Positions 1 to 64,000 of a stretch of 64,000 nucleotides of DNA are shown piece after piece (the stretch's first letter is position 1; each line of letters starts with the position of its first letter). Position numbers and translations under genes: made by a program. The stretch comes from a virus. The DNA is taken from IMG/VR virus record IMGVR_UViG_3300031977_002862, positions 1 through 64,000 of that record; one strand, 5' to 3'. The notes under the pieces were generated by a model. That model saw only the letters and a program-made list of their open reading frames with translations. It was not told the DNA's origin and searched no databases.

Positions 1-2
1 CT

Positions 3-368
3 CCCAAGGTAGAAACTCCACGCTCTTTCACTGAGGCTGAAGAAGCTGAGTTTGTAAAGCACGCGTCTGCGGGTGCATATCTCGAAGATATTGCAGAAGC
101 CCTTGGACGATCTGTGAACCAGATTCGCGGTAAGGCTCTGTCTTTGTTGCGTCAAGGTTCTATTGATGCAATTCCTGCTCAGAAAGAGAGCAAGGCAAGT
201 GCTAAAGTTGACCCTCTCGAAGGTGTCGATGTTGCAGCGATGACTGTTGAAGAAATCGCAGAGCAGATCGGTAAAACTGCTCGTGGCGTCAAGACGATGT
301 TGACTCGTCGTGGCTTGACGGCTTCTAACTACGACGGAGCGGCAAAAGCAGCCAAGGCTGCGGGCTAA
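3..368 (+). CDS. Helix-turn-helix regulator-like protein, 5' end outside window
   Basis: The reading frame is open from the first bases of the window, so the true start lies upstream; the GTG at 114 is only an internal codon. The visible 121 residues contain two consecutive helix-turn-helix-like segments, YLEDIAEALGRSVNQIRGKA and TVEEIAEQIGKTARGVKTML, joined by a charged linker, and an Ala-rich C-terminus. The layout resembles the two proteins at 59163-59465 and 61854-62165, which carry one such segment each. DNA binding and a regulatory role are inferred; no target is known. It is followed by a hairpin terminator, so it belongs to a transcription unit separate from the helicase gene. Confidence 0.75.
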   Translation, partial: PKVETPRSFTEAEEAEFVKHASAGAYLEDIAEALGRSVNQIRGKALSLLRQGSIDAIPAQKESKASAKVDPLEGVDVAAMTVEEIAEQIGKTARGVKTMLTRRGLTASNYDGAAKAAKAAG

Positions 369-386
369 TCCGTTTCCCCCCGAGCT

Positions 387-418
387 GGGGTGAGGTTTCG
401 ACCTTGCTCCGGCTTTTT
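387..418 (+). terminator. Intrinsic terminator after the first gene
   Basis: A 10-bp stem (387-396 with 401-410, including three G-U pairs) is closed by a TTCG tetraloop and followed by GGC and five T residues. It lies between the stop codon at 368 and the helicase start at 449. Confidence 0.6.
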
Positions 419-448
419 ATCGCTAAAAGTTTATTACGGAGAAAGTAA

Positions 449-1786
449 GTGAATCTGGCATCTGTTCTACTCAAGACCATCATCGCGGATTGCGATATGG
501 ATACTTGGGCCAACTGCCAGAAGCATTATTTTCCAGCCGAGTATTCTTCTATCTGGACTTATCTTAATAAGTATGTAGAAGATCATAGTATACTTCCGAA
601 CTTTGACGACCTACGTCTCGCAGTCCGAGATGCAACCCTTCGTGACCGTTTCATCGCGCTTGAGAAAGTCGAGGATATGGAGATTGAAGGTGCCACGCTT
701 CTCGAATATCTAAAGAACGAATACACTCAGATTGAGATTATGAATCAGTTGGAGAAGTACCTCTCCGACTCAATCGCAATGGAGTCTGCTCAGGAAAATA
801 TTGAGCATTTACAGAGTATTGTTCTGGATCTTGAAGAGAAAGTAGAACTCAAAGATACCAGTACAAATATGAGAAAAATGGAACTGTTCGAGCCTCAAGA
901 AGAGCTTGATAGGTTTGTTCCTCTTGGTTTGAACATCGACTTCGATCGGCTTCAATCCTTTGGCCCGTCCGATTTTGTACTAGTAGGTGGTAAGCGTGGT
1001 GCAGGTAAATCTATTACTTGTGCGAATATCGCATCGAATGCTTATGAACAAGGTAACTCTGTAATCTACTTTACTATCGAGATGACCGCTCGTAGCATCA
1101 TGCAGCGTTGCTGTTCTATAACTACGGGAGTTCCTGCCGCCGCCATTCGTAATCGAAATCTCTCCGTAGGCGAGTGGGAACAGGTCGCTCGTTGGTGGTC
1201 TGAAAGATTCGAGGATGGTGAGAGAGCTTTCTCTCGCTATCTCTCGCATCGAGACTTTGACAAGTATCACGGCGAACTTACTGCAAAGCCTTTGCGTGAG
1301 AAGCAGCTTGATATTGTCTATACACCTTCTTTGACTCTCGCAAACATTCGCACAGAGTTGGATAAGAAAGTTGCAAAACTACAGCCTCGGATTGTGGTTG
1401 TAGATTATATTAACCAGGTTAAACGGTCTGCCTTTGGCAACAGTCGTATGGGTCAGTATGACTGGACAGAACAGATTGAAGTAAGTAAAGCTTTGAAGAC
1501 TTACGCACAAGACTATGGTGTAGTAATGGTATCTCCTTACCAAATTGATGCTTTAGGTGAAGCTCGATTTGCTAAGGGTATACTTGATGCCGCAGATGCG
1601 GCGTTTACTCTTGATGCGCACAACAAAGAAGATAATATTATTAGCTTCAATTGTGCAAAAATGAGAAACAGTGATGAAGTGAGTTTTACTTCTACGATGG
1701 ATTGGGCATCTCTTCGTATTGGTCCTGAAACAGGATATGTACCAAAAGACGATGACGGTCCTTCTGAGGATGTATACGAACTATGA
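449..1786 (+). CDS. DnaB-type replicative DNA helicase
   Basis: A 445-residue hexameric helicase expected to unwind DNA at the phage fork with the adjacent primase. The N-terminal ~150 residues are helical, as in DnaB/gp41-type proteins. The RecA-like motor has Walker A GGKRGAGKS (180-188), a following FTIEM segment as in DnaB H1a, and Walker B IVVVDY (Asp319). The start is GTG at 449, chosen because ACGGAGAAAG sits at a good ribosome-binding distance; no ATG fits better. The gene is followed by a tiny membrane protein and then the primase with overlapping ends, so this is one operon. The helicase assignment rests on motifs and context and is strong. Confidence 0.9.
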   Translation: MNLASVLLKTIIADCDMDTWANCQKHYFPAEYSSIWTYLNKYVEDHSILPNFDDLRLAVRDATLRDRFIALEKVEDMEIEGATLLEYLKNEYTQIEIMNQLEKYLSDSIAMESAQENIEHLQSIVLDLEEKVELKDTSTNMRKMELFEPQEELDRFVPLGLNIDFDRLQSFGPSDFVLVGGKRGAGKSITCANIASNAYEQGNSVIYFTIEMTARSIMQRCCSITTGVPAAAIRNRNLSVGEWEQVARWWSERFEDGERAFSRYLSHRDFDKYHGELTAKPLREKQLDIVYTPSLTLANIRTELDKKVAKLQPRIVVVDYINQVKRSAFGNSRMGQYDWTEQIEVSKALKTYAQDYGVVMVSPYQIDALGEARFAKGILDAADAAFTLDAHNKEDNIISFNCAKMRNSDEVSFTSTMDWASLRIGPETGYVPKDDDGPSEDVYEL

Positions 1787-1944
1787 AGAAATTCTGGACT
1801 ATCTGGAAATATGCTTTAGGTGGATTCTCTGATGACAAAACGGAACCTTACGATAACTATGTTGCAATGCTACGCACTCTTATTGTGGGTGTTAATTTTG
1901 CTACGTGCTTTTTTATAATGGCAAACGTGGTGCATAACTGGTGA
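1783..1944 (+). CDS. Small membrane protein, 53 aa
   Basis: A short ORF that overlaps the last codons of the helicase gene (ATG at 1783) and whose TGA overlaps the GTG start of the primase. The N-terminal half is charged and aromatic (MKKFWTIWKYALGGFSDD). The C-terminal half is one hydrophobic helix (LIVGVNFATCFFIMANVV), giving a single-pass membrane protein. I recall similar one-helix proteins beside replication genes in other phages, but no function is known. Tight overlap on both sides supports it as a real gene. Confidence 0.7.
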   Translation: MKKFWTIWKYALGGFSDDKTEPYDNYVAMLRTLIVGVNFATCFFIMANVVHNW

Positions 1945-2768
1945 GTGCAGTCATAGACCTACTTGAAGAGCGAGGCATTTACTATCGGCTGTCCGGCAAG
2001 GATGTGTTGATTAAGTGCCTCAATCCAGAACACGAAGATCGAAACCCAAGCATGAGAATTGATAAAGTACTCGGTGTCTTTCACTGCTTCTCTTGCGGCT
2101 ACAAGGGTAGTCTCTTTCGGCATTACAATGTAGATTACAGCGAGACAGAAATACGACGGGAAAAACTGAAAAGATTATTGTCTAATATACGTTCTTCAGG
2201 AGTAGGACTGTCAATGCCTGATAACTACATGCCGTATCTAGGAAACTGGCGGGATATCAAACCAGAAACCTATCGAAAGTTTAACGCATTTCGGCATCAT
2301 GATACCCACTTTATTGGTAGAATCAACTTCCCAATTACAGATGCAAGCGGTAGGATTGTGTGTTTCCAGGGACGAGATGAGATGGGAACACTCGATAATA
2401 AGTATATGTTCTATCCGAGCGGAGTTAAGTTACCTCTGTTTCCACAAGTTCGCCCACTTCAGGGGCGTGTCATTCTAGTGGAAGGTATATTTGATATGCT
2501 CAATCTGCATGACAAAGGACTTGACAACGCCATCTGTTGTTTTGGTGTAAAGAATTTTAATGAAACAAAGTTTAATTATCTCAAGATTTCTGGAGTGACA
2601 GGACTTGACCTTCTGTTTGATGCAGACCAAGCAGGAGAGCAAGCCGCCGAGCACGTCAAGAAACTTGCTAAAGATTTTCCTGTGCGAGTAATCAGTCTAA
2701 GATCTGGTGATCCTGGTTCTCTTGCACAGCCTCAAGTAACAGGACTACGGAGAAAGCTCTATGGCTAG
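1941..2768 (+). CDS. DnaG-type DNA primase (CHC2 zinc finger plus Toprim)
   Basis: A 275-residue primase that would make RNA primers for the DnaB-type helicase and polymerase. The N-terminus has a CHC2-type zinc site: Cys and His in KCLNPEHEDRNPS and the CFSCG pair about 20 residues later. The C-terminal half is a Toprim fold with VILVEGIFDML (catalytic Glu) and LLFDADQAG (metal-binding Asp pair). It is much shorter than bacterial DnaG (about 580 residues) because the helicase-interacting C-terminal domain is absent. Start is GTG at 1941, overlapping the preceding stop codon. It overlaps the polymerase gene by 8 bases. Confidence 0.88.
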   Translation: MSAVIDLLEERGIYYRLSGKDVLIKCLNPEHEDRNPSMRIDKVLGVFHCFSCGYKGSLFRHYNVDYSETEIRREKLKRLLSNIRSSGVGLSMPDNYMPYLGNWRDIKPETYRKFNAFRHHDTHFIGRINFPITDASGRIVCFQGRDEMGTLDNKYMFYPSGVKLPLFPQVRPLQGRVILVEGIFDMLNLHDKGLDNAICCFGVKNFNETKFNYLKISGVTGLDLLFDADQAGEQAAEHVKKLAKDFPVRVISLRSGDPGSLAQPQVTGLRRKLYG

Positions 2769-5043
2769 TGTAGCCGTGATTGAAACAAAACCAAGTAGAA
2801 ACGATTATGTTCGACTCTTTGATAATGAGTTCGAGTTCGACCGTTTCTCTCTTACCTCAGACCCCAATCTTGCAAAAGTGCTAAAGAAAGATGTGGATTT
2901 GGAGTTTGACCCAGACGCCTATGAGTGGGTAATTCTCATTGGCTCAGAACCCCTCAAGTTCTACACAAAGGTTACTCAGGTAATGCAGTATGCCGGAACA
3001 ATTGTAGATGACAAGTTTCTTCCTACAATCAATCCTGCGATGCTTGCATTCAAGCCTGAAGCCAAGAAGACCTGGGATGATGCCAAGAATAATATTCTAG
3101 GATACATTGCGGGCACAAAAAAGAAGGCAGACATCAATGATGAGAAGTTTGTTGGGATTACCGAAAAAGAAGATACTCTCGCCTATATTCAGGCGTGTAT
3201 CGACTCACCTTACGACTTTATCGGAATCGACTCAGAGACAACAGGACTTTATCCTCGCAATGGTCACATACTTGGTATATCTCTCTGCCACTCTCCTGAT
3301 TGCGGCGCTTATATTAACGCTGACGTTATTGACGACGAAGTAGAAGAGAAGATGCAGGAAATGTTCGACAAGAAGCGAATGGTATTCCATAACGCCAAGT
3401 TCGACATTCCGATGTTTGAGTATCATTTCAATGTGAAGCTGAAAGCCTTTGAAGATACAATGCTCATGCACTACATGATTGACGAGAATCCAGGCACTCA
3501 CGGACTGAAGATGCTCGCCATGAAGTATACCGACTATGGTGATTATGAAAAGCCAATGTATCAGTGGATGGAAGAGTATCGAAAGACTCACGGTGTATTG
3601 AAAGATGATTTCAAGTGGGAGTGGATTCCCTTTGAAGTGATGAAAACTTATGCCGCTATCGATGCCTGTGCTACATTTATGCTGTTTGAGAAGTTCGAGA
3701 AAGCTCTAAAGAAGGGAAATCCCAATCTGATGAGAGTGTATAAGAACATTCTTCTTCCAGCTTGTAGATTTTTAATGGACGTTCAAGACGCTGGAGTACC
3801 CTTCAGCAGAGATCGACTGCTTGCCGGTCAAGATCTGATGCTCGAAGAAATTACAAAAGCAGTAGAGAATCTTCAGGCTCACGAGGCTGTAGTAGCCTTT
3901 CAACAAGCCGAAGGTAAGGAGTTTAATCCTAACAGTGTCATTCAGCTTCGAAAGTTGCTGTTTGATTATGCAAAACTTGAACCTACTGGTATCAAGACTG
4001 AGAAGGGTGAACACTCAACAAACTCGGAAGTATTAGAAAAATTATCGCTACAGCACGAGATTCCTCGTTTGATTCTCGACGTTCGCAAAAAGACTAAAAT
4101 CAAGAATACATATCTTGATAAAATTATTCCTCAGCTCGATAGGGACGGTCACTTACGGACCAACTTTAATCTGCACGGAACAACTTCAGGACGCCTCTCA
4201 TCGAGTGGAAAACTGAATATGCAGCAGATTCCTCGTGACGACCCAATTGTCAAAGGTTGCATTCATGCTTCCGAAGGGCACAAGATTGTTGCGATGGACT
4301 TGACGACTGCCGAAGTGTATGTCGCCGCTGTTCTTGCAGATGATATCGAGTTGCAGGATGTATTCCGTTCCGGCGGAAACTTTCACTCTACAATTGCACA
4401 TAAAGTATTTCGACTAGACTGTCCAATTGAAGAGGTTGCAGAGAAGTATTCCACCTATCGTCAGGCTGCAAAAGCTGTAACCTTCGGTATTATGTATGGC
4501 GCAGGACCGCATAAGATTGCTGAACAGGTTACGAAAGACGGTGGAAGAATGTCTGTAGATGAAGCGCGTCAAGTAATTAAAGAATACTTTGGTGCCTTCT
4601 GGAAACTCGAAGAGTGGATTGAATCTCAGAAAGAATTGATTCGGAAAAACGGAAGTATATATTCTCATTTCGGTCGCAAGCGTCGTCTTCCAGACGTTCT
4701 CTCTGACAACAAGGGAGTTCAAGGACACGCCATTCGATCTGGACTCAACTTTCTAGTTCAATCCGCTGCTTCAGATATCAACCTAATTGGAGCTATAGAG
4801 GCACATGCACGTATCAAGGCGAAAGGTATGAAGAGTAAAATCTTCGCTCTCGTTCATGACTCTGTGCTGGCTGAAGTTCCTCTTGACGAAGTTGAAGAAT
4901 ATTCAGCAATTCTAAAAGAGGAGATTCAACGAGACCGTGGCATCTATATTTCAGGCGCTCCCGTTGGTTGTGACTTTGAAATCGGAGACGATTACTCAAT
5001 GGGTAAGTTTGAGTCGAAGTATGGTAGCATCCTTAACGTATAA
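2761..5043 (+). CDS. polA: DNA polymerase I (family A) with 3'-5' exonuclease domain
   Basis: The phage replicative polymerase, 760 residues. It has an N-terminal extension of about 130 residues, a DEDD 3'-5' exonuclease (Asp157 and Glu159 in GIDSETTGL, NAKFD later) and a family A palm/fingers domain. Motif A is AMDLTTAEVYVAA (Asp513); motif B is RQAAKAVTFGIMYG with Arg567, Lys571, Phe575 and Tyr579 at the same spacing as E. coli R754/K758/F762/Y766; motif C is LVHDS (Asp700). The usual motif A Arg (E. coli DYSQIELR) is Tyr here. Phe at the 762 position is the wild-type, virulent-associated state. There is no 5'-3' exonuclease domain; that activity is a separate gene at 12220. Confidence 0.95.
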   Translation: MASVAVIETKPSRNDYVRLFDNEFEFDRFSLTSDPNLAKVLKKDVDLEFDPDAYEWVILIGSEPLKFYTKVTQVMQYAGTIVDDKFLPTINPAMLAFKPEAKKTWDDAKNNILGYIAGTKKKADINDEKFVGITEKEDTLAYIQACIDSPYDFIGIDSETTGLYPRNGHILGISLCHSPDCGAYINADVIDDEVEEKMQEMFDKKRMVFHNAKFDIPMFEYHFNVKLKAFEDTMLMHYMIDENPGTHGLKMLAMKYTDYGDYEKPMYQWMEEYRKTHGVLKDDFKWEWIPFEVMKTYAAIDACATFMLFEKFEKALKKGNPNLMRVYKNILLPACRFLMDVQDAGVPFSRDRLLAGQDLMLEEITKAVENLQAHEAVVAFQQAEGKEFNPNSVIQLRKLLFDYAKLEPTGIKTEKGEHSTNSEVLEKLSLQHEIPRLILDVRKKTKIKNTYLDKIIPQLDRDGHLRTNFNLHGTTSGRLSSSGKLNMQQIPRDDPIVKGCIHASEGHKIVAMDLTTAEVYVAAVLADDIELQDVFRSGGNFHSTIAHKVFRLDCPIEEVAEKYSTYRQAAKAVTFGIMYGAGPHKIAEQVTKDGGRMSVDEARQVIKEYFGAFWKLEEWIESQKELIRKNGSIYSHFGRKRRLPDVLSDNKGVQGHAIRSGLNFLVQSAASDINLIGAIEAHARIKAKGMKSKIFALVHDSVLAEVPLDEVEEYSAILKEEIQRDRGIYISGAPVGCDFEIGDDYSMGKFESKYGSILNV

Positions 5044-5518
5044 ACAAGTACTCAAGTATGTTCGATTTCCGGTGTATGCCCTGCCGAGTGAGGACTTTTA
5101 TGTCCGTGACGGTCTATTGCTTCTCAATGAGTTAGTAGTAGACGATCGAAACCAGGCAGGGGATACTCTCGGAGTACGAAGACTACAAACACCACACAAA
5201 CTAAAAAAGCTGAACAAGGCATATGAAGAGTATTTTGACATTCTCAAAGAAAATCCTCCAGTAATGGTCGATAGCAATGGAAAGATATTTTCATATGAAA
5301 AAACAGAGTGGCACACTGTAAAAAGTGTAAGAATAAAAAGAAGAGAAGCAAGGGATACACACACCAGACTGTGGTGTTCTGATGTAAACTTTCCTTTTAT
5401 AATTAACCAGCCACACTATAGTAAAGAATGGGCTTCTGTTCTCTATCTTAACAAAAAGCCCTGGTTATTGTACGATCTTTCGGAAGAAAGACAGGAAGAT
5501 AGTCGAAGGAAGATTTAA
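5021..5518 (+). CDS. Hypothetical protein in the replication operon
   Basis: A 165-residue soluble protein of unknown function. I chose the ATG at 5021 (MVASLTYKQVLKYVRF) because the longer frame from 4937 only reads into the polymerase coding region. It is rich in basic and aromatic residues, with conserved-looking patches FPVYALPSEDFYVRDGLLLL and VDDRNQAGDTLGVRRLQ. It overlaps polA at its start and touches phoH (TAATG) at its end, so it is translated as part of the operon. No domain is recognised. A nucleic-acid-related role is only guilt by association. Confidence 0.75.
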   Translation: MVASLTYKQVLKYVRFPVYALPSEDFYVRDGLLLLNELVVDDRNQAGDTLGVRRLQTPHKLKKLNKAYEEYFDILKENPPVMVDSNGKIFSYEKTEWHTVKSVRIKRREARDTHTRLWCSDVNFPFIINQPHYSKEWASVLYLNKKPWLLYDLSEERQEDSRRKI

Positions 5519-6183
5519 TGCCGAAAAAAAGAAGAGACGCATTATCTGCACTCAATTTCTACCTTAAAGAGATTGAGCCTCTTACAAAAAGCCAATTGGC
5601 TGTATTTGAATCAAATAAACATTTAATGTTGCATGGATGTGCAGGAACAGGAAAAACATTTATCTCTCTGTATCTTGCACTGGACGACCTTCAAAAAGAA
5701 GAGCATGACCGAATCGTTTTAGTGCGTAGTGCTGTTCCTACCAGAGAAATGGGCTTTTTGCCCGGAACAGAGGATGAGAAGTCAAAAGTCTATGAAAATC
5801 CTTATGTAAATATAATGCAGGAGCTATTTAGTCGTGGAGATAATCCCTACGGACAGCTCAAACAGAAGGGAATTATTAGCTTTTTAACTACATCTTATAT
5901 ACGCGGAACAACATTTAACGATTCAGTTATTATTGTAGATGAGTGTCAAAACATGACTTTTCACGAGCTAGACAGTATTATTACTCGTGTAGGAAGAAAC
6001 TGTAGAATTATTTTCTGCGGAGACTTCTTCCAGGCAGACCTAAGAAATAATGGATTAAACGACTTTATGAAAATCATCAAAGCGATGGCGGAGTTTGATT
6101 TTATAGAGTTCGGAATTAATGATATTGTACGTAGCGACTTCGTAAAGAGTTATCTTGTACAAAAGTATAAGGACTGTATATGA
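5518..6183 (+). CDS. phoH: PhoH-like P-loop ATPase
   Basis: A 221-residue PhoH-family ATPase. Walker A is GCAGTGKT (40-47), Walker B is VIIVDECQN, and the PhoH-typical segments VLVRSAVPTREMGFLPG and IIFCGDFFQADL are present. PhoH proteins are very common in marine phages. Their role is unsettled: RNA helicase/RNase-associated or phosphate-stress functions have been proposed for bacterial relatives. The ATG directly overlaps the preceding stop. It sits between polymerase and helicase genes, consistent with nucleic-acid work rather than phosphate uptake. Confidence 0.9.
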   Translation: MPKKRRDALSALNFYLKEIEPLTKSQLAVFESNKHLMLHGCAGTGKTFISLYLALDDLQKEEHDRIVLVRSAVPTREMGFLPGTEDEKSKVYENPYVNIMQELFSRGDNPYGQLKQKGIISFLTTSYIRGTTFNDSVIIVDECQNMTFHELDSIITRVGRNCRIIFCGDFFQADLRNNGLNDFMKIIKAMAEFDFIEFGINDIVRSDFVKSYLVQKYKDCI

Positions 6184-6659
6184 TAGAAAATTTAGAGGGT
6201 GAAGAGTGGAAGACCCTTGTATATAAAGGAATAATCTTTACAAGGTATAAAGTATCAAACTATGCTAGATTAGTAGGCCCTAAGGGTACTTTAATGGGGA
6301 CTATGAGAGCTAAACATGGAGGTAAAAGGGCGGAAGCATTAAAATTTACTGTTTCCCCTTCAGCAGAAGAAAAGCTAAAATATCCAAAATTAGCTTTATT
6401 AAAATCTTCTTTAAAAATACCTGCGCATAAAGCTGTAATTGAAACTTTTAAACCAATAAAAGATAACTTGCCAAGCCCTTGGAGTGAGATAAAAGAGCAT
6501 TTAACAGAAGAATGTTTTAAAGTGTTGCAAAGACTGTATACTGTAGACCATATTGACGATGACCCTACAAACAATCATTTAGATAACTTACAGTATGTGA
6601 CTGCTGAACAAAATAATCACAGAAATAAACCTAATTACATGGCTGGTTTTAAATATTAA
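6180..6659 (+). CDS. Free-standing HNH homing endonuclease (NUMOD4-like plus HNH_3)
   Basis: A 159-residue protein. The N-terminus (EEWKTL, YKVSNYARL) resembles the NUMOD4 DNA-binding module found in homing endonucleases. The C-terminus has the HNH signature VDHIDDDPTNNHLDNLQYVT followed by NNHRNK. The gene is more A+T-rich than its neighbours (many AAA and TTA codons). It is inserted exactly between phoH and the UvsW-like helicase, overlapping one by four bases and abutting the other. This is the usual look of a mobile HNH gene that has been accommodated in an operon. The cleavage site is probably near this junction in phages lacking it. Confidence 0.85.
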   Translation: MIENLEGEEWKTLVYKGIIFTRYKVSNYARLVGPKGTLMGTMRAKHGGKRAEALKFTVSPSAEEKLKYPKLALLKSSLKIPAHKAVIETFKPIKDNLPSPWSEIKEHLTEECFKVLQRLYTVDHIDDDPTNNHLDNLQYVTAEQNNHRNKPNYMAGFKY

Positions 6660-7948
6660 TGAAAGCAGTAATATCCAACAGAATCTATATGGATATCGAG
6701 CCGTCCAGCTTTAACGAGCTGGACAAGGCTCTCACATATAAAATAGAAAGTTATAGGCGAGATGCGGCTCCGATTATTATTAAAAATCTGAGAAAAATTC
6801 GATCCAACCTTGTTTCTATTCCTGTTGGAAGAACTGACCTCATACCTGAAGGGTATGAAGTGAAGGATAAGAGAGTCGAAGTTCCTGTAGAGCTTCCAGA
6901 GTTTAAGTATGAGCTAAGAGAAAGTCAGCAAGAGGTCTATGACCAGTTGAATGATAATGCTGTTATCAATGCTTTCGTATCTTGGGGAAAGACTTTTACA
7001 GCTCTTGCAATTGCAAAGAAGCTTGAACAGAAAACTCTAATTATTACTCACACTGTAGCATTGAGAACACAGTGGGAGAAAGAAATAAAGAAAGTATTTG
7101 GCATTGAAGCAGGTGTAATCGGCTCTGGAAGGTATGAAGTCGACGCTCCAATTGTAGTCGGAAACATACAAACACTCTACAAAATAAAGGAAAAGATTGT
7201 AAAAACATTCGGTACTTTAATTGTAGATGAGTGTCATCATATTCCAGCCAATACTTTCAATCGTCTTGTAGATTCGAGTTATGCTCGCTACAAGATTGGG
7301 TTATCTGGTACGGTAGAGAGAAAGGATGGGCGACACGTAATGTTGCCAGACTATTTTGGTCACACACGCTTTACTCCGCCCAAGGAAAACTATATGGAGC
7401 CTTCTATAGACGTAATTCAAACTAAGATTCGTTTTATGGACGGTGCGAAGATTCCTTGGGCAAACCGTATCAATGACCTTGTATCTCAGGAAGAGTATGG
7501 CAAGCTCATATGTTTTCTTGCCGCTGCTTATCGAAAGCAGGGACACAAAGTATTACTTCTCTCAGATCGAGTGTATTTTCTAAAGAGAATAAAAGAAACT
7601 CTTGGAGAATACTGTGAGCTGATTACAGGCGAAGTATCTCTTGAGGAAAGAGAGACGAAGATAAAGAAAGTGCAAGAAGGAAAAGTAGATATACTACTAG
7701 GAACACAGAGTATTTTTTCAGAAGGTATCAGTGTAAATCCTTTGAGTTGCCTTATTCTCGCGACTCCGGTGAACAATACCCCCCTTCTTACACAGTTGAT
7801 TGGTCGAGTAATTCGTGAACATCCAGGAAAGAAAGACCCTGTAGTTGTAGATATAAATCTAAAAGGCAAAACTGCTGAAAAGCAGGCAAAGTTACGCTTA
7901 GGACACTATCTACAACAGAAGTATAATGTATTCTTTAAAGACATGTGA
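6659..7948 (+). CDS. Superfamily 2 DNA helicase, UvsW/T5 D10-like
   Basis: A 429-residue SF2 helicase. Motif Q-like LRESQQEVYD precedes a degenerate Walker A (FVSWGKTF, 106-113, lacking the usual GSGKT loop). The DECHH box is at 190-194, motif III is GLSGT, and the C-terminal lobe has LLGTQSIFSEGISV and QLIGRVIR (motif VI). Phage relatives remodel recombination and branched DNA intermediates. ATG at 6659 directly follows the HNH gene stop. The run of overlapping plus-strand genes ends here; a strong promoter follows at 7961. Confidence 0.88.
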   Translation: MKAVISNRIYMDIEPSSFNELDKALTYKIESYRRDAAPIIIKNLRKIRSNLVSIPVGRTDLIPEGYEVKDKRVEVPVELPEFKYELRESQQEVYDQLNDNAVINAFVSWGKTFTALAIAKKLEQKTLIITHTVALRTQWEKEIKKVFGIEAGVIGSGRYEVDAPIVVGNIQTLYKIKEKIVKTFGTLIVDECHHIPANTFNRLVDSSYARYKIGLSGTVERKDGRHVMLPDYFGHTRFTPPKENYMEPSIDVIQTKIRFMDGAKIPWANRINDLVSQEEYGKLICFLAAAYRKQGHKVLLLSDRVYFLKRIKETLGEYCELITGEVSLEERETKIKKVQEGKVDILLGTQSIFSEGISVNPLSCLILATPVNNTPLLTQLIGRVIREHPGKKDPVVVDINLKGKTAEKQAKLRLGHYLQQKYNVFFKDM

Positions 7949-7960
7949 GAAAAATAATTC

Positions 7961-7989
7961 TTGACAAAGGAAGATGTTTCCTGTATAAT
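7961..7989 (+). promoter_or_regulatory. Sigma70 promoter P1 (A-tract class)
   Basis: TTGACA at 7961-7966, a 17-bp spacer and TATAAT at 7984-7989: a perfect consensus match. It is preceded by AAAAATAATTC, the same upstream block seen at several minus-strand promoters. It would start transcription near 7996 and drive the ssDNA-binding protein, SbcCD, nuclease and ribonucleotide reductase genes. Confidence 0.85.
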
Positions 7990-8038
7990 ATACTCCTTGA
8001 CTTCGAGAATTATAGTGATTTTTTATAACTGGGCGAGA

Positions 8039-8404
8039 ATGTATCGAAAGTTGGAGGGTTCTTCTTCTGACATCGTAAGTCTAATCGCATATCTAACATT
8101 TCCACAGCTACCGAGAAATCGGTGGGACAGCATCAATCGCTGGACTCAGGTTGACTGGACTGGCGATAGCTTCCTTCTGCACCCAGAAAAAATCATAATC
8201 AACCGAAGCAAGTTCGGAGATACTGAACTAGCACAGTATGTGGCACTGGCTAGTTTTCGCAGCTATGCTGAGTATGAAGCCACAAAAAAGACTAGTCTTA
8301 ATCTGGCGCTTTCGCCTGTTAGGACAGAACTTATTGACAACCACAGGCTACTTACCCGAGTGGACGATGAAATATTCTTCTGCTGGGAAGAAGTCACGCA
8401 TTAA
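8039..8404 (+). CDS. Hypothetical protein, 121 aa
   Basis: An unrecognised soluble protein. The frame extends up to 7961, but those codons lie on the promoter itself, so I use the first ATG (MYRKLEGSSSDIVSLIAYL) at 8039; an in-frame GTG at 8015 is possible. It is Trp- and Arg-rich with no obvious domain. It is the first gene after promoter P1 and lies 14 bases before the ssDNA-binding protein gene, so it is probably co-expressed with replication proteins. Confidence 0.65.
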   Translation: MYRKLEGSSSDIVSLIAYLTFPQLPRNRWDSINRWTQVDWTGDSFLLHPEKIIINRSKFGDTELAQYVALASFRSYAEYEATKKTSLNLALSPVRTELIDNHRLLTRVDDEIFFCWEEVTH

Positions 8405-8418
8405 AAAAGGAAAAAACT

Positions 8419-9066
8419 ATGGGTATTAAATTTACTTCTTCTGCTGGCGGCGCTAAAAAGTCGTCTCTTGAGCAATACACTTATAAAAACGGTGACAACT
8501 GTGTTCGTCTTTTCGGCGACTTGTTGCCTCGTTATATATACTGGGTAAAGGGTGAAAACGACAAAAACATTCCGATGGAATGCTTGTCTTTTGACCGAGA
8601 GAAAGAGGCTTTTCTAAATGTTGAAAAAGACTGGGTTAGGGAGTATTATCCTGACCTCAAGTGCGGCTGGTCGTACTCTGTACAGTGCATCGACCCTACC
8701 GACGGAAAAGCAAAAGTATTCAATCTCAAGAAGAAGTTGATGGACCAGATTCTTGTAGCTGCTGAAGATTTGGGTGATCCGACCGACTCTGAAAACGGTT
8801 GGGATATTCACTTTAAGCGCACCAAGAATGGCCCAAACGTCTACAACGTCGAATACACTCTTCAAACTCTGAAGTGTCAAAAAGGTATTCGCCCTCTCTC
8901 CGATGAAGAGCAGGCAGTTGTAGCCGCTGCAACACCAATTGACGAACTACTTCCTCGTCCTACTCCCGACGCACAGAAGGAGCTTCTTGAGCGAATTATG
9001 GCTGGTGGAGCTGGTGCAGACGAGAATACCGATGAATCCATTGAGGACGAGTTCGACGTTGCATAA
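8419..9066 (+). CDS. Single-stranded DNA-binding protein, gp32-like
   Basis: A 215-residue protein with the layout of T4-type gp32: a basic N-terminus (MGIKFTSSAGGAKKSSLEQY), a core with CGWSYSVQCIDPTDGKAKVFNL and NGWDIHFKRTKNGPNVYNVEY, and a strongly acidic C-terminal tail (DENTDESIEDEFDVA). Such tails recruit replication and recombination partners. It would coat ssDNA at forks and during recombination. AAAAGGAAAAA precedes the ATG. It ends one base into the gp47-like gene (TAATG). The assignment is by overall pattern and neighbours; the central zinc site of T4 gp32 is not obvious. Confidence 0.8.
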   Translation: MGIKFTSSAGGAKKSSLEQYTYKNGDNCVRLFGDLLPRYIYWVKGENDKNIPMECLSFDREKEAFLNVEKDWVREYYPDLKCGWSYSVQCIDPTDGKAKVFNLKKKLMDQILVAAEDLGDPTDSENGWDIHFKRTKNGPNVYNVEYTLQTLKCQKGIRPLSDEEQAVVAAATPIDELLPRPTPDAQKELLERIMAGGAGADENTDESIEDEFDVA

Positions 9067-10025
9067 TGAATATTCTATTCTCTGCCGATTGGCATATTAA
9101 GTTAGGTCAGAAAAACGTGCCCATTAACTGGGCGCGTGCTCGCTATGATACGTTCTTTCACCAGATTCATTTACTGGAAGAAGATGCAGATGTGCATATT
9201 ATAGGCGGCGACCTGTTCGACAGAGTACCAACCATAGAGGAATTAGAATTATATTTTGCATTCGTAAAAAAGTGTGAGATTGAAACACTGATTTACGACG
9301 GTAATCACGAAGCTACGAAGAAGAATAAAACCTTCTTCACCGCTTTAAAGGAAGTTACAGCTTCTATTAACCCTAAAGTGAACGTAATTGATGAGGCATA
9401 CGAGGACGAAAGAGGATTTAGCATTTTGCCTTATTGTGATTTACATAAGAAAAACTCGATAGAGATGCTAAACAAGGATTTTCCAGTATTCACGCACGTT
9501 CGTGGAGAAATTCCACCTCACGTCACTCCAGAGGTTAATTTAGATCGCTTTGATAAATTTCCAGTTGTTTTTGCGGGAGATCTGCACTCGCATTCCAACT
9601 GCCAGAGAAACATAGTATATCCTGGTAGTCCTATGACTACTAGTTTTCATCGGTCAAAGGTGGAAACGGGAGTGCTAATGATAACAGACGCGGACTGGGA
9701 ATGGCGTTGGGAGAAGCTGGAACTTCCACAGTTACTCCGCAAAACCGTCTCAGACCCTTCCGAGATGACTACAGGTCTTTATGACCACGTAATCTACGAA
9801 CTCGAAGGGGATCTGGGCGATCTTGCGAAAGTAAGCTCTACAGAGCTTCTCGATAAGAAAGTAGTAAGACGAAGTTCTGAAGCTACGCTAGTTCTTGACA
9901 AAGAATTGACAGTTGGAGAGGAGCTTGTAGAGTACCTTCTCTACGTGTTAGAGATACATGAAGATAAAATACCAGATATAGTAGGAATATTTAATGATTA
10001 CGCTAAAAACCTTGAAGTGGAGTAA
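9066..10025 (+). CDS. SbcD/Mre11-like nuclease (T4 gp47-like)
   Basis: A 319-residue calcineurin-like phosphoesterase. Metal-binding motifs appear in order: ADWH (Asp8, His10), GGDLFD (Asp49), DGNHE (Asn80, His81) and AGDLHSHSN. With the next gene it should form the recombination endonuclease complex that processes double-strand ends; in T4, gp46/gp47 is required for recombination-dependent replication. Length fits gp47 (about 340). It overlaps the gp46-like gene by 32 bases, a sign of translational coupling. Confidence 0.92.
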   Translation: MNILFSADWHIKLGQKNVPINWARARYDTFFHQIHLLEEDADVHIIGGDLFDRVPTIEELELYFAFVKKCEIETLIYDGNHEATKKNKTFFTALKEVTASINPKVNVIDEAYEDERGFSILPYCDLHKKNSIEMLNKDFPVFTHVRGEIPPHVTPEVNLDRFDKFPVVFAGDLHSHSNCQRNIVYPGSPMTTSFHRSKVETGVLMITDADWEWRWEKLELPQLLRKTVSDPSEMTTGLYDHVIYELEGDLGDLAKVSSTELLDKKVVRRSSEATLVLDKELTVGEELVEYLLYVLEIHEDKIPDIVGIFNDYAKNLEVE

Positions 10026-11790
10026 TTGTTTCTCGTATGGAGAGGACAATGAACTTGATTTATCCTCCACTCGACTTACTCAAATCTTGGGTAGTAATGG
10101 TGTTGGTAAGTCTTCAATCCCTCTAATACTAGAAGAAGTGCTGTTTAACAAGAACTCGAAAGGGATTAAAAAAGCAGATATTCCGAATCGAGAGTTAAAC
10201 GCTGGATACTCAATTTATATCTCTTTCTCAAAGGGACAAGATGAGTATGAAATTGACCTTCAAAGGAAATCTTCTTTGAAAGTAAAATTTCTAAAGAATG
10301 GGGAAGACATTGGTAGTCACACGGCTACCAATACCTATAAAACTATACAGGAAGTGCTTGGAATTGATTTCAAGACATTCTCTCAGGTTGTCTACCAGAA
10401 TACGAACGCAAGTTTGAACTTTCTAACAGCGACCGACGCAAATCGAAAAAAGTTTCTCATCGACTTGCTTGGACTTGAGAAGTATGTAAACCTGTTTGAA
10501 ATTTTTAAAGAAGCCTCAAGAGAGGTAGAACAAGAATTTTCAAATCTCGAAGGTCGTATATCCACCATTGAAAAATGGTTGGAAAATAATCGATTGACCG
10601 ATACTACCCCACGAGAACTTGTAAATCTTCCGAAAATCTCGGAAGAAGATGAGGAACAAGCCAGCAGTCTGATGGCTGAAATTAAAAATATTTCATCGAC
10701 GAATCGACAAATCTCACAAAATAATCAGTATAAAAAATTACTGAAAGAGATTGATATTAGCGAAATTAATGCAATTGACGCTACAGAAATACTTTCGTAT
10801 GATGAATTGCAGTCCGAAGTCGGGGCTATAGCGGGATCAATCGGTCTCTCACAAAAAATCATCAAAAAGATGGAGAGTCTGGAAAATGTATGTCCTACGT
10901 GCGAACAACCCGTTGACGAAGATTTTAAAGAGAAACATATCTCGGAAGAGAAAGAAAAGATTAAAATCGGACAAGACAAACAAACTGATATCCAGAAGAA
11001 AATTGAAGAAATTCAAGAAAACAACAAGAAGTTTCGCCTAAAAACTGAGAGGCAAAAAGAGTGGGAAGATTTATATCGTTCGGTCGATAGTTCGATTCCT
11101 GCGGAACCAGTAGATGAAGAAACTCTTCGTCTGCGTCTTTCAGAAGTTCGAGCACGGCTTGAAGACCAAAAGTCTGAAATCGCTAAAATACAGAAGGAGA
11201 ACGAAAGCCGTTCTGCTCACAATGCTCGAATTGAGGTTGTTACCGAGCAAACTACAGAGTTTGAGGAGCAACTTGCAGAACTTTCTGAAAGACACGCTGC
11301 TATTTCAAAGAAGCGTGGAAATCTTGAAATTCTCAAAAAAGCGTTCAGTACGAACGGACTGATAGCATACAAGATCGAAAATCTTGTGAAGGAACTGGAA
11401 GAATTAACAAGCGAATACCTCGCAGAACTTTCAGACGGTCGTTTTACTCTGAATTTTGCAGTCAACAATGATAAGTTGAATGTTGAAATTACAGATAACG
11501 GAAACATTATTGATATTCTCGCACTTTCGAGTGGAGAACTGGCACGAGTAAATACTGCTACTCTTCTAGCGATTCGTCGTCTAATGAGTAGTTTATCTTC
11601 GAGCCGTATCAATGTTCTGTTTCTTGACGAAGTAATGACTGTTCTCGACGAAGTAGGAAAAGAAAGGCTTGTAGAAGTTCTATTAGAAGAAGAACTCAAT
11701 ACTTATCTCGTGAATCACGGATGGTCTCATCCTCTTCTTGAGAAAGTAGAAGTTCAAAAGCAGTCAAATATAAGTAGGTTAGTAGCATAA
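9994..11790 (+). CDS. SbcC/Rad50-like ATPase (T4 gp46-like)
   Basis: A 598-residue SMC-like ATPase. Walker A is GSNGVGKS (33-40). Long coiled coils flank a zinc hook, CPTC (Cys300 and Cys303, in ENVCPTCEQPVDE). The signature motif is ALSSGELARV and Walker B is INVLFLDEVM (Asp545, Glu546). It is far shorter than bacterial SbcC (about 1000) but close to T4 gp46 (560), so the coiled coils are short. It partners with the upstream nuclease and is the ATP-driven DNA-tethering subunit. Confidence 0.92.
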   Translation: MITLKTLKWSNCFSYGEDNELDLSSTRLTQILGSNGVGKSSIPLILEEVLFNKNSKGIKKADIPNRELNAGYSIYISFSKGQDEYEIDLQRKSSLKVKFLKNGEDIGSHTATNTYKTIQEVLGIDFKTFSQVVYQNTNASLNFLTATDANRKKFLIDLLGLEKYVNLFEIFKEASREVEQEFSNLEGRISTIEKWLENNRLTDTTPRELVNLPKISEEDEEQASSLMAEIKNISSTNRQISQNNQYKKLLKEIDISEINAIDATEILSYDELQSEVGAIAGSIGLSQKIIKKMESLENVCPTCEQPVDEDFKEKHISEEKEKIKIGQDKQTDIQKKIEEIQENNKKFRLKTERQKEWEDLYRSVDSSIPAEPVDEETLRLRLSEVRARLEDQKSEIAKIQKENESRSAHNARIEVVTEQTTEFEEQLAELSERHAAISKKRGNLEILKKAFSTNGLIAYKIENLVKELEELTSEYLAELSDGRFTLNFAVNNDKLNVEITDNGNIIDILALSSGELARVNTATLLAIRRLMSSLSSSRINVLFLDEVMTVLDEVGKERLVEVLLEEELNTYLVNHGWSHPLLEKVEVQKQSNISRLVA

Positions 11791-12227
11791 TGGTCGATTC
11801 AAGAGCAAAAGGTCAGAGAGGGGAATATCTTGTAAGAGATATGCTTCGTGATGCTACAGGTCTACAGTTTGAGAGAGTGCCCAGTTCGGGCGCTCTGTCT
11901 TACTTAAAAGGAGATCTTTACGTTCCAGATGCAAAGAATCTGTTTTGTATCGAAGTAAAAAACTATGAAAAGTCTCCTCTCACTGACAAGATTTTTACAA
12001 ATAAAACAAACTACTTTTTACAGTGGTGGGACAAGATTGTAAAGCAAGCTGAGCTAAAGTTACAGCAACCTTTACTCTTTTTCAAATACTCACGGTCGAA
12101 AGTGTTTGTAGCAACTACAATTGAGCCGAAGAATTGCAAGTATATGTATATCAACTGGCTCGATTGTTATGTGCTGCTCGCAGAAGAGTGGTTACAACAA
12201 GAAAAAGTGGAGTTTGTAGGTGGTTAG
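11790..12227 (+). CDS. Hjc-like PD-(D/E)xK nuclease, probable Holliday junction resolvase
   Basis: A 145-residue nuclease. It has the resolvase pattern: KGQRGEYLVRDML (early Glu), ERVPSSGAL, GDLYVPD (Asp) and FCIEVKNY (Glu-x-Lys). This matches the order of catalytic residues in archaeal Hjc-type and related phage nucleases. It would trim or resolve branched recombination intermediates before packaging. ATG overlaps the gp46-like stop, and its own end overlaps the flap nuclease start. Holliday junction specificity is inferred; a general recombination nuclease is the alternative. Confidence 0.75.
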   Translation: MVDSRAKGQRGEYLVRDMLRDATGLQFERVPSSGALSYLKGDLYVPDAKNLFCIEVKNYEKSPLTDKIFTNKTNYFLQWWDKIVKQAELKLQQPLLFFKYSRSKVFVATTIEPKNCKYMYINWLDCYVLLAEEWLQQEKVEFVGG

Positions 12228-13071
12228 TTTTAAAGAACAGATGATGGAGCCCAATAAGAATGTTCTTATTGTAGACGGAATGAATATTGCATTTCGCTGG
12301 AAACATCAGGGTAAGTTGGATTTCGAGTTTGATTATCTACGAACTGTTGAAAGTCTGGCACATTCCTATGAGTGCAGTAAGATTATTATTGCTGCCGATT
12401 GGGGAAACAGTAAGTGGCGAAAAGAAATCTGCCCAGATTACAAAGAAAACCGAAAAGAAAGGTACAAAGACCAGACTGAACAAGAAAAAGAAGAGATGGA
12501 GATGTTTTTTCAGGAATATGAAAGAACTCTTCGTACTCTTGGAGAAAAGTTTTTAGTGCTTCGCTACTATCAAGTTGAAGCAGACGATATTGCGGCGTAT
12601 GTAGTTCGCCATCGAGAAAAACACGGTATTGAGGACATTTGGCTTATCTCAAGTGACCGAGACTGGGATCTTCTTGTCAATGACAATGTATCTCGATTCT
12701 CTACCGTAACTCGAAAAGAAACTACAGTGTTTAACTGGGAAGAATTTTTTGACTTTCCACGAGAAGAATATATTAGCTTCAAGGTTCTAACAGGCGATAA
12801 GGGTGACAACATAACTGGTATTCCAGGCATCGGACCCAAGCGCGCTACGGACTTGATTCACGAGTATGGAACTGCATTCGATATTTATGACAATATTCCG
12901 CTCGAAGGAAAGTATAAGTATATTCAAGCAATTAATGAAAGTGAAGATTTGATACTACAGAATTATCGAATGATGGATCTGCTCTCGTACTGCGAAGAAG
13001 CGATTGCATATCCTGGGCATAGTCTAGAAGAAATAGACGATCGTATTGAGGAATACATGTATGATGGTTGA
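12220..13071 (+). CDS. 5'-3' exonuclease / flap endonuclease (RNase H-like)
   Basis: A 283-residue FEN-family nuclease, the activity missing from the phage polymerase; it would remove RNA primers and flaps. Acidic metal ligands are seen in LIVDGMN, EADDIA, SSDRDWDLL and TGDKGDN, followed by the helix-hairpin-helix IPGIGPKRATDLI. I start at GTG 12220 because GTGGAG lies six bases upstream; ATG 12241 (MMEPNKNVLIVDG) is the alternative. Similar in size to T4 Rnh and T5 D15. It overlaps nrdA. Confidence 0.9.
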   Translation: MVSFKEQMMEPNKNVLIVDGMNIAFRWKHQGKLDFEFDYLRTVESLAHSYECSKIIIAADWGNSKWRKEICPDYKENRKERYKDQTEQEKEEMEMFFQEYERTLRTLGEKFLVLRYYQVEADDIAAYVVRHREKHGIEDIWLISSDRDWDLLVNDNVSRFSTVTRKETTVFNWEEFFDFPREEYISFKVLTGDKGDNITGIPGIGPKRATDLIHEYGTAFDIYDNIPLEGKYKYIQAINESEDLILQNYRMMDLLSYCEEAIAYPGHSLEEIDDRIEEYMYDG

Positions 13072-14824
13072 TTATGGTAGAGACAGGTTACTGTCAAAGT
13101 TCGGGATACAGACTCTCGAAGATAGATACTTGGTTGCGAATGAACGCTCGCCTCAAGACGCCTTCGCACGTGCGGCGAAAGCCTTTGCCGATGACGAAGC
13201 GCACGCACAACGTCTGTATGATTATGCAAGTAATCTATGGTTTATGTTCTCCACGCCAGTTCTGTCAAACGGCGGAACGACTCGTGGATTGCCTATCTCG
13301 TGCTTTCTGAACTACATTGAAGATAGCCGAGGAGGACTCACCGACCACTACACGGAGAACGCTTATTTGTCCTCCGTTGGTGGTGGTGTTGGCGGGAGCT
13401 GGAGCAGTGTTCGCTCTGTAGGTTCTCGTACAAGTAACGGAAGTGAGAGTACTGGTGTGATTCCTTTTATGAAGGTAGTTGACGCCGAAATGCTCGCTTT
13501 CTCTCAAGGAGTAACTAGAAGGGGGTCGTATGCGGCATATTTACATATTTCTCATCCAGAGATTGAAGAGTTTCTTGATGTGCGAAAGCCCACTGGCGGA
13601 GATATTAATCGTAAGTCCACTAATCTGCATCATGCTGTGGTCATTCCTGACAGCTTTATGAAGCTGATTGCACAGGCAACGACTGAAGCAGGTTTCGATG
13701 ACAGTTGGGATTTGATTGACCCGCACTCTGGAGAAGTTACTAAAACCGTTGCTGCGAAAGCACTTTGGGTAAAACTGATTCAAAATCGTGTTGAAACAGG
13801 TGAGCCCTATATTATGTTTGAAGATGCTGTAAATGAAGATTTGCCAGAGTATCAACGCTCTCTCGGACTTCGTGTGCATCATTCAAATCTTTGTTCTGAG
13901 ATTACTCTTCCTACTAATGAAGAACGCACAGCCGTGTGCTGTCTTTCTTCTGTCAACCTGGAAGAGTATGATTCTTGGAAAGATATTGACGAGTTTATTC
14001 CAGATCTCGTGCGTATGCTTGATAATGTATTAACTTATTTTATCGAACACGCTCCAGATCAGCTTGGAAAAGCCAAGTATTCTGCAATGCGTGAGCGTTC
14101 GATTGGTCTCGGTGCGATGGGTTTTCATGCTTATCTTCAGAGAAATAACATTGCCTTTGAAAGTGCGATGGCAAAATCGTTTAACAATCGTGTGTTTGCA
14201 GATATTAAGAGAAGAGCAGTTGAAGCTACGAAAGAGCTTGCAAAAGAACGCGGAGCATGTCCAGATGATCCTACGGGAACTATAAGAAACGCGCATCTTT
14301 TGGCAATCGCACCCAATGCTTCTTCAAGTATCATTTGTGCAAATACGAGTCCAAGTATTGAACCGTATCGTGCAAATGCTTTTACACAAAAGACAAAGTC
14401 TGGTACGAGTCTACTAAAGAATGAGTATCTTGAGCATACTCTTGATGAGATTGGTATGAATACAGACGAAGTATGGAAGTCCATTATGACGAATAATGGA
14501 AGTGTGCAGCATCTTGATTTTCTTGATGACTACACAAAAGATGTATTTAAGACCGCCGTTGAGCTTGACCAACGCTGGGTTGTAGAACTTGCAGCAGACC
14601 GACAGCAGCATATCTGCCAGTCTCAGTCTGTAAATCTGTTCTTTCCAGCGAACGTAAGTAAGCAAGAGCTGCACAATGTGCATATGCTTGCCTGGCGTCG
14701 AAGAATGAAAACACTCTACTATGCTCGTAGCGAAGCCTACAAAAGAGCGGAGGTGGTATCTGATGAAAAACTACGAGAGTTCGTATTTGATGACGAAAAC
14801 TCATGCCTTGCGTGTGAAGGATAG
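13061..14824 (+). CDS. nrdA: Ribonucleoside-diphosphate reductase, large subunit
   Basis: A 587-residue class I catalytic subunit that reduces ribonucleotides for dNTP supply. Catalytic residues are intact: Cys81 (PISC), the loop NLCSEI (Asn276, Cys278, Glu280), Cys293/294 as redox partner, and a C-terminal CLAC pair for thioredoxin or glutaredoxin. I use ATG at 13061, eight bases after GAGGA. The protein begins directly with the barrel region; there is no N-terminal ATP-cone, so dATP should not switch it off by the usual route. Bacterial NrdA is about 750 residues. Its partner NrdB follows at once. Confidence 0.94.
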   Translation: MMVDYGRDRLLSKFGIQTLEDRYLVANERSPQDAFARAAKAFADDEAHAQRLYDYASNLWFMFSTPVLSNGGTTRGLPISCFLNYIEDSRGGLTDHYTENAYLSSVGGGVGGSWSSVRSVGSRTSNGSESTGVIPFMKVVDAEMLAFSQGVTRRGSYAAYLHISHPEIEEFLDVRKPTGGDINRKSTNLHHAVVIPDSFMKLIAQATTEAGFDDSWDLIDPHSGEVTKTVAAKALWVKLIQNRVETGEPYIMFEDAVNEDLPEYQRSLGLRVHHSNLCSEITLPTNEERTAVCCLSSVNLEEYDSWKDIDEFIPDLVRMLDNVLTYFIEHAPDQLGKAKYSAMRERSIGLGAMGFHAYLQRNNIAFESAMAKSFNNRVFADIKRRAVEATKELAKERGACPDDPTGTIRNAHLLAIAPNASSSIICANTSPSIEPYRANAFTQKTKSGTSLLKNEYLEHTLDEIGMNTDEVWKSIMTNNGSVQHLDFLDDYTKDVFKTAVELDQRWVVELAADRQQHICQSQSVNLFFPANVSKQELHNVHMLAWRRRMKTLYYARSEAYKRAEVVSDEKLREFVFDDENSCLACEG

Positions 14825-14827
14825 AAA

Positions 14828-15781
14828 ATGCTTACAGAAGAACGAAACTATTACAAGCCCTTTCAATATAATTGGGCTTTTGAACACTATAAAAGCCAGC
14901 AGCATATGCACTGGCTTCCAGACGAAGTACCAATGGCAGACGACCTTAAAGATTATCGCAGTCTTGACGATAACAGCAAGCGGCTGCTCGGTCACATCTT
15001 CCGATTCTTTACACAATCAGACGTTGACGTCTGTTGTGGCTACGCAAAGCACTATCTGCCAACTTTCAAAGCACCTGAAGTGCGGATGATGTTGTCAGCT
15101 TTTGCTGCGATGGAAGCTGTTCATCAAGAAGCTTATTCCCAGCTTCTTGAGACGCTTGGATTTCCAGAAGACGAATACCAAATGTTTATGGATGTTCAAG
15201 CGATGGCAGATAAACACGAATATCTGTCAAACTTTGGAATGGGAACTAAAAAGGACATTGCGAAGACTGTAGCTGTCTATAGCGGATTTACGGAAGGCGT
15301 TCAGCTTTTTAGTAGTTTTGCTATATTGCTGAACTTTCCTCGCCATAATCTGATGAAAAATATGGGTCAGATTGTGACTTGGAGTATTCGAGACGAGACT
15401 CTACACGTTGAAGGAATGACGAAAATTTTCAAGACTTATGTTCGTGAAAATCCTGAAATATGGAATGATGAACTCAAGTATGAAATTTATTGTGCGGCTG
15501 AAAGAGTTGTAGAGCTTGAAGACGCATTTATTGACATTGCATTTAACAACTGTGAAGTCAAAGACTTAACTGCGAGCGAAGTGAAGGCATATATTCGTTA
15601 TATCGCTGACCGTCGATTGCTTCAGTTAGGTATGAAGAAAATCTTTAATAGCGAGAGTAATCCTCTTCCATGGCTTGATTATATGATTAATGCTGTGGAA
15701 CATACGAATTTCTTTGAGAATCGTGCTACAGAGTATGCTCGCGCAAGTACAACAGGTAACTGGCAGGATATATTTAAATGA
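14828..15781 (+). CDS. nrdB: Ribonucleoside-diphosphate reductase, small (radical) subunit
   Basis: A 317-residue ferritin-like radical subunit. All expected iron ligands are present: Asp65, Glu96, His99, Glu156, Glu190 and His193, with the radical tyrosine at Tyr103 (EAVHQEAY aligns with E. coli ETIHSRSY). It should generate the tyrosyl radical passed to NrdA. The C-terminus (NWQDIFK) would dock on the large subunit. The gene lies 3 bases after nrdA and overlaps the next ORF by four bases (ATGA). Confidence 0.95.
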   Translation: MLTEERNYYKPFQYNWAFEHYKSQQHMHWLPDEVPMADDLKDYRSLDDNSKRLLGHIFRFFTQSDVDVCCGYAKHYLPTFKAPEVRMMLSAFAAMEAVHQEAYSQLLETLGFPEDEYQMFMDVQAMADKHEYLSNFGMGTKKDIAKTVAVYSGFTEGVQLFSSFAILLNFPRHNLMKNMGQIVTWSIRDETLHVEGMTKIFKTYVRENPEIWNDELKYEIYCAAERVVELEDAFIDIAFNNCEVKDLTASEVKAYIRYIADRRLLQLGMKKIFNSESNPLPWLDYMINAVEHTNFFENRATEYARASTTGNWQDIFK

Positions 15782-16053
15782 CAGAAATACAAGATAAACC
15801 TACACTAGTTTTTGATGACAAAAACTATACTATAGATGATTTATCAGATACTTCTAAATACATTGTTAGTCAGCTTCAAGACTTAGAAAACCAAATTAAT
15901 GTGGCAAAAGGACGTTTAGATCAACTGGAAGTTGCAAAACGAGGCTTTACCAGCATGCTTGGTGAGGAACTTAAAAGAACTGACGAAGAAAAACAGGAAG
16001 AAATTCCTGGAGAAGTACCAGAAGAAACACCAGAAGAAGTTACAGCACATTAA
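15778..16053 (+). CDS. Small coiled-coil protein with acidic tail
   Basis: A 91-residue protein, last gene of the left operon. An N-terminal strand-like segment (PTLVFDDKNYTIDDLSD) is followed by a coiled coil (IVSQLQDLENQINVAKGRLDQLEVAKRGFTSML) and an acidic, Pro/Glu-rich tail (EEIPGEVPEETPEEV). I recall similar proteins in many marine phages (DUF6447-like). No function is known. Its ATG overlaps the nrdB stop, and a strong terminator follows directly. Confidence 0.75.
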   Translation: MTEIQDKPTLVFDDKNYTIDDLSDTSKYIVSQLQDLENQINVAKGRLDQLEVAKRGFTSMLGEELKRTDEEKQEEIPGEVPEETPEEVTAH

Positions 16054-16077
16054 AAAGGGGCCTTGAGCCCCTTTTTT
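16052..16077. terminator. Bidirectional intrinsic terminator between convergent operons
   Basis: The hairpin GGGGC (16057-16061) / GCCCC (16067-16071) with loop CTTGA is flanked by five A residues on the left and six T residues on the right. It can therefore stop both the plus-strand replication operon and the minus-strand virion operon, whose last stop codon (16076-16078) overlaps it. Confidence 0.85.
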
Positions 16078-16339
16078 ATAAAGTTACAGAAGTAGAATCT
16101 TGATCAATTTCAACTGAGACCGTTTCTACAGATATAGTATCTATTGAGACTCCGATTTCTTCCACTGAAGAGACAATGACACCAACTTCATCTATTGTTG
16201 CAAGAGATACTTCTTCAAAAATATCTATCCCAAAATCATTTTCCTGAGAGAAGGAAAATTCTTCCGAAATATAATATCGAGCACCTATATCCCCTCTATA
16301 ACCTCTAGTAGCAATAGCTAGTCTTCTCTGAACTGTCAT
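16076..16339 (-). CDS. Hypothetical virion-operon protein, 87 aa
   Basis: The last gene of the minus-strand operon. A basic N-terminus (MTVQRRLAIATRGYRGDIG) is followed by an acidic, Val/Ile/Ser-rich region (VGVIVSSVEEIGVSIDTISV) that looks like repeated beta strands. No domain is recognised. Its start overlaps the preceding stop by four bases, so it is translationally coupled to the tail-like protein upstream and is probably structural. Confidence 0.65.
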   Translation of the reverse strand: MTVQRRLAIATRGYRGDIGARYYISEEFSFSQENDFGIDIFEEVSLATIDEVGVIVSSVEEIGVSIDTISVETVSVEIDQDSTSVTL

Positions 16340-16950
16340 GATGTTCTCGTAACAGTAGTGGTCTCTGTATTTGTTTGAGCAATAGTAAGTGTAATATCTC
16401 CTACAGTAATCGAAGTGTCTTGTATAGTTTGAGGAGCGCCACTATCTAAGCCTAGAATTCTCCATATATCATACAATCTTCCTGTAGTGGTTTCTCCACC
16501 AACTATTGCTGTTTCTGTAATGTTTGAACGAGTTAAACTAACAGAAACATTTGTAGTAGGGTTTACAGGATTTTCTCCTGGTTCACGAGTATAGATGTTT
16601 CCAACAATATCTAAGAGATATCCATTACTACCATTAGCACCTGCATCCCAGGGTTGAATTCTCCAACCATTTTCTAAAAAGTATGTGTCACCAATAAAAG
16701 TACTAGAAGTAATAGGATCTCCCCCTAGCACAGATATGGCTTTTGGCCAGGTAGAGTTCGATCTTGTAGAGACCCATTCTTTCCAGTTCGAATAAATATC
16801 CTCTTTTACATCAATCGTAGTTTCCCCGGCATTTATTAAGATTAACTTACTAGGGCCGTCAAAAGTAACTTTTTGATTACCGTAATAGCCAAGAGGAGGG
16901 TTTTTATCCCAAAAATCGTAATGACCGTAGTTGAAAGCTAAATTTGGCAT
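16336..16950 (-). CDS. Tail-associated structural protein, 204 aa
   Basis: A beta-rich protein with VKEDIYSNWKEWV, AISVLGGDPI, FIGDTYFLENGWRIQPW and DIVGNIYTREPG. I recall this ordered pattern (workstation helix, GGDP, NGWRI, GNLY) in a recurrent phage tail family of unknown exact role. The C-terminal third has regular Thr/Val-rich strands. It sits among fibre genes at the end of the operon, so a distal tail or fibre-attachment function is inferred. Confidence 0.65.
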   Translation of the reverse strand: MPNLAFNYGHYDFWDKNPPLGYYGNQKVTFDGPSKLILINAGETTIDVKEDIYSNWKEWVSTRSNSTWPKAISVLGGDPITSSTFIGDTYFLENGWRIQPWDAGANGSNGYLLDIVGNIYTREPGENPVNPTTNVSVSLTRSNITETAIVGGETTTGRLYDIWRILGLDSGAPQTIQDTSITVGDITLTIAQTNTETTTVTRTS

Positions 16951-16951
16951 T

Positions 16952-19282
16952 TTACTGTTTAATCTCTTTCCACTCTATTACAAACATCGCTTTTGGGTCT
17001 TGGTACAAAAGCTGCTCATGTACAAAAAAGTCTACAATAAAGTCTGGGCCGATAAATCCATATAAATCGGCAGTAGAACCACTGTAATTTCCTGTACTTG
17101 TTACAGGAGTTGTATAAGAAGCATCGGCATAAAGAACGCCTGTGTTTCTGCCCGTAATATATAAGTATACATCATTAGTAGAAAGAGTCACTCCATCAAA
17201 GTTTCTTGCTTTGTAGAGACCTCCTCCTGGATTTGCTCCAAATGTTTTTGTATAAGGCTCTCCAAGTGTCCAACGATCGGCAGTTGTAGTAACTTTTACG
17301 GGAATAGTAAAGTTAATTTGTTCTGTCCCACCGAAAGAACCTGTAGTAGCATTACTAAGTTCTAAAGTTGTTGCGTTCGTGATAACTTCAACAGTAGTTC
17401 CTGCAGAAATGTTTGATCCTGTAATACTTGCACCAATCTCTATACTACTTGTATCATCTACAAGTAAAGTAGTGCTGCTTCCAGCATCTGACTGTGCAGT
17501 TACAGTTCCTGTAGAGGATGCAGTAATACTTGTTAAAGCCTCTTCAAACGTGCCACCATCATCGGAAGCTTGCTTCCAAGTTCCTTTCTGAACTCCAATG
17601 AATGTAGAGGACAGATCTTTTTCTCCTCTTCCATTGAACATATCTTCAAAAATTCTTGTGCCGTCAGAATCAGATTCTTCATAATTAATACCCTTCTGAA
17701 CAGATTGTCTCATAACTGTGCCAGGAATATTTGTCCAGCTTCTTCCATGGTGTACAGTATTTGTAGAGGCTCTCCAATGCACGATTGCATCTCGAACTAC
17801 GCCTGGAGAACCAACATTATTGTCATAGTTAATATTTACAATTCTTGTTGGAACGACAATACTGTGGTTTGTGTTGGTTCCATCATCCGCAAGAGGTTGA
17901 ATTCCAAGAGAGAATAAATATGAAAAGCTACTTCCTACTACGTCCAAATGCCCTGTAGAAAATGTTTTTTGATTTCCAAGTTGCTGTAAATCGATATCAG
18001 TTTCTGTCCATACAGCTTGGCTAAATTCTCTTACATAGATTTCATTATCGTCAATTGCTGTAATTCCGCCGATTGCACTCCAATACGCGTTTGCATCGAT
18101 TTCAGCTTGTGTATACCCGTACACAGCCGTACAGCAAGGAAGAGAAATAGTTTGATTCATTGGAAGAGTGTATCGATTATTATGGTAATACTCGTGCATA
18201 GTTACGCGAGCACCATTATGGTATGTTCCAAAGCGAACTCTTCCAGATCCGTGCCACTGCATATCGATCCAGTATTGATTATTGTTCGCCAAGTTTAACA
18301 GCATACCGCTAGGATTACCAGCACCTTTTGAGCCGTCTACAGTATCAGTATTAAAAGTATCAATTCCAAGAGTCGCTGCTGTAGTAGCATCTGAACAAGC
18401 TAAAAGCTTGTCTACTTTGGCTCCAGAATTTGAGTTTCTCTGCTCAAGATAGAGAACTCCGTCAGGACCAACATGAAACATAAATCCGTTTTTTGCATCA
18501 AATAAGCCAAAACGACGACTCGCTCCATTATTTGTAGGAGCGTTTACAGTGCCAGCTTCATTGAATAAACAAGTTCCCATAAAAAGATGTGAAGAACCTG
18601 CGATGTAGTGATGATAGGTTTTTGCTGTCGCTGTAGCTAAGTCGCTCGGATTTGTTACTCCAACATCTACGGATCTTTTATCGTTATCATATCGAACAAA
18701 AGATGTTTCGCTTCCAAAAGTAGCACTTGCTCCACCCTGTGTTGCTACTGTAGAGAAATTCTCGTCTAAAACATCTTGAGAAGAAAAAACATAATCACCA
18801 AGAAGAGTTGCTCCTGCTGTTCGTAGTTTTCCCCAAGCATCAAGCTGTGGCTGACCTTCTGTAAATCTTACATTTGCTGCACCAAGAACATCAATATCCA
18901 ATCCATACTCAGGATTGTCGTAACCCATAATATTATACCCAGGAATATACAAGTCCTGGGCAGCTCCATTTACAGTTGCAACAGTAGCTCCTTCATATTG
19001 AATAAGTTGATTATCTTCGGGAGTATAATTATTATGTCTCGCGCTCTTGTTGTAATGAACAGCTAAAACACCTGCGGTAGCAGTTTCTTCTTCAACTCCG
19101 TGTACATGGAACATGAAGTCATTATCAGAGTTAGTTCCTCCAGAAAGCTTATACATTTCTCCGATCTGCCACTGATGATTTGTGTCTTTTCCGTCATACC
19201 GAAGTTCAGCGGTATGAATCATCAATATACGATCGCCTGTGCTTTCTGGAGGTATGCGAGTATATTTTCTTTCGCCTGCCAT
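16952..19282 (-). CDS. Large tail/fibre structural protein, 776 aa
   Basis: A beta-rich structural protein. N-terminal TGDRILMIHTAELRYDG, central RRFGLFDAKNGFMFHVGPDG and GRVRFGTYHNGARVTMHEYY resemble structural proteins I know from marine phages, with a lectin-like (concanavalin-type) fold suspected in the middle. A Ser/Thr/Gly-rich segment (SSTGTVTAQSDAGSSTTLLV) separates a C-terminal domain. It is encoded with other fibre genes and is a candidate receptor-contact or fibre component. The assignment is by composition and context, not by a clear domain. Confidence 0.65.
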   Translation of the reverse strand: MAGERKYTRIPPESTGDRILMIHTAELRYDGKDTNHQWQIGEMYKLSGGTNSDNDFMFHVHGVEEETATAGVLAVHYNKSARHNNYTPEDNQLIQYEGATVATVNGAAQDLYIPGYNIMGYDNPEYGLDIDVLGAANVRFTEGQPQLDAWGKLRTAGATLLGDYVFSSQDVLDENFSTVATQGGASATFGSETSFVRYDNDKRSVDVGVTNPSDLATATAKTYHHYIAGSSHLFMGTCLFNEAGTVNAPTNNGASRRFGLFDAKNGFMFHVGPDGVLYLEQRNSNSGAKVDKLLACSDATTAATLGIDTFNTDTVDGSKGAGNPSGMLLNLANNNQYWIDMQWHGSGRVRFGTYHNGARVTMHEYYHNNRYTLPMNQTISLPCCTAVYGYTQAEIDANAYWSAIGGITAIDDNEIYVREFSQAVWTETDIDLQQLGNQKTFSTGHLDVVGSSFSYLFSLGIQPLADDGTNTNHSIVVPTRIVNINYDNNVGSPGVVRDAIVHWRASTNTVHHGRSWTNIPGTVMRQSVQKGINYEESDSDGTRIFEDMFNGRGEKDLSSTFIGVQKGTWKQASDDGGTFEEALTSITASSTGTVTAQSDAGSSTTLLVDDTSSIEIGASITGSNISAGTTVEVITNATTLELSNATTGSFGGTEQINFTIPVKVTTTADRWTLGEPYTKTFGANPGGGLYKARNFDGVTLSTNDVYLYITGRNTGVLYADASYTTPVTSTGNYSGSTADLYGFIGPDFIVDFFVHEQLLYQDPKAMFVIEWKEIKQ

Positions 19283-19287
19283 TTAAA

Positions 19288-19449
19288 TTACTCCTGTGGA
19301 ACTAGTAACTTTGCTAGTTCGTCTCGAATCACATTATAGTTTTTTACTGTTTCTATCGGTGAGACTTCATCTATATTTAGTCTGAGAACTGTATTTACAA
19401 ACTCGTCAAAATATTCTAAAGCTTCTTCTATTTTTTGTCTTTCAGACAT
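19288..19449 (-). CDS. Small helical protein, 53 aa
   Basis: A short ORF that starts after TTTAGGAGTCTAA and ends three codons before the next start. It begins MSERQKIEEALEYFDEFVNT and ends ELAKLLVPQE, and is predicted helical and acidic. A terminator hairpin lies just upstream. No function recognised; size and position suit a chaperone or linker of the fibre module. Confidence 0.65.
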   Translation of the reverse strand: MSERQKIEEALEYFDEFVNTVLRLNIDEVSPIETVKNYNVIRDELAKLLVPQE

Positions 19450-19458
19450 TTAGACTCC

Positions 19459-19486
19459 TAAAAATAGGCGGGCTTTTCAGCCCGCC
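19459..19486 (-). terminator. Intrinsic terminator within the fibre module
   Basis: A perfect 7-bp stem GGCGGGC (19467-19473) / GCCCGCC (19480-19486), six-base loop, followed on the minus strand by TATTTTTA. It lies between the 600-residue protein gene and the 53-residue gene, so it would reduce expression of the last four genes. Confidence 0.75.
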
Positions 19487-19494
19487 ATATATAG

Positions 19495-21297
19495 TTAAGC
19501 AGGATCGCTATAGTTTCTTTCGAGAGCAGAAGTAATAGATATTGTTTGTGTTTCTGTTCTTGAAATTGTACCTGTTGTGCTCGAATATTGAGCATTATTT
19601 AATCCAATTGCTACAAGAGTAACTCCAGCATCTGTTGCTTTTGTTCTTCCTCCATCTTCATTCAAATCATAATCATAAGTAAACTGAATGTTGCCAGTAG
19701 TATTTTTGCTTCTCAAAGACCAAGAACGTGCAGTCCCATCAGTCTCAAAGTCCTGAGGAGCAGTTACAGTAATTACTGTAGCAGTGTGGCTTGCGATAGT
19801 ATAGAAACCTGCATTCGGACCATCTAAGATATAAAGAATTTGTCCGTCTAAATCCCCTGCTTCTGGAGAACCAGTATCGCCCCAACCTGCTCCTGAAACA
19901 GTAAATGTTTTTCCTGACACAGTACCATCACTAGTACCGCTTGCAGCACCTTGAGTCGGAGTAAATGCTTGATAGTGCAGATCTCCTGTAACAGGAATAT
20001 TCTGATCTGGGCTAGCAGCATCATATGTGCCCGAAGATACATAGAAAGCATTTCCAGTACCATAATTACCTGATGGATTGGTAGTGTAGAAAAGGAAGTA
20101 CTTTGAGTTTGGATCATCTACCAAAGTCTGAGAGAAGTTTAAAGTGACCGAAGCACTAAAGGGGAAGTTTCTCTCAGTTCCTGTATTATCAACAAAAGTT
20201 AATCTGTTAATATCATTATTATTATAATCTACAATTGCTACACCACGATAAGGGCTTTCGTCTTCCGCTTGTATAACTGTTTTTAGATTATCACCAACAA
20301 AAGTAAGAAGCGGATCGGCAACTACACCAAACAAGCTTGCTGCACCTGCATCAATGTCAGAAGTTTGCCTTAGCTGATATTGCACAAACATATAAATTTG
20401 TTCAGCAGTAGGATTATCGCCCGCGTTGTCAACATTTGCATCAATTAAAACACCAAAATTATACGAGTTTGCACCAACACTAATTGCTTGATCAGACGTA
20501 TAGTAGGTAATATTCATATCAGTGTAAGGAGCGGAACCTCCAACTGTAGTATCGTTTTCTGTGATCTTAATATCAACCGCTTCTGAGAGTGGGAATCGAT
20601 ATACCTGGTTTGTAACAGTAGTAGCACCAATACTAGTAGTAGTAGAAGCTCCAAAAGTATACCCAACCACTGGACTTTCATCAGGGGCTGATCGAATGTA
20701 TGTTGTCAATACTTTTGCTCTGTTATCATAAGCAGTTGTAATTCCTCCTGGAGCGCCAAAAGCAGGAGCAGTTCCAGAAGTTTCATAAATTTTAATAGCT
20801 TGATTTACAGGACCAAAATATGTAAAGTCTGTTTTGGTAGTATTATCGTCCCAAGCAAAATAAGCTTTGTGATTTGTCTCGATATTTCCGAGAGTAATAA
20901 CTCCCATATATTCTCGAAGAACAGTACCTGCAGAGTCCTTTTCTGCCCAGCCTCCAGTACGAATAAACGAGCGAGTAGCCGTATTTGTATCGTCCGGTCC
21001 CCAACCATTGATAAATTCAAACTGTTCAGCAGTAATTGCTTCCATTGGGAAGGGGTATTTAATTAGATCAGATTCTGTTTTCCAAAGATTTTTTAGAAAA
21101 GAATATAAGCACTGAAGAGTAACTCCATCTGCTGCAACAAGGCTACTGAAGTTTGTGGGAGAGCCTCCAGTATCATCGTCTTGACTTATCAACTCAATAG
21201 TTTTATTGGTAAGATTCAAGAAAACTTCTCCATCAGGAGTTCCTGTAGAGTCGGCACTTGATCTTGCTAATAAATCTGGATCTGTAATAATTGCCAT
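19495..21297 (-). CDS. Tail structural protein, 600 aa
   Basis: A beta-rich virion protein. The N-terminal region has GVTLQCLYSFLKNLWKTESDLIKYPFPMEAIT and EQFEFINGWGP, a pattern I recall from structural proteins of other marine phages. The rest is Thr/Ser/Asp-rich with many predicted strands, and includes SPD or SPE tripeptides (AASPDQ, TGSPEAG). No enzymatic motif. It sits between the beta-helix-like protein and the small 53-residue protein, so it is probably a fibre or tail-tip component. Confidence 0.65.
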   Translation of the reverse strand: MAIITDPDLLARSSADSTGTPDGEVFLNLTNKTIELISQDDDTGGSPTNFSSLVAADGVTLQCLYSFLKNLWKTESDLIKYPFPMEAITAEQFEFINGWGPDDTNTATRSFIRTGGWAEKDSAGTVLREYMGVITLGNIETNHKAYFAWDDNTTKTDFTYFGPVNQAIKIYETSGTAPAFGAPGGITTAYDNRAKVLTTYIRSAPDESPVVGYTFGASTTTSIGATTVTNQVYRFPLSEAVDIKITENDTTVGGSAPYTDMNITYYTSDQAISVGANSYNFGVLIDANVDNAGDNPTAEQIYMFVQYQLRQTSDIDAGAASLFGVVADPLLTFVGDNLKTVIQAEDESPYRGVAIVDYNNNDINRLTFVDNTGTERNFPFSASVTLNFSQTLVDDPNSKYFLFYTTNPSGNYGTGNAFYVSSGTYDAASPDQNIPVTGDLHYQAFTPTQGAASGTSDGTVSGKTFTVSGAGWGDTGSPEAGDLDGQILYILDGPNAGFYTIASHTATVITVTAPQDFETDGTARSWSLRSKNTTGNIQFTYDYDLNEDGGRTKATDAGVTLVAIGLNNAQYSSTTGTISRTETQTISITSALERNYSDPA

Positions 21298-21327
21298 TTT
21301 AAATTCCTAAGACTATATAGTCCTTGC

Positions 21328-23004
21328 CTATGAAGTAGGCGGTGTATCATCGTTATAATTTCTGTCAGATATTTGAAATAGTTGAAGAGAAGTATTCTCG
21401 GATGCTAATAACGTAATATCTGTAGAAAAATAATTATACGCAGTATTATGAGCAACTACTCTAACTGGTATGTTTCCAGCAGTTGAGTCATAGTTATATA
21501 TAGCGGTTATTGATCCATCACTTTCTTCTACTATCGAATCAAAAGTGCTGGAAGTAGGCGGAGAAGCTGCTAATTCTACTCCAGCTTCTTCCGTGTAAGT
21601 GCTGGGATCTGTAATATCTGTATAGCTGTAAACTCTTAATTCTGTATTTGGCTTAATATTTCTAATAGTAAAGCTTCTGGTTTGAATTATATTTACAGTT
21701 GAGCCAGTAGTAGAAAGAGTTCCTGTATCCCCAAGACCTCCTCCAACTAATGTTACATTTACAGTACCTCCACTAGTATTATTAAAAGCTTCATTTCCTG
21801 CTGTAGAAGTGAATCCTGTGAAAGTAAAATTAGTTAATGTATAATCTCCAGCCGTATTAAATTCTATTCCTCTGCTTGAACCATCAGAAATTAACTCAAA
21901 TCCTGACTGGTTAGCTATATTTGTAGAGCTATCAATAAGCATAGAACCTGCTGTACTTCTCGTTCCAATAATTTTACAGCCTGTAGCATCTATACCGTCA
22001 AAATCTATCTGTCCACAGTTTGAAAAAGTTACGTTTGTTAGTGTACGGTTTCCCGCGCTTTGAGCAGGATAAGTAATTGCACCAAAATTAATAAAACTAG
22101 TATCAGTAATTTTGCAAATATTATGGTTTGTATCAGAGAAGTCAAAAATTGCTGGTTCTCCAGAAGATACAAATGTACAGTTATCTAGTTCAAAAGAATT
22201 TGTAACACCACTTCCGCCAACTAGTCGTAATTTATGACGTCCTGTACCAAGCCCTGCACCTTTAAAAAATAGCTGAGATCCTGACTCTTTAAAATAAGAA
22301 GCGAGAGTCGGATGTCCCCACTCTATATTTGCTTGAATAGAGTACTGAGTACCGAAGTCTCTGTTTATTATTCCCCAACCATTTGCAGTGTTAAAATCGG
22401 CTGTATAGATGCTATCCATATCTATCTCTGTGCCGACACCTCCACCATCTATTCTAAAGTCGTAAGTAGTTGCTGGATTACTTGCTCGAATTACATCAAA
22501 GAATGCATTATTTACAGAGCCTCGAGCACTAACTGCGTGTATCGTACCATATCCTAATTCAGTAATTGAACTAGTATTTAAACTAGCTTCTGAGCCTGCA
22601 TATGTTGTAAAACTAGTAGGAACATTTGAGAGATCTAACCTATAAGCTACATATGCTCCGTATAATACTAGACCAATATTATCAACTCCTCCTACATGAT
22701 ACCCAATTCGATTTGTGCCATCACCAACAACTACTTGAATACCCCCTAAAGATTCTGTGGCAATAAGATTATCTTTTACTAGTAGAGTAACGATTTCTCC
22801 GTTTGTAAGAGAAATACTTCCAGTAGTTGCTCCATCTCTTAAAGTACCTGTATATACGGCAATTGAAGAATTACTTGCTTGAAAAGCGATAGCTCCGGAA
22901 CCCTCATATATAAGTTCTGAATCAAGGTCGGTAGTGTTTCCTCCAGGAGTCCAGTCACCGTCGTTTTCACAGTCATTTTGTACTGATCTTAAATCGGTAG
23001 CCAT
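21328..23004 (-). CDS. Beta-helix-like fibre or tailspike protein, 558 aa
   Basis: The N-terminal ~200 residues look like a jelly-roll (CENDGDWTPGG, GSGAIAFQASNSS, IGYHVGGVDNIGLVLYG). The middle has short repeating turns (ITDTSFINFGAIT, LTNVTFSNCGQIDF, TGCKIIGTRSTAGSM, TLTNFTFTGFTS) typical of a right-handed parallel beta-helix as in tailspikes. No catalytic residues can be picked out by eye. Start overlaps the preceding gene by one base. A receptor-binding role is plausible but unproven. Confidence 0.65.
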   Translation of the reverse strand: MATDLRSVQNDCENDGDWTPGGNTTDLDSELIYEGSGAIAFQASNSSIAVYTGTLRDGATTGSISLTNGEIVTLLVKDNLIATESLGGIQVVVGDGTNRIGYHVGGVDNIGLVLYGAYVAYRLDLSNVPTSFTTYAGSEASLNTSSITELGYGTIHAVSARGSVNNAFFDVIRASNPATTYDFRIDGGGVGTEIDMDSIYTADFNTANGWGIINRDFGTQYSIQANIEWGHPTLASYFKESGSQLFFKGAGLGTGRHKLRLVGGSGVTNSFELDNCTFVSSGEPAIFDFSDTNHNICKITDTSFINFGAITYPAQSAGNRTLTNVTFSNCGQIDFDGIDATGCKIIGTRSTAGSMLIDSSTNIANQSGFELISDGSSRGIEFNTAGDYTLTNFTFTGFTSTAGNEAFNNTSGGTVNVTLVGGGLGDTGTLSTTGSTVNIIQTRSFTIRNIKPNTELRVYSYTDITDPSTYTEEAGVELAASPPTSSTFDSIVEESDGSITAIYNYDSTAGNIPVRVVAHNTAYNYFSTDITLLASENTSLQLFQISDRNYNDDTPPTS

Positions 23005-23372
23005 TACGAAGTACTACGAGTAATATCCTTCACTACTTTTACTTTTCCGATTAGAAGTGTCTGGACATTTCCTGAACCGTCTACCTGCTGAACATCATAA
23101 TTATATGTCTTTGCAGATAAAGCATTCGTCACAGTTTTACTCGCAGTAATATATACAATACCTTGAGAGGCTTGAGACGGATTTCCAGAAGTATCTGGAG
23201 TAGCAGTAACCTGCAAATCTCCTGGGTCTGCTTCATCAATATTATCTTTGAGAGTAAACCAGTAGGTATACCCAGTAATATCGAGAGCAGAACCCCCAGA
23301 AGTAATTGCGAGTTTAATAGTCCAGTCATCCCCACGAACAAGAGGAGACAGATCTCGTGCTGTATAAGACAT
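23004..23372 (-). CDS. Ig-like baseplate/fibre linker protein, 122 aa
   Basis: A compact beta-sandwich-like protein: LVRGDDWTIKLAITSGGSALDITGYTYWFTLKDN is the pattern of the N-terminal domain of phage upper-baseplate (BppU-like) and fibre-adaptor proteins. It is the first gene after promoter P2 and heads a set of fibre genes running to 16076. It could join the fibre proteins to the tail tip. Confident as structural, moderate on adaptor role. Confidence 0.7.
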   Translation of the reverse strand: MSYTARDLSPLVRGDDWTIKLAITSGGSALDITGYTYWFTLKDNIDEADPGDLQVTATPDTSGNPSQASQGIVYITASKTVTNALSAKTYNYDVQQVDGSGNVQTLLIGKVKVVKDITRSTS

Positions 23373-23430
23373 AGAATTTTATTTCCGGAAATCCTGTTTC
23401 AGCAAAGTGAAACTTTAGATATATGGAAAG

Positions 23431-23459
23431 ATTATAGCAACAGAACAGTATAATGTCAA
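23431..23459 (-). promoter_or_regulatory. Sigma70 promoter P2 (A-tract class)
   Basis: Read on the minus strand: TTGACA (23459-23454), 17-bp spacer, TATAAT (23436-23431), preceded by AAAAAATAAATC. It drives the accessory fibre genes separately from the long tail transcript. The leader is about 50 bases. Confidence 0.85.
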
Positions 23460-23462
23460 GAT

Positions 23463-23627
23463 TTATTTTTTGCGGGCTTTACGTTTTCGTCGAACCGTTT
23501 TAGCCTTCAAACCTCTTAATAATTTTACCATTCTTCCAGCAGCCGCCTTTGACTTTGCTGTAGCTTTTTTAACCCAGCGCCCGCGTTTTTTGACGAGCAC
23601 TGTATTTCCCGACACTTTATAAGGCAT
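23463..23627 (-). CDS. Small highly basic protein, 54 aa
   Basis: The frame opens at 23654, but the ATG at 23627 (MPYKVSGNTVLVKKRGRWVKKA) is the likely start. About 40 percent of residues are Lys or Arg, ending VRRKRKARKK. I know similar small basic proteins with a GRWVKKATAKSKAAA-like middle from other phages. It probably binds nucleic acid or an acidic virion surface. It ends just before promoter P2, so it is the last gene of the main tail transcript. Confidence 0.7.
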   Translation of the reverse strand: MPYKVSGNTVLVKKRGRWVKKATAKSKAAAGRMVKLLRGLKAKTVRRKRKARKK

Positions 23628-23628
23628 T

Positions 23629-23880
23629 TTAATCCGTCCAGATAGCCGCTGCAATCGTTTGTACTAAAGGATCATGCCGTGATACGTCCGTCGGTGTTTC
23701 CGTAACGCTTCCTCCGTTCTCCGTATAAGTGGTAGTCTGGTATAGCTGAACAACGCGCTGAGATTCATGAGGTAGCTGGTCATCTTCTGGGTCGTCAAAA
23801 ACGTCGTTATAAACCACCATCATTCTCTTGTCGGGGTAGACTTCTACGCGTTGAACAGTTGTTGTTTTAGTTATTGCCAT
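23629..23880 (-). CDS. Hypothetical tail-module protein, 83 aa
   Basis: A short beta-rich protein (VQRVEVYPDKRMMVVYNDVFDD, ESQRVVQLYQTTTYTENGG) ending in AAAIWTD. It overlaps the 3' end of the giant fibre gene by 14 bases, so it is translated by coupling. Function unknown. Position directly after a fibre with a C-terminal chaperone domain suggests an assembly or capping role, which is only inference. Confidence 0.65.
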   Translation of the reverse strand: MAITKTTTVQRVEVYPDKRMMVVYNDVFDDPEDDQLPHESQRVVQLYQTTTYTENGGSVTETPTDVSRHDPLVQTIAAAIWTD

Positions 23881-26800
23881 TTAATTTCTCCTTAATTATA
23901 GCTTTTAGCTCTTCTATTTGTTCCTGTTGTTCTTTTATAGCCTCGATTAGTACAGGAATAATTTTTTGGTGCTGTACCGTCAAATAATTGTCATCGAAAG
24001 GCGCAGGCACTACAGCGTCTGGAATGACCTCTTGAACTTCCTGAGCGATAACACCAGTCTCATGGCGCACAGAAGGATTGAAGCCTTTTTCTTCAACGTC
24101 ATCACGCCAATCAAACTCTACGCCACGAAGTAGTTGGACTTTTTCGAGTGCGCTTTCAATCGGCTTAATGTTAGTTTTTAAACGAGCATCAGATGCATAA
24201 GCAGTTATGTTGCCAGTGGTTTGGATGTCTCCGCCAGAGTAGACTCGAAATACTACACTTCCAGCAACATTGTTTACCGCTATATAATTTGAAACGCCTG
24301 TGGCAAAACCGTTATATTCTATACTCATGCCCGACGTTAAACCTGTTGCCGTACTTTCGGAAAATTGCAACACAGGACGAGTAGAGTTAGAACCAAGAGT
24401 TAGAACCGTCGTTTGTGTATTCGAGGTTCCAGCTTTGTAAAAGTAGCCGGTTACTCCTGTTATATTACGACTAGAATCAATGACAGTTGTTCCGCCCATC
24501 TTGAGTGAAGTGCCTAGCCATAAGTCCTGCCAATACTTGTCAGTGCGGCCGAGATCAATTGAATTACTTACTGACGGAGAAAATCCCCCTGAAACCAGTA
24601 ACTGCCCTGCACTTGGGCTAAGATTGATAGTGTCGGAGTCTCTAATTAAATCAATATGAGAGCCATAGGTAGAGTTGGTAATTATTACTTTATCTGTAAA
24701 CGTTGAAGTTCCATTTGCGTTCAGGGTCAAAGAATTAGTTCCTGACGTTCCACCTGATATAGAGTCTGATGTTGCGTTTACCCAAAACCTTAAAAAACCG
24801 TTTGCGCTTGTATTTCCAGCTAAAATGTTGTTTTCACCGTTATTACCGAGATGCAATGTTCTCCAATCAACAAGCCCTCTATAGTTAGTAGAGCTTGCTT
24901 GATAGTTCATTATTAAAGCGCCGACCCCACTTCCGCCATTCAGAGTGAAAGAACCAGAATCGACGGATGAATTTCCCTTCATTGTAAGTGGATGATTTAA
25001 ATAGCTATGACTTCTGTAATATCCCTGCCCTCCGCCTAGTATGTCTGCAACGCGGTTTAATTGTTGAGACGCATCAGATTGCCCTGTAATGTCATTCCCA
25101 TTTGCATCTTTGACCATCGCAACGGTTAAGGAAGTGCTTGAGGTTCCTGAGTTATATCCGCTGGTGTAGACAGTAGCGTCTGACTCAGTGTGAAAATAGT
25201 ATGTTTCACCGCCGCGCAGATAGAAGATAATGACATTTGAGCTTGCTGTTCCTCGATACATTCCAAGAATGGTACGCTCGTTGTCTTGGTAGGCGTTGTA
25301 ATGAAAATCATAAGCAAGGGTCATGTCAGACCAGCCCTGACCTCGCGCCCAGCCCACGATCATATTATTATTGTATGGATCGTTACCGCTTTGTGAGTTT
25401 TGGCTGATGACAAAATGATGCGTACTGGTTACGTTGCCTGGATTAGTCAAAACGACTGGATAAAAATTACTCGTGCTAAACGCTGTAAGATTAATTGTTT
25501 TTTGCGTTTTTAAGCGAACATTGGCGCTATTGAGGCTAAGGGCGTTGGTAGTTAAATCCAAGCTGGTTGCACTTATTGTTCCTAGCGTAGCGTTCCCGCT
25601 CGCATCTATCCGTAGCGTTCCATTGCCAGACCCAGTTCGTAATCCGAATACCGCGTTGACGCCAATATCGTCTGTGATCCGCATTTGGAGCTTGTCGCTA
25701 TCTTCGGGTTCGTAAAAATCTAACGCATCGCTATTGGATCGAATGGCAAAGTCTATTCCGGCATCGTTATTACTGAAGTTAATTATTGGGCTCGTTGCCC
25801 CAGTGCTTATCAAGTTAATATTTCTACTGCTATCGATTACCGTACTTCCTCCAACTCGATAACCGTTTAACACGTCAACGTAACCAGCGGCAGATCCATC
25901 ACTCGCATAGCTGGTGCCAGCGTATAGGCTTTCGACTCTAATGCCTTGTGCGGAAGAGCCATCTAGGACTGAGATTTTGTCTGTGGATTGTAGGCTTGCG
26001 GGATAAAACTCGCCAGAACTAGCGATTCTAGTGGTGCCGTTTACAACAAAAGAACCCGGAATGGTAGTGTTGCCGGAACCGTCAAATACAAATTCTTTAT
26101 AAGTCGAGGTGTTTTGTAGACCTGTTCTAAACCTAACACCACCGTCTGTTAGTAAATAAATTTCTTCGCTGTCGGCGTCTGGATTCCATCCGCCTGCATC
26201 CGGATCATAATTTCTACCGATATCTCCTGAGGCAAGAATTAGAGTGTCGTCGGCTGATGCAAGCATCAATCCACCTCGACCCGTTGTTTGCCACAGACCT
26301 CCGTTACCGCTATTACCCATTGAGATAAGCTTTCGTTTATCTCCAGAAACCGTTGGAGAATCTGCTACGTTTTTATCTGGGAATACAATCGTTGCACTAT
26401 CCGTAGTACTACCAACAGTTAATGACCCTGTTAGAGTACCGCCAGTGAGTGGAAGATGTCCTACTTGAGAATAAGTGTAGGCTGTGTTTGCGTTGGTAGA
26501 GCTGCCGCCGGTCCAAGTGACTACACCAAAACCAGTACTCCCGCCTGGTTCAAAAGTTGCGTGAGTACTCCAAGCTGCCGCATTAACCCTTCTCTGTATA
26601 ATTAGAGGGACATCTCCACTACCATTGTCCGGATTAAAAATACGCCAACCGTAGCCATTATTGACATTTGCAGATACAAACTCTAAGCCTGCAGCAGCAT
26701 TCGGCGATCCTTCTGATCCACCTTCTCCGAGCCTAATAAGTCCGTTTTGAGAAGCTTGACCAGTACCGGAAGTAGAATCATTTCCTATAAATAATTGTCC

Positions 26801-29800
26801 TGCTATAATACCTGCAGCATAAGAATCTGCTTGAAAATAATAATACCCCCCTGTATTAAATAGCGCAGTATCATTATAGGTTATAGAATCATTATTATCT
26901 GGAGAAGAAGTCCCCATATAAATAGTACTTGAATAAAGCGTACCTACAAAAGCAGAGGCGTTTACGGTTCCTGTATTCGATACCGAAAACCTAACGGTTA
27001 CACCCGAGTCAGCAATTTTGAAAAGATTAGTACTATCATGCCCCAATAAGGCTCCGTAAGTTCCGCTGTTACTGTCTCTCAAATCAAGCCAGGCATCTGA
27101 GTCTTCACTTTCAAAGATAGCGACGACGTTAGTAGTGCCAGAATTAAAATTAGCAGCAGTAGTATTATTAGCATCTACTGCAAGAGGTCCAGTTAGAGTA
27201 CCACCAGCGAGTGGAAGATGTCCTACTTGAGAATAAGTGTAGGCTGTGTTTGCATTTGTCGAAGACCCACCATCCCACGTAACAGTGTTCGCAACTGTTA
27301 AATTTCCTGCACCCGCGCCTCTGTCAGGAGAACCTGGATGAACATTTATATTTACATTTCCATAAAAAGATGCTGCGAGCGGGTCTGTCCAAGAATTAGA
27401 GCCTCGGCCATGCAAAACAAATGTTGTCCATTCACTGCCTTGATCACTTTCGATAAAAGTTAAATCGTGATCGGGATAAACTGAAGCCGTAGGTATGTTG
27501 CGAATTTTCCAGTTAACGTCTTTCGCTACAGCGTTATTTGTATCCCATCCGCTTGCTCGGAATTCCAATGTTTGCGAGCTATAAGATGTTTCACTAACTG
27601 TCGCTGTGCCCGTTTTTTCTAGTATTATGTTCCCGCTCGCATCGATCCGTTCCGTTCCATCGCCAGACCCAGTTCGTAATCCGAATACCGCGTTGACACC
27701 AGAGTCGTCCGTGATCCGCATATGTAGTTTGTTGGTATCTTCGGGCTCATAAAAGTCTAGCGCTTCAGGCGTTGCTTTTATCGCAAAGTCAACACTACTA
27801 TCAGACGTACCATTGAATGTAATTTCGGGAGTGGCTGTTCCCTCTAGAATTAGAGAGGGGGTAGTTACAGAAGTAGGCGTAATCGCTCCAAGACCAAGAG
27901 TAAAGCTTGCATCCCCAGAAGTAACTGTTGCGCCCCCTGTGATACCATTATTTGTTGTAATGGCAACACCAGTAATATCGGCAGCACCAACAGTCTGGGA
28001 ACCTCCAGAGCCCCCAGGAACAAAACCACCATCGGTCGTCGCGTCTGTAATTGCAATCTCTCTTGCAGTTGTTCCGCTCCACTGATTTTCTGTGGCTACT
28101 CCTGTTCCTGCATAGCTTAATGCAGTTCGAAAATAGTAAGTATCATCTGCGGCTGCTAAAGTAACAGTATCAGTAGCAGTATCAAGAGTAATATATCCAC
28201 TTGCGTCTATACAAGAACTTCCACCAAACTCTACGTTTGCTGTATAAGTTGTAAGAGTTACAAAAAGCTGTTCACCGCCTTCATAGCCGAGATCGATAAT
28301 TTCTGTGTCTTCTGTTTGAACTACTTTATATTGAGTTGAAGTAGGAGTTCCGCTTGTTATTCGAGTAAAAGTTCTTGTATAACTATCTCCTGAAACGGTT
28401 CCGTTTCCGCCGGCTGCAATACTTACTATGGTTGAACCATTAAAAGAAGTATCATCGTCAACATCAAAAGTAATTGTTAAGCTTGTAGGGATTTTTGCGA
28501 GAGTACTTGCAGCACTATCTCCGTTATAACTATATCCTATCGCGGAAAATCCTGCGAAAGCTTTTACTCGAACACGTACAGTTACATTTGAATTATCTAC
28601 TGCTGTTGAAATCGTAGCATACTGGCCAGCAGTATTATGGTTTTCTGCATAAGTTTCTACTTTTGTTTGAGAAACTTGAGCGATTTCTGTAAGAGCAGGA
28701 AATGAGAAGCCTCCGTCATTGCTGTCAAAATATACAGTGCCTTCTGAAGAACGAAGTACTAAATTTCTTGCATTTACTAGGCCATCAGACTTTACAGAAA
28801 AAGTTCCAGAGGTAGGGGTTGATCCCGTATAAAATCTATAATCACCGACTCCGGAAAGACTTGCTGAAGTAGCGCCGGTTCCGGCGGTAATCGTCGTGTC
28901 CGACGCTACAGCTCTTCCTGTTATACTTCCATCAACAATTAAGGAAGAATTTATTCGTAGAGTGTTTCCAAAACTCCATGCGGATCCATCATAAGACCAT
29001 TCAGCCACTTTTGGGGGTGACGATCCATCATATACTAAAACAATGTCTCCGTCAATAGGATTTCTTCCGGCAACGGCAAAAACTTCAGAGTTCGAAGGAG
29101 CGTCTAAATCATCGGGGGAGTTTGCGCTTCTTCTTACTCTCCAATATCCTGGAATAGCGGAAGCGGCTTGAACTTCTTCAATTACTATATTGTCAACTAA
29201 AGTTGTGCCTGCTGCTCCGTTATATTGTACGAGAATGAGAGGTGCGATATATCTTACATTTGGATGTGCTACTGCAGGATCAAGAAAAGTTCTTGAATTA
29301 TAGCCGCCAGCAGAAGCTCCGTGCCCTGAAAAATACCCTTCATATAGAGTCCATGCGTCTGGAATATCTACTCCAACAGCAGCAAAATAGTGCTGACTGC
29401 TGTGGGTATTCGTACCATCTATATTTACAAGAGTTGTTTTGTCTGCTGCAAAACCTCCGAAACCAAAATAAGCAGCTCCACTTCCAGCGGTTTGTCGTGC
29501 AACAACTCTTACTCGATATATTCTTGAAGGATCAAAGGGAATTAATTGCTTTGAAATCAACCATCTTTCATCGTTTCCAGAGTTATTCCCGATTGAGAGA
29601 GAAGTTCCTCCAGAATACGAAGTGGAGGAGAAAGTGATTTCTCCAGCTGCTGTATGGCTTGTCCAATAAGTAAGAAAATCGGCTGAATCTGCGTATTGTT
29701 CAAAATTATCGCGAAGTCGATCTACTACGATTGCTGTAGACTGAATTGTTTCTCCGCCTTCATCCTTTAGGTCTACACCTGCAGTAGCTCCTACAGTCGC

Positions 29801-32800
29801 AGACGGAGAAGCTACAAGACTAAGAGGTATAGGAGCACCGAACAATCCACCCGCAGCAATTTCGTCCGGAGAGCCCGCCGGTCTTGTTTCAAGCCAGCCT
29901 AAAGCTACATAACTATCGGCAGGAGTAAAATCTACCCAAGTAGAGTTGTTATCGTACTGCCACTGGGTTCCATTCAAGCGAGCAAACGCAACGTCCATCG
30001 CTGTACTTACAACAGTGAACGGATTACCTTTAGCCGTATCAAATACTATAAAGCCTTTAGTGTCTGTTTGGCTTGTTGCAAAAGTAATAGGATCTAACGC
30101 ATTAAGTTGAACTGCGTCTACAGTTATTTTGGAACCATTCCAGATAATAAATCCATCTGTGTTTAGCTGAGGGCTTCCTTCATTATCGCACCCAACAAGA
30201 GCGCCTTCTCCGTCATTGGCAGTGCCGTCAGAGCGTTTATTTAGTAAAAGAGCTAATCCTTGGCTTGCGTTATAACTATTTAGCAGGTCTGCGTCTGCGG
30301 GTTGCGAGGTGATGTTCGATCCCCAAGTAGCTCCAGCAGTAGCACCGGCTTCAGCAACAGCATTTGTTATTTGAGTAGCATCAACTTGACCAGAACCACT
30401 TCCCGTATAGTTCAGAGTACCGTCAGAATTTATTTGAATGTCTTCATTAAATACGTTACCTGCTCCAGAACCTGTTAGAGCGACTCCTCCAATAGAAACT
30501 GTTCCTTTAAATCCTGCGCCTTCATCACTTGAATAAAAGAAAGGAGTTTGAATAATTCCATCGGTAAGGTCTATCGAAGAACCTGCCGAAGAAAAAGCAT
30601 CGGGACTTCCTGTACCGCTATAGTTATCAGATTCAATAGAGCCCGTCGTAATATTTCCACCGTCAATAACAGTTTGACCGCTCGTGGACAGATTTGTGAA
30701 GGTTACAAGATTTGTAAAGCTTGCTGCTTTTAATGCGGTGCCACCAAAAGTTAAAGTTTCACCACTATAGGTATCATTTCCAGAATTATATGTTCCGCTT
30801 TCAGATGCGGAAAATCCTATATACCAAAACTCTGCGTCCGGACTTCCACCTGTGTATGTTGGAGCATTATGGCTCCAATTAGAAAGAATTGTTCCGAATT
30901 CTCCTGTACCAAAATTCATCGTATTCGTGTCGGCACTTGTAGGAAGTGTAGTAGGTTGAGTGCTAGTTTTTACAGAGTAGAATAAATAGCCAGTTACAGT
31001 TCGAGTTCCTCGGGCACCCGTTGATCCCGTGTCTCCTTTACGAGAAATACTAAACCAAAACTGAATGGGATTGCCTGATGCAGTACTAAGATTTGAAGTG
31101 CCCCCTTCTTGATTAAAATTAAGCAGAGATACAGGAATCTTAATTTTATTGGTAGTCTCTTCTATTGGAGAACCTGTAACTAAAAAGTTTACCCAACGAT
31201 CTGAGGCTTCATACCAAGCAATTGTTGTTCCTGCTATAACTTGATTGAGCAGAAAGTCTTTATTGTCTGTTCCATTAGTTTCGCTTCTATGAAAGAGTAT
31301 ATAATCAATATCTCCCGGAGTAGTAATATCGCTCCAACTTGTAGTTCCTTTATCTGGAGAAGCTGAATTTAAAAGAAGTGCATATCTTCCCTGACCAGCC
31401 GCCTCGCCGGTAGTATCCAAATCGTCATAGTTTAAAACAGTAGAAGCTGATGGTAGAGAATTTTCGCCATCTATTGCAAGAAGAGAAGGAGTGCTCCACT
31501 CTCCCTGAGCTATTGTATCAGTAGAAGAAGTTGAAGCAGCAGTAGCCTGAGATACCCATAAATATCTTCCGGTACCTGTACTCTGTATATCATCCGTCCA
31601 GCCATTTGCAGTTGTAAAAGAAATAGCGCCGCCCAAAAAAGTATAGGTCGTGTTCCCTTCAGGTTTACCGCTATTTGATCCAGTACTTGGAGCAGTATCG
31701 GTAATAGTTCTTTGATATATAAATACTGAAGCAGTATTTAAACCATCTCCACCATCCTCTGCTAATTTAACCGGAGCTGACCACTCAGGAGAACCTATAT
31801 CGTCGGTGCTTCCGTTACCAGAAGCAGTTGCTGCTACAACATATAAAGGATCGGAGCCTCCGGTAGGTTCTTTTTGCCACCCATCATCTAAAGTAGTGGT
31901 GGTTATTTTTCCCGTACTTAGGTTTACTGTTACAGGCCCGGGATTATCTGAAGGAGCCGCTGCGCTTCTCTTATAAGCGTAGACGAGTGCATTTGAATTT
32001 CCGTCAGTTCTTACAGCATAAACCGAGCTTCCAGTCCAAGTAATAGAAGCCGAAGTACTAGTTCTGGAACCTACAGCAAGGCCAACTCCTACATAAGAAG
32101 TTTCCCCATTTGCCAAAGTAGGGGGTGTAGTACTCCAATTTGTAGGAGCTGTTAGAGTATTAGTAGTAAAATTATAAGAGCCTCCAGTAAGACCAGCATT
32201 TGAAGTTTTTCTAAATACATATACTTCGGCTACAGCGTCTGCTTCGATTTGAAACGGGCTACCCCAGTCATAGTTTGTAGCTCCTACAGCTTTCTCACCC
32301 GTGCTGGCCCAAAGAGTATAAGGAGAACCATCATCTAAAAGTGTATCGACTGCATTGGTTCTCCAGCCTACAGGTGTACCAGGAGTAGAGCTAGGAGTGT
32401 CTGGTTCACCGTCATTTCGCTTAAAGATTATATCTACACTAGCGCCTGTTTCTCCTGGAGATCCGTCTTCGCCCTCTACAGATTGAGCTAAAGATTGGAT
32501 TTTTGTTAAACTAAAAGAAGTTCCATTAGCTCTCTTTCCCTCTATAAGATAAGATACTGTAGCATTTGTAGCTGTCATATCATCATGAGGAGGGATAGTA
32601 GCGTAAGTACCCGAGTCAGTAACAGGGCTTCCTGGATCAATATTTACACCTGTAGAGGTTACTTTCCAAGTGCCATTTGAAGTTCCTACGCCGTCATAGG
32701 TAAGTTCTGTAGTACCTTCATAAACTCGAATAGTTGTTCCGGAGCCTGTATATGTAATCTGACTACCGCCTCCGGTGTTTGTAACCGGAAGAACATGGGA

Positions 32801-35800
32801 ATCATTAGGCAATATAATAGTAAGAGCATCGGTTCCGTTTGCTCCCACAGTACCTTCCTGAATACCATAAATCGAAACAGTATCAAAAGAGTAGACTCCT
32901 CCGTCAGGGGATCCTGCGTCACTTTCCGCTACTTGAAGAGTATATGAATGAACTTCGTTGGGCCCTGGTTCTCTTCTATCTGGAGATCCGGAATCAAAAT
33001 CAGGAATATCATAAGTATTTTGAGAACCCCAAGCCCTTACCTCGACCCCATCTTTTAAAAATCTATATATTGGAGAAGTATAGTTTGTGCCCGTTCCTGT
33101 AAGAGTAATAGTAGTTTCAGGGCTTTCATTACCATCAGCGTCGAATAAAATTACATATTTATTTGCTGTAAGAGTTGCGGTTTTTCCTTCTGCTCCATCA
33201 GCTCCATCAGTAGATAATAGACTTGCAGCAACCCAATCACCACTACCAATAGTTACAGTATCTGTTAAACTTTTTACATATTGCTGAACTATCCAAAGAT
33301 ATGCTCCTCCACTTGAAGGAATGCTGGTAGTCCAAGAATTAGATGGAGCAGGATCAAGTGCGCCTGTACTAAAAGTATAGGTTACTTGATTATCGGGGGA
33401 ACTAGGAGTGCTTCCAGAAGTAGTTCTACGATAAAGATTTATAAAAGCACTGTTAAACCTTCCAATAGTTGTTCCGGAAGCCTCAGTGCTATAATCGCTG
33501 TAGTAATCTCTTTGCTCCGAAGATCGAGTTGTTTGTACAGTTGTGCGAGTAAAGGCCCTTACCCAATAATAAAATGTTGTTCGAGTTTCTGGAAGAAGAA
33601 TATCGATGTAGCTTCTTTCTAGCGTGGAAGATTGATCAGCGATTTTAACGGCTGTATTTACATTATTTGAAGTACTTCTCCAAATCTCATATCCATTTGC
33701 CTTTGCAACATTATCCCAAGTTACTGTAATCTGGTTAGTTTCCTCATTCGAAGTACCGGTTCCTGTTGCTGCAACATTCGTAGGCGCAGAAGGACGGCGA
33801 ATAACCGCATCTACTTCAAGAGGTACATTGAAAGGGCTTGCTTTTGGAGCATCTATAAAATATATAGAGTCATCGTGCTCTGTAGCTACTACACTTACTA
33901 GACAATTTGTTTGATAAGTAAGGGATTGAATTCTGAAATACTTTCCGCTGTCCCAACCAAATCGAGGATATTTTACACGAATTAGTTCACCAGGACTCAA
34001 TGCTAAACCAACAGGTCGAACTGTAAAAGAAATCTGGCGAGAAAATCTTGAACGATTGAGGATCTGCTCAACAGCAAGTCGAGCATTGTAGTAGTTTGTA
34101 ATTCCTTCGAGCTTGAAAGATCCTGAACGAACAACTCCTCGATCTTGCTTCAAATAATCTGAGTTAAAGAAAGATACGTTTCGACTGTTAAAATTATTCT
34201 GAGGGTCGATAATGCTTGCAGATAAAGAATTATACGCTTTCGAAAGTCCGTCGTCTTTAATCGAAAGAGAACCAATAATATCTTCTTGCTCAATGACTCG
34301 AACACTTGAGCCTACAGAAATCCACTCAATATCAAAATCATCTGCAGACGAAAGACCCAAATCTAATCGAAGACCCGTAATATAGCTGTCTTCCCAATCT
34401 GTTCCACCAGCAGTTAGATTTGACATATCCCACGAAGCAATCACCCACTCATTTAAAACTGTGGGGTCAGAAATATCTTTTTGAAAAGAAGCCGATTCAC
34501 CGTGAGAGTCGGTAGTGTAATAAGCAGCACCATCCCAACCAGTCCCTCCAGTTCTACGTATTCTTGCACGAATAATTAAGTTTTCAGAACCTTTGAAAGA
34601 AAGATTTGATTTTCTAAATACAGGATCGGAGCCACTTGAGTCAAGAGTTATATACTCTTCTTCTTGTGTAATTGAAGCCTGGCCATTTACTGTCCAACCC
34701 TCTGAAGAGTTCTGGAAATTCCAGAAAAGTTCTCCGTCAGCATCTCTCTTTGTCTCTACTGAAAGAGTGAACTTGCCGTCCTCAAATGCAAGTATTCCAT
34801 TAAAGTGCTCAAGAATAACGCCAATAACATTAAAGACGGGCTGAGATGTATCAATTGATAAATTTCCCTGATGGCGAGTAACCCAACGCTGGTCGGGAGA
34901 GTCCCACCCAAGATACTTCCAATACTGTATAAAGTCGGAATCGTAGAGAGAATAATCTAAAACATTACCAGAGCCAGAGGCTACAGAAACACTTGTGCTG
35001 TCTCCGCCAACTTGAGTTAAGGTAAATGAAGAAATCTCAACAGCATTTGTACTTATAGTTGTTTGCAAACCACTGGTTGTATTAAATCTATAAAGACTTG
35101 ATCCAGCCTCCCAAATAATATCGTCTTGCAAGCGAGTACGGACTTTATTGAATTGATTTGTAAGTTTCCCAATACAGTCTGTAAAAGTAACTTTGAAACG
35201 ATCTGGAGAACCACTCAATGCATCTTCAATAGTTTTAATAGTTCCTTGCCACTTAAAACCACCAGTAGGCTCATACTTAAACTTATCCCCTACTGCAAGA
35301 GTATGTCCGACACTGTCTACTTGTATTTCGACTGTAATATCTGATCGAGTATCGCAAGTTCGGGCAGCTTGTAAAAAGCTATTAATATTTAACTTATCAT
35401 CAGAAAGACCCGCCCCATAACGCTTACTCTTCATATAATCTAAAAGAATAAGTCCAAAGTTTGTAGTGGGCCGAACGTCTCTTCCTTCTTCGTTTCCGTA
35501 TATTAGTACTTCATCTCCTGCTTCTGGAACTTCTCCATCGGCTAGATCAGTAGTAAGAGTTAGAATGCGAGTGGCTCCGTCGTAGTCTTTAATTACTTTA
35601 AGAGTTTCTATTATATTGCCATTAAAATCGGTTCTTCTGATTAAAACAGCTTTACCATTATAAGCATCATCAACAGAACTCGGGCTTCCAGTTGTAGAAA
35701 GTTTAATCTGATTCTTTATTGTTATATATGTAGTAGTAGAAGCATTTCCTGTTACAGTACTTATATTATTTGTAGGAGTATCATCAAGGACAGTGTTAGT

Positions 35801-38251
35801 TTGATCTACAGTTACAGTAGTTGAAGAGGTTACCGGGTTTTCTTGATATGTTGGACTCTTAGGGTTTGAACCATCAAAACCATTAGCAAGAGGAATTGTT
35901 CTTTCTGTATTTACCGAGGCTCTAGAACTTCCAGTAGAGCTTTGAGCATCTCTTACGTTGCTTGTACTTGTTGTAGCATTTATGTCAGCAGTACCACTAG
36001 AATTTATTGCAGAAATTTCATCTTGAAGTTTTGTTTCAATAGTAAAGGCTGCATTCCCTTCTGTAAAATCATATGTTGCCATGGTCCAAGTATTTGAACC
36101 ATCATCCATGTAGAATTTTTTAGCCTGCTGTAGAGAGATTTCTTGAGCCGCTGTTAAATCCCAACGAAATCTATAATTTGTATTTCCCTTCCCGTCCTGG
36201 TAAAACCACTTATCTATAATTTGAACATTTGAAGCAAGTGCAGTGTCATCAGAAGACTTTTTGATAGTTACTGTGTCGCCGAGAGAAAAATTAGTGTGGT
36301 TTTCACCACTTCCTACATGACCATAACTTCCGTCGTAGTTATAAGATTCTACAAGCTTTCCTTTTACTACGTAGTCTATATCTGGTACTGTAGTCTGGTC
36401 AGGTGTAATGGTGTGCTTAGAAACAGTATAAGCAGTATCAAGAAGTTTATGGTTTGCCCCCCAGTAATTAGTAGCTGGAGCAGATCCAAAATAATCATTC
36501 TGAAGTTTAAATTTTGTCCCGTTTGCAACACTAGATAAACGAGAAGATGCTTGTTGATCTTCTAAACCTGATTTAAACTCTATAACGGTGTCAGTAGGAC
36601 TTGTAAAATTAATTCCGTAATCATGTACAAGACCTTTTTGTCCTACAGGAACTCCGGAACTATATATTCCATTTACCAATCCATTGTAAACTTCATTTCT
36701 TTGTACGTAAACTCCAGAAGGAGCATTGAACACCCAAGAAACAAGCTCTTGTGCCGCTTGAGCATTTACTTCGGCCTCTGCTTCTATAGCTTCATAGTCC
36801 TCTACAGAAAGAGTTTGACTGCCGCTGTAAACCACTACGGAAGGGTCTACGGTATACTCTCCGAGAATTACGTCGCCTTTATCTGCTCTTCCATAACAAG
36901 CAATATCAACAGCATCGGAAGAGAAATTTGCTCCGGCAGAGTTTCTTACGTCAAAGTCTTGCTCAGAAATACAAACTAAGGGTTGGTCATCCACGTAAAC
37001 ATTCAGAATACTCTGAATCGGACCTTCAGCAAGACTTTCTGCAATATAAACTGTATCGGCGTCCGAGGTATTCTCTAAATCTGCAAAGATTGGATTTCCG
37101 CCTACACGACGAACTCCGTAAATAACAGGAATATAAGTAGCATTTAAATTAAACCTTAAATCAACTTCATTCTCTACCTCTACTTCATATTTCTTTAGCT
37201 TTTTAGTTCCGAGAAGTTTATTTCTCCATACTTCTTTATACCGTTCTTCTGTTGTAGTGTATATTGCAATTACGTTTACCGCATTATTTGCATGTTGAAA
37301 ACCCATATCGCTCGCATATTCAGGTCGAATAGTAGCATCTGGATTGGGGTTGCCATTTCTGTTTAGCGCTCTGTGGAAATCATCTGAACCTAATCGCCCT
37401 CGAACTTGTTGAAAGTCTCCCCAGTGGCTTCTACATACCCAAGAAAACTGTGCAATACCGTTTGGGTCCTCTTTATAATTTGCTGTAGCAATAATACCAC
37501 TGAAAAGAAGAACGGGAGATCCAATAAAAACATCGGGCTCGTCTTCATAGAAAAAAGCCTTATAGACAGATACCTGACGATTAACAAAGTTTGCAGCTTT
37601 TTGAGGAAGAGTAAGTGCAGTTAATTCAGTACTCGCTTGAAGAATATCATAACTTTCTCCTGTTTCTGTCCAGGTAGAGAAAGGAAAAGTCTCTTCTTCA
37701 ACTTTTACAGTTTTGCCCTCGTTTCGAAAAGAATGAATACGAAATCTCTGAAGGCTAAAGTCGGCTGTTGGAGAGCTTGCTGTAGTTGCTTTTAAACGAA
37801 TTAAGTCTCCTTCTACAAAACCAGCATCACTGAAGCTCTCATCCGCTGTAATTAAGTAATCCCCTCCAGAAGTTGAAAAAGTAAGAGATTGGTTGTAGAG
37901 AGCGGCATCAAGAGAATTTGCAGCTATATTAATAGTAAAGTTTGCTATCTTGTTTTCTGCAGAATCCTGAACAGAGGAGACACTAATTAGTTTATTGGCA
38001 TGATACGTCTGAGAACCGTTATTCAGTACAGAACCTGACTCTTCGTAAGTTGATTCATCGTTAAAATTAATCGCATAAGAAGCATCCGTTACATAAGCGT
38101 AACGAGTAAATTTTTGGCTGTATAAAACCTCTAGATTTGGTGCATTCCATTCTTTTAGTGGGCGCTCAAATTTTACAAGATGTGCATAAGTAAAAGGACG
38201 ATTCTCGTCAAGATGAAGTGCGAGAGTAGGATTTAAATCTAATTTTGCCAT
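23867..38251 (-). CDS. Giant tail tip/central fibre protein (J-like) with C-terminal S74 chaperone, 4794 aa
   Basis: A single open frame of 14.4 kb. The first ~1470 residues look like a lambda J-type tail tip protein (FSGIIATANY, VIYGVRRVGG, SLTYQTNCLVSVVATEHDDS). A fibronectin III domain follows at about 1480-1590 (PTNVAATG...QITVTWDNVAKANGYEIWR). Then come several copies of a ~150-residue module with DG-rich linkers, a carbohydrate-binding-like jelly roll (DNFEQYADSADFLTYW), and two copies each of a GGSSTNANTAYTYSQVGHLP block and a DFYEPED...RITDD block. The last ~110 residues are a peptidase S74 intramolecular chaperone (SDARLKTNIKPIESAL, GVIAQEVQ), which normally self-cleaves after trimerisation. 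It thus appears to fuse tip, fibre shaft and receptor-binding parts. Confidence 0.9.
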   Translation of the reverse strand: MAKLDLNPTLALHLDENRPFTYAHLVKFERPLKEWNAPNLEVLYSQKFTRYAYVTDASYAINFNDESTYEESGSVLNNGSQTYHANKLISVSSVQDSAENKIANFTINIAANSLDAALYNQSLTFSTSGGDYLITADESFSDAGFVEGDLIRLKATTASSPTADFSLQRFRIHSFRNEGKTVKVEEETFPFSTWTETGESYDILQASTELTALTLPQKAANFVNRQVSVYKAFFYEDEPDVFIGSPVLLFSGIIATANYKEDPNGIAQFSWVCRSHWGDFQQVRGRLGSDDFHRALNRNGNPNPDATIRPEYASDMGFQHANNAVNVIAIYTTTEERYKEVWRNKLLGTKKLKKYEVEVENEVDLRFNLNATYIPVIYGVRRVGGNPIFADLENTSDADTVYIAESLAEGPIQSILNVYVDDQPLVCISEQDFDVRNSAGANFSSDAVDIACYGRADKGDVILGEYTVDPSVVVYSGSQTLSVEDYEAIEAEAEVNAQAAQELVSWVFNAPSGVYVQRNEVYNGLVNGIYSSGVPVGQKGLVHDYGINFTSPTDTVIEFKSGLEDQQASSRLSSVANGTKFKLQNDYFGSAPATNYWGANHKLLDTAYTVSKHTITPDQTTVPDIDYVVKGKLVESYNYDGSYGHVGSGENHTNFSLGDTVTIKKSSDDTALASNVQIIDKWFYQDGKGNTNYRFRWDLTAAQEISLQQAKKFYMDDGSNTWTMATYDFTEGNAAFTIETKLQDEISAINSSGTADINATTSTSNVRDAQSSTGSSRASVNTERTIPLANGFDGSNPKSPTYQENPVTSSTTVTVDQTNTVLDDTPTNNISTVTGNASTTTYITIKNQIKLSTTGSPSSVDDAYNGKAVLIRRTDFNGNIIETLKVIKDYDGATRILTLTTDLADGEVPEAGDEVLIYGNEEGRDVRPTTNFGLILLDYMKSKRYGAGLSDDKLNINSFLQAARTCDTRSDITVEIQVDSVGHTLAVGDKFKYEPTGGFKWQGTIKTIEDALSGSPDRFKVTFTDCIGKLTNQFNKVRTRLQDDIIWEAGSSLYRFNTTSGLQTTISTNAVEISSFTLTQVGGDSTSVSVASGSGNVLDYSLYDSDFIQYWKYLGWDSPDQRWVTRHQGNLSIDTSQPVFNVIGVILEHFNGILAFEDGKFTLSVETKRDADGELFWNFQNSSEGWTVNGQASITQEEEYITLDSSGSDPVFRKSNLSFKGSENLIIRARIRRTGGTGWDGAAYYTTDSHGESASFQKDISDPTVLNEWVIASWDMSNLTAGGTDWEDSYITGLRLDLGLSSADDFDIEWISVGSSVRVIEQEDIIGSLSIKDDGLSKAYNSLSASIIDPQNNFNSRNVSFFNSDYLKQDRGVVRSGSFKLEGITNYYNARLAVEQILNRSRFSRQISFTVRPVGLALSPGELIRVKYPRFGWDSGKYFRIQSLTYQTNCLVSVVATEHDDSIYFIDAPKASPFNVPLEVDAVIRRPSAPTNVAATGTGTSNEETNQITVTWDNVAKANGYEIWRSTSNNVNTAVKIADQSSTLERSYIDILLPETRTTFYYWVRAFTRTTVQTTRSSEQRDYYSDYSTEASGTTIGRFNSAFINLYRRTTSGSTPSSPDNQVTYTFSTGALDPAPSNSWTTSIPSSGGAYLWIVQQYVKSLTDTVTIGSGDWVAASLLSTDGADGAEGKTATLTANKYVILFDADGNESPETTITLTGTGTNYTSPIYRFLKDGVEVRAWGSQNTYDIPDFDSGSPDRREPGPNEVHSYTLQVAESDAGSPDGGVYSFDTVSIYGIQEGTVGANGTDALTIILPNDSHVLPVTNTGGGSQITYTGSGTTIRVYEGTTELTYDGVGTSNGTWKVTSTGVNIDPGSPVTDSGTYATIPPHDDMTATNATVSYLIEGKRANGTSFSLTKIQSLAQSVEGEDGSPGETGASVDIIFKRNDGEPDTPSSTPGTPVGWRTNAVDTLLDDGSPYTLWASTGEKAVGATNYDWGSPFQIEADAVAEVYVFRKTSNAGLTGGSYNFTTNTLTAPTNWSTTPPTLANGETSYVGVGLAVGSRTSTSASITWTGSSVYAVRTDGNSNALVYAYKRSAAAPSDNPGPVTVNLSTGKITTTTLDDGWQKEPTGGSDPLYVVAATASGNGSTDDIGSPEWSAPVKLAEDGGDGLNTASVFIYQRTITDTAPSTGSNSGKPEGNTTYTFLGGAISFTTANGWTDDIQSTGTGRYLWVSQATAASTSSTDTIAQGEWSTPSLLAIDGENSLPSASTVLNYDDLDTTGEAAGQGRYALLLNSASPDKGTTSWSDITTPGDIDYILFHRSETNGTDNKDFLLNQVIAGTTIAWYEASDRWVNFLVTGSPIEETTNKIKIPVSLLNFNQEGGTSNLSTASGNPIQFWFSISRKGDTGSTGARGTRTVTGYLFYSVKTSTQPTTLPTSADTNTMNFGTGEFGTILSNWSHNAPTYTGGSPDAEFWYIGFSASESGTYNSGNDTYSGETLTFGGTALKAASFTNLVTFTNLSTSGQTVIDGGNITTGSIESDNYSGTGSPDAFSSAGSSIDLTDGIIQTPFFYSSDEGAGFKGTVSIGGVALTGSGAGNVFNEDIQINSDGTLNYTGSGSGQVDATQITNAVAEAGATAGATWGSNITSQPADADLLNSYNASQGLALLLNKRSDGTANDGEGALVGCDNEGSPQLNTDGFIIWNGSKITVDAVQLNALDPITFATSQTDTKGFIVFDTAKGNPFTVVSTAMDVAFARLNGTQWQYDNNSTWVDFTPADSYVALGWLETRPAGSPDEIAAGGLFGAPIPLSLVASPSATVGATAGVDLKDEGGETIQSTAIVVDRLRDNFEQYADSADFLTYWTSHTAAGEITFSSTSYSGGTSLSIGNNSGNDERWLISKQLIPFDPSRIYRVRVVARQTAGSGAAYFGFGGFAADKTTLVNIDGTNTHSSQHYFAAVGVDIPDAWTLYEGYFSGHGASAGGYNSRTFLDPAVAHPNVRYIAPLILVQYNGAAGTTLVDNIVIEEVQAASAIPGYWRVRRSANSPDDLDAPSNSEVFAVAGRNPIDGDIVLVYDGSSPPKVAEWSYDGSAWSFGNTLRINSSLIVDGSITGRAVASDTTITAGTGATSASLSGVGDYRFYTGSTPTSGTFSVKSDGLVNARNLVLRSSEGTVYFDSNDGGFSFPALTEIAQVSQTKVETYAENHNTAGQYATISTAVDNSNVTVRVRVKAFAGFSAIGYSYNGDSAASTLAKIPTSLTITFDVDDDTSFNGSTIVSIAAGGNGTVSGDSYTRTFTRITSGTPTSTQYKVVQTEDTEIIDLGYEGGEQLFVTLTTYTANVEFGGSSCIDASGYITLDTATDTVTLAAADDTYYFRTALSYAGTGVATENQWSGTTAREIAITDATTDGGFVPGGSGGSQTVGAADITGVAITTNNGITGGATVTSGDASFTLGLGAITPTSVTTPSLILEGTATPEITFNGTSDSSVDFAIKATPEALDFYEPEDTNKLHMRITDDSGVNAVFGLRTGSGDGTERIDASGNIILEKTGTATVSETSYSSQTLEFRASGWDTNNAVAKDVNWKIRNIPTASVYPDHDLTFIESDQGSEWTTFVLHGRGSNSWTDPLAASFYGNVNINVHPGSPDRGAGAGNLTVANTVTWDGGSSTNANTAYTYSQVGHLPLAGGTLTGPLAVDANNTTAANFNSGTTNVVAIFESEDSDAWLDLRDSNSGTYGALLGHDSTNLFKIADSGVTVRFSVSNTGTVNASAFVGTLYSSTIYMGTSSPDNNDSITYNDTALFNTGGYYYFQADSYAAGIIAGQLFIGNDSTSGTGQASQNGLIRLGEGGSEGSPNAAAGLEFVSANVNNGYGWRIFNPDNGSGDVPLIIQRRVNAAAWSTHATFEPGGSTGFGVVTWTGGSSTNANTAYTYSQVGHLPLTGGTLTGSLTVGSTTDSATIVFPDKNVADSPTVSGDKRKLISMGNSGNGGLWQTTGRGGLMLASADDTLILASGDIGRNYDPDAGGWNPDADSEEIYLLTDGGVRFRTGLQNTSTYKEFVFDGSGNTTIPGSFVVNGTTRIASSGEFYPASLQSTDKISVLDGSSAQGIRVESLYAGTSYASDGSAAGYVDVLNGYRVGGSTVIDSSRNINLISTGATSPIINFSNNDAGIDFAIRSNSDALDFYEPEDSDKLQMRITDDIGVNAVFGLRTGSGNGTLRIDASGNATLGTISATSLDLTTNALSLNSANVRLKTQKTINLTAFSTSNFYPVVLTNPGNVTSTHHFVISQNSQSGNDPYNNNMIVGWARGQGWSDMTLAYDFHYNAYQDNERTILGMYRGTASSNVIIFYLRGGETYYFHTESDATVYTSGYNSGTSSTSLTVAMVKDANGNDITGQSDASQQLNRVADILGGGQGYYRSHSYLNHPLTMKGNSSVDSGSFTLNGGSGVGALIMNYQASSTNYRGLVDWRTLHLGNNGENNILAGNTSANGFLRFWVNATSDSISGGTSGTNSLTLNANGTSTFTDKVIITNSTYGSHIDLIRDSDTINLSPSAGQLLVSGGFSPSVSNSIDLGRTDKYWQDLWLGTSLKMGGTTVIDSSRNITGVTGYFYKAGTSNTQTTVLTLGSNSTRPVLQFSESTATGLTSGMSIEYNGFATGVSNYIAVNNVAGSVVFRVYSGGDIQTTGNITAYASDARLKTNIKPIESALEKVQLLRGVEFDWRDDVEEKGFNPSVRHETGVIAQEVQEVIPDAVVPAPFDDNYLTVQHQKIIPVLIEAIKEQQEQIEELKAIIKEKLNGNN

Positions 38252-38971
38252 TTAGGGTAGAGCCTCTTCTAAAGATAAACTGAACTGAAAAAGATTGTTC
38301 GTTCCAAGGGAGTATTCTTGAGTATCACCTTTTGGTATTACTCGAATTTTTGGTGCAGAAAAATTAACAGTAGCATTGTCCGCAACTGAATAAACAAGAG
38401 AAGGATTAAAATGAATAATTCTTTGATCCTCCGCGGGTTGAGTAGTTTCAAAATCTCCGTTAGTCTCAACACGAGTAACCATATATGCTTTTACATGGTT
38501 TGAGTTTGCTGAGTCTGTAATAGTAAATATGTCTCCTGGTTTTGGACTTCCACTTGCTCCAGTAAGGCCATCGATAGTCATTTTTGTAGCCCCAGAGTTT
38601 GTAGCACCGTTTACAGAGATTGTATTTGGAACCGCTAAATAAGTTGAAAATGTGGAGTCTTGTGTATCCTCATACTGGGGAAGAACTACGAAAAAAGGAT
38701 TGAGTCTTCCCTGTCTCGACAAAAGAAAAGTATTAACTGGCTCGAACTCTGCTCGTGTAAGTGGATTATAAGAAATATCAAGAGACCAATGCTGCTTTGC
38801 CTGAGAACGAGTAACTACTCGTCCGCCGTTTGTTCGGGACATCATCGTAGGCTGATTCGAAGTAAATTTTACAGAAGCAAAACCAGGACCGGCAGTACCA
38901 GTACTATTATTCTGCTTTCCTGAAGGAAGAATCTTTCGATCAGGATCTGGTAATATATTCATAAAAGCCAT
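38252..38971 (-). CDS. Distal tail/tail tip protein, 239 aa
   Basis: A beta-rich protein lying between the tape measure and the giant tip protein, the position of distal tail or tip-assembly proteins in siphoviruses. The N-terminal half has HWSLDISYNPLTRAEFEPVNTFLLSRQGRLNPFFVVLP, the sort of segment seen in tail-hub proteins; a middle insert (GASGSPKPGDIFTITDSANS) looks like a small OB-like fold. It would link the tube to the fibre. No enzymatic motif. Confidence 0.7.
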   Translation of the reverse strand: MAFMNILPDPDRKILPSGKQNNSTGTAGPGFASVKFTSNQPTMMSRTNGGRVVTRSQAKQHWSLDISYNPLTRAEFEPVNTFLLSRQGRLNPFFVVLPQYEDTQDSTFSTYLAVPNTISVNGATNSGATKMTIDGLTGASGSPKPGDIFTITDSANSNHVKAYMVTRVETNGDFETTQPAEDQRIIHFNPSLVYSVADNATVNFSAPKIRVIPKGDTQEYSLGTNNLFQFSLSLEEALP

Positions 38972-41900
38972 TAGATTTTACCTCCACCAGCATTAATTGC
39001 TGAGTCGTTCACTCCTTCGAGAAAGGTTTCTCCATATGTATTGGCGGCTTCTCGAATCATTGAGATAATATTTCCACGCTGAGTAGTCAGTGCATCATTG
39101 AAGCTTGAGGCATCAATGGCCTGAACATTAAAGTTGACATTGACAGGCTGAGCTTGCTTCATTTCATCATTTGGCACAATTCTTCCAGGAGTTTCTGGAA
39201 CGAAGAGTTCTGGACCCTGCTCTCCAACAACATATCCTGCTGTTGGTCCTCCTTCGGCGCGATACTTGGCACCCATGAAAGCAGAAGTGGGCATTCCGCC
39301 GATCTTTCTAGTATCTCCACCCCTTAGTCCTGCGAGTTCTGAACCTGTCGCCTGTTGTGCGACATCTACTTTATTGGATCTTTCCCCTACACTTATATTC
39401 CTAGGGACCGAGGTTCCTCCAGAACTAGAGCCTCCCTGATATGTAGTTGATGAAATAATAGCTAATTGAGCTGCGGTCAAAGCTCCAATAGCTGCTGCTA
39501 GTATAGGACCTAATATTGGACCTCCTTCTGCTAATGCTTTTACTATCGCTAAAGATCCTTGTATTACGGCTTCCGCCATACTAATCTTTTTATTTTGTTC
39601 AAACTGCTTTCTTTTAGCTCTATCCTTTTTCTTTTCAAGAGCTTGAATTTTTGATAAACTTTCCTTTGATTTTCCGTCTCGTTTTTTCTCAGCCTCAATC
39701 TCTTTGTCAATTCCTGCAATTCTTGCCTCGCTCGAAGCCGCCATGATATTTCCTATTGAAGATACTATAGCTCCGACTGCTGCTATCTTATCTGCAGCAG
39801 TATTTGTTTCTTTTGACAATTCTATAAAGGCGGAAGACATTACAAGAGTTCCTTCGCTTATAGCTGCAACAAGCTCTCCGTTAGGACCTAGCTCTCTTAG
39901 CTTATTCAGCATAGGCTGAATACCTTCTAAAGTTGCATTTATAAAAGCTTGTTTAAGGCTTTTTCCAGCATCTTTTGCTTTACTTTTTGCTTTTTCTAAT
40001 GCTTCTTCTAGCTTAGCTATTTCTTCAGCGGAGTCTCCCATTCCACGACCAATAGCTAAGTCTATTTTTGCTCCAGCAACTTCTTTGTCAGCAGATTCTT
40101 TATCTCTTCCAGCTACCTCTATAGTAGCTTTGCCTCTTGTTATTCCCTCTCCTACTTGATTTATAAATTCGGCAGTTTTTGTAAATCCTGGAGAATCTTG
40201 TTCCGCTCTTTTTCTCAGAACTTGCTCTTCTAGTTCCAGTCTTTTTAAAGCTAGATCATACTCCTTTTTGGCGGCTTCTTGTGCCGCAGACCTTCCTTCA
40301 CTTAATAGTTGAGAAATTCTACCAGTATTTGAAAGCTCTACACCGTTCGCTTTAGCTTGTGCCTTAATAATCTCAAACTTTGCTTCTAACAAATCATATT
40401 CTAGGTCGATGGCTTTTGTTTTTAAATTAAACTCTTCTAGCAATATTTTCTTTCTGTTTTCTTTTTCTTTTAAGAAAAAGTTTAATTCTTCAATTGGAGA
40501 AAGCTCTTCTGAACCTGTGTCTGCTAATCTTTGAAGTTTATACTGTACACGAGCAAGCTCCATTTCTGCTTCTAAAGTAGCTTTCTTAGAGGCGAAAATC
40601 TTTTGCTCTAACCCAAGTATTTCTTGTTTGGCTTTTAGTTGCTCTTGATTGACTCTTGCTGTTATTTCTTCTTGGGAAATTCTTTCTTTTCCTTTTGCAA
40701 TAATTTGAGCATCAATTTGATCGATTCGTTCTTTTTGAGCTTCAGAAAGATTTAAAAGATCATAACCTTCTCTTTCGGTTTCGAGTTTTTCAATTTCTCT
40801 GTCAATAATAGTATTTGTAAGATCTAAAGATTTTTCTAAAACTAGAGGTTGGTTATTTACAAATTTATTTAAGTTTTTTTGGTCCGTTTGAAGACCTTTA
40901 ATCTCAGAACCTATAGTTTGGTAGGTGGACACAACTCCATCTAATTTTTCTTGTAGAGATTCGAGTCTTTTTACATCTGTGTCTCCAGTAATAAATCCCT
41001 CAGAGGCAAGCTTTTGTAGATATTCAGCAGAACCGGCTGCTTGCTCAAAAAAGGCGTCTATGCCTATACCTCCTACTTCAGAAGCTGCTTTGGCTTCGTT
41101 TAAGAAACCCTGAAGTCCTTCAGTGGCTCTATCAAAAGGAGTAGAGGACTTATCTCCGGCCGCCCTTGCAGCTTTTGTAAAATTAGCATAGGAGGCTGCT
41201 GCATTATCTATAGCGTCTGTAAATGCTTTTTCTTTTTTTCTAAGACCCTCTAAAAAATTTTCTATCTGTTCTGCGCTTAGCTCTGCTCCTGCATCTAATC
41301 CGTTTTTTACTATCTTTAAAGATTTAACCTGTGTAGCCATTAGGGAGGATAAATTCTCATTGTCACCAATTCGGTCGATGGCTCGTTGTAAAATTTGCGA
41401 GGCGGCCTGTCTTCCAGCAGCATCTAAAGTATCTCCTTTAGAGAGTAAAGAATCAATATTCTCCTCTATTCTTTTTAGCTCTTTGTCTATGCCGACTACG
41501 CCGACGCCGCTCACTGCTAGTGCGTAGGCTTGGGCGAAGAATCCTGCATCTCCTGAAAGATTTAAAAAGTCTTCTCGAAGTTTAGCTATTTGTTGTGTCC
41601 TTGATTCTTTTATAGCCACTCCTAAAGAGCTAATCCCGTCTTTTACTTGCCCAATAATATTTACCAATACTCTTGATTTTCTTGTAAAATTTTCTGTCTC
41701 AGAATTTGAGTCTTTTAAAGCTTTTCCCAGCTCATAAGAAATATCCGAAAAAGAATCAAAACTCTTTGCGGCAGAATCCGCAGCTTGTTGAACTTTTGAT
41801 TTTTCAAATAAACCTTTCAATAGGGGGAAGAGTAAAGAACCGATACTTAGAATTTGCCCTATTATAGGAATAAAATTTAAAAAAGCTCTTCCGAGAAGAA

Positions 41901-43395
41901 TAGCTCCATTCCTGGCAACAGTAAGAGAAGTAGATAAAGTATTTACTAGACCGGTAACCTGTCCGATTTTTTTGCCTTGTTTTCCTATACTGGCAAAGGC
42001 GACGCCAAAACCGCCAAATGCGCCAGTTTGATCTATTTTTTGCAGAGAAGCGGCTTGCAGGCCAGCTAAACGAGACTTTGCTCTCTTTGCTTCGCCTTTT
42101 GCTCCTAAAGTAAATCTCCTGTTCTCAGCCGCTATCAGTTGCTCCGTAGCAATACGAAGCTGACGAATTTGATCAAGTTCTGCTTGTTTTTGTACCTTTT
42201 TCTCGGCGGAATGGTTTTTGAGAGCAACTTGTCTTAATTGTTCTGATTTTTTAAGATTTTTAACAGCAGTTGTTAAGTCTTTGGCACTCAGAGTGCCTGC
42301 TCTCATCTGGTCTTCTAAAAGCTTTACACTTTTTGGTGCAGCAGCGAAAGTTGGTAAACTTTTTGCTTGTTTAGTATATTCTGCGGCTTGTTTTTTTACA
42401 GAGCCTATAGTTTCTTGTAAAGCTACTCTAGCTAAAAGTCTTTGTCTTTCTATAGCAATATTTATTGCGGGAACGATTTTGTCAATAATTGAGGAAGCAA
42501 AAAGTGCCAAAACACCAGCCAAAGCAGTAGGTGTTTCCGAAAGAAAACGAATTAGAGGAGTCAAAACATTGTTAGCAAGTTTAAGACCAGTATCACTTAA
42601 CTCCCTAAAAGCTGCTGCTAACTGGTCATAGGGATTCGGATCTACAGATTGAGAAATGTCTCCAAATTTCTTTATACCTTGAGTAATAGTTGCATTTAAA
42701 AATGCTTGCCTTCTTTCTGCTTGAGTAAGTTGTTTTGGAAGCTTTCCAAGGCTGTCCGCATAGTCGCTGACAGCATCGTCAAGACGAACCATAATACCTA
42801 ATTCATCTAAAATTTCTGGCTCTAACTTAGCTGTACCTCGTACTAACCTATTCAGAGCATCTTCTAAATCTCTTCCAAGAGCTAATGAAGCTCCTTTTGC
42901 TACTTTGGTAAGCTCTTCAATTTGAGAAGACTCAAAACCAGCACTTGTTCCAAGTGCCACAGCTTCTAAAGATGCCCTTGTTGAAATAGCGTCTCCGGTA
43001 ATTTCTTTTAATTTGTCAGAAATAAATCCTAAATTTTTACCGGCAACTGTACCTGTTCTTTCTAGCCCCTGTTCTAACTGAGTTAATGCTGCATTTTGGC
43101 GAAGAACATTAAAAGCGGCAGAAATTGCAAATACGTTTGCCGCTAAGGTTGCATAAGCGGGTACTAAACCGCCCTCGATTGTTTGTGCTTGTTTTGCGAA
43201 AGCTTTTGTAGAGTTAGAAGTAATTTGGGCGGTGCCCTTCTCCTGTCTCTGATAAGCATTAGTTTTCTTAGCTTGAGTATCTCTAGCAGCAGTCTGCTTA
43301 TTGATAGATTTAGTAACTCCATCAATCTGCTTCTGAACTACTTTTATGTTTTTACCTTCGAGTACTACCTCTAGTAAAACTGAACTATCTGCCAC
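38971..43395 (-). CDS. Tape measure protein, 1474 aa
   Basis: Sets tail length and is threaded through the tube. The N-terminal half is helical and Lys/Gln/Ala-rich, with hydrophobic helices near 80-100 (LVPAYATLAANVFAISAAF), 280 (LAGVLALFASSIIDKIV) and 500-530 (FLNFIPIIGQILSIGSLLFPLL). Long coiled coils fill 850-1130. A further hydrophobic stretch (ILGPILAAAIGALTAAQLAI) is followed by a C-terminal region with MGAKYRAEGGPTAGYVVGEQGPELFVP, typical of tape measures. At roughly 0.15 nm per residue, a tail near 220 nm would be expected. It overlaps the chaperone frame by 11 bases. Confidence 0.93.
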   Translation of the reverse strand: MADSSVLLEVVLEGKNIKVVQKQIDGVTKSINKQTAARDTQAKKTNAYQRQEKGTAQITSNSTKAFAKQAQTIEGGLVPAYATLAANVFAISAAFNVLRQNAALTQLEQGLERTGTVAGKNLGFISDKLKEITGDAISTRASLEAVALGTSAGFESSQIEELTKVAKGASLALGRDLEDALNRLVRGTAKLEPEILDELGIMVRLDDAVSDYADSLGKLPKQLTQAERRQAFLNATITQGIKKFGDISQSVDPNPYDQLAAAFRELSDTGLKLANNVLTPLIRFLSETPTALAGVLALFASSIIDKIVPAINIAIERQRLLARVALQETIGSVKKQAAEYTKQAKSLPTFAAAPKSVKLLEDQMRAGTLSAKDLTTAVKNLKKSEQLRQVALKNHSAEKKVQKQAELDQIRQLRIATEQLIAAENRRFTLGAKGEAKRAKSRLAGLQAASLQKIDQTGAFGGFGVAFASIGKQGKKIGQVTGLVNTLSTSLTVARNGAILLGRAFLNFIPIIGQILSIGSLLFPLLKGLFEKSKVQQAADSAAKSFDSFSDISYELGKALKDSNSETENFTRKSRVLVNIIGQVKDGISSLGVAIKESRTQQIAKLREDFLNLSGDAGFFAQAYALAVSGVGVVGIDKELKRIEENIDSLLSKGDTLDAAGRQAASQILQRAIDRIGDNENLSSLMATQVKSLKIVKNGLDAGAELSAEQIENFLEGLRKKEKAFTDAIDNAAASYANFTKAARAAGDKSSTPFDRATEGLQGFLNEAKAASEVGGIGIDAFFEQAAGSAEYLQKLASEGFITGDTDVKRLESLQEKLDGVVSTYQTIGSEIKGLQTDQKNLNKFVNNQPLVLEKSLDLTNTIIDREIEKLETEREGYDLLNLSEAQKERIDQIDAQIIAKGKERISQEEITARVNQEQLKAKQEILGLEQKIFASKKATLEAEMELARVQYKLQRLADTGSEELSPIEELNFFLKEKENRKKILLEEFNLKTKAIDLEYDLLEAKFEIIKAQAKANGVELSNTGRISQLLSEGRSAAQEAAKKEYDLALKRLELEEQVLRKRAEQDSPGFTKTAEFINQVGEGITRGKATIEVAGRDKESADKEVAGAKIDLAIGRGMGDSAEEIAKLEEALEKAKSKAKDAGKSLKQAFINATLEGIQPMLNKLRELGPNGELVAAISEGTLVMSSAFIELSKETNTAADKIAAVGAIVSSIGNIMAASSEARIAGIDKEIEAEKKRDGKSKESLSKIQALEKKKDRAKRKQFEQNKKISMAEAVIQGSLAIVKALAEGGPILGPILAAAIGALTAAQLAIISSTTYQGGSSSGGTSVPRNISVGERSNKVDVAQQATGSELAGLRGGDTRKIGGMPTSAFMGAKYRAEGGPTAGYVVGEQGPELFVPETPGRIVPNDEMKQAQPVNVNFNVQAIDASSFNDALTTQRGNIISMIREAANTYGETFLEGVNDSAINAGGGKI

Positions 43396-43798
43396 GCGAT
43401 TTACTCTTCATCTTGTCGTATTCGCGTTTCAATCTCTCTTGTGAGATTCGAATCGCTTCTGCGTCAAGTCTTGATAATACTTCTAAAAGAAGTTCCTTAT
43501 CATCAATCTGATAGAGTCCCATCAAAATTGGTAGGTTTGTATAATCTTTTCCTATATAACCAATTTCTGGATAAACTCGATCACCTAAGAAATTAAATAT
43601 TTCAATACCGTCAACTATAATTTGCGGAAAATCTTCAATACCTGGAGGACATCTTTCTGGGTTTGGTTCTCTTCCGAGCTGTTCTTCCATTTCCAGATAT
43701 TTTTCTTTGGTCATTCCGACCGTATTATTCCTCTGCCACTGTTCGAAGCGTGTCCAAAGGGTCTCCTTTTCCTCCTCTGCGAAAGTTGGCAAGGTCAA
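43385..43798 (-). CDS. Tail assembly chaperone, downstream frame (probable frameshift extension)
   Basis: A 137-residue frame that overlaps the end of the 149-residue chaperone gene by 74 bases and ends inside the tape measure start. It has only a TTG near its beginning, without a ribosome-binding site; the first ATG is at 43714. This is the classic G/GT arrangement upstream of a tape measure, where ribosomal frameshifting makes a fused protein. It lies in the +1 (equivalently -2) frame. In the overlap, CGC AGA GGA GGA AAA GGA allows Lys-tRNA to slip from AAA to AAG just after a Shine-Dalgarno-like AGAGGAGG. Independent initiation at 43714 remains possible. Confidence 0.7.
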   Translation of the reverse strand: MTLPTFAEEEKETLWTRFEQWQRNNTVGMTKEKYLEMEEQLGREPNPERCPPGIEDFPQIIVDGIEIFNFLGDRVYPEIGYIGKDYTNLPILMGLYQIDDKELLLEVLSRLDAEAIRISQERLKREYDKMKSKSRGR

Positions 43799-44174
43799 AG
43801 ACCACCTCGTTTACCCAATTATCGAACTCTGTAGAGTTTTGAACTAATACTTCTGCCTGCTCTTTATCATACTCTAGTTCTGCTTCTTCATCTTGATTGT
43901 TTAGATCTACAAGAATAAGATCTTCGAGATATTTAAGCTTTAAGCCTTTCCAACCTTTAATAGTTGCTTGTGCAAATTCAATTACAAATTTATCTTCGTC
44001 AAGTTCTTCGACCATTTGTCGTGTTTTTCGGTCAAATTTTTGTGCAATACATCTTTTTCTCAGGTTTAAAAGTTCTTTTCTAGATAAATTACAAACCTCA
44101 ACCTGAAAGCCGGGACACCCAGGAAAGTCAAGCCATGCTGACTTGGTGTCAACCATCAAATCTTTTAATTTCAT
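43725..44174 (-). CDS. Tail assembly chaperone, upstream frame (G-like)
   Basis: A 149-residue, mostly helical, acidic protein between the tail tube genes and the tape measure. MKLKDLMVDTKSAWLDFPGCPGFQVEVCNLSRKELLNLRKRC is a pattern common in siphovirus chaperones of this position. Its role is to coat the tape measure during tail assembly; it would not remain in the virion. ATG at 44174 follows AGGAG. Its C-terminus (LANFRRGGKGDPLDTL) overlaps the second chaperone frame where the proposed shift occurs. Confidence 0.75.
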   Translation of the reverse strand: MKLKDLMVDTKSAWLDFPGCPGFQVEVCNLSRKELLNLRKRCIAQKFDRKTRQMVEELDEDKFVIEFAQATIKGWKGLKLKYLEDLILVDLNNQDEEAELEYDKEQAEVLVQNSTEFDNWVNEVVFDLANFRRGGKGDPLDTLRTVAEE

Positions 44175-44182
44175 TAAATCTC

Positions 44183-45103
44183 CTAATACGTGAAATAAGT
44201 ATTTAAGTCTGTTGGGTTCGTCATAAGACGAAAATCATAGTTCTGTGAGAAAATATCTCCAAAGGTGGCGCGATTAGTAAAAGAACAGGCGTTATTCATT
44301 TCTACATCAAGTTGTAGGTTTGAAGCTGATAAGCCTGCTCGAATACGAACACTTGTACTTTCCTGCCATGTTAATAAGTTATTCACAGATTGAGCGTTGG
44401 TGCTATCAATATATTGACTAATACTTCCTCCAAGATTTCTACTTTGTAATGTAAAATTTGAGGGAAAAATTGTGTTGGACGCATTTGTAACCGCTTTTGT
44501 TGAATGTACGGTTTCATTTCTTGTCCAGTCTATATTGTTTTGCAGCTCTAAAGACGCTCCTTGAATATTGTCTAAATTACTTCCAGCAACTGAAACTATA
44601 AACTCTTTTGAAACAGCGAAAGATGGTGTTGAATCATAACTTCCATCGGTATTCGACCAGCTCGCCTCTGTTCTCGTAAGTTTAGTTCCTTGACCATTTA
44701 AGGCCACGGTCATTATTCCTGCACGAGGAATATTGAAAGTTCCACCAGTAAAGACAGCATTCTCTATTTTATAGTATACTGGAGTACTATTGTTCTCATA
44801 TACAAAATATAGATTAAACTGCTTTAAAGTATTGCCTGAATAGTCTATTAGCAAATCCAAGGGCAAATGTTGGTGTACGGAAGCTTCATCTAACATATAC
44901 AATGTGAATGAAAAATCCGCAGGGTTTGCTTTCTGAATAAGGGAACCTTCGAACAAGTTATTTGGAGCGTGCAAAGTTCTTTTTGCAACGCCTTCTTGTG
45001 CGAAAGTTTGGGAGAAAGTGACATCTCTCATCGTATGGAGAAGGTAGAACGTGCTTGAATACTCTAACCAAACACGCCCTTCTCTTAATAGTTCAAAAGT
45101 CAC
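44183..45103 (-). CDS. Second tail tube-like protein, 306 aa
   Basis: A beta-rich protein that parallels the 403-residue tube protein upstream: both have an early F.F.QSF/FTQS strand, a YYK(I/L)..AV....F.I...G....L..G segment, and a later LEL/SMENNI block. I infer a paralogue, for example a tail tip tube or a minor tube subunit. It has its own strong promoter (P3) and a GTG start (45103) behind GAGGAG. Which of the two is the abundant tube subunit cannot be told from sequence alone. Confidence 0.65.
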   Translation of the reverse strand: MTFELLREGRVWLEYSSTFYLLHTMRDVTFSQTFAQEGVAKRTLHAPNNLFEGSLIQKANPADFSFTLYMLDEASVHQHLPLDLLIDYSGNTLKQFNLYFVYENNSTPVYYKIENAVFTGGTFNIPRAGIMTVALNGQGTKLTRTEASWSNTDGSYDSTPSFAVSKEFIVSVAGSNLDNIQGASLELQNNIDWTRNETVHSTKAVTNASNTIFPSNFTLQSRNLGGSISQYIDSTNAQSVNNLLTWQESTSVRIRAGLSASNLQLDVEMNNACSFTNRATFGDIFSQNYDFRLMTNPTDLNTYFTY

Positions 45104-45139
45104 TAGGGGATCTCCTCGACAATCTCCTTATAGAGAAAC

Positions 45140-45159
45140 GGGGGAAACTATTTTCCCCC
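45140..45159 (-). other. 5' leader hairpin next to promoter P3
   Basis: A perfect 8-bp stem GGGGGAAA / TTTCCCCC with a four-base loop begins only about four bases after the predicted transcription start of P3. As an RNA it would sit at the extreme 5' end of the message, where such hairpins block pyrophosphohydrolase and 5'-end-dependent decay. It could also act on upstream transcripts as a weak terminator, although no strong T-run follows on the minus strand. Confidence 0.6.
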
Positions 45160-45169
45160 AAGTCTCATA

Positions 45170-45198
45170 ATTATATCTAACGAGTAGTAAATTGTCAA
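45170..45198 (-). promoter_or_regulatory. Sigma70 promoter P3 (A-tract class)
   Basis: On the minus strand: TTGACA (45198-45193), 17-bp spacer, TATAAT (45175-45170), preceded by AAAAAATAATTC, nearly identical to P1 and P4. It drives the second tube protein, chaperones, tape measure and fibre genes. Confidence 0.88.
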
Positions 45199-45217
45199 GA
45201 ATTATTTTTTGGTATGC

Positions 45218-46429
45218 TTATGCCTTATAAATAATCGTGGCTTCGTTGGTTGAATCAACATTGCCATCTGCTACCTGACCGTGGAAAGCGACTTCCAGCG
45301 TAAGCAAATCTTCAACATTAATTACAGGCACTTCGAGGTGTGCTGTGGGAAGGTCGAAAGCAATACGAGGAGTATTTGTGGTTTCGCCTCCAATATTTAC
45401 AGTCATATCGAATACGTTTCTGACTGTTGAAGTATCGCTCACTAAGTCTGCAAAAAGTTCTCCTGATTTACTCTGGTTGGTATCATTATCAAGATAACAG
45501 GTTAGAGATCCTGAAATTGAACGAGCACCAGTAATATTTGCAAGAGGAGCATTTACAACACCGAGTTCCTCCGGAGTGAGGTAGGTGATGTTATTTTCCA
45601 TAGAAATACTTCCACCGGTAAGAACAATACTGTAAACATCTTGAATATTATCGGGAGAAGTTGATTCATTCAAACCAGCATCAGGTGAGCCAATAAACTT
45701 ATCGTTTCTTACGAGAGAAAGTGTTGAGATTCGGTTACGAATAAAGTTTGTTGTATCAGTAAGACCATTTGAAATTACTTTATCAGGAGAAGTGTTACCA
45801 AGCTCATCAGGTTGAGTTAGTCCTTCATCTGAAATTTGCTTTGCAAAACCGCTCCACTGAAGAGTTGCAATTCCATCGATATCAAAATCCATCGTAATAG
45901 AGTTTACGACGGCACTCTGAAGTTTATAGTACTGTTTATTGTCCCCATCTTCAAAAGCAAACCAAATATCCCAGTTATCGGGCATCGATGAAACATTTGA
46001 CTGGCTAAAATCAAATGTGTTTGTTGAATCAAGAGCGGGACTTTGATCTACTAAACTATTTACAGCGTTGCCGCCCTTTTTAAATACTTCGTTATTTGTA
46101 TCCCACGTATCAGCACCTACAAACATGGCCCATAAAGACTCTTCTACAGCGTGACATTTTGAGTCATTATCCGGACTAGAAGTTGAGTCAAAAGGTCGAG
46201 CATAAGTACTCATTGACCATTCTACAGGGGCCAAACTGTCATTGAAGAGCAGTCTTGCTCGTCGTGAAGTTGTTCCTGCTTCATTGATCGTAATTTCTGA
46301 AGAATTAATTGATTGCGTAAAAGAAAAGCCATCAAGTACAGAAAGTTTCCATGATTGTACATGATTTCCTGAACTGGCGTCTCTCAACGAAACGTATACT
46401 TCTGCATTTCTTGTAAATTGTAATGCCAT
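45218..46429 (-). CDS. Major tail tube protein, 403 aa
   Basis: A large tube subunit located between the tail terminator and the chaperones. The N-terminal part (MALQFTRNAEVYVSLRDASSG, SSEITINEAG) and the repeated beta layout fit the tail tube fold. It contains four SPD tripeptides (SSPDND, TSPDKV, GSPDAG, TSPDNI), unusual density for this fold. Related to the next protein in the operon. Ribosome-binding site CGGAG precedes the ATG, below a hairpin in its leader. Confidence 0.75.
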   Translation of the reverse strand: MALQFTRNAEVYVSLRDASSGNHVQSWKLSVLDGFSFTQSINSSEITINEAGTTSRRARLLFNDSLAPVEWSMSTYARPFDSTSSPDNDSKCHAVEESLWAMFVGADTWDTNNEVFKKGGNAVNSLVDQSPALDSTNTFDFSQSNVSSMPDNWDIWFAFEDGDNKQYYKLQSAVVNSITMDFDIDGIATLQWSGFAKQISDEGLTQPDELGNTSPDKVISNGLTDTTNFIRNRISTLSLVRNDKFIGSPDAGLNESTSPDNIQDVYSIVLTGGSISMENNITYLTPEELGVVNAPLANITGARSISGSLTCYLDNDTNQSKSGELFADLVSDTSTVRNVFDMTVNIGGETTNTPRIAFDLPTAHLEVPVINVEDLLTLEVAFHGQVADGNVDSTNEATIIYKA

Positions 46430-46443
46430 TATTTATCTCCGAA

Positions 46444-46460
46444 GAGAAGATTATCTTCTC
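46444..46460 (-). other. Hairpin in the leader of the tail tube gene
   Basis: GAGAAGA-TTA-TCTTCTC, a perfect 7-bp stem with a three-base loop, lies 15 bases before the tube gene start and just upstream of its ribosome-binding site. A second small inverted repeat (AACCTaaaAGGTT, 46466-46478) adjoins it. No T-run follows, so RNA processing or stability is more likely than termination. Confidence 0.5.
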
Positions 46461-46476
46461 ATCTTAACCTAAAAGG

Positions 46477-46929
46477 TTAGTATCGAACTTCGCAAATGAT
46501 CTCCCCAACTGCTAGAGGTTCGAGAGCACCCTCATCGGTGTCCAAGCTCAAGATTGTTATCTGCTGAACACTTTGAGTATTTCCGTCCTGGTCCTTGTAA
46601 GAGAGACCTGCGTTGTCTTCTAATACTGTTTCAATATCTTCAAAGAGCTTTTCAAGTGCGAAAATTGCATTTTCTTCTTGAACATAAACTCGAAGAGTAA
46701 CAGTTAGAAATCTGTCTTTGTAGCCTCCTCCTTGGTATTGTCGAGTCTCAGATCCAGCACTTACATGAACCGCTGGAAAATCCTCTACTTCATCCCAAAA
46801 CTTTAATCGAGGAAGTACATTATTATATAAGTTTGTCCTATAAGGAGAATTGCCGTTAATTAACTTTAGCTTCTCTTCTAGGGCTCGGACAATGGCCATT
46901 CTACGTGTACTATAGTCTCTTGTGGCCAT
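46477..46929 (-). CDS. Tail terminator/completion protein, 150 aa
   Basis: Size, position and pattern match lambda gpU-like tail terminators: IVRALEEKLKLING near the start, DFPAVHVSAGSETRQYQGGGYKDRFLTVTLRVYV in the middle and an alternating beta-alpha C-terminus (IFALEKLFEDIETVLEDN, ITILSLDTDEG). It would cap the assembled tube and join it to the head. It overlaps its upstream neighbour by one base. Confidence 0.75.
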   Translation of the reverse strand: MATRDYSTRRMAIVRALEEKLKLINGNSPYRTNLYNNVLPRLKFWDEVEDFPAVHVSAGSETRQYQGGGYKDRFLTVTLRVYVQEENAIFALEKLFEDIETVLEDNAGLSYKDQDGNTQSVQQITILSLDTDEGALEPLAVGEIICEVRY

Positions 46930-48350
46930 TAAACTCTCCTAGTATAAAATCTTGCTGTCAATAATTCTGCCGCTATCTCTCTTATAGATTTATCTATTAA
47001 TTTCCTTGGATCTCTGTCTACTGTTGCCCAAGGAGGTTTTCCGGCCCCTTTCTCAAAAATCTGATAAGGATTTTTTCTATAAGTATATCCAATACTTGGA
47101 AAGCCTCTTGCTGTTTGTGAAATATCTGTTACTCTAACACTCTCTGCGAATCTTCCAGTTTTATTCTCTAGTCCTGGGGCTCCCATATTGTTTTTTACAG
47201 TTCTTGGTAGCTTTTGATTAATTAAAGCTATCATAGAAATATTGCTAGCTGCGGAAGATTTTTTAGGTCCTGGAGCTTTGAGTCCTTTCAGTGCCCCAAG
47301 CTGTAAATTTTTTGGTTTTACTTTTTTTACTTTTTTATTAGCTTTTTTAGTTTCTTTTGCCGTTTTAGTTAAATCTATTTTAAAATTATCGCTTTTAACT
47401 TTTACATTTTTTCTTCGAACTATTTTAGTATCAAACCTTTCTATTACTTTTTTTCGCTCTACGTCTATTCTGGTATCTGAGCCAGGCCTTTTAGACAAAC
47501 TCTTAGATTTATCTACTTTTAATAGAGCGTTTCGTAATCTTTGTAAAGCATCTCTTTTAAAAGAGGCTTCAGTTGTTGTACCGTATAACCTATTATAATA
47601 TTCTGATTCAAAACCAACTTCTAATGTTTCTTTTTCTTTAGTAGCCTTCTTTTTTACGAAAAAACCTAACCCTAAATTTCTGATGTCTTTTTCAGTTATT
47701 TTATTATCTTGCTTAGCTCTTTGATTGTATGTATTAATTCTGCTGCTTAGTTGTGAACTGGCCCTGCCAACCTGCTGCTCTACAACAGAAGAACCTGCCC
47801 GATGTCCTAAATCTAAAAACTTCCCTGCTTGTATTTCTGAGCTTTGCGAGTTTTTAAAAGCATCGGGATCTATACTCTTCAAAACTGTATTTAAGTTTTT
47901 TACTAAAGTGTCTTTTCTACTAGAGAATAAATTTTTTATCGCATTGAAAACACTTTCAGGAGTATCTTTCCAGTAAACTCTTTCGTTTTTTTCAGCCTCT
48001 AAAACTTTTATTGCCCACGCCGACCTATTACCAACTACACGGGTATTAACATTAGATCCGTATTTTTTTCGTGCCTTCTCGTAGGTACCATTTACAAGAT
48101 TTCTTACATACTTATCTAAGGTTTCTTCAAATCTTTGATCGATTAAAACTCTAATATCTATTCTGTATGTCGGGGAGGTCAGTTCTCTAATAACTTGAGC
48201 CTTTACTCCGTTCACTGAAGATTTGAAAGTATGTTCTTTTAGGTCAGAATCCGTTTGTCTAAAACCATCTATGCCTTGTCTAGTATTAGAAGGTTTCTCT
48301 AACTCTGCTATAGTTTCTTCAAGTAATTTCTTTAAAAACCTTTTGCTCAC
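46929..48350 (-). CDS. Large neck/head-tail joining protein, 473 aa
   Basis: A very basic, helical protein. The C-terminal ~80 residues (FAESVRVTDISQ, IGYTYRKNPYQIFEKGAGKPPWATVDRDPRKLIDKSIREIA) look like the HK97 gp10 type tail-joining domain. The preceding Lys-rich linker (KETKKANKKVKKVKPKNLQ) and a ~330-residue N-terminal extension are extra; gp10-type proteins are usually 110-150 residues. It lies exactly between the connector and the tail terminator, where gp10 belongs. The extension could contact DNA or internal tail proteins. Confidence 0.7.
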   Translation of the reverse strand: MSKRFLKKLLEETIAELEKPSNTRQGIDGFRQTDSDLKEHTFKSSVNGVKAQVIRELTSPTYRIDIRVLIDQRFEETLDKYVRNLVNGTYEKARKKYGSNVNTRVVGNRSAWAIKVLEAEKNERVYWKDTPESVFNAIKNLFSSRKDTLVKNLNTVLKSIDPDAFKNSQSSEIQAGKFLDLGHRAGSSVVEQQVGRASSQLSSRINTYNQRAKQDNKITEKDIRNLGLGFFVKKKATKEKETLEVGFESEYYNRLYGTTTEASFKRDALQRLRNALLKVDKSKSLSKRPGSDTRIDVERKKVIERFDTKIVRRKNVKVKSDNFKIDLTKTAKETKKANKKVKKVKPKNLQLGALKGLKAPGPKKSSAASNISMIALINQKLPRTVKNNMGAPGLENKTGRFAESVRVTDISQTARGFPSIGYTYRKNPYQIFEKGAGKPPWATVDRDPRKLIDKSIREIAAELLTARFYTRRV

Positions 48351-48955
48351 GTTCTATACATATCCAGCACTCTTCGAATATGGTCCGGAAATCCAGGATC
48401 ATTTCGTATTGCAGAGCTTCCTGCACCTTCACGAGTAGCTGAACCAATAGTTTGACGCTCTTTCCATTCGTCTTTATGGTAATAAGTTACCAAGTCACTA
48501 ATAGCTAATTTCAAATCTGAAGGAGTTTCTACATATCCGGCAGTATATACCACCTTTACAGCTCCTACTCCTTTCGGCCAATTTCTATACTGCCCGCTTT
48601 CATAAGTTCTAAAAATAGAATCGCTTACAGTATCAAGATACCAAGAATAATCTGCCGGGCTTCCTTCTCCCGCGCTAAATAATTCTTTATAATCGGCCGA
48701 TTGTGTAGCTCTCTCATATACATTTAAAACATTAATGACAGGGCTTTCTCTTAGTTGTACTACATAAGTATCCCACTGAATATTAAATAATTCTGTATAT
48801 CCAGGGGAGGCAGAATAAGTATCAAACTCATTACTACAATAAGTTCGGACAAGTTGACTTACACTCGTAATCAATGACTCAAACTTTTCGTCGTACTGAG
48901 TAGAGTTTACACCTTCAAATAACTTATACTCATCTAATGTAATTAAATCTGCCAT
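48347..48955 (-). CDS. Head-tail connector protein (gp6-like), 202 aa
   Basis: N-terminal MADLITLDEYKLFEGVNSTQYDEKFESLITSVSQLVRTYC is the signature of HK97 gp6-type connector proteins, which form a ring under the portal. The middle holds GAVKVVYTAGYVETPSDLKLAISDLVTYYH, also typical. It follows the capsid gene after a hairpin and overlaps the neck protein by four bases. Confidence 0.85.
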   Translation of the reverse strand: MADLITLDEYKLFEGVNSTQYDEKFESLITSVSQLVRTYCSNEFDTYSASPGYTELFNIQWDTYVVQLRESPVINVLNVYERATQSADYKELFSAGEGSPADYSWYLDTVSDSIFRTYESGQYRNWPKGVGAVKVVYTAGYVETPSDLKLAISDLVTYYHKDEWKERQTIGSATREGAGSSAIRNDPGFPDHIRRVLDMYRT

Positions 48956-48965
48956 GATTTCCTCA

Positions 48966-49000
48966 GGAAAAAGAGCTTGGGAGGCCCAGATGAACCTCCC
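48966..49000 (-). terminator. Terminator or attenuator after the capsid gene
   Basis: On the minus strand GGGAGG (49000-48995), ten-base loop and CCTCCC (48984-48979), then TTTTT six bases further. It lies between capsid and connector genes and would lower downstream expression relative to capsid. Confidence 0.55.
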
Positions 49001-49018
49001 ATTCTCAATAAGTATCTA

Positions 49019-50449
49019 TTAATACTTGTGAACAACAACCTGACCAGCTGCTTCAAAGATCTGGTCGAAACCACGTCTTTGAGTAGCAACCAATACACGG
49101 CGCTGAGCTTCGACTTGATAGTCTTGCTCAACCGTAGCGCCACGCAATACGGGAACTACGAAGTTGCGGGTATTTACAGCAACACCCCATGCAGCATTTT
49201 CAGCTACAGCAGGGAATTCGTCACATACGACTACGGGTGAACCGTAAACCGTACCCAACTCACCCGTTACACGAGTACCAACTTCACCGAGTTCATTAGA
49301 CTTCTGGAAGTCAACATCATCAAGCAGATCGTAGTAAGCATCCAAAGAAATAATGTATACTACATCACCAGGACGACGACCATACTTGCCCATTGCTTGA
49401 CGCATATCTAAAAGCTTAGCTGCCGTGATAGAAATATCGACCGCAGGTGAGCCCAAATCAAGAACCATACCAGAGCCTGAAAGATCTTCAGCACGCTTTA
49501 CAAGACCCTTGTAGCTTGCGGGAGTAGTAATAGAGTCGCCAGAAGCATTACCCATCAAAAGCGAGTGTTCAATCAAACGAGCGTGTGCACGAATCATTGA
49601 CTCACGAATCAAAGGCAATACTGGAATAATTGCGTCTTCCTCTACTTCATTAGCAATGTAAGACTTTGATACCATCTTTTCAACGGTAAGAATCTTGCTT
49701 CCCATTGCAATGCCATCATTAGGAGACGTGCCTGCACGATCTTCTAAGTTGCCGCCAAAGGGATTTTCTGCACCTGAACCTGCAGTGTTACCTGCAGTAG
49801 TAAAGTCTGCATAACCTGCATCGGGCATAGTAGGAATAACCATTGAAGCGGCAGTCATCTGAATCTTACGGAAAAGAGGATCCAAAACAAGCTCAAGCTC
49901 GATGTCACGCTCAATCGCCGTAGAAACAGTAGTTTCAAAAGCTTCAATAGAAGCGGAAGGAACAGAAACGCCTGAATTTTCATTCACAGCCTTTTCAATT
50001 AAAGACTTAGCGAGTTTGTTGTCCCAACCCTTGCGAGAAATAACGCCCAACAAATGAGCATCAACTAAATCAGACTCATGAGTCTTGATAAAATCACGCT
50101 CTTGGCCACGATCAGCAAAGACACGCTTTGACTCACGAATCTTCTCAATTTCAGCAGCTTTTTCCGTCAGCTCACCTTGCAGTTCGCCAATAATTTTTTC
50201 ATAATCAGCATCTTTTTCAGCCATTTTAGCTTCAACGTCAGCCATTAATTTTTCTGTACCGCTAGTTACGGCGGTAACAATACGCTGTTCTTCGTCAGCT
50301 TTCTGAGCTTCAGCTTCGGCAGCAGCTTTTTGTTCTGCTTCCATCTTAGCTTGCTCTTCTGCCTTGCGCTCAGCGTCTTTCATTGCCATTGCAGCCGCAG
50401 TCTTCTCGACAGCAGCGGCTACGATAGCGTCGATATCAATATCGCTCAT
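49019..50449 (-). CDS. Nested capsid precursor from an internal start, 476 aa
   Basis: Inside the fusion, an AGGAG (50460-50456) six bases before ATG 50449 offers a textbook translation start in the same frame. The product begins MSDIDIDAIVAAAVEK and contains the delta scaffold and the whole capsid domain but no protease. This would solve the stoichiometry problem of a 1:1 protease-capsid fusion, giving hundreds of capsid subunits per protease. The signal is seen directly; its use is inferred. Confidence 0.65.
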   Translation of the reverse strand: MSDIDIDAIVAAAVEKTAAAMAMKDAERKAEEQAKMEAEQKAAAEAEAQKADEEQRIVTAVTSGTEKLMADVEAKMAEKDADYEKIIGELQGELTEKAAEIEKIRESKRVFADRGQERDFIKTHESDLVDAHLLGVISRKGWDNKLAKSLIEKAVNENSGVSVPSASIEAFETTVSTAIERDIELELVLDPLFRKIQMTAASMVIPTMPDAGYADFTTAGNTAGSGAENPFGGNLEDRAGTSPNDGIAMGSKILTVEKMVSKSYIANEVEEDAIIPVLPLIRESMIRAHARLIEHSLLMGNASGDSITTPASYKGLVKRAEDLSGSGMVLDLGSPAVDISITAAKLLDMRQAMGKYGRRPGDVVYIISLDAYYDLLDDVDFQKSNELGEVGTRVTGELGTVYGSPVVVCDEFPAVAENAAWGVAVNTRNFVVPVLRGATVEQDYQVEAQRRVLVATQRRGFDQIFEAAGQVVVHKY

Positions 50450-51079
50450 AGTTTTCTCCTGTGCTTCGACTTGTGATAAGTCTTTTGGCATTGATTCGTC
50501 AGAATGTTTTTCAAACTCAACAGTTACTTTATCTTCGGTCTCCCGAACACTCAGTACATGTTTCTCTTCGGAATCGTTTAATTTGAAAGATTTCTTGAAC
50601 TCTTCGTACTCATTCTCTGAGTCAAAAGATTTCGCAAGAGAAAAGGTTGCAGCCTGGTTAGCAGGAACCGTGACTACCGAAACCTCCAGTAATTCTGCAT
50701 CCTTGATCTTGTATCCATCGGTTTCCGTCATATACTCCGCGTCCTTGACTCGGAAACCAACAGAAAAAGCTCCAAGAACGCCTTCTTTAATCAATTCGCC
50801 TACGTGACCAGCAGATTTAGCAATTTTTGCTTTTAACTGCAGACCATTATCATTCGTACCAAGCTGAACTGCCCGGCCAATCGGCTGATTGTAGTCATGA
50901 TTAAAAAGAATTACAGGGTTATTAAGAAAGTTGTCAAGCCCGCCTTTAGTCCAGGCCTCTGTCTCAATAACATCTCCAACTCGGTCAGTACCATTAGTAC
51001 TGGCCATTCCAGCAATGTGAAGGTCATCGCCCTCATCAAATGCTTTGAAAGTGGAGCCAATATGAAAAATTTTATTCAC
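49019..51079 (-). CDS. HK97-type prohead protease fused to major capsid protein, 686 aa
   Basis: Residues 1-150 are a U35-type prohead protease with His61 (FNHDYNQPIGRA), Ser106 (GAFSVGFR) and Glu132 (LLEVSVVTVPAN) as the likely triad. Residues ~210-330 are an Ala/Glu/Lys coiled coil, the delta scaffold. The rest is an HK97-fold capsid (ENSGVSVPSASIEAFETTVSTAIERDIELELVLDPLFRKIQ, then GSKILTVEKMVSKSYIANEVEEDAI). The order protease-scaffold-capsid is a natural fusion of three usual parts. A perfect internal start at 50449 can give the capsid precursor separately. Confidence 0.92.
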   Translation of the reverse strand: MNKIFHIGSTFKAFDEGDDLHIAGMASTNGTDRVGDVIETEAWTKGGLDNFLNNPVILFNHDYNQPIGRAVQLGTNDNGLQLKAKIAKSAGHVGELIKEGVLGAFSVGFRVKDAEYMTETDGYKIKDAELLEVSVVTVPANQAATFSLAKSFDSENEYEEFKKSFKLNDSEEKHVLSVRETEDKVTVEFEKHSDESMPKDLSQVEAQEKTMSDIDIDAIVAAAVEKTAAAMAMKDAERKAEEQAKMEAEQKAAAEAEAQKADEEQRIVTAVTSGTEKLMADVEAKMAEKDADYEKIIGELQGELTEKAAEIEKIRESKRVFADRGQERDFIKTHESDLVDAHLLGVISRKGWDNKLAKSLIEKAVNENSGVSVPSASIEAFETTVSTAIERDIELELVLDPLFRKIQMTAASMVIPTMPDAGYADFTTAGNTAGSGAENPFGGNLEDRAGTSPNDGIAMGSKILTVEKMVSKSYIANEVEEDAIIPVLPLIRESMIRAHARLIEHSLLMGNASGDSITTPASYKGLVKRAEDLSGSGMVLDLGSPAVDISITAAKLLDMRQAMGKYGRRPGDVVYIISLDAYYDLLDDVDFQKSNELGEVGTRVTGELGTVYGSPVVVCDEFPAVAENAAWGVAVNTRNFVVPVLRGATVEQDYQVEAQRRVLVATQRRGFDQIFEAAGQVVVHKY

Positions 51080-51401
51080 TTGATTCTCCTCTTGCGGTAC
51101 GAAGTTTCTCTAAAGGAGAAAGTTCGTCTCTGGGAGCTTCTACTGGCTCCGCTTTTGGAACCGGAGCTGGTTCCAGTTTTTTAGTGGCTGGCTTTGCAGC
51201 GGTCTGCTTTTCGTATTCTCGAAGAGCCGATACTCGAATTCTATTCCAACCAGATCCAGGAAACGCCCTTACTAAAAGTCCTCTATCAAACCCTAGATCT
51301 GCGTCTGGTACAAGACGAAACTCTCTTGAGGTCATTTTCTTCTGTCCTCTTTCAGTTAAAAGTTTCCCTAATTTAAAAAGAAGTTCTGATTTACTTGCCA
51401 T
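51072..51401 (-). CDS. Small virion-module protein with ELSPLEKLR motif, 109 aa
   Basis: A basic protein, helical at the N-terminus (MASKSELLFKLGKLLTERGQKK), then VPDADLGFDRGLLVRAFPGSGWNRIRVSALREYEK and a Pro/Ala/Lys linker ending DELSPLEKLRTARGE. It lies between portal and protease-capsid and overlaps the latter by eight bases. No known domain. Its last residues share EELSPLE(K/R)LR with the Cys-rich protein upstream of terminase. Decoration or assembly role is a guess. Confidence 0.65.
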   Translation of the reverse strand: MASKSELLFKLGKLLTERGQKKMTSREFRLVPDADLGFDRGLLVRAFPGSGWNRIRVSALREYEKQTAAKPATKKLEPAPVPKAEPVEAPRDELSPLEKLRTARGESSE

Positions 51402-51449
51402 ATTTATTCCTTCTCTAAAGCTTCTTTATTTACTTCAAAAGTAAAGCAT

Positions 51450-52646
51450 TTACTGATCTGACCCATCATCTGCTGGCCTACCTCCTTCTGTTGGATTGGC
51501 TGCTGATCCTGCAATATTTGCAGGTACTCGAAGCTCGCCTGCCCCAAACTGTTCATCATAATTTAATGCCTCTCTTGCTTCATTCGGAGTAATAATTCCT
51601 GTATTTACAAGAGTGGCGTAATATGCGGCAGCATCTCGAAGTTCTGGCTGAAGTGCGGGAATATTACTCACGTCTTCAGTAATTTCATATCCGAAAAATC
51701 TCTCTAAGCCATAGTTAATCTTTCGGATAATCGGTAAAACCGTTTCTAAATAGTAAAGTCGATGATTTGGGCGAATGTTTGCATTATTCCCAGAATCAAG
51801 CATAATAGGTGGAACACCTAACACCTTTAAGATTTCTTTTTCGGCAGTTTCAATAGACTGCTCAAAATCAAGTTCTCTAAAGTTGACATTTGAAAGTGCG
51901 TCTAAGTCCATTCCTCCATCTAAGATCAGAGGTCTTCTTCCCCCACCATCTGGACGATAACGAGTCATCCAGGATTGAATCATTCTTTCTTTGTTCTTCT
52001 CACTTATGACCGCCGGAGACTTAAGAACCAACCCAGGAACTGCACCGTTCTTAAAGAAATTATCTTGAAATTCTCGCATACGAGTAAGCTGAGACATAAT
52101 GCGACGAGCCGCTCTTAGTCTGCTGGTTCCTCTATAAATGCTATGAAAGGAGTTTTCTTTTACGTGGATAATTTCTGAGGGAGAGTAGTCAATACTCTTC
52201 TGGAAAGTAAACTTTTGTATATAAGTTTTCTTATCTGGTTCAATGTCTGTGTAAACAGCAGGTAAATGGTAGAGATGCGCCCCATCAAAGTAGACAAAAA
52301 TATTTCCATCAAGTATATAATCGATAATGAGGTTTCGCTTAAAGGTGGAAATATCTTGAAAAGGATTCGGCTCTTTATTCAGTAGCAACTGAACTCTTGA
52401 ACGTCTTACTCCTTTTGCAACCGAATTCAGTCCCTGAATTGGTTCGCCTACCCGAAGGGGGATCTCAGCCGTGTCGTCAACAATCATATTAACGGCACGA
52501 TTCACAACTTCTAAATATTCATAGTATGCTGTATAATTAGTCGGAAGCTCACGAGAACCTATAGGCCCTGCACCTTCGAGACTAACTACAATCTCTTCCT
52601 GGGCTGGGTTGAGCTTTTCTTTCTGCCAGAAATTATACCATGCCAT
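51450..52646 (-). CDS. Portal protein, 398 aa
   Basis: An HK97-type portal. EYLEVVNRAVNMIVDDTAEIPLRV begins the typical N-terminal fold; LLLNKEPNPFQDISTFKRNLIIDYILDGNIFVYFDGA, IIHVKENSFHSIYRGTSRL and EKEILKVLGVPPIML are all characteristic. It forms the dodecameric DNA gate at the capsid vertex. The C-terminus is short and acidic (GRPADDGSDQ). Start overlaps the HNH gene end by 14 bases. Confidence 0.92.
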   Translation of the reverse strand: MAWYNFWQKEKLNPAQEEIVVSLEGAGPIGSRELPTNYTAYYEYLEVVNRAVNMIVDDTAEIPLRVGEPIQGLNSVAKGVRRSRVQLLLNKEPNPFQDISTFKRNLIIDYILDGNIFVYFDGAHLYHLPAVYTDIEPDKKTYIQKFTFQKSIDYSPSEIIHVKENSFHSIYRGTSRLRAARRIMSQLTRMREFQDNFFKNGAVPGLVLKSPAVISEKNKERMIQSWMTRYRPDGGGRRPLILDGGMDLDALSNVNFRELDFEQSIETAEKEILKVLGVPPIMLDSGNNANIRPNHRLYYLETVLPIIRKINYGLERFFGYEITEDVSNIPALQPELRDAAAYYATLVNTGIITPNEAREALNYDEQFGAGELRVPANIAGSAANPTEGGRPADDGSDQ

Positions 52647-53016
52647 GTTTTTCTCGTTGAATCTCTACCCAGCGCATTTGCTTCATTGCTGTGTGAAGCG
52701 GCGGATTGCGCCCATAAATACTATGCAGCTTTAGATGGTGCTCATGGCACAAAGTAACTGTATCGTTATACAGTTCTTGCCAATTATCCTCGATAAACTC
52801 GTCTCTCCAGATTGTAATGTATTCATCTGTGTAATGTTCTGGACGAAGTTTTTTCTTCTCTTCTATCCACTTATGATACAATGGAGCCAGTGTATAGAAA
52901 TGATGAAAGTCGAGTCTTACCTTTGCATCGCAAATCTCACAAGCATCGCCTTTTTCATATTTCGCTTTGGCTTTGTCTCTGATATACTTGATCGGGTCGC
53001 GTTTTAGCTGTGCCAT
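52633..53016 (-). CDS. HNH endonuclease of the packaging module, 127 aa
   Basis: An HNH nuclease with CEICDAKVRLDFHHFY (zinc Cys pair and catalytic His) and NDTVTLCHEHHLKLH (Asn, Cys and His). Many cos and pac phages need an HNH protein encoded beside the terminase for DNA cleavage at packaging, and this position between large terminase and portal fits that. The ATG at 53016 is only eight bases from the -10 box of promoter P4 and has no ribosome-binding site, so its message is probably leaderless. Confidence 0.85.
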   Translation of the reverse strand: MAQLKRDPIKYIRDKAKAKYEKGDACEICDAKVRLDFHHFYTLAPLYHKWIEEKKKLRPEHYTDEYITIWRDEFIEDNWQELYNDTVTLCHEHHLKLHSIYGRNPPLHTAMKQMRWVEIQREKHGMV

Positions 53017-53024
53017 TTTTATAA

Positions 53025-53053
53025 ATTATACTGAGAGGTTAGTTGAAAGTCAA
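53025..53053 (-). promoter_or_regulatory. Sigma70 promoter P4 (A-tract class), leaderless
   Basis: On the minus strand: TTGACT (53053-53048), 17-bp spacer, TATAAT (53030-53025), preceded by AAAAAATAATTC. The HNH start codon begins eight bases after the -10 box, so transcription should begin at or within two bases of the ATG. Confidence 0.85.
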
Positions 53054-53073
53054 GAATTATTTTTTCTTCGGAT

Positions 53074-54357
53074 TTAAAATGTCGGAGCGTTCTCTTGAAA
53101 GCTATAAAGAGCGTATCGTAATGCGTCAGCCATATGAGAAGAAGAATCGTGTACAGGTTTCTCTTTGATTAAGTTCGGATTTGGATCCCACCGATATTGG
53201 TCGAGAGATCGAAGAACTTCTACACACGAAGAATCAACGATAAGCCGATCATTGTCAATAAGGGAAGCTACGTGGCCAATCCCATCCACAACAGATTTTT
53301 TGGCGTTAATGGTTGAAATGTCATATTGTTGAGCAAAGTCAAAACGTGTTTGTGCTGCTGCTGCGTCGATAAAGCAATAGTCGACTTCTCGTCGATCAAT
53401 GATTTCTGCAAGATATCCGGCATGTTCCTCCGTTGTGCGCTCCGCGGCATAATACTCTTCCATGAGATAGTATTTATCTCCGTCGAAAGCAATTACGCAC
53501 AGTGCTGTGGGGTCTTTAAATCCTACGTCGAGCCCCGATATTATATCCATCCCCCTAAAATCCATTTCGGACAGATCTTGCACACAGTCTTCATAATTGA
53601 AGTTCCAAATCTGTCCTTCGAATACGTTAAAGTCTGCCTCGTATTCTTGTGCAAACTCGGCTTGTGACATTGAGCGCCGAGCTTCTGCAATATCTTCTTC
53701 TGATGCTCTTGGATTATCCTCCCAAGTAGCTTTTATGCTGGCCCATTCAGCAAATTCATCAGTATAGCCCCGATTATAAAAACGACTGAACCAATTGTTA
53801 CGACCCCGAGGAGTGCTAATAAATAAAGCCTTACTACCCGGTTTATCGAGTGTGGGTCGGATGGCAACATTGAAGGCAGTTTCTCCATCCGCCAAAGCCG
53901 CTTCATCGAAGAGAACAAAGTCATATGAACGTCCTACTACTGAATCAATTTGATTTACAGAACCGAGTCGAATTGTTGAGCCGTTTGTCAGTTCAATTAC
54001 ACGGTCCTTCGCATTATCTCGTGCAACTTCAAGGTCAAAGTGTTTTATAAGATTGCGTTGAAGGTCAAACGATATGTTACTAAGGTTATAATTAGGGCTA
54101 ACAATAAGTACATGGCATCCTGGAACGAGGGCGACGCATTGGGCAATAATATTTCCGATATACGTCTTCCCTTGACGACGACTAAGAGCAGCGACAATAA
54201 AGCGATACTTGCTAGAATTAATTGCATTGATGAGAGCCATCTGCGATGGAATTGCAGTAATTCCGAGCAGCTCAAGGTACGACTCAATCGGTACCTTTAG
54301 GAATGATCCTCCGTCGAGGATTCTGTCGTCGATGATGTCTCTTCTACTGAGTTCCAT
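53074..54357 (-). CDS. terL: Terminase large subunit
   Basis: The packaging motor and nuclease, 427 residues. The ATPase has Walker A SRRQGKT (59-65) and Walker B VLFDEAA (Asp151, Glu152). The RNase H-like nuclease has Asp277 (SGLDVGFKD), Asp331 (CFIDAAAAQTRFD) and a final Asp in SSSHMADALRY. It would translocate DNA into the prohead and cut the concatemer. Its start overlaps the preceding Cys-rich gene by 61 bases. Whether packaging is cos, pac or terminal-repeat type cannot be decided here. Confidence 0.94.
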   Translation of the reverse strand: MELSRRDIIDDRILDGGSFLKVPIESYLELLGITAIPSQMALINAINSSKYRFIVAALSRRQGKTYIGNIIAQCVALVPGCHVLIVSPNYNLSNISFDLQRNLIKHFDLEVARDNAKDRVIELTNGSTIRLGSVNQIDSVVGRSYDFVLFDEAALADGETAFNVAIRPTLDKPGSKALFISTPRGRNNWFSRFYNRGYTDEFAEWASIKATWEDNPRASEEDIAEARRSMSQAEFAQEYEADFNVFEGQIWNFNYEDCVQDLSEMDFRGMDIISGLDVGFKDPTALCVIAFDGDKYYLMEEYYAAERTTEEHAGYLAEIIDRREVDYCFIDAAAAQTRFDFAQQYDISTINAKKSVVDGIGHVASLIDNDRLIVDSSCVEVLRSLDQYRWDPNPNLIKEKPVHDSSSHMADALRYALYSFQENAPTF

Positions 54358-54578
54358 TCTTCTTCACACTCACATGGGTCGCAATCACACTCTTCACAAA
54401 TCTTGTGCCCTCTTAATCTTTCTAATGGGCTTAATTCCTCAGAAAGCTGAACAACCTCGGGAATTTCTTTAGGGGGAAGGTGTAAATGTTCTGCTTCTGC
54501 TTTTTCCGCCTCTTTATAGCTGTGAAACTTTTGTGGAAGATATGTACTTTTCCACATTCCTCTTTTTTGATAAATCAT
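54297..54578 (-). CDS. Cys-rich protein with ELSPLERLR motif, 93 aa
   Basis: I start at ATG 54578 (MIYQKRGMWKSTYLPQKF), which overlaps the previous stop as ATGA. The protein is acidic, with EVVQLSEELSPLERLRGH followed by CEECDCDPCEC, five cysteines in eleven residues that could bind zinc, and an acidic Ser/Thr tail. It shares EELSPLE(K/R)LR with the 109-residue protein beside the portal. It overlaps the first 61 bases of terL, so translation is coupled. Function unknown; a packaging accessory is possible. Confidence 0.65.
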   Translation of the reverse strand: MIYQKRGMWKSTYLPQKFHSYKEAEKAEAEHLHLPPKEIPEVVQLSEELSPLERLRGHKICEECDCDPCECEEEWNSVEETSSTTESSTEDHS

Positions 54579-54808
54579 AGAACATTTCCTGCAGCAACCA
54601 TTCCCGCTAAAAAGAGAATGACTGCTCCTCCGCCTGCCCAAACGAGACGATGTAGAGATTGAACCGAAAGTTTGACTTCAGCCCATCGTTCCTTTGACTC
54701 TTCCTTTCCTTCTCGAAGTTCGTTAAATATTGTTCTCCATCTCTCTTCGCACACAGCTTCGTGCTGTAGAAAGGCGCTCTTCAAATCATTCAGATCCTGG
54801 TTGTCCAC
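54575..54808 (-). CDS. Tail-anchored membrane protein, holin-like candidate, 77 aa
   Basis: An N-terminal helical, charged part (MDNQDLNDLKSAFLQHEAVCEERWRTIFNELREG) is followed by one C-terminal membrane helix (LVWAGGGAVILFLAGMVAAGNVL). This topology resembles XhlA-type and some phage membrane proteins. No other lysis gene was found in the window, so a holin-related role is possible, but its location between terminase subunits is unusual for that. It overlaps both neighbours. Confidence 0.6.
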   Translation of the reverse strand: MDNQDLNDLKSAFLQHEAVCEERWRTIFNELREGKEESKERWAEVKLSVQSLHRLVWAGGGAVILFLAGMVAAGNVL

Positions 54809-55226
54809 CTAAAAGTTTCTCCATTAATTTTCCGTAATTTCCTTCACCAAATGGAGAGTTGATCTGCACGTTCTGCTGTTTGATATTCGTAGTCGCTTTT
54901 GCTTCTTTTGAATGATCTGTGGAGATTTTGTGTGCGAGAGCAATTATATCTACAAGGTCTTTACTGGAATACTGGTCGGAGTCGCGTGCTTCTTGAATTT
55001 TATTCTCAATTACTTCGTCAAGAAGCTCAGCGAGCCGAAAGCGGTTTCTGTAACCCTGGTCGAGGTAGACCGAGTTGATATATTCTTTGACTTCGTTCTT
55101 TTCAAGTATTTCGTAAACTTTATCTGGCGGGATACCCATCTCAGTTGCGACAGCGATCGCGTTGCCGGTGCTCAGATAAGCATTCGCAACCTCAACATTT
55201 TCCGGAGCCATTTTTACGAGTTTCAT
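54786..55226 (-). CDS. Terminase small subunit, 146 aa
   Basis: A DNA-recognition subunit by size, position and pattern: a helix-turn-helix-like N-terminus (VEVANAYLSTGNAIAVATEMGIPPDKVYEILE) and helical oligomerisation region (FRLAELLDEVIENKIQEARDS) ending in a flexible tail. Starts at ATG 55226 or ATG 55211. Neither has a ribosome-binding site, and 55226 is only seven bases after the -10 box of promoter P5, so the mRNA probably starts on or next to the start codon. Confidence 0.78.
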   Translation of the reverse strand: MKLVKMAPENVEVANAYLSTGNAIAVATEMGIPPDKVYEILEKNEVKEYINSVYLDQGYRNRFRLAELLDEVIENKIQEARDSDQYSSKDLVDIIALAHKISTDHSKEAKATTNIKQQNVQINSPFGEGNYGKLMEKLLGGQPGSE

Positions 55227-55233
55227 AGACTTA

Positions 55234-55262
55234 AGTATAGACCGATAAGACCAAAAAGTCAA
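55234..55262 (-). promoter_or_regulatory. Sigma70 promoter P5 (A-tract class), leaderless
   Basis: On the minus strand: TTGACT (55262-55257), 17-bp spacer, TATACT (55239-55234), preceded by AAAAAAAGTTC. It drives the terminase genes. ATG 55226 begins seven bases after the -10 box. Confidence 0.8.
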
Positions 55263-55271
55263 GAACTTTTT

Positions 55272-55640
55272 TTAGCTTGGAGTTCTCCAACGAATTAGTT
55301 CTACCTCATTTTGCATTGAAGACTCCATCAATCTATCAATAATAAGATTCTTTTGAGACTGAATTTGAGCCGGTGCCTGAGCCTCACACCACTCCAGTAG
55401 CATTTCTTCTGTAATGTCTTCATAAGCAATATAAGGGCTGGAAGTTACTTCAGATAAATCTAATCCGATTATGCAGCCTCCCTCTATGGGGGCTAGTCCT
55501 GGTGCTGAACCTTTCAATCCATAACAGACTTGAAAGATTACCTCACTTTGAGTATCTCCATCAGCCGTATAATAACTATTATACTTTCGTACATATTCAA
55601 CCCACCTTTCGATGGTAATATCATTTATTTGTAAATACAT
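55272..55640 (-). CDS. Hypothetical protein of the pre-terminase module, 122 aa
   Basis: A soluble, acidic protein (MYLQINDITIERWVEYVRKYNSYYTADG, YEDITEEMLLEWCEAQAPAQIQSQ) with no recognised domain. Ribosome-binding site AGGAA lies before the ATG. It follows the 495-residue tail-like protein and ends just before promoter P5. Possibly a fibre-assembly chaperone, by analogy of a small gene after a fibre gene. Confidence 0.65.
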   Translation of the reverse strand: MYLQINDITIERWVEYVRKYNSYYTADGDTQSEVIFQVCYGLKGSAPGLAPIEGGCIIGLDLSEVTSSPYIAYEDITEEMLLEWCEAQAPAQIQSQKNLIIDRLMESSMQNEVELIRWRTPS

Positions 55641-55649
55641 AAAAATTCC

Positions 55650-57137
55650 TTAGGTAAAATAATTTACTAAAACCGTATTCATTTCTTCTGGCACATTCAT
55701 TGCGAACGTTTTTGAACTACCTATCCAGTCACTCGGCACCTCTGTTAACCAAGAAACCTGCCATCTCTGTTTATCCCCACAGTTCGAAAAACTAGCCATT
55801 CTACGATTATGGTAGTTACCTCCATCAATGTTTCCTAAATCCGCATTGTCCCAAGTATAGCTTATTCCGCTATCTGCTATAACTAAGTAGTCTTCGACGG
55901 ACGTTATTTCTGAAAGGTTTGCGCTATTCCAGGATTTATGAACAAGAGTTTGAGAACTCGAATTGTTCTCAAAAAGGGGAGACTTTCCATCATCCCAGTT
56001 TGTTACATAATCAAAAGAAAATACTACCCAGTCTCCTGCTTTAATATCATGGCCTCCTACAGGTCCAGAGGTGAAGCTATAAGCTGATTGATAACTTACA
56101 AAATATTCGGTATATCCATTATCAGTAACCATCATAGCTCTATTATTTGTGGATACATAGTCTAAAAAAGCTCCTGTAGATCCGTTATACGCTCTGTAAT
56201 AACTTTGAAGTACAAAAGGCCCTGCTGTTGCATTTCGAAACTCTCCGATTGAAATGGTTGTGCCAGGAGTTTTATTTATTCCATCTCCACCATCATAGGT
56301 TGAATCGGTTGCTCGAATCGCTCGAAAATCGGCATCGTTCAAACTACAAGTGGTTTGACTTACTGTCGAAGTTTTTGATACGTTAATATGAATTGAATTC
56401 ATGCTTAAATTGGTGGTTTGTAGAGGCGCTCTTTGAGATCCTGAAATAACACACATTTTTATCTTGATAGTTTTTCCGAGCGAGTAAAGAAATTTCCATG
56501 CTGCGAACCAGTTATCAAAATTAGCGTCACAACGAATAAAAGACTTTTCTCCGTCTCCCCCAGTTAATCCATTTGTACAAGTTGCGTTTTTTGAAAATAA
56601 ATATTCCCAGTTATAATTATCGGAGATACTTTGTTGATACGGAGATTCCGAATTGAGGGTGGTATCGAGAGTAACTTCTATCACGTCATTTAAAGCAACA
56701 TTATTTCCATAATAGTAAAAAGAACCCGGTGAAGGAGTTCCATCGAAATAAAGAGTTAATTGAAAGTCAGAAGATCCGGTTGCAGCAGTACCGTCCCAAG
56801 TTACTGTAGTTTGTGCATCAATACCAGAGGTAAAAGGATTGGACATCGAGGCCCACGTGTACTGAGTACGAGTGGGACTACTTAAGGTACTAGCTGTGGC
56901 AGCAGTTCTATTTAAAGTGGTGCTGCCAATAGTAATACTCGTCCATTCTGTATTTGAAGAATAACTTCCTGCAAGTGTAAAGTATGGCGTTCCGGTGGCC
57001 CACTTTACTTCTAATATTTCTGGTTGTCCGGTTATATTAAATATATTATTACTTATATAACCATAACTTCCTAGATCGCTGTAACCGTAAGTAGTTGTAC
57101 TGGTATTTGTAACAATCGCACTATCAATCTGTGCCAT
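55650..57137 (-). CDS. Fibre-like structural protein, 495 aa
   Basis: A beta-rich, Ser/Thr/Asn/Gly-rich protein beginning MAQIDSAIVTNTSTTTYGY. The segment LNDADFRAIRATDSTYDGGDGINKTPGTTISIGEFRNAT is a short adhesin-like or fibre motif I recall from marine phage tail proteins. Several Cys residues (TCTNGLTGGDGEKSFIRC, TTCSLND) are unusual for a fibre. It is encoded away from the main fibre block, beside a GNAT-like gene. A second receptor-binding fibre is plausible. Confidence 0.6.
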   Translation of the reverse strand: MAQIDSAIVTNTSTTTYGYSDLGSYGYISNNIFNITGQPEILEVKWATGTPYFTLAGSYSSNTEWTSITIGSTTLNRTAATASTLSSPTRTQYTWASMSNPFTSGIDAQTTVTWDGTAATGSSDFQLTLYFDGTPSPGSFYYYGNNVALNDVIEVTLDTTLNSESPYQQSISDNYNWEYLFSKNATCTNGLTGGDGEKSFIRCDANFDNWFAAWKFLYSLGKTIKIKMCVISGSQRAPLQTTNLSMNSIHINVSKTSTVSQTTCSLNDADFRAIRATDSTYDGGDGINKTPGTTISIGEFRNATAGPFVLQSYYRAYNGSTGAFLDYVSTNNRAMMVTDNGYTEYFVSYQSAYSFTSGPVGGHDIKAGDWVVFSFDYVTNWDDGKSPLFENNSSSQTLVHKSWNSANLSEITSVEDYLVIADSGISYTWDNADLGNIDGGNYHNRRMASFSNCGDKQRWQVSWLTEVPSDWIGSSKTFAMNVPEEMNTVLVNYFT

Positions 57138-57309
57138 TTTGCTGCTCGAATAAAACTATGTGATCTAGTTTTGCTTGATCTATAATCTGCTGGATATGGT
57201 CTTCAGAAGTAAGAGTCTGAAAAGGCAATACAATAGTACATAACCCAACTATTGGAGAATCATATTCAAATTCTATTCTTCCTTCTTTTGTAAGAGTGTA
57301 TGGAGTCAT
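57124..57309 (-). CDS. Small hypothetical protein, 61 aa
   Basis: Starts at ATG 57309 (MTPYTLTKEGRIEFEYDSPIVGL) behind AAAGAGGAAA; the longer frame from a TTG is less likely. It looks like a small beta-sheet protein (GLCTIVLPFQTLTSEDHIQQIIDQAK). It overlaps both neighbours by a few bases. No function recognised. Confidence 0.6.
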   Translation of the reverse strand: MTPYTLTKEGRIEFEYDSPIVGLCTIVLPFQTLTSEDHIQQIIDQAKLDHIVLFEQQNGTD

Positions 57310-57788
57310 TTTCCTCTTTTCCAAAGTTCGCTGCCGTTAGGGTTTGTGGTGGGCATCTTTTGCCATTTTGAGTTTAATGTTTGAGCTTTTTCAGAATCGG
57401 GCAAAACTATGTTTATATCTACAATTCCCCAATCTGAGCGATAAAGAAGCCACTTCCCCATTTCTGAGCTTGATGCGAGAAGCTCTCCGGTGTCTCTGTA
57501 GTCGGGATGAACAATCATACCTCGAATCGAGTAAGTTGCTAAGGTTTCATACATTCCCGTAATAATTACTACGGGTGTGTTAGTTTCGATTTTTGTAAGA
57601 ATGCAGGGAGCCCATAAGTTTTCTCGGGGCCCACGATTGACTTCCCAAGCACGGAATTCTTCGGCATGGTCTAAAATATCTTGTGGACTAAAAATAAATT
57701 CGGGAGCATCTACAATACAGCTTTCGATCCAGGTTCGATCGGCTTCTGTGGGAAGATGCCAGCGATAATTGTCAATATCGTATTGCAT
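57306..57788 (-). CDS. GNAT-like N-acetyltransferase fold protein, 160 aa
   Basis: Starts at ATG 57788 (MQYDIDNYRWHLPTEAD) twelve bases into the message from promoter P6, with GGAGAG as ribosome-binding site. YSIRGMIVHPDYRDTGELLASSSEMGKWLLY resembles GNAT motif A (hydrophobic-x-P-x-YR-x-x-G-x-G) although the R/Q-x-x-G-x-G/A loop is imperfect. It may modify a host or phage protein or be a GNAT-fold virion or assembly protein. Family call is moderate. Confidence 0.55.
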   Translation of the reverse strand: MQYDIDNYRWHLPTEADRTWIESCIVDAPEFIFSPQDILDHAEEFRAWEVNRGPRENLWAPCILTKIETNTPVVIITGMYETLATYSIRGMIVHPDYRDTGELLASSSEMGKWLLYRSDWGIVDINIVLPDSEKAQTLNSKWQKMPTTNPNGSELWKRGK

Positions 57789-57807
57789 AGAACTCTCCAA
57801 AAGATAT

Positions 57808-57836
57808 ATTCTAATTTACTCGAAGGTAAAAGTCAA
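57808..57836 (-). promoter_or_regulatory. Sigma70 promoter P6 (A-tract class)
   Basis: On the minus strand: TTGACT (57836-57831), 17-bp spacer, TAGAAT (57813-57808), preceded by AAAAATTTTTC. It heads the rightmost virion transcript (GNAT-like, fibre-like and downstream genes). Confidence 0.75.
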
Positions 57837-57868
57837 GAAAAATTTTTGGGAGAAGGTGTGGAAAAGAC

Positions 57869-57897
57869 TTGACAAGCTAGTCTTTTGGGCATATACT
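57869..57897 (+). promoter_or_regulatory. Plus-strand promoter opposing minus-strand genes
   Basis: TTGACA (57869-57874), 17-bp spacer, TATACT (57892-57897). It points rightward into the antisense strand of the two small secreted-protein genes; no plus-strand gene begins until 58709. An antisense or untranslated RNA is one reading. Confidence 0.55.
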
Positions 57898-58128
57898 AGA
57901 GGCATATTCGGGGTCGTATTGAGTCCATACTTCACACTGAAGAATCGGATCGAGACCACCATTGAGGCTTTTCAAATATTTTTTTCTTTTGGGAGAGTTG
58001 AGGGGCTTCATTCGATACTCGCAGTAGCTTTCACCTCTTTTTTGGCAGGCTAGAATCTTTCTCTCGATGTGTTCGGAGTACAGAATACCTCCGGGGAGGA
58101 GAAGAAGAAAGAGAAGCACGGCACCCAT
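57877..58128 (-). CDS. Small exported or membrane-anchored protein, 83 aa
   Basis: An N-terminal hydrophobic stretch (MGAVLLFLLLLPGGILYSEHI) acts as signal peptide or anchor, followed by a basic domain with four Cys (ACQKRGESYCEYRMKPL, LQCEVWTQYDPEYASSICPKD) likely to form disulfides in the periplasm. No family recognised. Its 3' end overlaps an opposing promoter. With the next gene it forms a pair of secreted proteins, so an envelope function such as superinfection exclusion or lysis aid is possible. Confidence 0.6.
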   Translation of the reverse strand: MGAVLLFLLLLPGGILYSEHIERKILACQKRGESYCEYRMKPLNSPKRKKYLKSLNGGLDPILQCEVWTQYDPEYASSICPKD

Positions 58129-58196
58129 TTAGGCGTACCGTGTTTCGTCTTCGGTTTCAAAAATTGTGGGGCAGAGAGCGCGGCAGGAGGGTTCCT

Positions 58197-58415
58197 TTAG
58201 GCTTCTGCGTCTTGCGACTTTTTTGAGACAGTGTACCCTGCCTTTTCCCACTCTGCAATCGTGCGACACTTTTTCACTTTGCGTGAGCCAGTAACGGTTG
58301 CGACTTCTACACGAGCACAGAAAACTTCTCCGTCTTCGGATTTGGCGACATAATCTTTCTCATCTGCTAGAAGAGCGAAGGGCGAGAGAAGTACAGCGGC
58401 GAGTAAATATTTCAT
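58197..58415 (-). CDS. Small periplasmic protein with TGSR/CRT-AEW motif, 72 aa
   Basis: A clear signal peptide (MKYLLAAVLLSPFALLADEKD) precedes a 50-residue domain with two Cys: VFCARVEVATVTGSRKVKKCRTIAEWEKAGY. I recall proteins with this V.TGSR....C.T..EW pattern from gammaproteobacterial genomes, so a host-derived gene is likely. A disulfide between the two Cys is expected. Located next to another secreted protein at the left edge of the divergent region. Function unknown. Confidence 0.65.
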   Translation of the reverse strand: MKYLLAAVLLSPFALLADEKDYVAKSEDGEVFCARVEVATVTGSRKVKKCRTIAEWEKAGYTVSKKSQDAEA

Positions 58416-58708
58416 TTGATTGTTCCTTGTCTGGGCTTTGAAATCTTTGTTGATTTCGGTGCATATTATACAGGTCGTGTGTTGCTTTTTGATAAAGATT
58501 TTGTTAAGATTCGGTTAAGATTAGCACCATTTGCGGTTCAAAAATACCCCAAGTTGCGCATGAAGGTGGGCGCGAGCGCGCGCTTATAACTTTTGTCTAT
58601 AAACCGCCCCCTCTATATAACAAATTAATCTAAAAAAATATTTGCAAAGGGCTTGTGCTCTCGGTCGCGATATGCGAGAATCATCCTATCAATTAAGGAT
58701 GAAACGAA
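58416..58708. other. Divergent regulatory region with 11-bp tandem repeats
   Basis: This 293-bp region separates leftward and rightward genes. A minus-strand -10 box TATAAT is at 58470-58465 without a good -35. Three head-to-tail 11-bp units (58491-58501, 58502-58512, 58513-58523) share a GTTAAGATT core. A GC-rich palindromic stretch (GGGCGCGAGCGCGCGC, from 58568) and a plus-strand promoter candidate at 58593-58621 follow. Confidence 0.6.
58593..58621 (+). promoter_or_regulatory. Plus-strand promoter candidate before the GC-rich cluster
   Basis: TTGTCT (58593-58598), 17-bp spacer, TATAAC (58616-58621). Weaker than the A-tract promoters, but the only reasonable candidate upstream of the gene at 58709. 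Confidence 0.4.
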
Positions 58709-58906
58709 ATGACTAGCTACACAATCAGCCACTTTCAAAAGGTTAACGCTAACGCCAGCAAAGCAAGCCGCTTTGTCATTGAAGCTCACAACATCCGCAA
58801 CGCAATGCGGAAGCTTTGGGACGCTCACGGCGTCAACCTAATCAACGGCGACACCATCACATGGCAAGATGGCGGCCGCTTCCACCGTTTAATGATTAAC
58901 CAATAA
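58709..58906 (+). CDS. Hypothetical protein, 65 aa
   Basis: A small basic protein (MTSYTISHFQKVNANASKASRF, IRNAMRKLWDAHGVNLINGDTITWQDGGRFHRLMINQ) after an AAGGATGAAACGAA leader. The centre looks like an alpha-beta mini-domain. Codons are richer in GC than in the left arm (CGC, GCC, GGC frequent), as for all genes to 61487. No function recognised. First gene of the plus-strand cluster. Confidence 0.6.
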   Translation: MTSYTISHFQKVNANASKASRFVIEAHNIRNAMRKLWDAHGVNLINGDTITWQDGGRFHRLMINQ

Positions 58907-58918
58907 GGGGGTCAGGTC

Positions 58919-59083
58919 ATGGCTTTTCTTCTGAAATTTTTGCTAGAGGCTTGGGCGATCATCGCGCTAATAATTGGCATGATTACTGCTTTCCTCGGCG
59001 CTCCGCTTTGGGCCGCCTTCCCAATCGTTTGCGCGATCGCTTGCGCTTATTCAGCAAGCCTCATTGATGAAATTCTGGAATAG
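58919..59083 (+). CDS. Small two-helix membrane protein, 54 aa
   Basis: ATG at 58919 follows AAGGGGGTCAGGTC. The sequence is almost wholly hydrophobic: LLEAWAIIALIIGMITAFLG, then APLWAAFPIVCAIACAYSASL, giving two membrane helices with a short acidic tail (IDEILE). No family recognised. Such proteins in early regions often act on host membranes. Confidence 0.6.
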   Translation: MAFLLKFLLEAWAIIALIIGMITAFLGAPLWAAFPIVCAIACAYSASLIDEILE

Positions 59084-59122
59084 GATATATTCCGGATTTT
59101 CTCTGGACTTTTTCAAAAACCG

Positions 59123-59139
59123 CAGGCATACTATGCCTG
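59123..59139. promoter_or_regulatory. 17-bp inverted repeat before the helix-turn-helix gene
   Basis: CAGGCATA-C-TATGCCTG is a perfect palindrome around a single central base. It overlaps a possible -10 (CATACT, 59128-59133, with TGGACT 17 bp upstream) and lies 24 bases before the ATG of a helix-turn-helix gene. That is the expected position of an autoregulatory operator. A hairpin is the alternative. Confidence 0.45.
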
Positions 59140-59162
59140 TTCAATCAACTAAAGGAGACGCT

Positions 59163-59465
59163 ATGTCTAACTACTCAACTTCAATGGTAACTGCTCTTCA
59201 ATCTCAATCTTGGGATTATGAGAGCGCCTCGGCCTTCGCTGCCGAGCACAATCTGTCGGTTCGTTCTGTCATCTCCAAGATTAAAAATCTTGACCTTGAC
59301 TATACGCCAAAGCCTAAGACGGTTTCCACCGCTGGCCCTCGCGTTGTCAAAGCTGACATTGTGGACGCCATCACCAAGGCGCTAGACGCTGACCCCGACT
59401 CGCTCGCGGGTCTGGCTAAAGCTGACGCTCGCGCACTCAACGCGCTATTGATGGCGATTAGCTAA
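59163..59465 (+). CDS. Helix-turn-helix protein, paralogue 1, 100 aa
   Basis: Start at ATG 59163 behind AAAGGAGACGCT. ASAFAAEHNLSVRSVISKIKNL is a helix-turn-helix-like segment, followed by DLDYTPKP and a C-terminal helical region (KADIVDAITKALDADPDSLAGLAKADARALNALL). It shares about half its residues with the protein at 61854, including SVRSVISK(I/L)KNLD(L/I)DYTPKP and (L)AGL.KADAR. I recall such proteins as frequent, uncharacterised regulator-like genes in marine phages. A promoter-binding role is inferred. Its stop overlaps the next start. Confidence 0.75.
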   Translation: MSNYSTSMVTALQSQSWDYESASAFAAEHNLSVRSVISKIKNLDLDYTPKPKTVSTAGPRVVKADIVDAITKALDADPDSLAGLAKADARALNALLMAIS

Positions 59466-59665
59466 TGCTTATCAATGCCTCCGCTTGGGTTGGGACCGCT
59501 CTCATGGGGGCGGCTCCCTTCCTCATCGACTCGGCCACTGGTAAGATCATGGCAATTTTAGGGCTCGCGCTTTTATGCTTGCAAGCCTACGATAAAAAAT
59601 GCTACAATCTGATCATATTAAACTTGATAGGAATTTTCGGTTATGCTTCACACTTTTATCTTTGA
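59465..59665 (+). CDS. Small membrane protein, 66 aa
   Basis: Coupled to the preceding gene by TAATG. Three hydrophobic segments (SAWVGTALMGAAPFLI, IMAILGLALLCLQAY, LIILNLIGIFGYASHFYL), so two or three membrane helices, with a short Lys-rich loop (YDKKCYN). Its last codons overlap the start of the HAD gene by 23 bases. The pattern resembles small inner-membrane proteins of other phages; no function known. Confidence 0.65.
   Translation: MLINASAWVGTALMGAAPFLIDSATGKIMAILGLALLCLQAYDKKCYNLIILNLIGIFGYASHFYL
59579..59608 (+). promoter_or_regulatory. Promoter candidate before the HAD gene
   Basis: TTGCAA (59579-59584), 18-bp spacer, TACAAT (59603-59608), inside the end of the preceding gene and 34 bases before the HAD start. 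Moderate match. Confidence 0.45.
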
Positions 59666-60107
59666 TCTCGACGGCACGACCGTCAACTCTGATCACCGAC
59701 TCGGCGAGACTCTCGCAGACTGGCGCAGGATGAATACTCCCGCCAACATTATGCGAGATACTCCGCTCCCGTTGGCCGAGCAAATGCGCCAGGCCATCCG
59801 CGATGGTTTGGACGTTGTGATCTTGACCTCGCGTGTTATGGGTCACGCTGACCGCGTTTGGCTACATGCTCACGGCATGGTTGCCCCTGTCATTATGTCG
59901 CGGCATATCAGCGACAATCGTCCGGCTGGTGAATACAAGCTTGCTAAACTTCACGAGCTTGCCGTTGATCGTCGCGTCTCATTCCGCGATCTGGCCGCCT
60001 CGGTCGTCATGTGGGATGATGACTCGGATGTCCAACAAACTCTCGCAAATGCTGGCGTTCGCGTCATCGATCCTGTAAACTTCAATCAATTAGCAGAGGC
60101 TATCTAA
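59643..60107 (+). CDS. HAD-superfamily phosphatase, polynucleotide 3'-phosphatase-like
   Basis: A 154-residue HAD hydrolase: motif I FDLDGTT (7-13), motif II LTSR (61-64), Lys99 (motif III) and motif IV WDDDSD (124-129). The short cap and size resemble the phosphatase half of T4 polynucleotide kinase, which removes 3'-phosphates. In that reading it would heal broken nucleic acid ends, and the next gene is an exonuclease. A nucleotidase is the alternative. Overlaps the exonuclease start by one base. Confidence 0.75.
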   Translation: MLHTFIFDLDGTTVNSDHRLGETLADWRRMNTPANIMRDTPLPLAEQMRQAIRDGLDVVILTSRVMGHADRVWLHAHGMVAPVIMSRHISDNRPAGEYKLAKLHELAVDRRVSFRDLAASVVMWDDDSDVQQTLANAGVRVIDPVNFNQLAEAI

Positions 60108-60775
60108 TGAAACAGATTATCCTAACCCTTGACACTGAAACCGCAGACCTAACCGGTGATGTCTATGATGTTGGCTTTGTGGTTCATACGCGAGACGGTG
60201 AGATTCTCGAAACTTACAATGCGCTCGTTGAAGAGATCTTCACGGATGCTAAGAAAATGATGGGCGCATTCTATGCTTCAAAACTTTTCACCCACTACAG
60301 CAAAATGCTTTCCGAGCAATCTATCGGCTTTGCATCTTGGGGTGATATCGTTGCCAACATTCAACGCGCTATCGCGGAGCATGGCGTTACCACTATCGCC
60401 GCCTACAATCTCGGCTTTGACCGTCGTGTCATGCGAAACACTCACCGAGCGCTCGGCTTTTCTGGCTCCATTTGTCCGGCTGGCTTGCAACAGCTCGACA
60501 TCTGGCAATTTGCCTGCGAAACCAAATTGAGCCAAGCCACCTACAAAAAACTCGCTCGTGAGGCTGGCTGGGTTTCTGCCGCTGGCAATATCAAGACGGG
60601 CGCAGAATACGCATATCGATTTTGCTCTGGCGATTTTGGATTTATCGAAGATCATACCGCCTTGAGCGATGCTTTAATCGAGGTTCAGATTCTCGCGGCT
60701 TGCTTTGCAACCAAGAAAAAAATTCCGTATAATATCGTGAACGGCGCACCTTGGAGGATTGTAAACAATGGCTAA
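60107..60775 (+). CDS. DEDDh 3'-5' exonuclease (DnaQ/RNase T-like)
   Basis: A 222-residue exonuclease: Exo I LTLDTETADL (Asp9, Glu11), Exo II AAYNLGFDRRVM, and Exo III with His and Asp in EDHTALSDALIE. The DEDDh set is complete. It could degrade RNA or ssDNA, or proofread; the polymerase already has its own exonuclease, so RNA or host nucleic acid turnover is more likely. Its end overlaps a 35-residue membrane protein gene. Confidence 0.85.
   Translation: MKQIILTLDTETADLTGDVYDVGFVVHTRDGEILETYNALVEEIFTDAKKMMGAFYASKLFTHYSKMLSEQSIGFASWGDIVANIQRAIAEHGVTTIAAYNLGFDRRVMRNTHRALGFSGSICPAGLQQLDIWQFACETKLSQATYKKLAREAGWVSAAGNIKTGAEYAYRFCSGDFGFIEDHTALSDALIEVQILAACFATKKKIPYNIVNGAPWRIVNNG
60705..60733 (+). 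promoter_or_regulatory. Internal promoter before ppk2
   Basis: TTGCAA (60705-60710), 17-bp spacer, TATAAT (60728-60733), within the 3' end of the exonuclease gene. It could raise expression of the 35-residue membrane protein and ppk2. Confidence 0.55.
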
Positions 60776-60875
60776 AAAATTCGCAGCTCTGGCTTTCAAA
60801 GCCTATCTTGTTTATTCCGTCACCGCTGACTTGCTCGTCATCGCTGGCATAATTTACCTAATCTTTGGAGGCTAG
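60768..60875 (+). CDS. Tiny membrane protein, 35 aa
   Basis: ATG at 60768 follows TTGGAGGATT. The sequence MAKKFAALAFKAYLVYSVTADLLVIAGIIYLIFGG is a single membrane helix with a basic N-terminus. Overlaps the exonuclease gene by eight bases and precedes ppk2 by three. Not recognised. Confidence 0.55.
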   Translation: MAKKFAALAFKAYLVYSVTADLLVIAGIIYLIFGG

Positions 60876-60878
60876 AAA

Positions 60879-61487
60879 ATGCTCAAGGAACAACAAGCAA
60901 GACTCAATCGGATTTTAGACTCTCGGGGGCATGGCGGGATTGCCGTTGTGCTTGAAGGTCGCGACACTGCCGGAAAATCTAGCACGATTCGCGAGGTTAC
61001 GCATTATCTGAATCCGGCAAAATACAGCGTGCATCTCTCGCGCAAGCCTAGCAAATCCACCATGAAACACTGGCTCGGGTATTGGTCAAAACGAATGCCC
61101 GCAACGAATCAAATCGTATTTTACGATCGAAGCTGGTATTCTCGCGCAATGGTTCAACGCATGAACGGCTGGTGCTCAGAAACTCAATATGAGAATTTTC
61201 TGGCAAAGCATAAATCATGGGAAGAAAAGCAGGGCTTGCGTTTTATTAAATTCTGGCTTTCGATTTCAGAAGAGGAACAACGCCGCCGAATTGAACGCCG
61301 CAAAGCTTCGCCTCTCACCTATTGGAAATTTTCCGAGAATGACGAAAATGCGCTCTCGTATTATGACCGCATGACGCTCTTAAAGGAGCGCGTCATTGAT
61401 TCCGATTGGCACGTGATCGACTACAACGACAAGCGCCAGGGCATCCTTGACCTCACCACCCGCCTCTGTGACCTGCTAGAATCCTAG
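60879..61487 (+). CDS. ppk2: Polyphosphate kinase 2 (PPK2 family)
   Basis: A 202-residue PPK2: Walker A EGRDTAGKS (26-34; bacterial consensus EGRDAAGKG), the lid region LSRKPSKSTMKHWLGYWSKR, Walker B-like IVFYDRSWYSRA (79-90; bacterial FDRSWYNRAGVE), and the downstream PLTYWKFSENDENA (145-158). Catalytic Asp29 and Asp83 and Lys33 are kept. PPK2 enzymes transfer phosphate from polyphosphate to NDP or NMP. It is shorter than usual (about 230-300), mostly in the N-terminus. It could rebuild NTPs and, with NrdAB, feed DNA synthesis from host polyphosphate. Substrate class cannot be read from sequence. Confidence 0.88.
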   Translation: MLKEQQARLNRILDSRGHGGIAVVLEGRDTAGKSSTIREVTHYLNPAKYSVHLSRKPSKSTMKHWLGYWSKRMPATNQIVFYDRSWYSRAMVQRMNGWCSETQYENFLAKHKSWEEKQGLRFIKFWLSISEEEQRRRIERRKASPLTYWKFSENDENALSYYDRMTLLKERVIDSDWHVIDYNDKRQGILDLTTRLCDLLES

Positions 61488-61495
61488 CAGGTTTC
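61472..61495 (+). terminator. Hairpin terminator at the end of ppk2
   Basis: CCTGCTAG (61472-61479) / CTAGCAGG (61484-61491) with a four-base loop AATC, followed by TTTC. It overlaps the ppk2 stop codon. The T-run is short, so termination may be partial. Confidence 0.5.
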
Positions 61496-61508
61496 ATGCC
61501 AACTTTTT

Positions 61509-61524
61509 TGTTTCACGTGAAACA
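61509..61524. promoter_or_regulatory. parS site: perfect 16-bp ParB-binding palindrome
   Basis: TGTTTCACGTGAAACA is identical to the consensus centromere site bound by chromosomal ParB proteins. It lies 21 bases after the ppk2 stop codon in an intergenic region. No parA or parB gene is in the window, so any binding protein would have to come from the host or from outside this window. Confidence 0.8.
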
Positions 61525-61694
61525 TGAGAAAAACGCGCTAACCCCTTGATTTTATTGGATTTTTGGCGCGCGGGCGCCAGTGCGAAAGTGAAGTTCTGAA
61601 CCTATGTGGCGCGCGTAAAATTTCGAGAGTGCAGTTTCGAGGCTATAGTCTCTTATAGCAAGAACCGTGCCAAGTTTTCGGCGCGGCCGCGCCT

Positions 61695-61723
61695 ATTATA
61701 GTGCAGTTCCGAACCTATGTCAA
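61695..61723 (-). promoter_or_regulatory. Leftward promoter L1
   Basis: On the minus strand: TTGACA (61723-61718), 17-bp spacer, TATAAT (61700-61695), preceded by AAAAAACTC. It points over parS and antisense to ppk2. It shares the 17-bp string ATGTCAAGAGTTTTTTA with L2. Confidence 0.75.
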
Positions 61724-61741
61724 GAGTTTTTTACACTTGAT

Positions 61742-61760
61742 GTGAAAAAAATTATTTCAC
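61742..61760. promoter_or_regulatory. Inverted repeat upstream of promoter P7
   Basis: GTGAAAAAAATTATTTCAC: six-base arms GTGAAA/TTTCAC around seven A/T bases, between the divergent promoters L1 and P7. A candidate operator for a helix-turn-helix dimer. Confidence 0.45.
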
Positions 61761-61779
61761 CTAGTCTCCTAAAAAATTG

Positions 61780-61808
61780 TTGACACGGCTTGCTCCATCC
61801 CATATAAT
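61780..61808 (+). promoter_or_regulatory. Sigma70 promoter P7
   Basis: TTGACA (61780-61785), 17-bp spacer, TATAAT (61803-61808), preceded by AAAAAATTG. Drives the helix-turn-helix paralogue 2, with a leader of about 40 bases carrying AAAAGGAAAAA. Confidence 0.88.
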
Positions 61809-61853
61809 ATCCGCATTGATTGAGAGAACACACACAAACAAAAGGAAAAATTT

Positions 61854-62165
61854 ATGTCTGCATACACTGATAAAATGGTAAACGAACTCAAAGCTGTTGA
61901 CTCTTGGAACTACGACCTTGCCTCCGACTATGCCGCTCTGCACGGCCTGTCAGTACGCTCTGTCATCTCCAAGCTCAAGAACTTAGACATTGACTACACG
62001 CCCAAGCCTGTTGTCAAAGCAGCAAGCCCACGCATTCGCAAGGCTGACATTGTTGTCCAGATTGCCGAAGCATTAGGCATGGCTGACAATGCCGAAGCCC
62101 TGGCGGGATTGGAGAAAGCTGACGCACGCTCGCTCACTGCAGTGCTCAAGCAATTGCCCTGCTAA
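61854..62165 (+). CDS. Helix-turn-helix protein, paralogue 2, 103 aa
   Basis: Paralogue of the 59163 protein: ASDYAALHGLSVRSVISKLKNLDIDYTPKP, then RIRKADIVVQIAEALGMADNAEALAGLEKADARSLTAVLKQ. The first part is a helix-turn-helix-like segment, the second a helical mini-domain. Single-gene transcript: consensus promoter upstream and clear terminator downstream, as expected for a highly expressed regulator or host-directed early protein. DNA binding is inferred. Confidence 0.78.
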   Translation: MSAYTDKMVNELKAVDSWNYDLASDYAALHGLSVRSVISKLKNLDIDYTPKPVVKAASPRIRKADIVVQIAEALGMADNAEALAGLEKADARSLTAVLKQLPC

Positions 62166-62183
62166 GGCTTGCTGAAACCACAA

Positions 62184-62206
62184 AGCCCCGATAAGGGGCT
62201 TTTTTT
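62184..62206 (+). terminator. Intrinsic terminator after paralogue 2
   Basis: AGCCCC (62184-62189), loop GATAA, GGGGCT (62195-62200), then six T residues. A strong rho-independent terminator. Confidence 0.85.
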
Positions 62207-62232
62207 ATGCCTGTAGAAAGCGCTCGGCGCCA

Positions 62233-62261
62233 ATTTTAGTGCCAAAGTGATGGCATGTCAA
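62233..62261 (-). promoter_or_regulatory. Leftward promoter L2
   Basis: On the minus strand: TTGACA (62261-62256), 17-bp spacer, TAAAAT (62238-62233), preceded by AAAAAACTC. It faces the terminator hairpin and is antisense to paralogue 2. Confidence 0.65.
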
Positions 62262-62474
62262 GAGTTTTTTAAATTTTAGCACTTATTTAAGTTTTAGAAG
62301 GTCTTGTCGGGGCAAGAGCAAGTTTTTTTAACTTTTTAAGACTTTTGCAAGCAAATAAAACTTGACCCGAAGTGGTCGTGAGCGCCCGCCCCCGATAAAA
62401 TTTGCGTCTGCTCTCAGAAGCCCCGGAAAGTAAGAAAACCACCTAAATTTTGTGTAGATCTACCTATTTTTTAG

Positions 62475-62538
62475 GTAAAATTTACGGTTTTTAGTTTTTG
62501 ACGTGGTGCCTAAATTAGTTTTTTAAGTAAAATTTACG
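62475..62538. repeat. Pair of direct repeats GTAAAATTTACG
   Basis: GTAAAATTTACG occurs at 62475-62486 and 62527-62538, each within a longer shared context (TTTTTTARGTAAAATTTACGRTTTTT). Each core is nearly palindromic (GTAAA-A-TTTAC). They lie 52 bp apart, upstream of promoter P8, and look like operator or iteron sites. Confidence 0.65.
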
Positions 62539-62569
62539 ATTTTTTTCATAGGTCCGGTGTAAATATCTT

Positions 62570-62598
62570 TTGACACAGTTGCTCTCAGCTCGTATAAT
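62570..62598 (+). promoter_or_regulatory. Sigma70 promoter P8
   Basis: TTGACA (62570-62575), 17-bp spacer, TATAAT (62593-62598). Drives the rightmost gene cluster with a short leader carrying TTAGGAG. Confidence 0.88.
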
Positions 62599-62621
62599 AT
62601 ACGGAAATTAGGAGCAAAATT

Positions 62622-63032
62622 ATGATGTTAAAAAAGTTAGAGATTGCAAGAATTACGATGGAGTTGGTATCCGACTACTTCGGGCTGCACGGCACTCGTG
62701 TTAAAGTTGTGCCCACCAGAGAAGTAGGAGACCAAGATAACGCGTACCTCAAGCCCATTTCGGACTGGGAGTATGAGATCGAAGTGCATCCTGACTTTAT
62801 GAAAAACTCTACAGAAGAAGAGTTAGTCAAAGTTATTGCTCACGAAATGACTCACGTAAAACAGTATGAATACGACGACCTTGAACTTGGTGTGAAGTGC
62901 CAATACTGGAAAGGTGAGATATATGACGAAGAGGTCGAAGGCTACTGGTTTATGCCTTGGGAGATTGAAGCCCGAGGTTATGAAGCAGCCTTCTGGGCTC
63001 TTTATTCAGACAAATGGGAGCAGTATGTCTAG
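62622..63032 (+). CDS. Zinc metalloprotease-like protein (HExxH), 136 aa
   Basis: A minimal zincin: VIAHEMTHVKQYEYDD gives the two zinc His and catalytic Glu, and PWEIEARGYEAAFWA about 45 residues later offers the third ligand Glu. The N-terminal half (ITMELVSDYFGLHGTRVKVV) is alpha-beta. I recall such small zincins in many marine and T4-like phages; their targets are unknown. First gene behind promoter P8, with ribosome-binding site TTAGGAG, so probably early expressed and directed at host proteins. ATG 62625 is an equal alternative start. Confidence 0.82.
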   Translation: MMLKKLEIARITMELVSDYFGLHGTRVKVVPTREVGDQDNAYLKPISDWEYEIEVHPDFMKNSTEEELVKVIAHEMTHVKQYEYDDLELGVKCQYWKGEIYDEEVEGYWFMPWEIEARGYEAAFWALYSDKWEQYV

Positions 63033-63210
63033 GCAAGAAATTATGTATAAAATGGATAAGTTCGGTGAGCAGTACGGACATAAGTATGTACTCAACGAAT
63101 TTATGCTCTATATGAACGATAATCAACTGAAGGAATTTTATGACGCATTCAAAAGGCTTCATCCACAATCTTATTATGACGACGAAGGGAACCTACTTGG
63201 ACAAGATTGA
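63025..63210 (+). CDS. Small helical protein, 61 aa
   Basis: Starts at ATG 63025, overlapping the zincin end. MSRQEIMYKMDKFGEQYGHKYVLNEFMLYMNDNQLKEFYDAF is helical with alternating charges and ends in an acidic segment (YYDDEGNLLGQD). Not recognised. Overlap suggests it is translated with the zincin. Confidence 0.65.
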   Translation: MSRQEIMYKMDKFGEQYGHKYVLNEFMLYMNDNQLKEFYDAFKRLHPQSYYDDEGNLLGQD

Positions 63211-63211
63211 T

Positions 63212-63292
63212 ATGGCTTACTGGGTTGGCTTTCTTTGTGGTGTGATTACACTAAAACTTGTTCTGTTAGGAGTGCTAATATGGTCAATATAA
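63212..63292 (+). CDS. Tiny membrane protein, 26 aa
   Basis: MAYWVGFLCGVITLKLVLLGVLIWSI is a single membrane helix. ATG at 63212 overlaps the previous gene's flank by position only (one base gap) and its end overlaps the next start. Very short; kept because it fits tightly in the operon. Confidence 0.45.
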   Translation: MAYWVGFLCGVITLKLVLLGVLIWSI

Positions 63293-63579
63293 CGGAACCG
63301 CTAGAAAAGGTAAATGAGGAATTCTCTGAAACTCTGAAAAGCCTTGAAGATGGTGAAAACTATTGGAACTATCGAGTAGTAAAACGAGGTTCGTATTATG
63401 GTATTCACGAAGTACATTACTGCCAAGGCGGAAAGATTGAGTTGATAAGTGAAAATCCTATAGCTATCGAAGCTGATAGCAAAGAAAGTGTAAAATGGAT
63501 AATGAGAATGATGCAAGCCAACTGGGTTTTGCCTACAATCGACTACGATACGTTGGAGGAAATTGATGACATTGTATGA
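63280..63579 (+). CDS. Hypothetical protein, 99 aa
   Basis: Start at ATG 63280 behind TTAGGAG (63266-63272). The protein (MVNITEPLEKVNEEFSETLKSLEDGENYWNYRVVKRGSYYGIHEVHY) has a helical N-terminus and a three-stranded middle (YYGIHEVHYCQGGKIELISENPIAI), like small phage proteins I recall beside early genes. No function known. Confidence 0.7.
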   Translation: MVNITEPLEKVNEEFSETLKSLEDGENYWNYRVVKRGSYYGIHEVHYCQGGKIELISENPIAIEADSKESVKWIMRMMQANWVLPTIDYDTLEEIDDIV

Positions 63580-63727
63580 AATCTTTATGATGCCTGTGGA
63601 GCTGTTCAAGATTGCATTTGCTCTTGTAATCTGGGGCATGATGGTAATGGGAATCTATGAGTTTGTATTCAAATGGCTTGATGCGAACTCCCTAATTGAG
63701 AGGGTAAAGAAATGGCTGAAGCGCTAG
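63566..63727 (+). CDS. Small membrane protein, 53 aa
   Basis: ATG at 63566 behind GGAGGA. MTLYEIFMMPVELFKIAFALVIWGMMVMGIYEFVFKWL contains one long hydrophobic helix; the C-terminus is basic (ERVKKWLKR). Overlaps both neighbours. Not recognised. Confidence 0.6.
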   Translation: MTLYEIFMMPVELFKIAFALVIWGMMVMGIYEFVFKWLDANSLIERVKKWLKR

Positions 63728-63801
63728 GTTTTTTATTCTTTTTTGCTGTAGGAATTTGTGGCTGTATTTACGGATTGATAGAGGATAATGAAGATGATTG
63801 A
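63712..63801 (+). CDS. Tiny membrane protein, 29 aa
   Basis: MAEALGFLFFFAVGICGCIYGLIEDNEDD: one membrane helix followed by an acidic tail. Overlaps the preceding and following genes by a few codons. Short, so moderate support. Confidence 0.5.
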   Translation: MAEALGFLFFFAVGICGCIYGLIEDNEDD

Positions 63802-63934
63802 AGCAATGGCGGCAGCACTTTTTGGAGTGTCTTGTTTAGCAATCATAATGTGGGCTTATAAAAAAGATTTGGACAACTTTGATAGAAAGTACCATAAAAG
63901 TGATAAACATTATCGAGATAAGGACCACACATGA
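63794..63934 (+). CDS. Small membrane protein, 46 aa
   Basis: MIEAMAAALFGVSCLAIIMWAYKKDLDNFDRK: an N-terminal membrane helix followed by a charged, His/Asp/Lys-rich tail (YHKSDKHYRDKDHT). Overlaps both neighbours by a few bases. Function unknown. Confidence 0.55.
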   Translation: MIEAMAAALFGVSCLAIIMWAYKKDLDNFDRKYHKSDKHYRDKDHT

Positions 63935-64000
63935 AGAATAAACTTGACAGATTTATTGAAGTATTGGACATAACAGTAATAATTCTATGTACACTAATGA
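63931..64000 (+). CDS. Start of a further small protein, cut by window end
   Basis: ATG at 63931 overlaps the previous stop (ATGA). The visible residues MKNKLDRFIEVLDITVIILC run into a hydrophobic helix. The 3' end is outside the window. Confidence 0.5.
   Translation, partial: MKNKLDRFIEVLDITVIILCTLM

Follow-up and report, generated by a model that had tools for sequence, protein, structure and literature searches.

A parS-type palindrome in the dmp region of a T5-like phage, and second-chromosome centromere motifs in T5-like phages of Vibrio

A T5-like virus record of 91,844 bases, the first 64,000 of which form the stretch analysed here (the window), carries an exact 16-bp parS-type palindrome, TGTTTCACGTGAAACA, in the spacer behind its dmp–exonuclease–PPK2 operon. 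Because this palindrome is kept at one locus among relatives and its flanks are not, because no ParB was found, and because T5-like phages of Vibrio carry the parS2 motif of a second chromosome, we think it rather likely that host ParB, with CTP, would load on a functional parS kept by selection, slide over the phage dmp region, and position or partition the phage DNA.

The palindrome and its surroundings

Passages of PMC7022226 give the consensus TGTTNCACGTGAAACA as the universal chromosomal parS 16-bp palindrome, and the window palindrome agrees exactly with this sequence or an accepted variant of it, bearing out the exact match that the original prediction had claimed. The further claim that such a match lies beyond chance in 64 kb agrees with a probability of about 1.5e-5 for an exact 16-mer by uniform arithmetic. 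When up to three mismatches were allowed, two matches were seen in the window against 0.39 expected from shuffling (at least two in 9 of 100 shuffles), the second, with three mismatches, being at 62848. The whole record contains no other match with two or fewer mismatches, and the 27.8 kb outside the window none with three or fewer.

The palindrome is intergenic, 21 bp 3′ of the PPK2 stop, 329 bp upstream of a small putative DNA-binding gene, and 1.4 kb downstream of the dmp homologue (Table 1). The predicted non-coding location behind a PPK2 gene was confirmed, the putative regulator on the other side having a weak phrog_1725 match, and the divergent promoters predicted in the gap were recovered as one perfect sigma-70-type promoter on each strand (predicted); promoter-like sites in 58400-63000 numbered 12 versus 5.5 in shuffles. 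The exonuclease-like gene belongs to the same operon as PPK2. By annotation, dmp is a gene of the terminal repeat in T5 and phi 3, and tblastn matches to phi 3 dmp also occurred in the loci of most PPK2 relatives. The product of the small putative DNA-binding gene, which gave no NCBIfam match, is a paralogue of the 59064-59465 product (DNA repeat D1, 72%), and these two genes bracket the operon.

Table 1 Features around the parS-type palindrome in the window.
Feature	Position	Strand	Evidence or remark
dmp (deoxynucleoside-5′-monophosphatase) homologue	59643..60107	+	32% identical to phi 3 gene by tblastn, E 1e-15
Exonuclease-like gene (DNA polymerase exonuclease type)	60107..60775	+	phrog_20187 E 7.6e-43; phrog_192 E 2.9e-6
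Gene for a PPK2-type polyphosphate kinase, immediately preceding the palindrome	60879..61487	+	PF03976 E 3.3e-42; 42 IMG/VR relatives
Candidate parS-type ParB-binding palindrome, TGTTTCACGTGAAACA	61509..61524	.	exact match; single copy in record
G+C-rich GGCGC-N-GCGCC palindrome	61565..61578	.	recurs behind parS-type site in relatives
Perfect sigma-70-type promoter (predicted), leftward towards the palindrome	61695..61723	-	12/12 consensus bases, 17-bp spacer
Perfect sigma-70-type promoter (predicted), rightward towards the small DNA-binding gene	61780..61808	+	12/12 consensus bases, 17-bp spacer
Small putative DNA-binding protein	61854..62165	+	phrog_1725 E 3e-5 (weak; phage DNA-binding family)

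The GGCGC-N-GCGCC palindrome, a possible operator, occurs in the record at 61565-61578 and 61680-61693 and nowhere else. A G+C-rich palindrome was found 26-78 bp past the parS-type site in 23 of 24 relatives examined; in the 24th the sequence ends 5 bp beyond the site. The copy at 61680-61693 is immediately downstream of the -10 box of the perfect leftward promoter; to the left of that promoter, the listed minus-strand reading frames are all short and antisense to the operon.

Conservation among relatives and search for partition proteins

The relatives compared were 42 IMG/VR records obtained by a PPK2 protein scan, some of them near-identical to each other. A parS-like site with three or fewer mismatches was present in 33 of the 42, and in 32 of these its position was -8 to +697 bp relative to the PPK2 stop. 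The remaining one is L148/G004, whose PPK2 has moved and whose site is 4 kb away, between exonuclease and metallopeptidase homologues; the site therefore belongs to the spacer behind the dmp–exonuclease operon and not to PPK2. Across 25 distinct sequences from 33 loci, window included, the site had 1.72 bits per base versus 0.17 in the flanks, and pairwise identity was 91% for the site itself but 28% and 39% for the 25 bp on its upstream and downstream sides, respectively; as loci were selected for having the site, its score and the contrast are somewhat inflated, although only 0.39 matches with three or fewer mismatches are expected in 64 kb. The 25 sequences comprised TGTTCCACGTGGAACA (eight), TGTTTCACGTGAAACA (seven), hybrids of both (four), and forms with one further change (six); variation is mainly among known parS forms. 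Positions 5 and 12 were T/A in nine, C/G with both sides changed in ten, and hybrid in six. These paired changes, with the difference in information content, indicate selection as a palindrome.

The degenerate pattern NGTTNCACGTGNAACN occurred exactly once in 13 of the 15 larger relatives and was absent from two, though one of these two, G003, carries a CATGTG variant. A single copy is not a strict rule, since another relative (L132) has a second, near-parS site. The ends of a 95.8-kb relative (G001) overlap by 184 bp at 99.5%, and it is therefore probably complete; it holds one site and no ParB_N match. The site was missing in nine of the 42 records. Three of these (L125, L129, and L161) have less than 100 bp after PPK2, three (L158, L160, and L162) have the same 3′ flank as L148 but stop short of the place of its site, and two (L150 and L126) break off near the PPK2 gene; L143, with no site over 1,878 bp, is a fair negative. 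The check proposed with the original prediction, whether related phages keep the palindrome at this locus, therefore did not refute it: the palindrome is conserved there and its flanks are not. At the DNA level the locus had no match among named phages, and PPK2 was found in 16 records of named phages, all below 60% identity.

The terminase large subunit (TerL) of the record is 51% identical to those of Demerecviridae (T5-like) phages of Vibrio, and its DNA polymerase is 44% identical to those of T5-like phages of the same family; this T5-type pair places the record in Demerecviridae. It also encodes replication genes, ribonucleotide reductase, ThyX, and lysozyme. No lysogeny genes were found among the part of the proteome searched, and the phage is presumably virulent, given its likeness to T5. 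The A1 and A2 proteins of phi 3 had no tblastn match in the record, which has the dmp homologue and in whose assembly a collapsed terminal repeat would not show.

The ParB_N (PF02195) and HTH_ParB (PF17762) profiles had no match in the 91,844-base record. Because PF02195 failed to match a Vibrio ParB2 and so can miss ParBs, Vibrio ParB2 and ParA2 queries (tblastn and phmmer) and an NCBIfam scan were added. The queries found nothing in the record or in the loci of the 42 relatives, although the positive control was found, and the scan of ten phage proteins gave no ParB match. PF02195 matched in none of the 42 PPK2 relatives, four first-look candidates having failed. The original observation that no parA/parB is in view therefore extends to the whole record, where the searches found neither a ParB nor a relative of ParA2 or ParB2; in this the virus record differs from a chromosome carrying parS together with parAB. 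A phage-plasmid ParABS system was considered and rejected, as the searches of the record and its 42 relatives turned up no ParB of the phage's own.

An IscU/NifU-type iron-sulphur scaffold gene of full-length appearance is located at 73509-73892 of the record (L122:9509-9892). Its product is at most 86% identical to gammaproteobacterial IscU, and the best 80 matches listed extend from 78% and include betaproteobacteria. From the IscU scan 20 bacterial genomes were chosen, and 13 of them had one to three parS sites in the same forms as the phage sites. The seven in which parS was not matched are two Escherichia, two Pasteurellaceae, and three further gammaproteobacterial MAGs. The host is probably a gammaproteobacterium, a weak placement that these sequence matches suggest; it is uncertain because of the three gammaproteobacterial MAGs without parS and the betaproteobacteria among the IscU matches.

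Centromere motifs in T5-like isolates and viral collections

We take TTTACANTGTAAA to be the V. cholerae chromosome-II centromere parS2. In 119 genomes from the taxonomic order to which a Shewanella genome belongs, the motif was present in 11-14 copies in six and in 0-3 copies in the others. In the one of the six that was examined further (G083), all eleven copies were on one contig, one of them between the RctB gene (PF11826, E 8.5e-217) and ParA/ParB genes, and this spot is the chromosome-II origin. In V. cholerae, according to PMC3141006, parS1 has the universal sequence, whereas parS2 occurs in vibrios and photobacteria only.

All 11 Vibrio T5-like phages examined carried TTTACANTGTAAA, and none of the nine non-Vibrio T5-like phages did, T5 included (hosts: Escherichia, Klebsiella, Enterobacter, Pantoea, Erwinia, Providencia, Proteus, and, for two, Aeromonas); a reversed TTTACANTGTAAA control was absent from all 20. 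Since the Vibrio phages share ancestry, the 11 are not independent events; JSF10 and Cilsick were chosen by similarity to the phi 3 A1 region and not by the motif, and D254 is named a Vibrio phage in a record that gives no host. In the eight mapped phages (phi 3, JSF10, Cilsick, pVp-1, PG07, D254, Ceto, and VCPH), parS2 is in spacers adjoining A2, A1, or dmp, or genes annotated in their place; KIT04 is consistent with this placement, and the other two of the 11 are X1 and 70E37.1. The copies are often close inverted pairs in pre-early gene spacers. Such pairs could form RNA hairpins, but the single copies in phi 3, D254, VCPH, and 70E37.1 speak against a pure hairpin role.

The parS sequence proper is rarer in these isolates. 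Matches with three or fewer mismatches occurred in four of 11 T5-like isolates, in three of the four only at three mismatches, and a reversed parS control also matched three of the 11, so that three-mismatch matches in this set are noise. The V. cholerae phage phi 3 was the only one of these 11 to hold parS proper. It has one exact site and one TGTTTCACGTGGAACA, and the right terminal repeat contains a second copy of each. In the left repeat the two sites flank A1 and one hypothetical gene, and two TTTACANTGTAAA copies begin five bases beyond the exact parS, so that the terminal repeats of phi 3 hold both kinds of site. Among all 20 T5-like isolates, parS-type sites were found in two, the V. 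cholerae phages phi 3 and JSF10, and were exact in phi 3 only; nine of the 11 Vibrio phages had none. In JSF10 (L266), the sites at 3122 and 5270 both show CACGTG changed to CATGTG relative to phi 3, and its three parS2 copies are intact.

Neither motif was present in T5 or in the two Aeromonas phages. The match between host and site is one seen for Vibrio; for the window's phage it would depend on a host that is weakly placed. The left repeat of T5 is annotated as first-step-transfer DNA, which enters first, and the window site is in the corresponding dmp operon; first-step transfer would presumably occur in the window's phage as well. The T5 left repeat (L273) has other long palindromes, at 3418, 3698, and 4169, in the spacers around A1/A2 where the Vibrio phages have parS2.

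In IMG/VR, the exact parS 16-mer was found in at least 120 stretches, and three control palindromes of the same composition in 0, 5, and 54. One of these controls, TGCTTTACGTAAAGCA, was far above the other two at 54 stretches, and because of it the size of the excess is uncertain and may be as low as about two-fold; its sign is not uncertain. An own ParB as partner of these viral sites was rejected, since 50 of the at least 120 IMG/VR records yielded one ParB_N match above the cut-off and one weak one. In a collection of 50,697 phage records, 286 contained the exact 16-mer and none contained one control palindrome; the groups include Listeria (87 of the 286 by label), Microbacterium, Arthrobacter, Gordonia, Lactobacillus, Bacillus, and Microviridae. 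With these numbers and the phi29 precedent (described in passages of PMC9437464), the original expectation that a host-type centromere would be unusual in a virulent phage was not supported. Listeria P100, Lactobacillus Lpa804, Gordonia, Arthrobacter, and Microbacterium phages, and small Microviridae are among the carriers. Of 60 of the 286 rows, some have the match within a gene, and some of the Listeria records are short and lack annotation.

Proposed role of host ParB and known systems

According to published work, ParB binds both parS and CTP and slides onto adjoining DNA. On the phage, host ParB with CTP would nucleate at the palindrome and slide from it onto the flanking DNA, which is the dmp-type pre-early operon region. 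The partition complex would couple the phage DNA to host ParA and the nucleoid, and through this coupling the DNA would be positioned, and inherited if infection stalls. That ParB binding of the phage site is real and used appears very probable from the comparisons above. As for the main benefit, positioning or partition is the leading but tentative choice, at a little less than even odds, an effect on transcription is possible but less likely, and titration would have little likelihood. We infer ParB binding, sliding, and host identity, and more weakly the partition benefit. The original suggestion that the phage may recruit host ParB gained from comparison, through the conserved palindrome, the search for ParB, and the Vibrio parS2; its binding part is still a prediction from sequence. 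Against our best explanation, it is not obvious why a phage with a fast lytic cycle would need partition.

A farther-reaching version, which we hold to be rather unlikely, is that T5-like phages whose hosts have a suitable ParB systematically carry, in their first-entering DNA, a centromere read by that ParB, so that ParB-ParA seizes this segment and joins in two-step injection. ParB-ParA would then anchor or pull the first-transferred segment on the nucleoid with the rest of the genome still in the capsid, and T5, in a ParB-less host, would manage that step with A1 and A2 alone.

Host ParB could instead act on silencing or timing, its clamps sliding over early promoters and the pre-early operon and lowering or timing their transcription, with partition a by-product or absent. 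Two perfect promoters within 300 bp of the palindrome and the parS2 copies of Vibrio phages in spacers around A1 and A2 would suit such a role, as would the reports that V. cholerae ParB2 spreading silences promoters near a parS2 site (PMC3688505) and that P. aeruginosa ParB can lower expression from a promoter with parS inserted upstream of it (PMC7022226). However, the effect on the V. cholerae origin promoters was measured at ~10- to 14-fold physiological ParB2 (PMC3688505), and the first 25 bp after the phage site are 39% identical among relatives and variable beyond, so we regard silencing as possible but not likely. Titration, in which the copies made by phage replication would pull ParB away from the host centromere and upset host chromosome segregation or cell-cycle control, seems quite improbable. 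Bacterial genomes with parS matches have one to three sites, which many phage copies would outnumber; yet one site per genome and not an array in 13 of 15 larger relatives argues for loading and not for an array-type decoy, and the corresponding phi 3/T5 region is a terminal repeat, entering first in T5, not late DNA.

An ordinary operator, at which a phage repressor binds and the likeness to parS is coincidental, fits the nearby promoters and the two paralogous small putative DNA-binding proteins encoded close by. It was nevertheless rejected as very improbable because the Vibrio phages carry a different, host-specific motif, that of their hosts' second centromere; in addition, the main variants of the phage site are those used by bacterial genomes, parS and parS2 are 5 bp apart in phi 3, and coincidence would be needed twice. 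Chance, contamination, or recently acquired host DNA is hardly credible. Phage collections may hold host fragments, as the Listeria share of the exact matches and the short unannotated records among those listed suggest, but the palindrome recurs at the same locus in diverged relatives whose upstream flanks are near-random, it is single in nearly all of the larger relatives, and an exact match is itself improbable by chance.

Host ParB use by a virulent phage is an already known kind, represented by phi29 with Spo0J. Records of the phi29 family contain parS-like stretches (88% over ~23-25 bases, E 8), and parS-like sites of phi29 were reportedly described by Meijer in 2005. Vibrio, which includes the known hosts of the relatives, is non-sporulating. 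Passages of PMC9437464 report that the virulent phage phi29 uses host Spo0J (ParB) for spore entrapment. The window's phage would resemble phi29 in host ParB use on a phage genome, here proposed from its sites, and it carries a site of host type although the searches found no ParB of its own; it differs in that phi29 acts through spore entrapment in a spore former, whereas here the phages are T5-like and have the site in their dmp region, which is of the pre-early type. The Vibrio T5-like phages further differ from phi29 in carrying a second-chromosome centromere.

Compared with universal chromosomal parS of ParABS, the phage site is the same 16-bp palindrome with the same main degenerate positions, but it is usually single, on a phage, and without a parB found. 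Similarly, TTTACANTGTAAA in the Vibrio phages is the motif at oriCII, although the phage copies differ in their frequent arrangement as close inverted pairs. Phage-plasmids partition phage DNA with their own ParABS and encode their own Par proteins, whereas no ParB was found in the window's record. The element SGI1 on IncC plasmid parABS is likewise a mobile element using a partition system encoded elsewhere (PMC10954446), but it pairs an integrative element with a plasmid system, and here a phage would be paired with a chromosomal ParB. The parS in lambda that PMC13190303 mentions is an engineered label.

In the open-licence literature, with part of the matches inspected, no paper on parS in T5-like phages was recognised. 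Within that literature, both the conserved parS-type site in T5-like phages, near dmp/A1/A2, and the occurrence in Vibrio phages of the centromere motif from their hosts' second chromosome appear to be new. They suggest that host partition proteins are a phage target beyond spore-forming Bacillus. The T5-like phages form a natural experiment, one family whose hosts have different ParBs or none, with matching centromeres at least in the Vibrio branch, and ParB help in phage entry, gene timing, inheritance of stalled infections, and host takeover is now testable. Centromere sites could also hint at the hosts of uncultured phages.

No known RNA family reached its gathering score in 58-64 kb, and no tRNAs were found in the window. 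A minus-strand open reading frame of 4,794 codons occupies 23867-38251 of the window, inside a minus-strand block with head genes.
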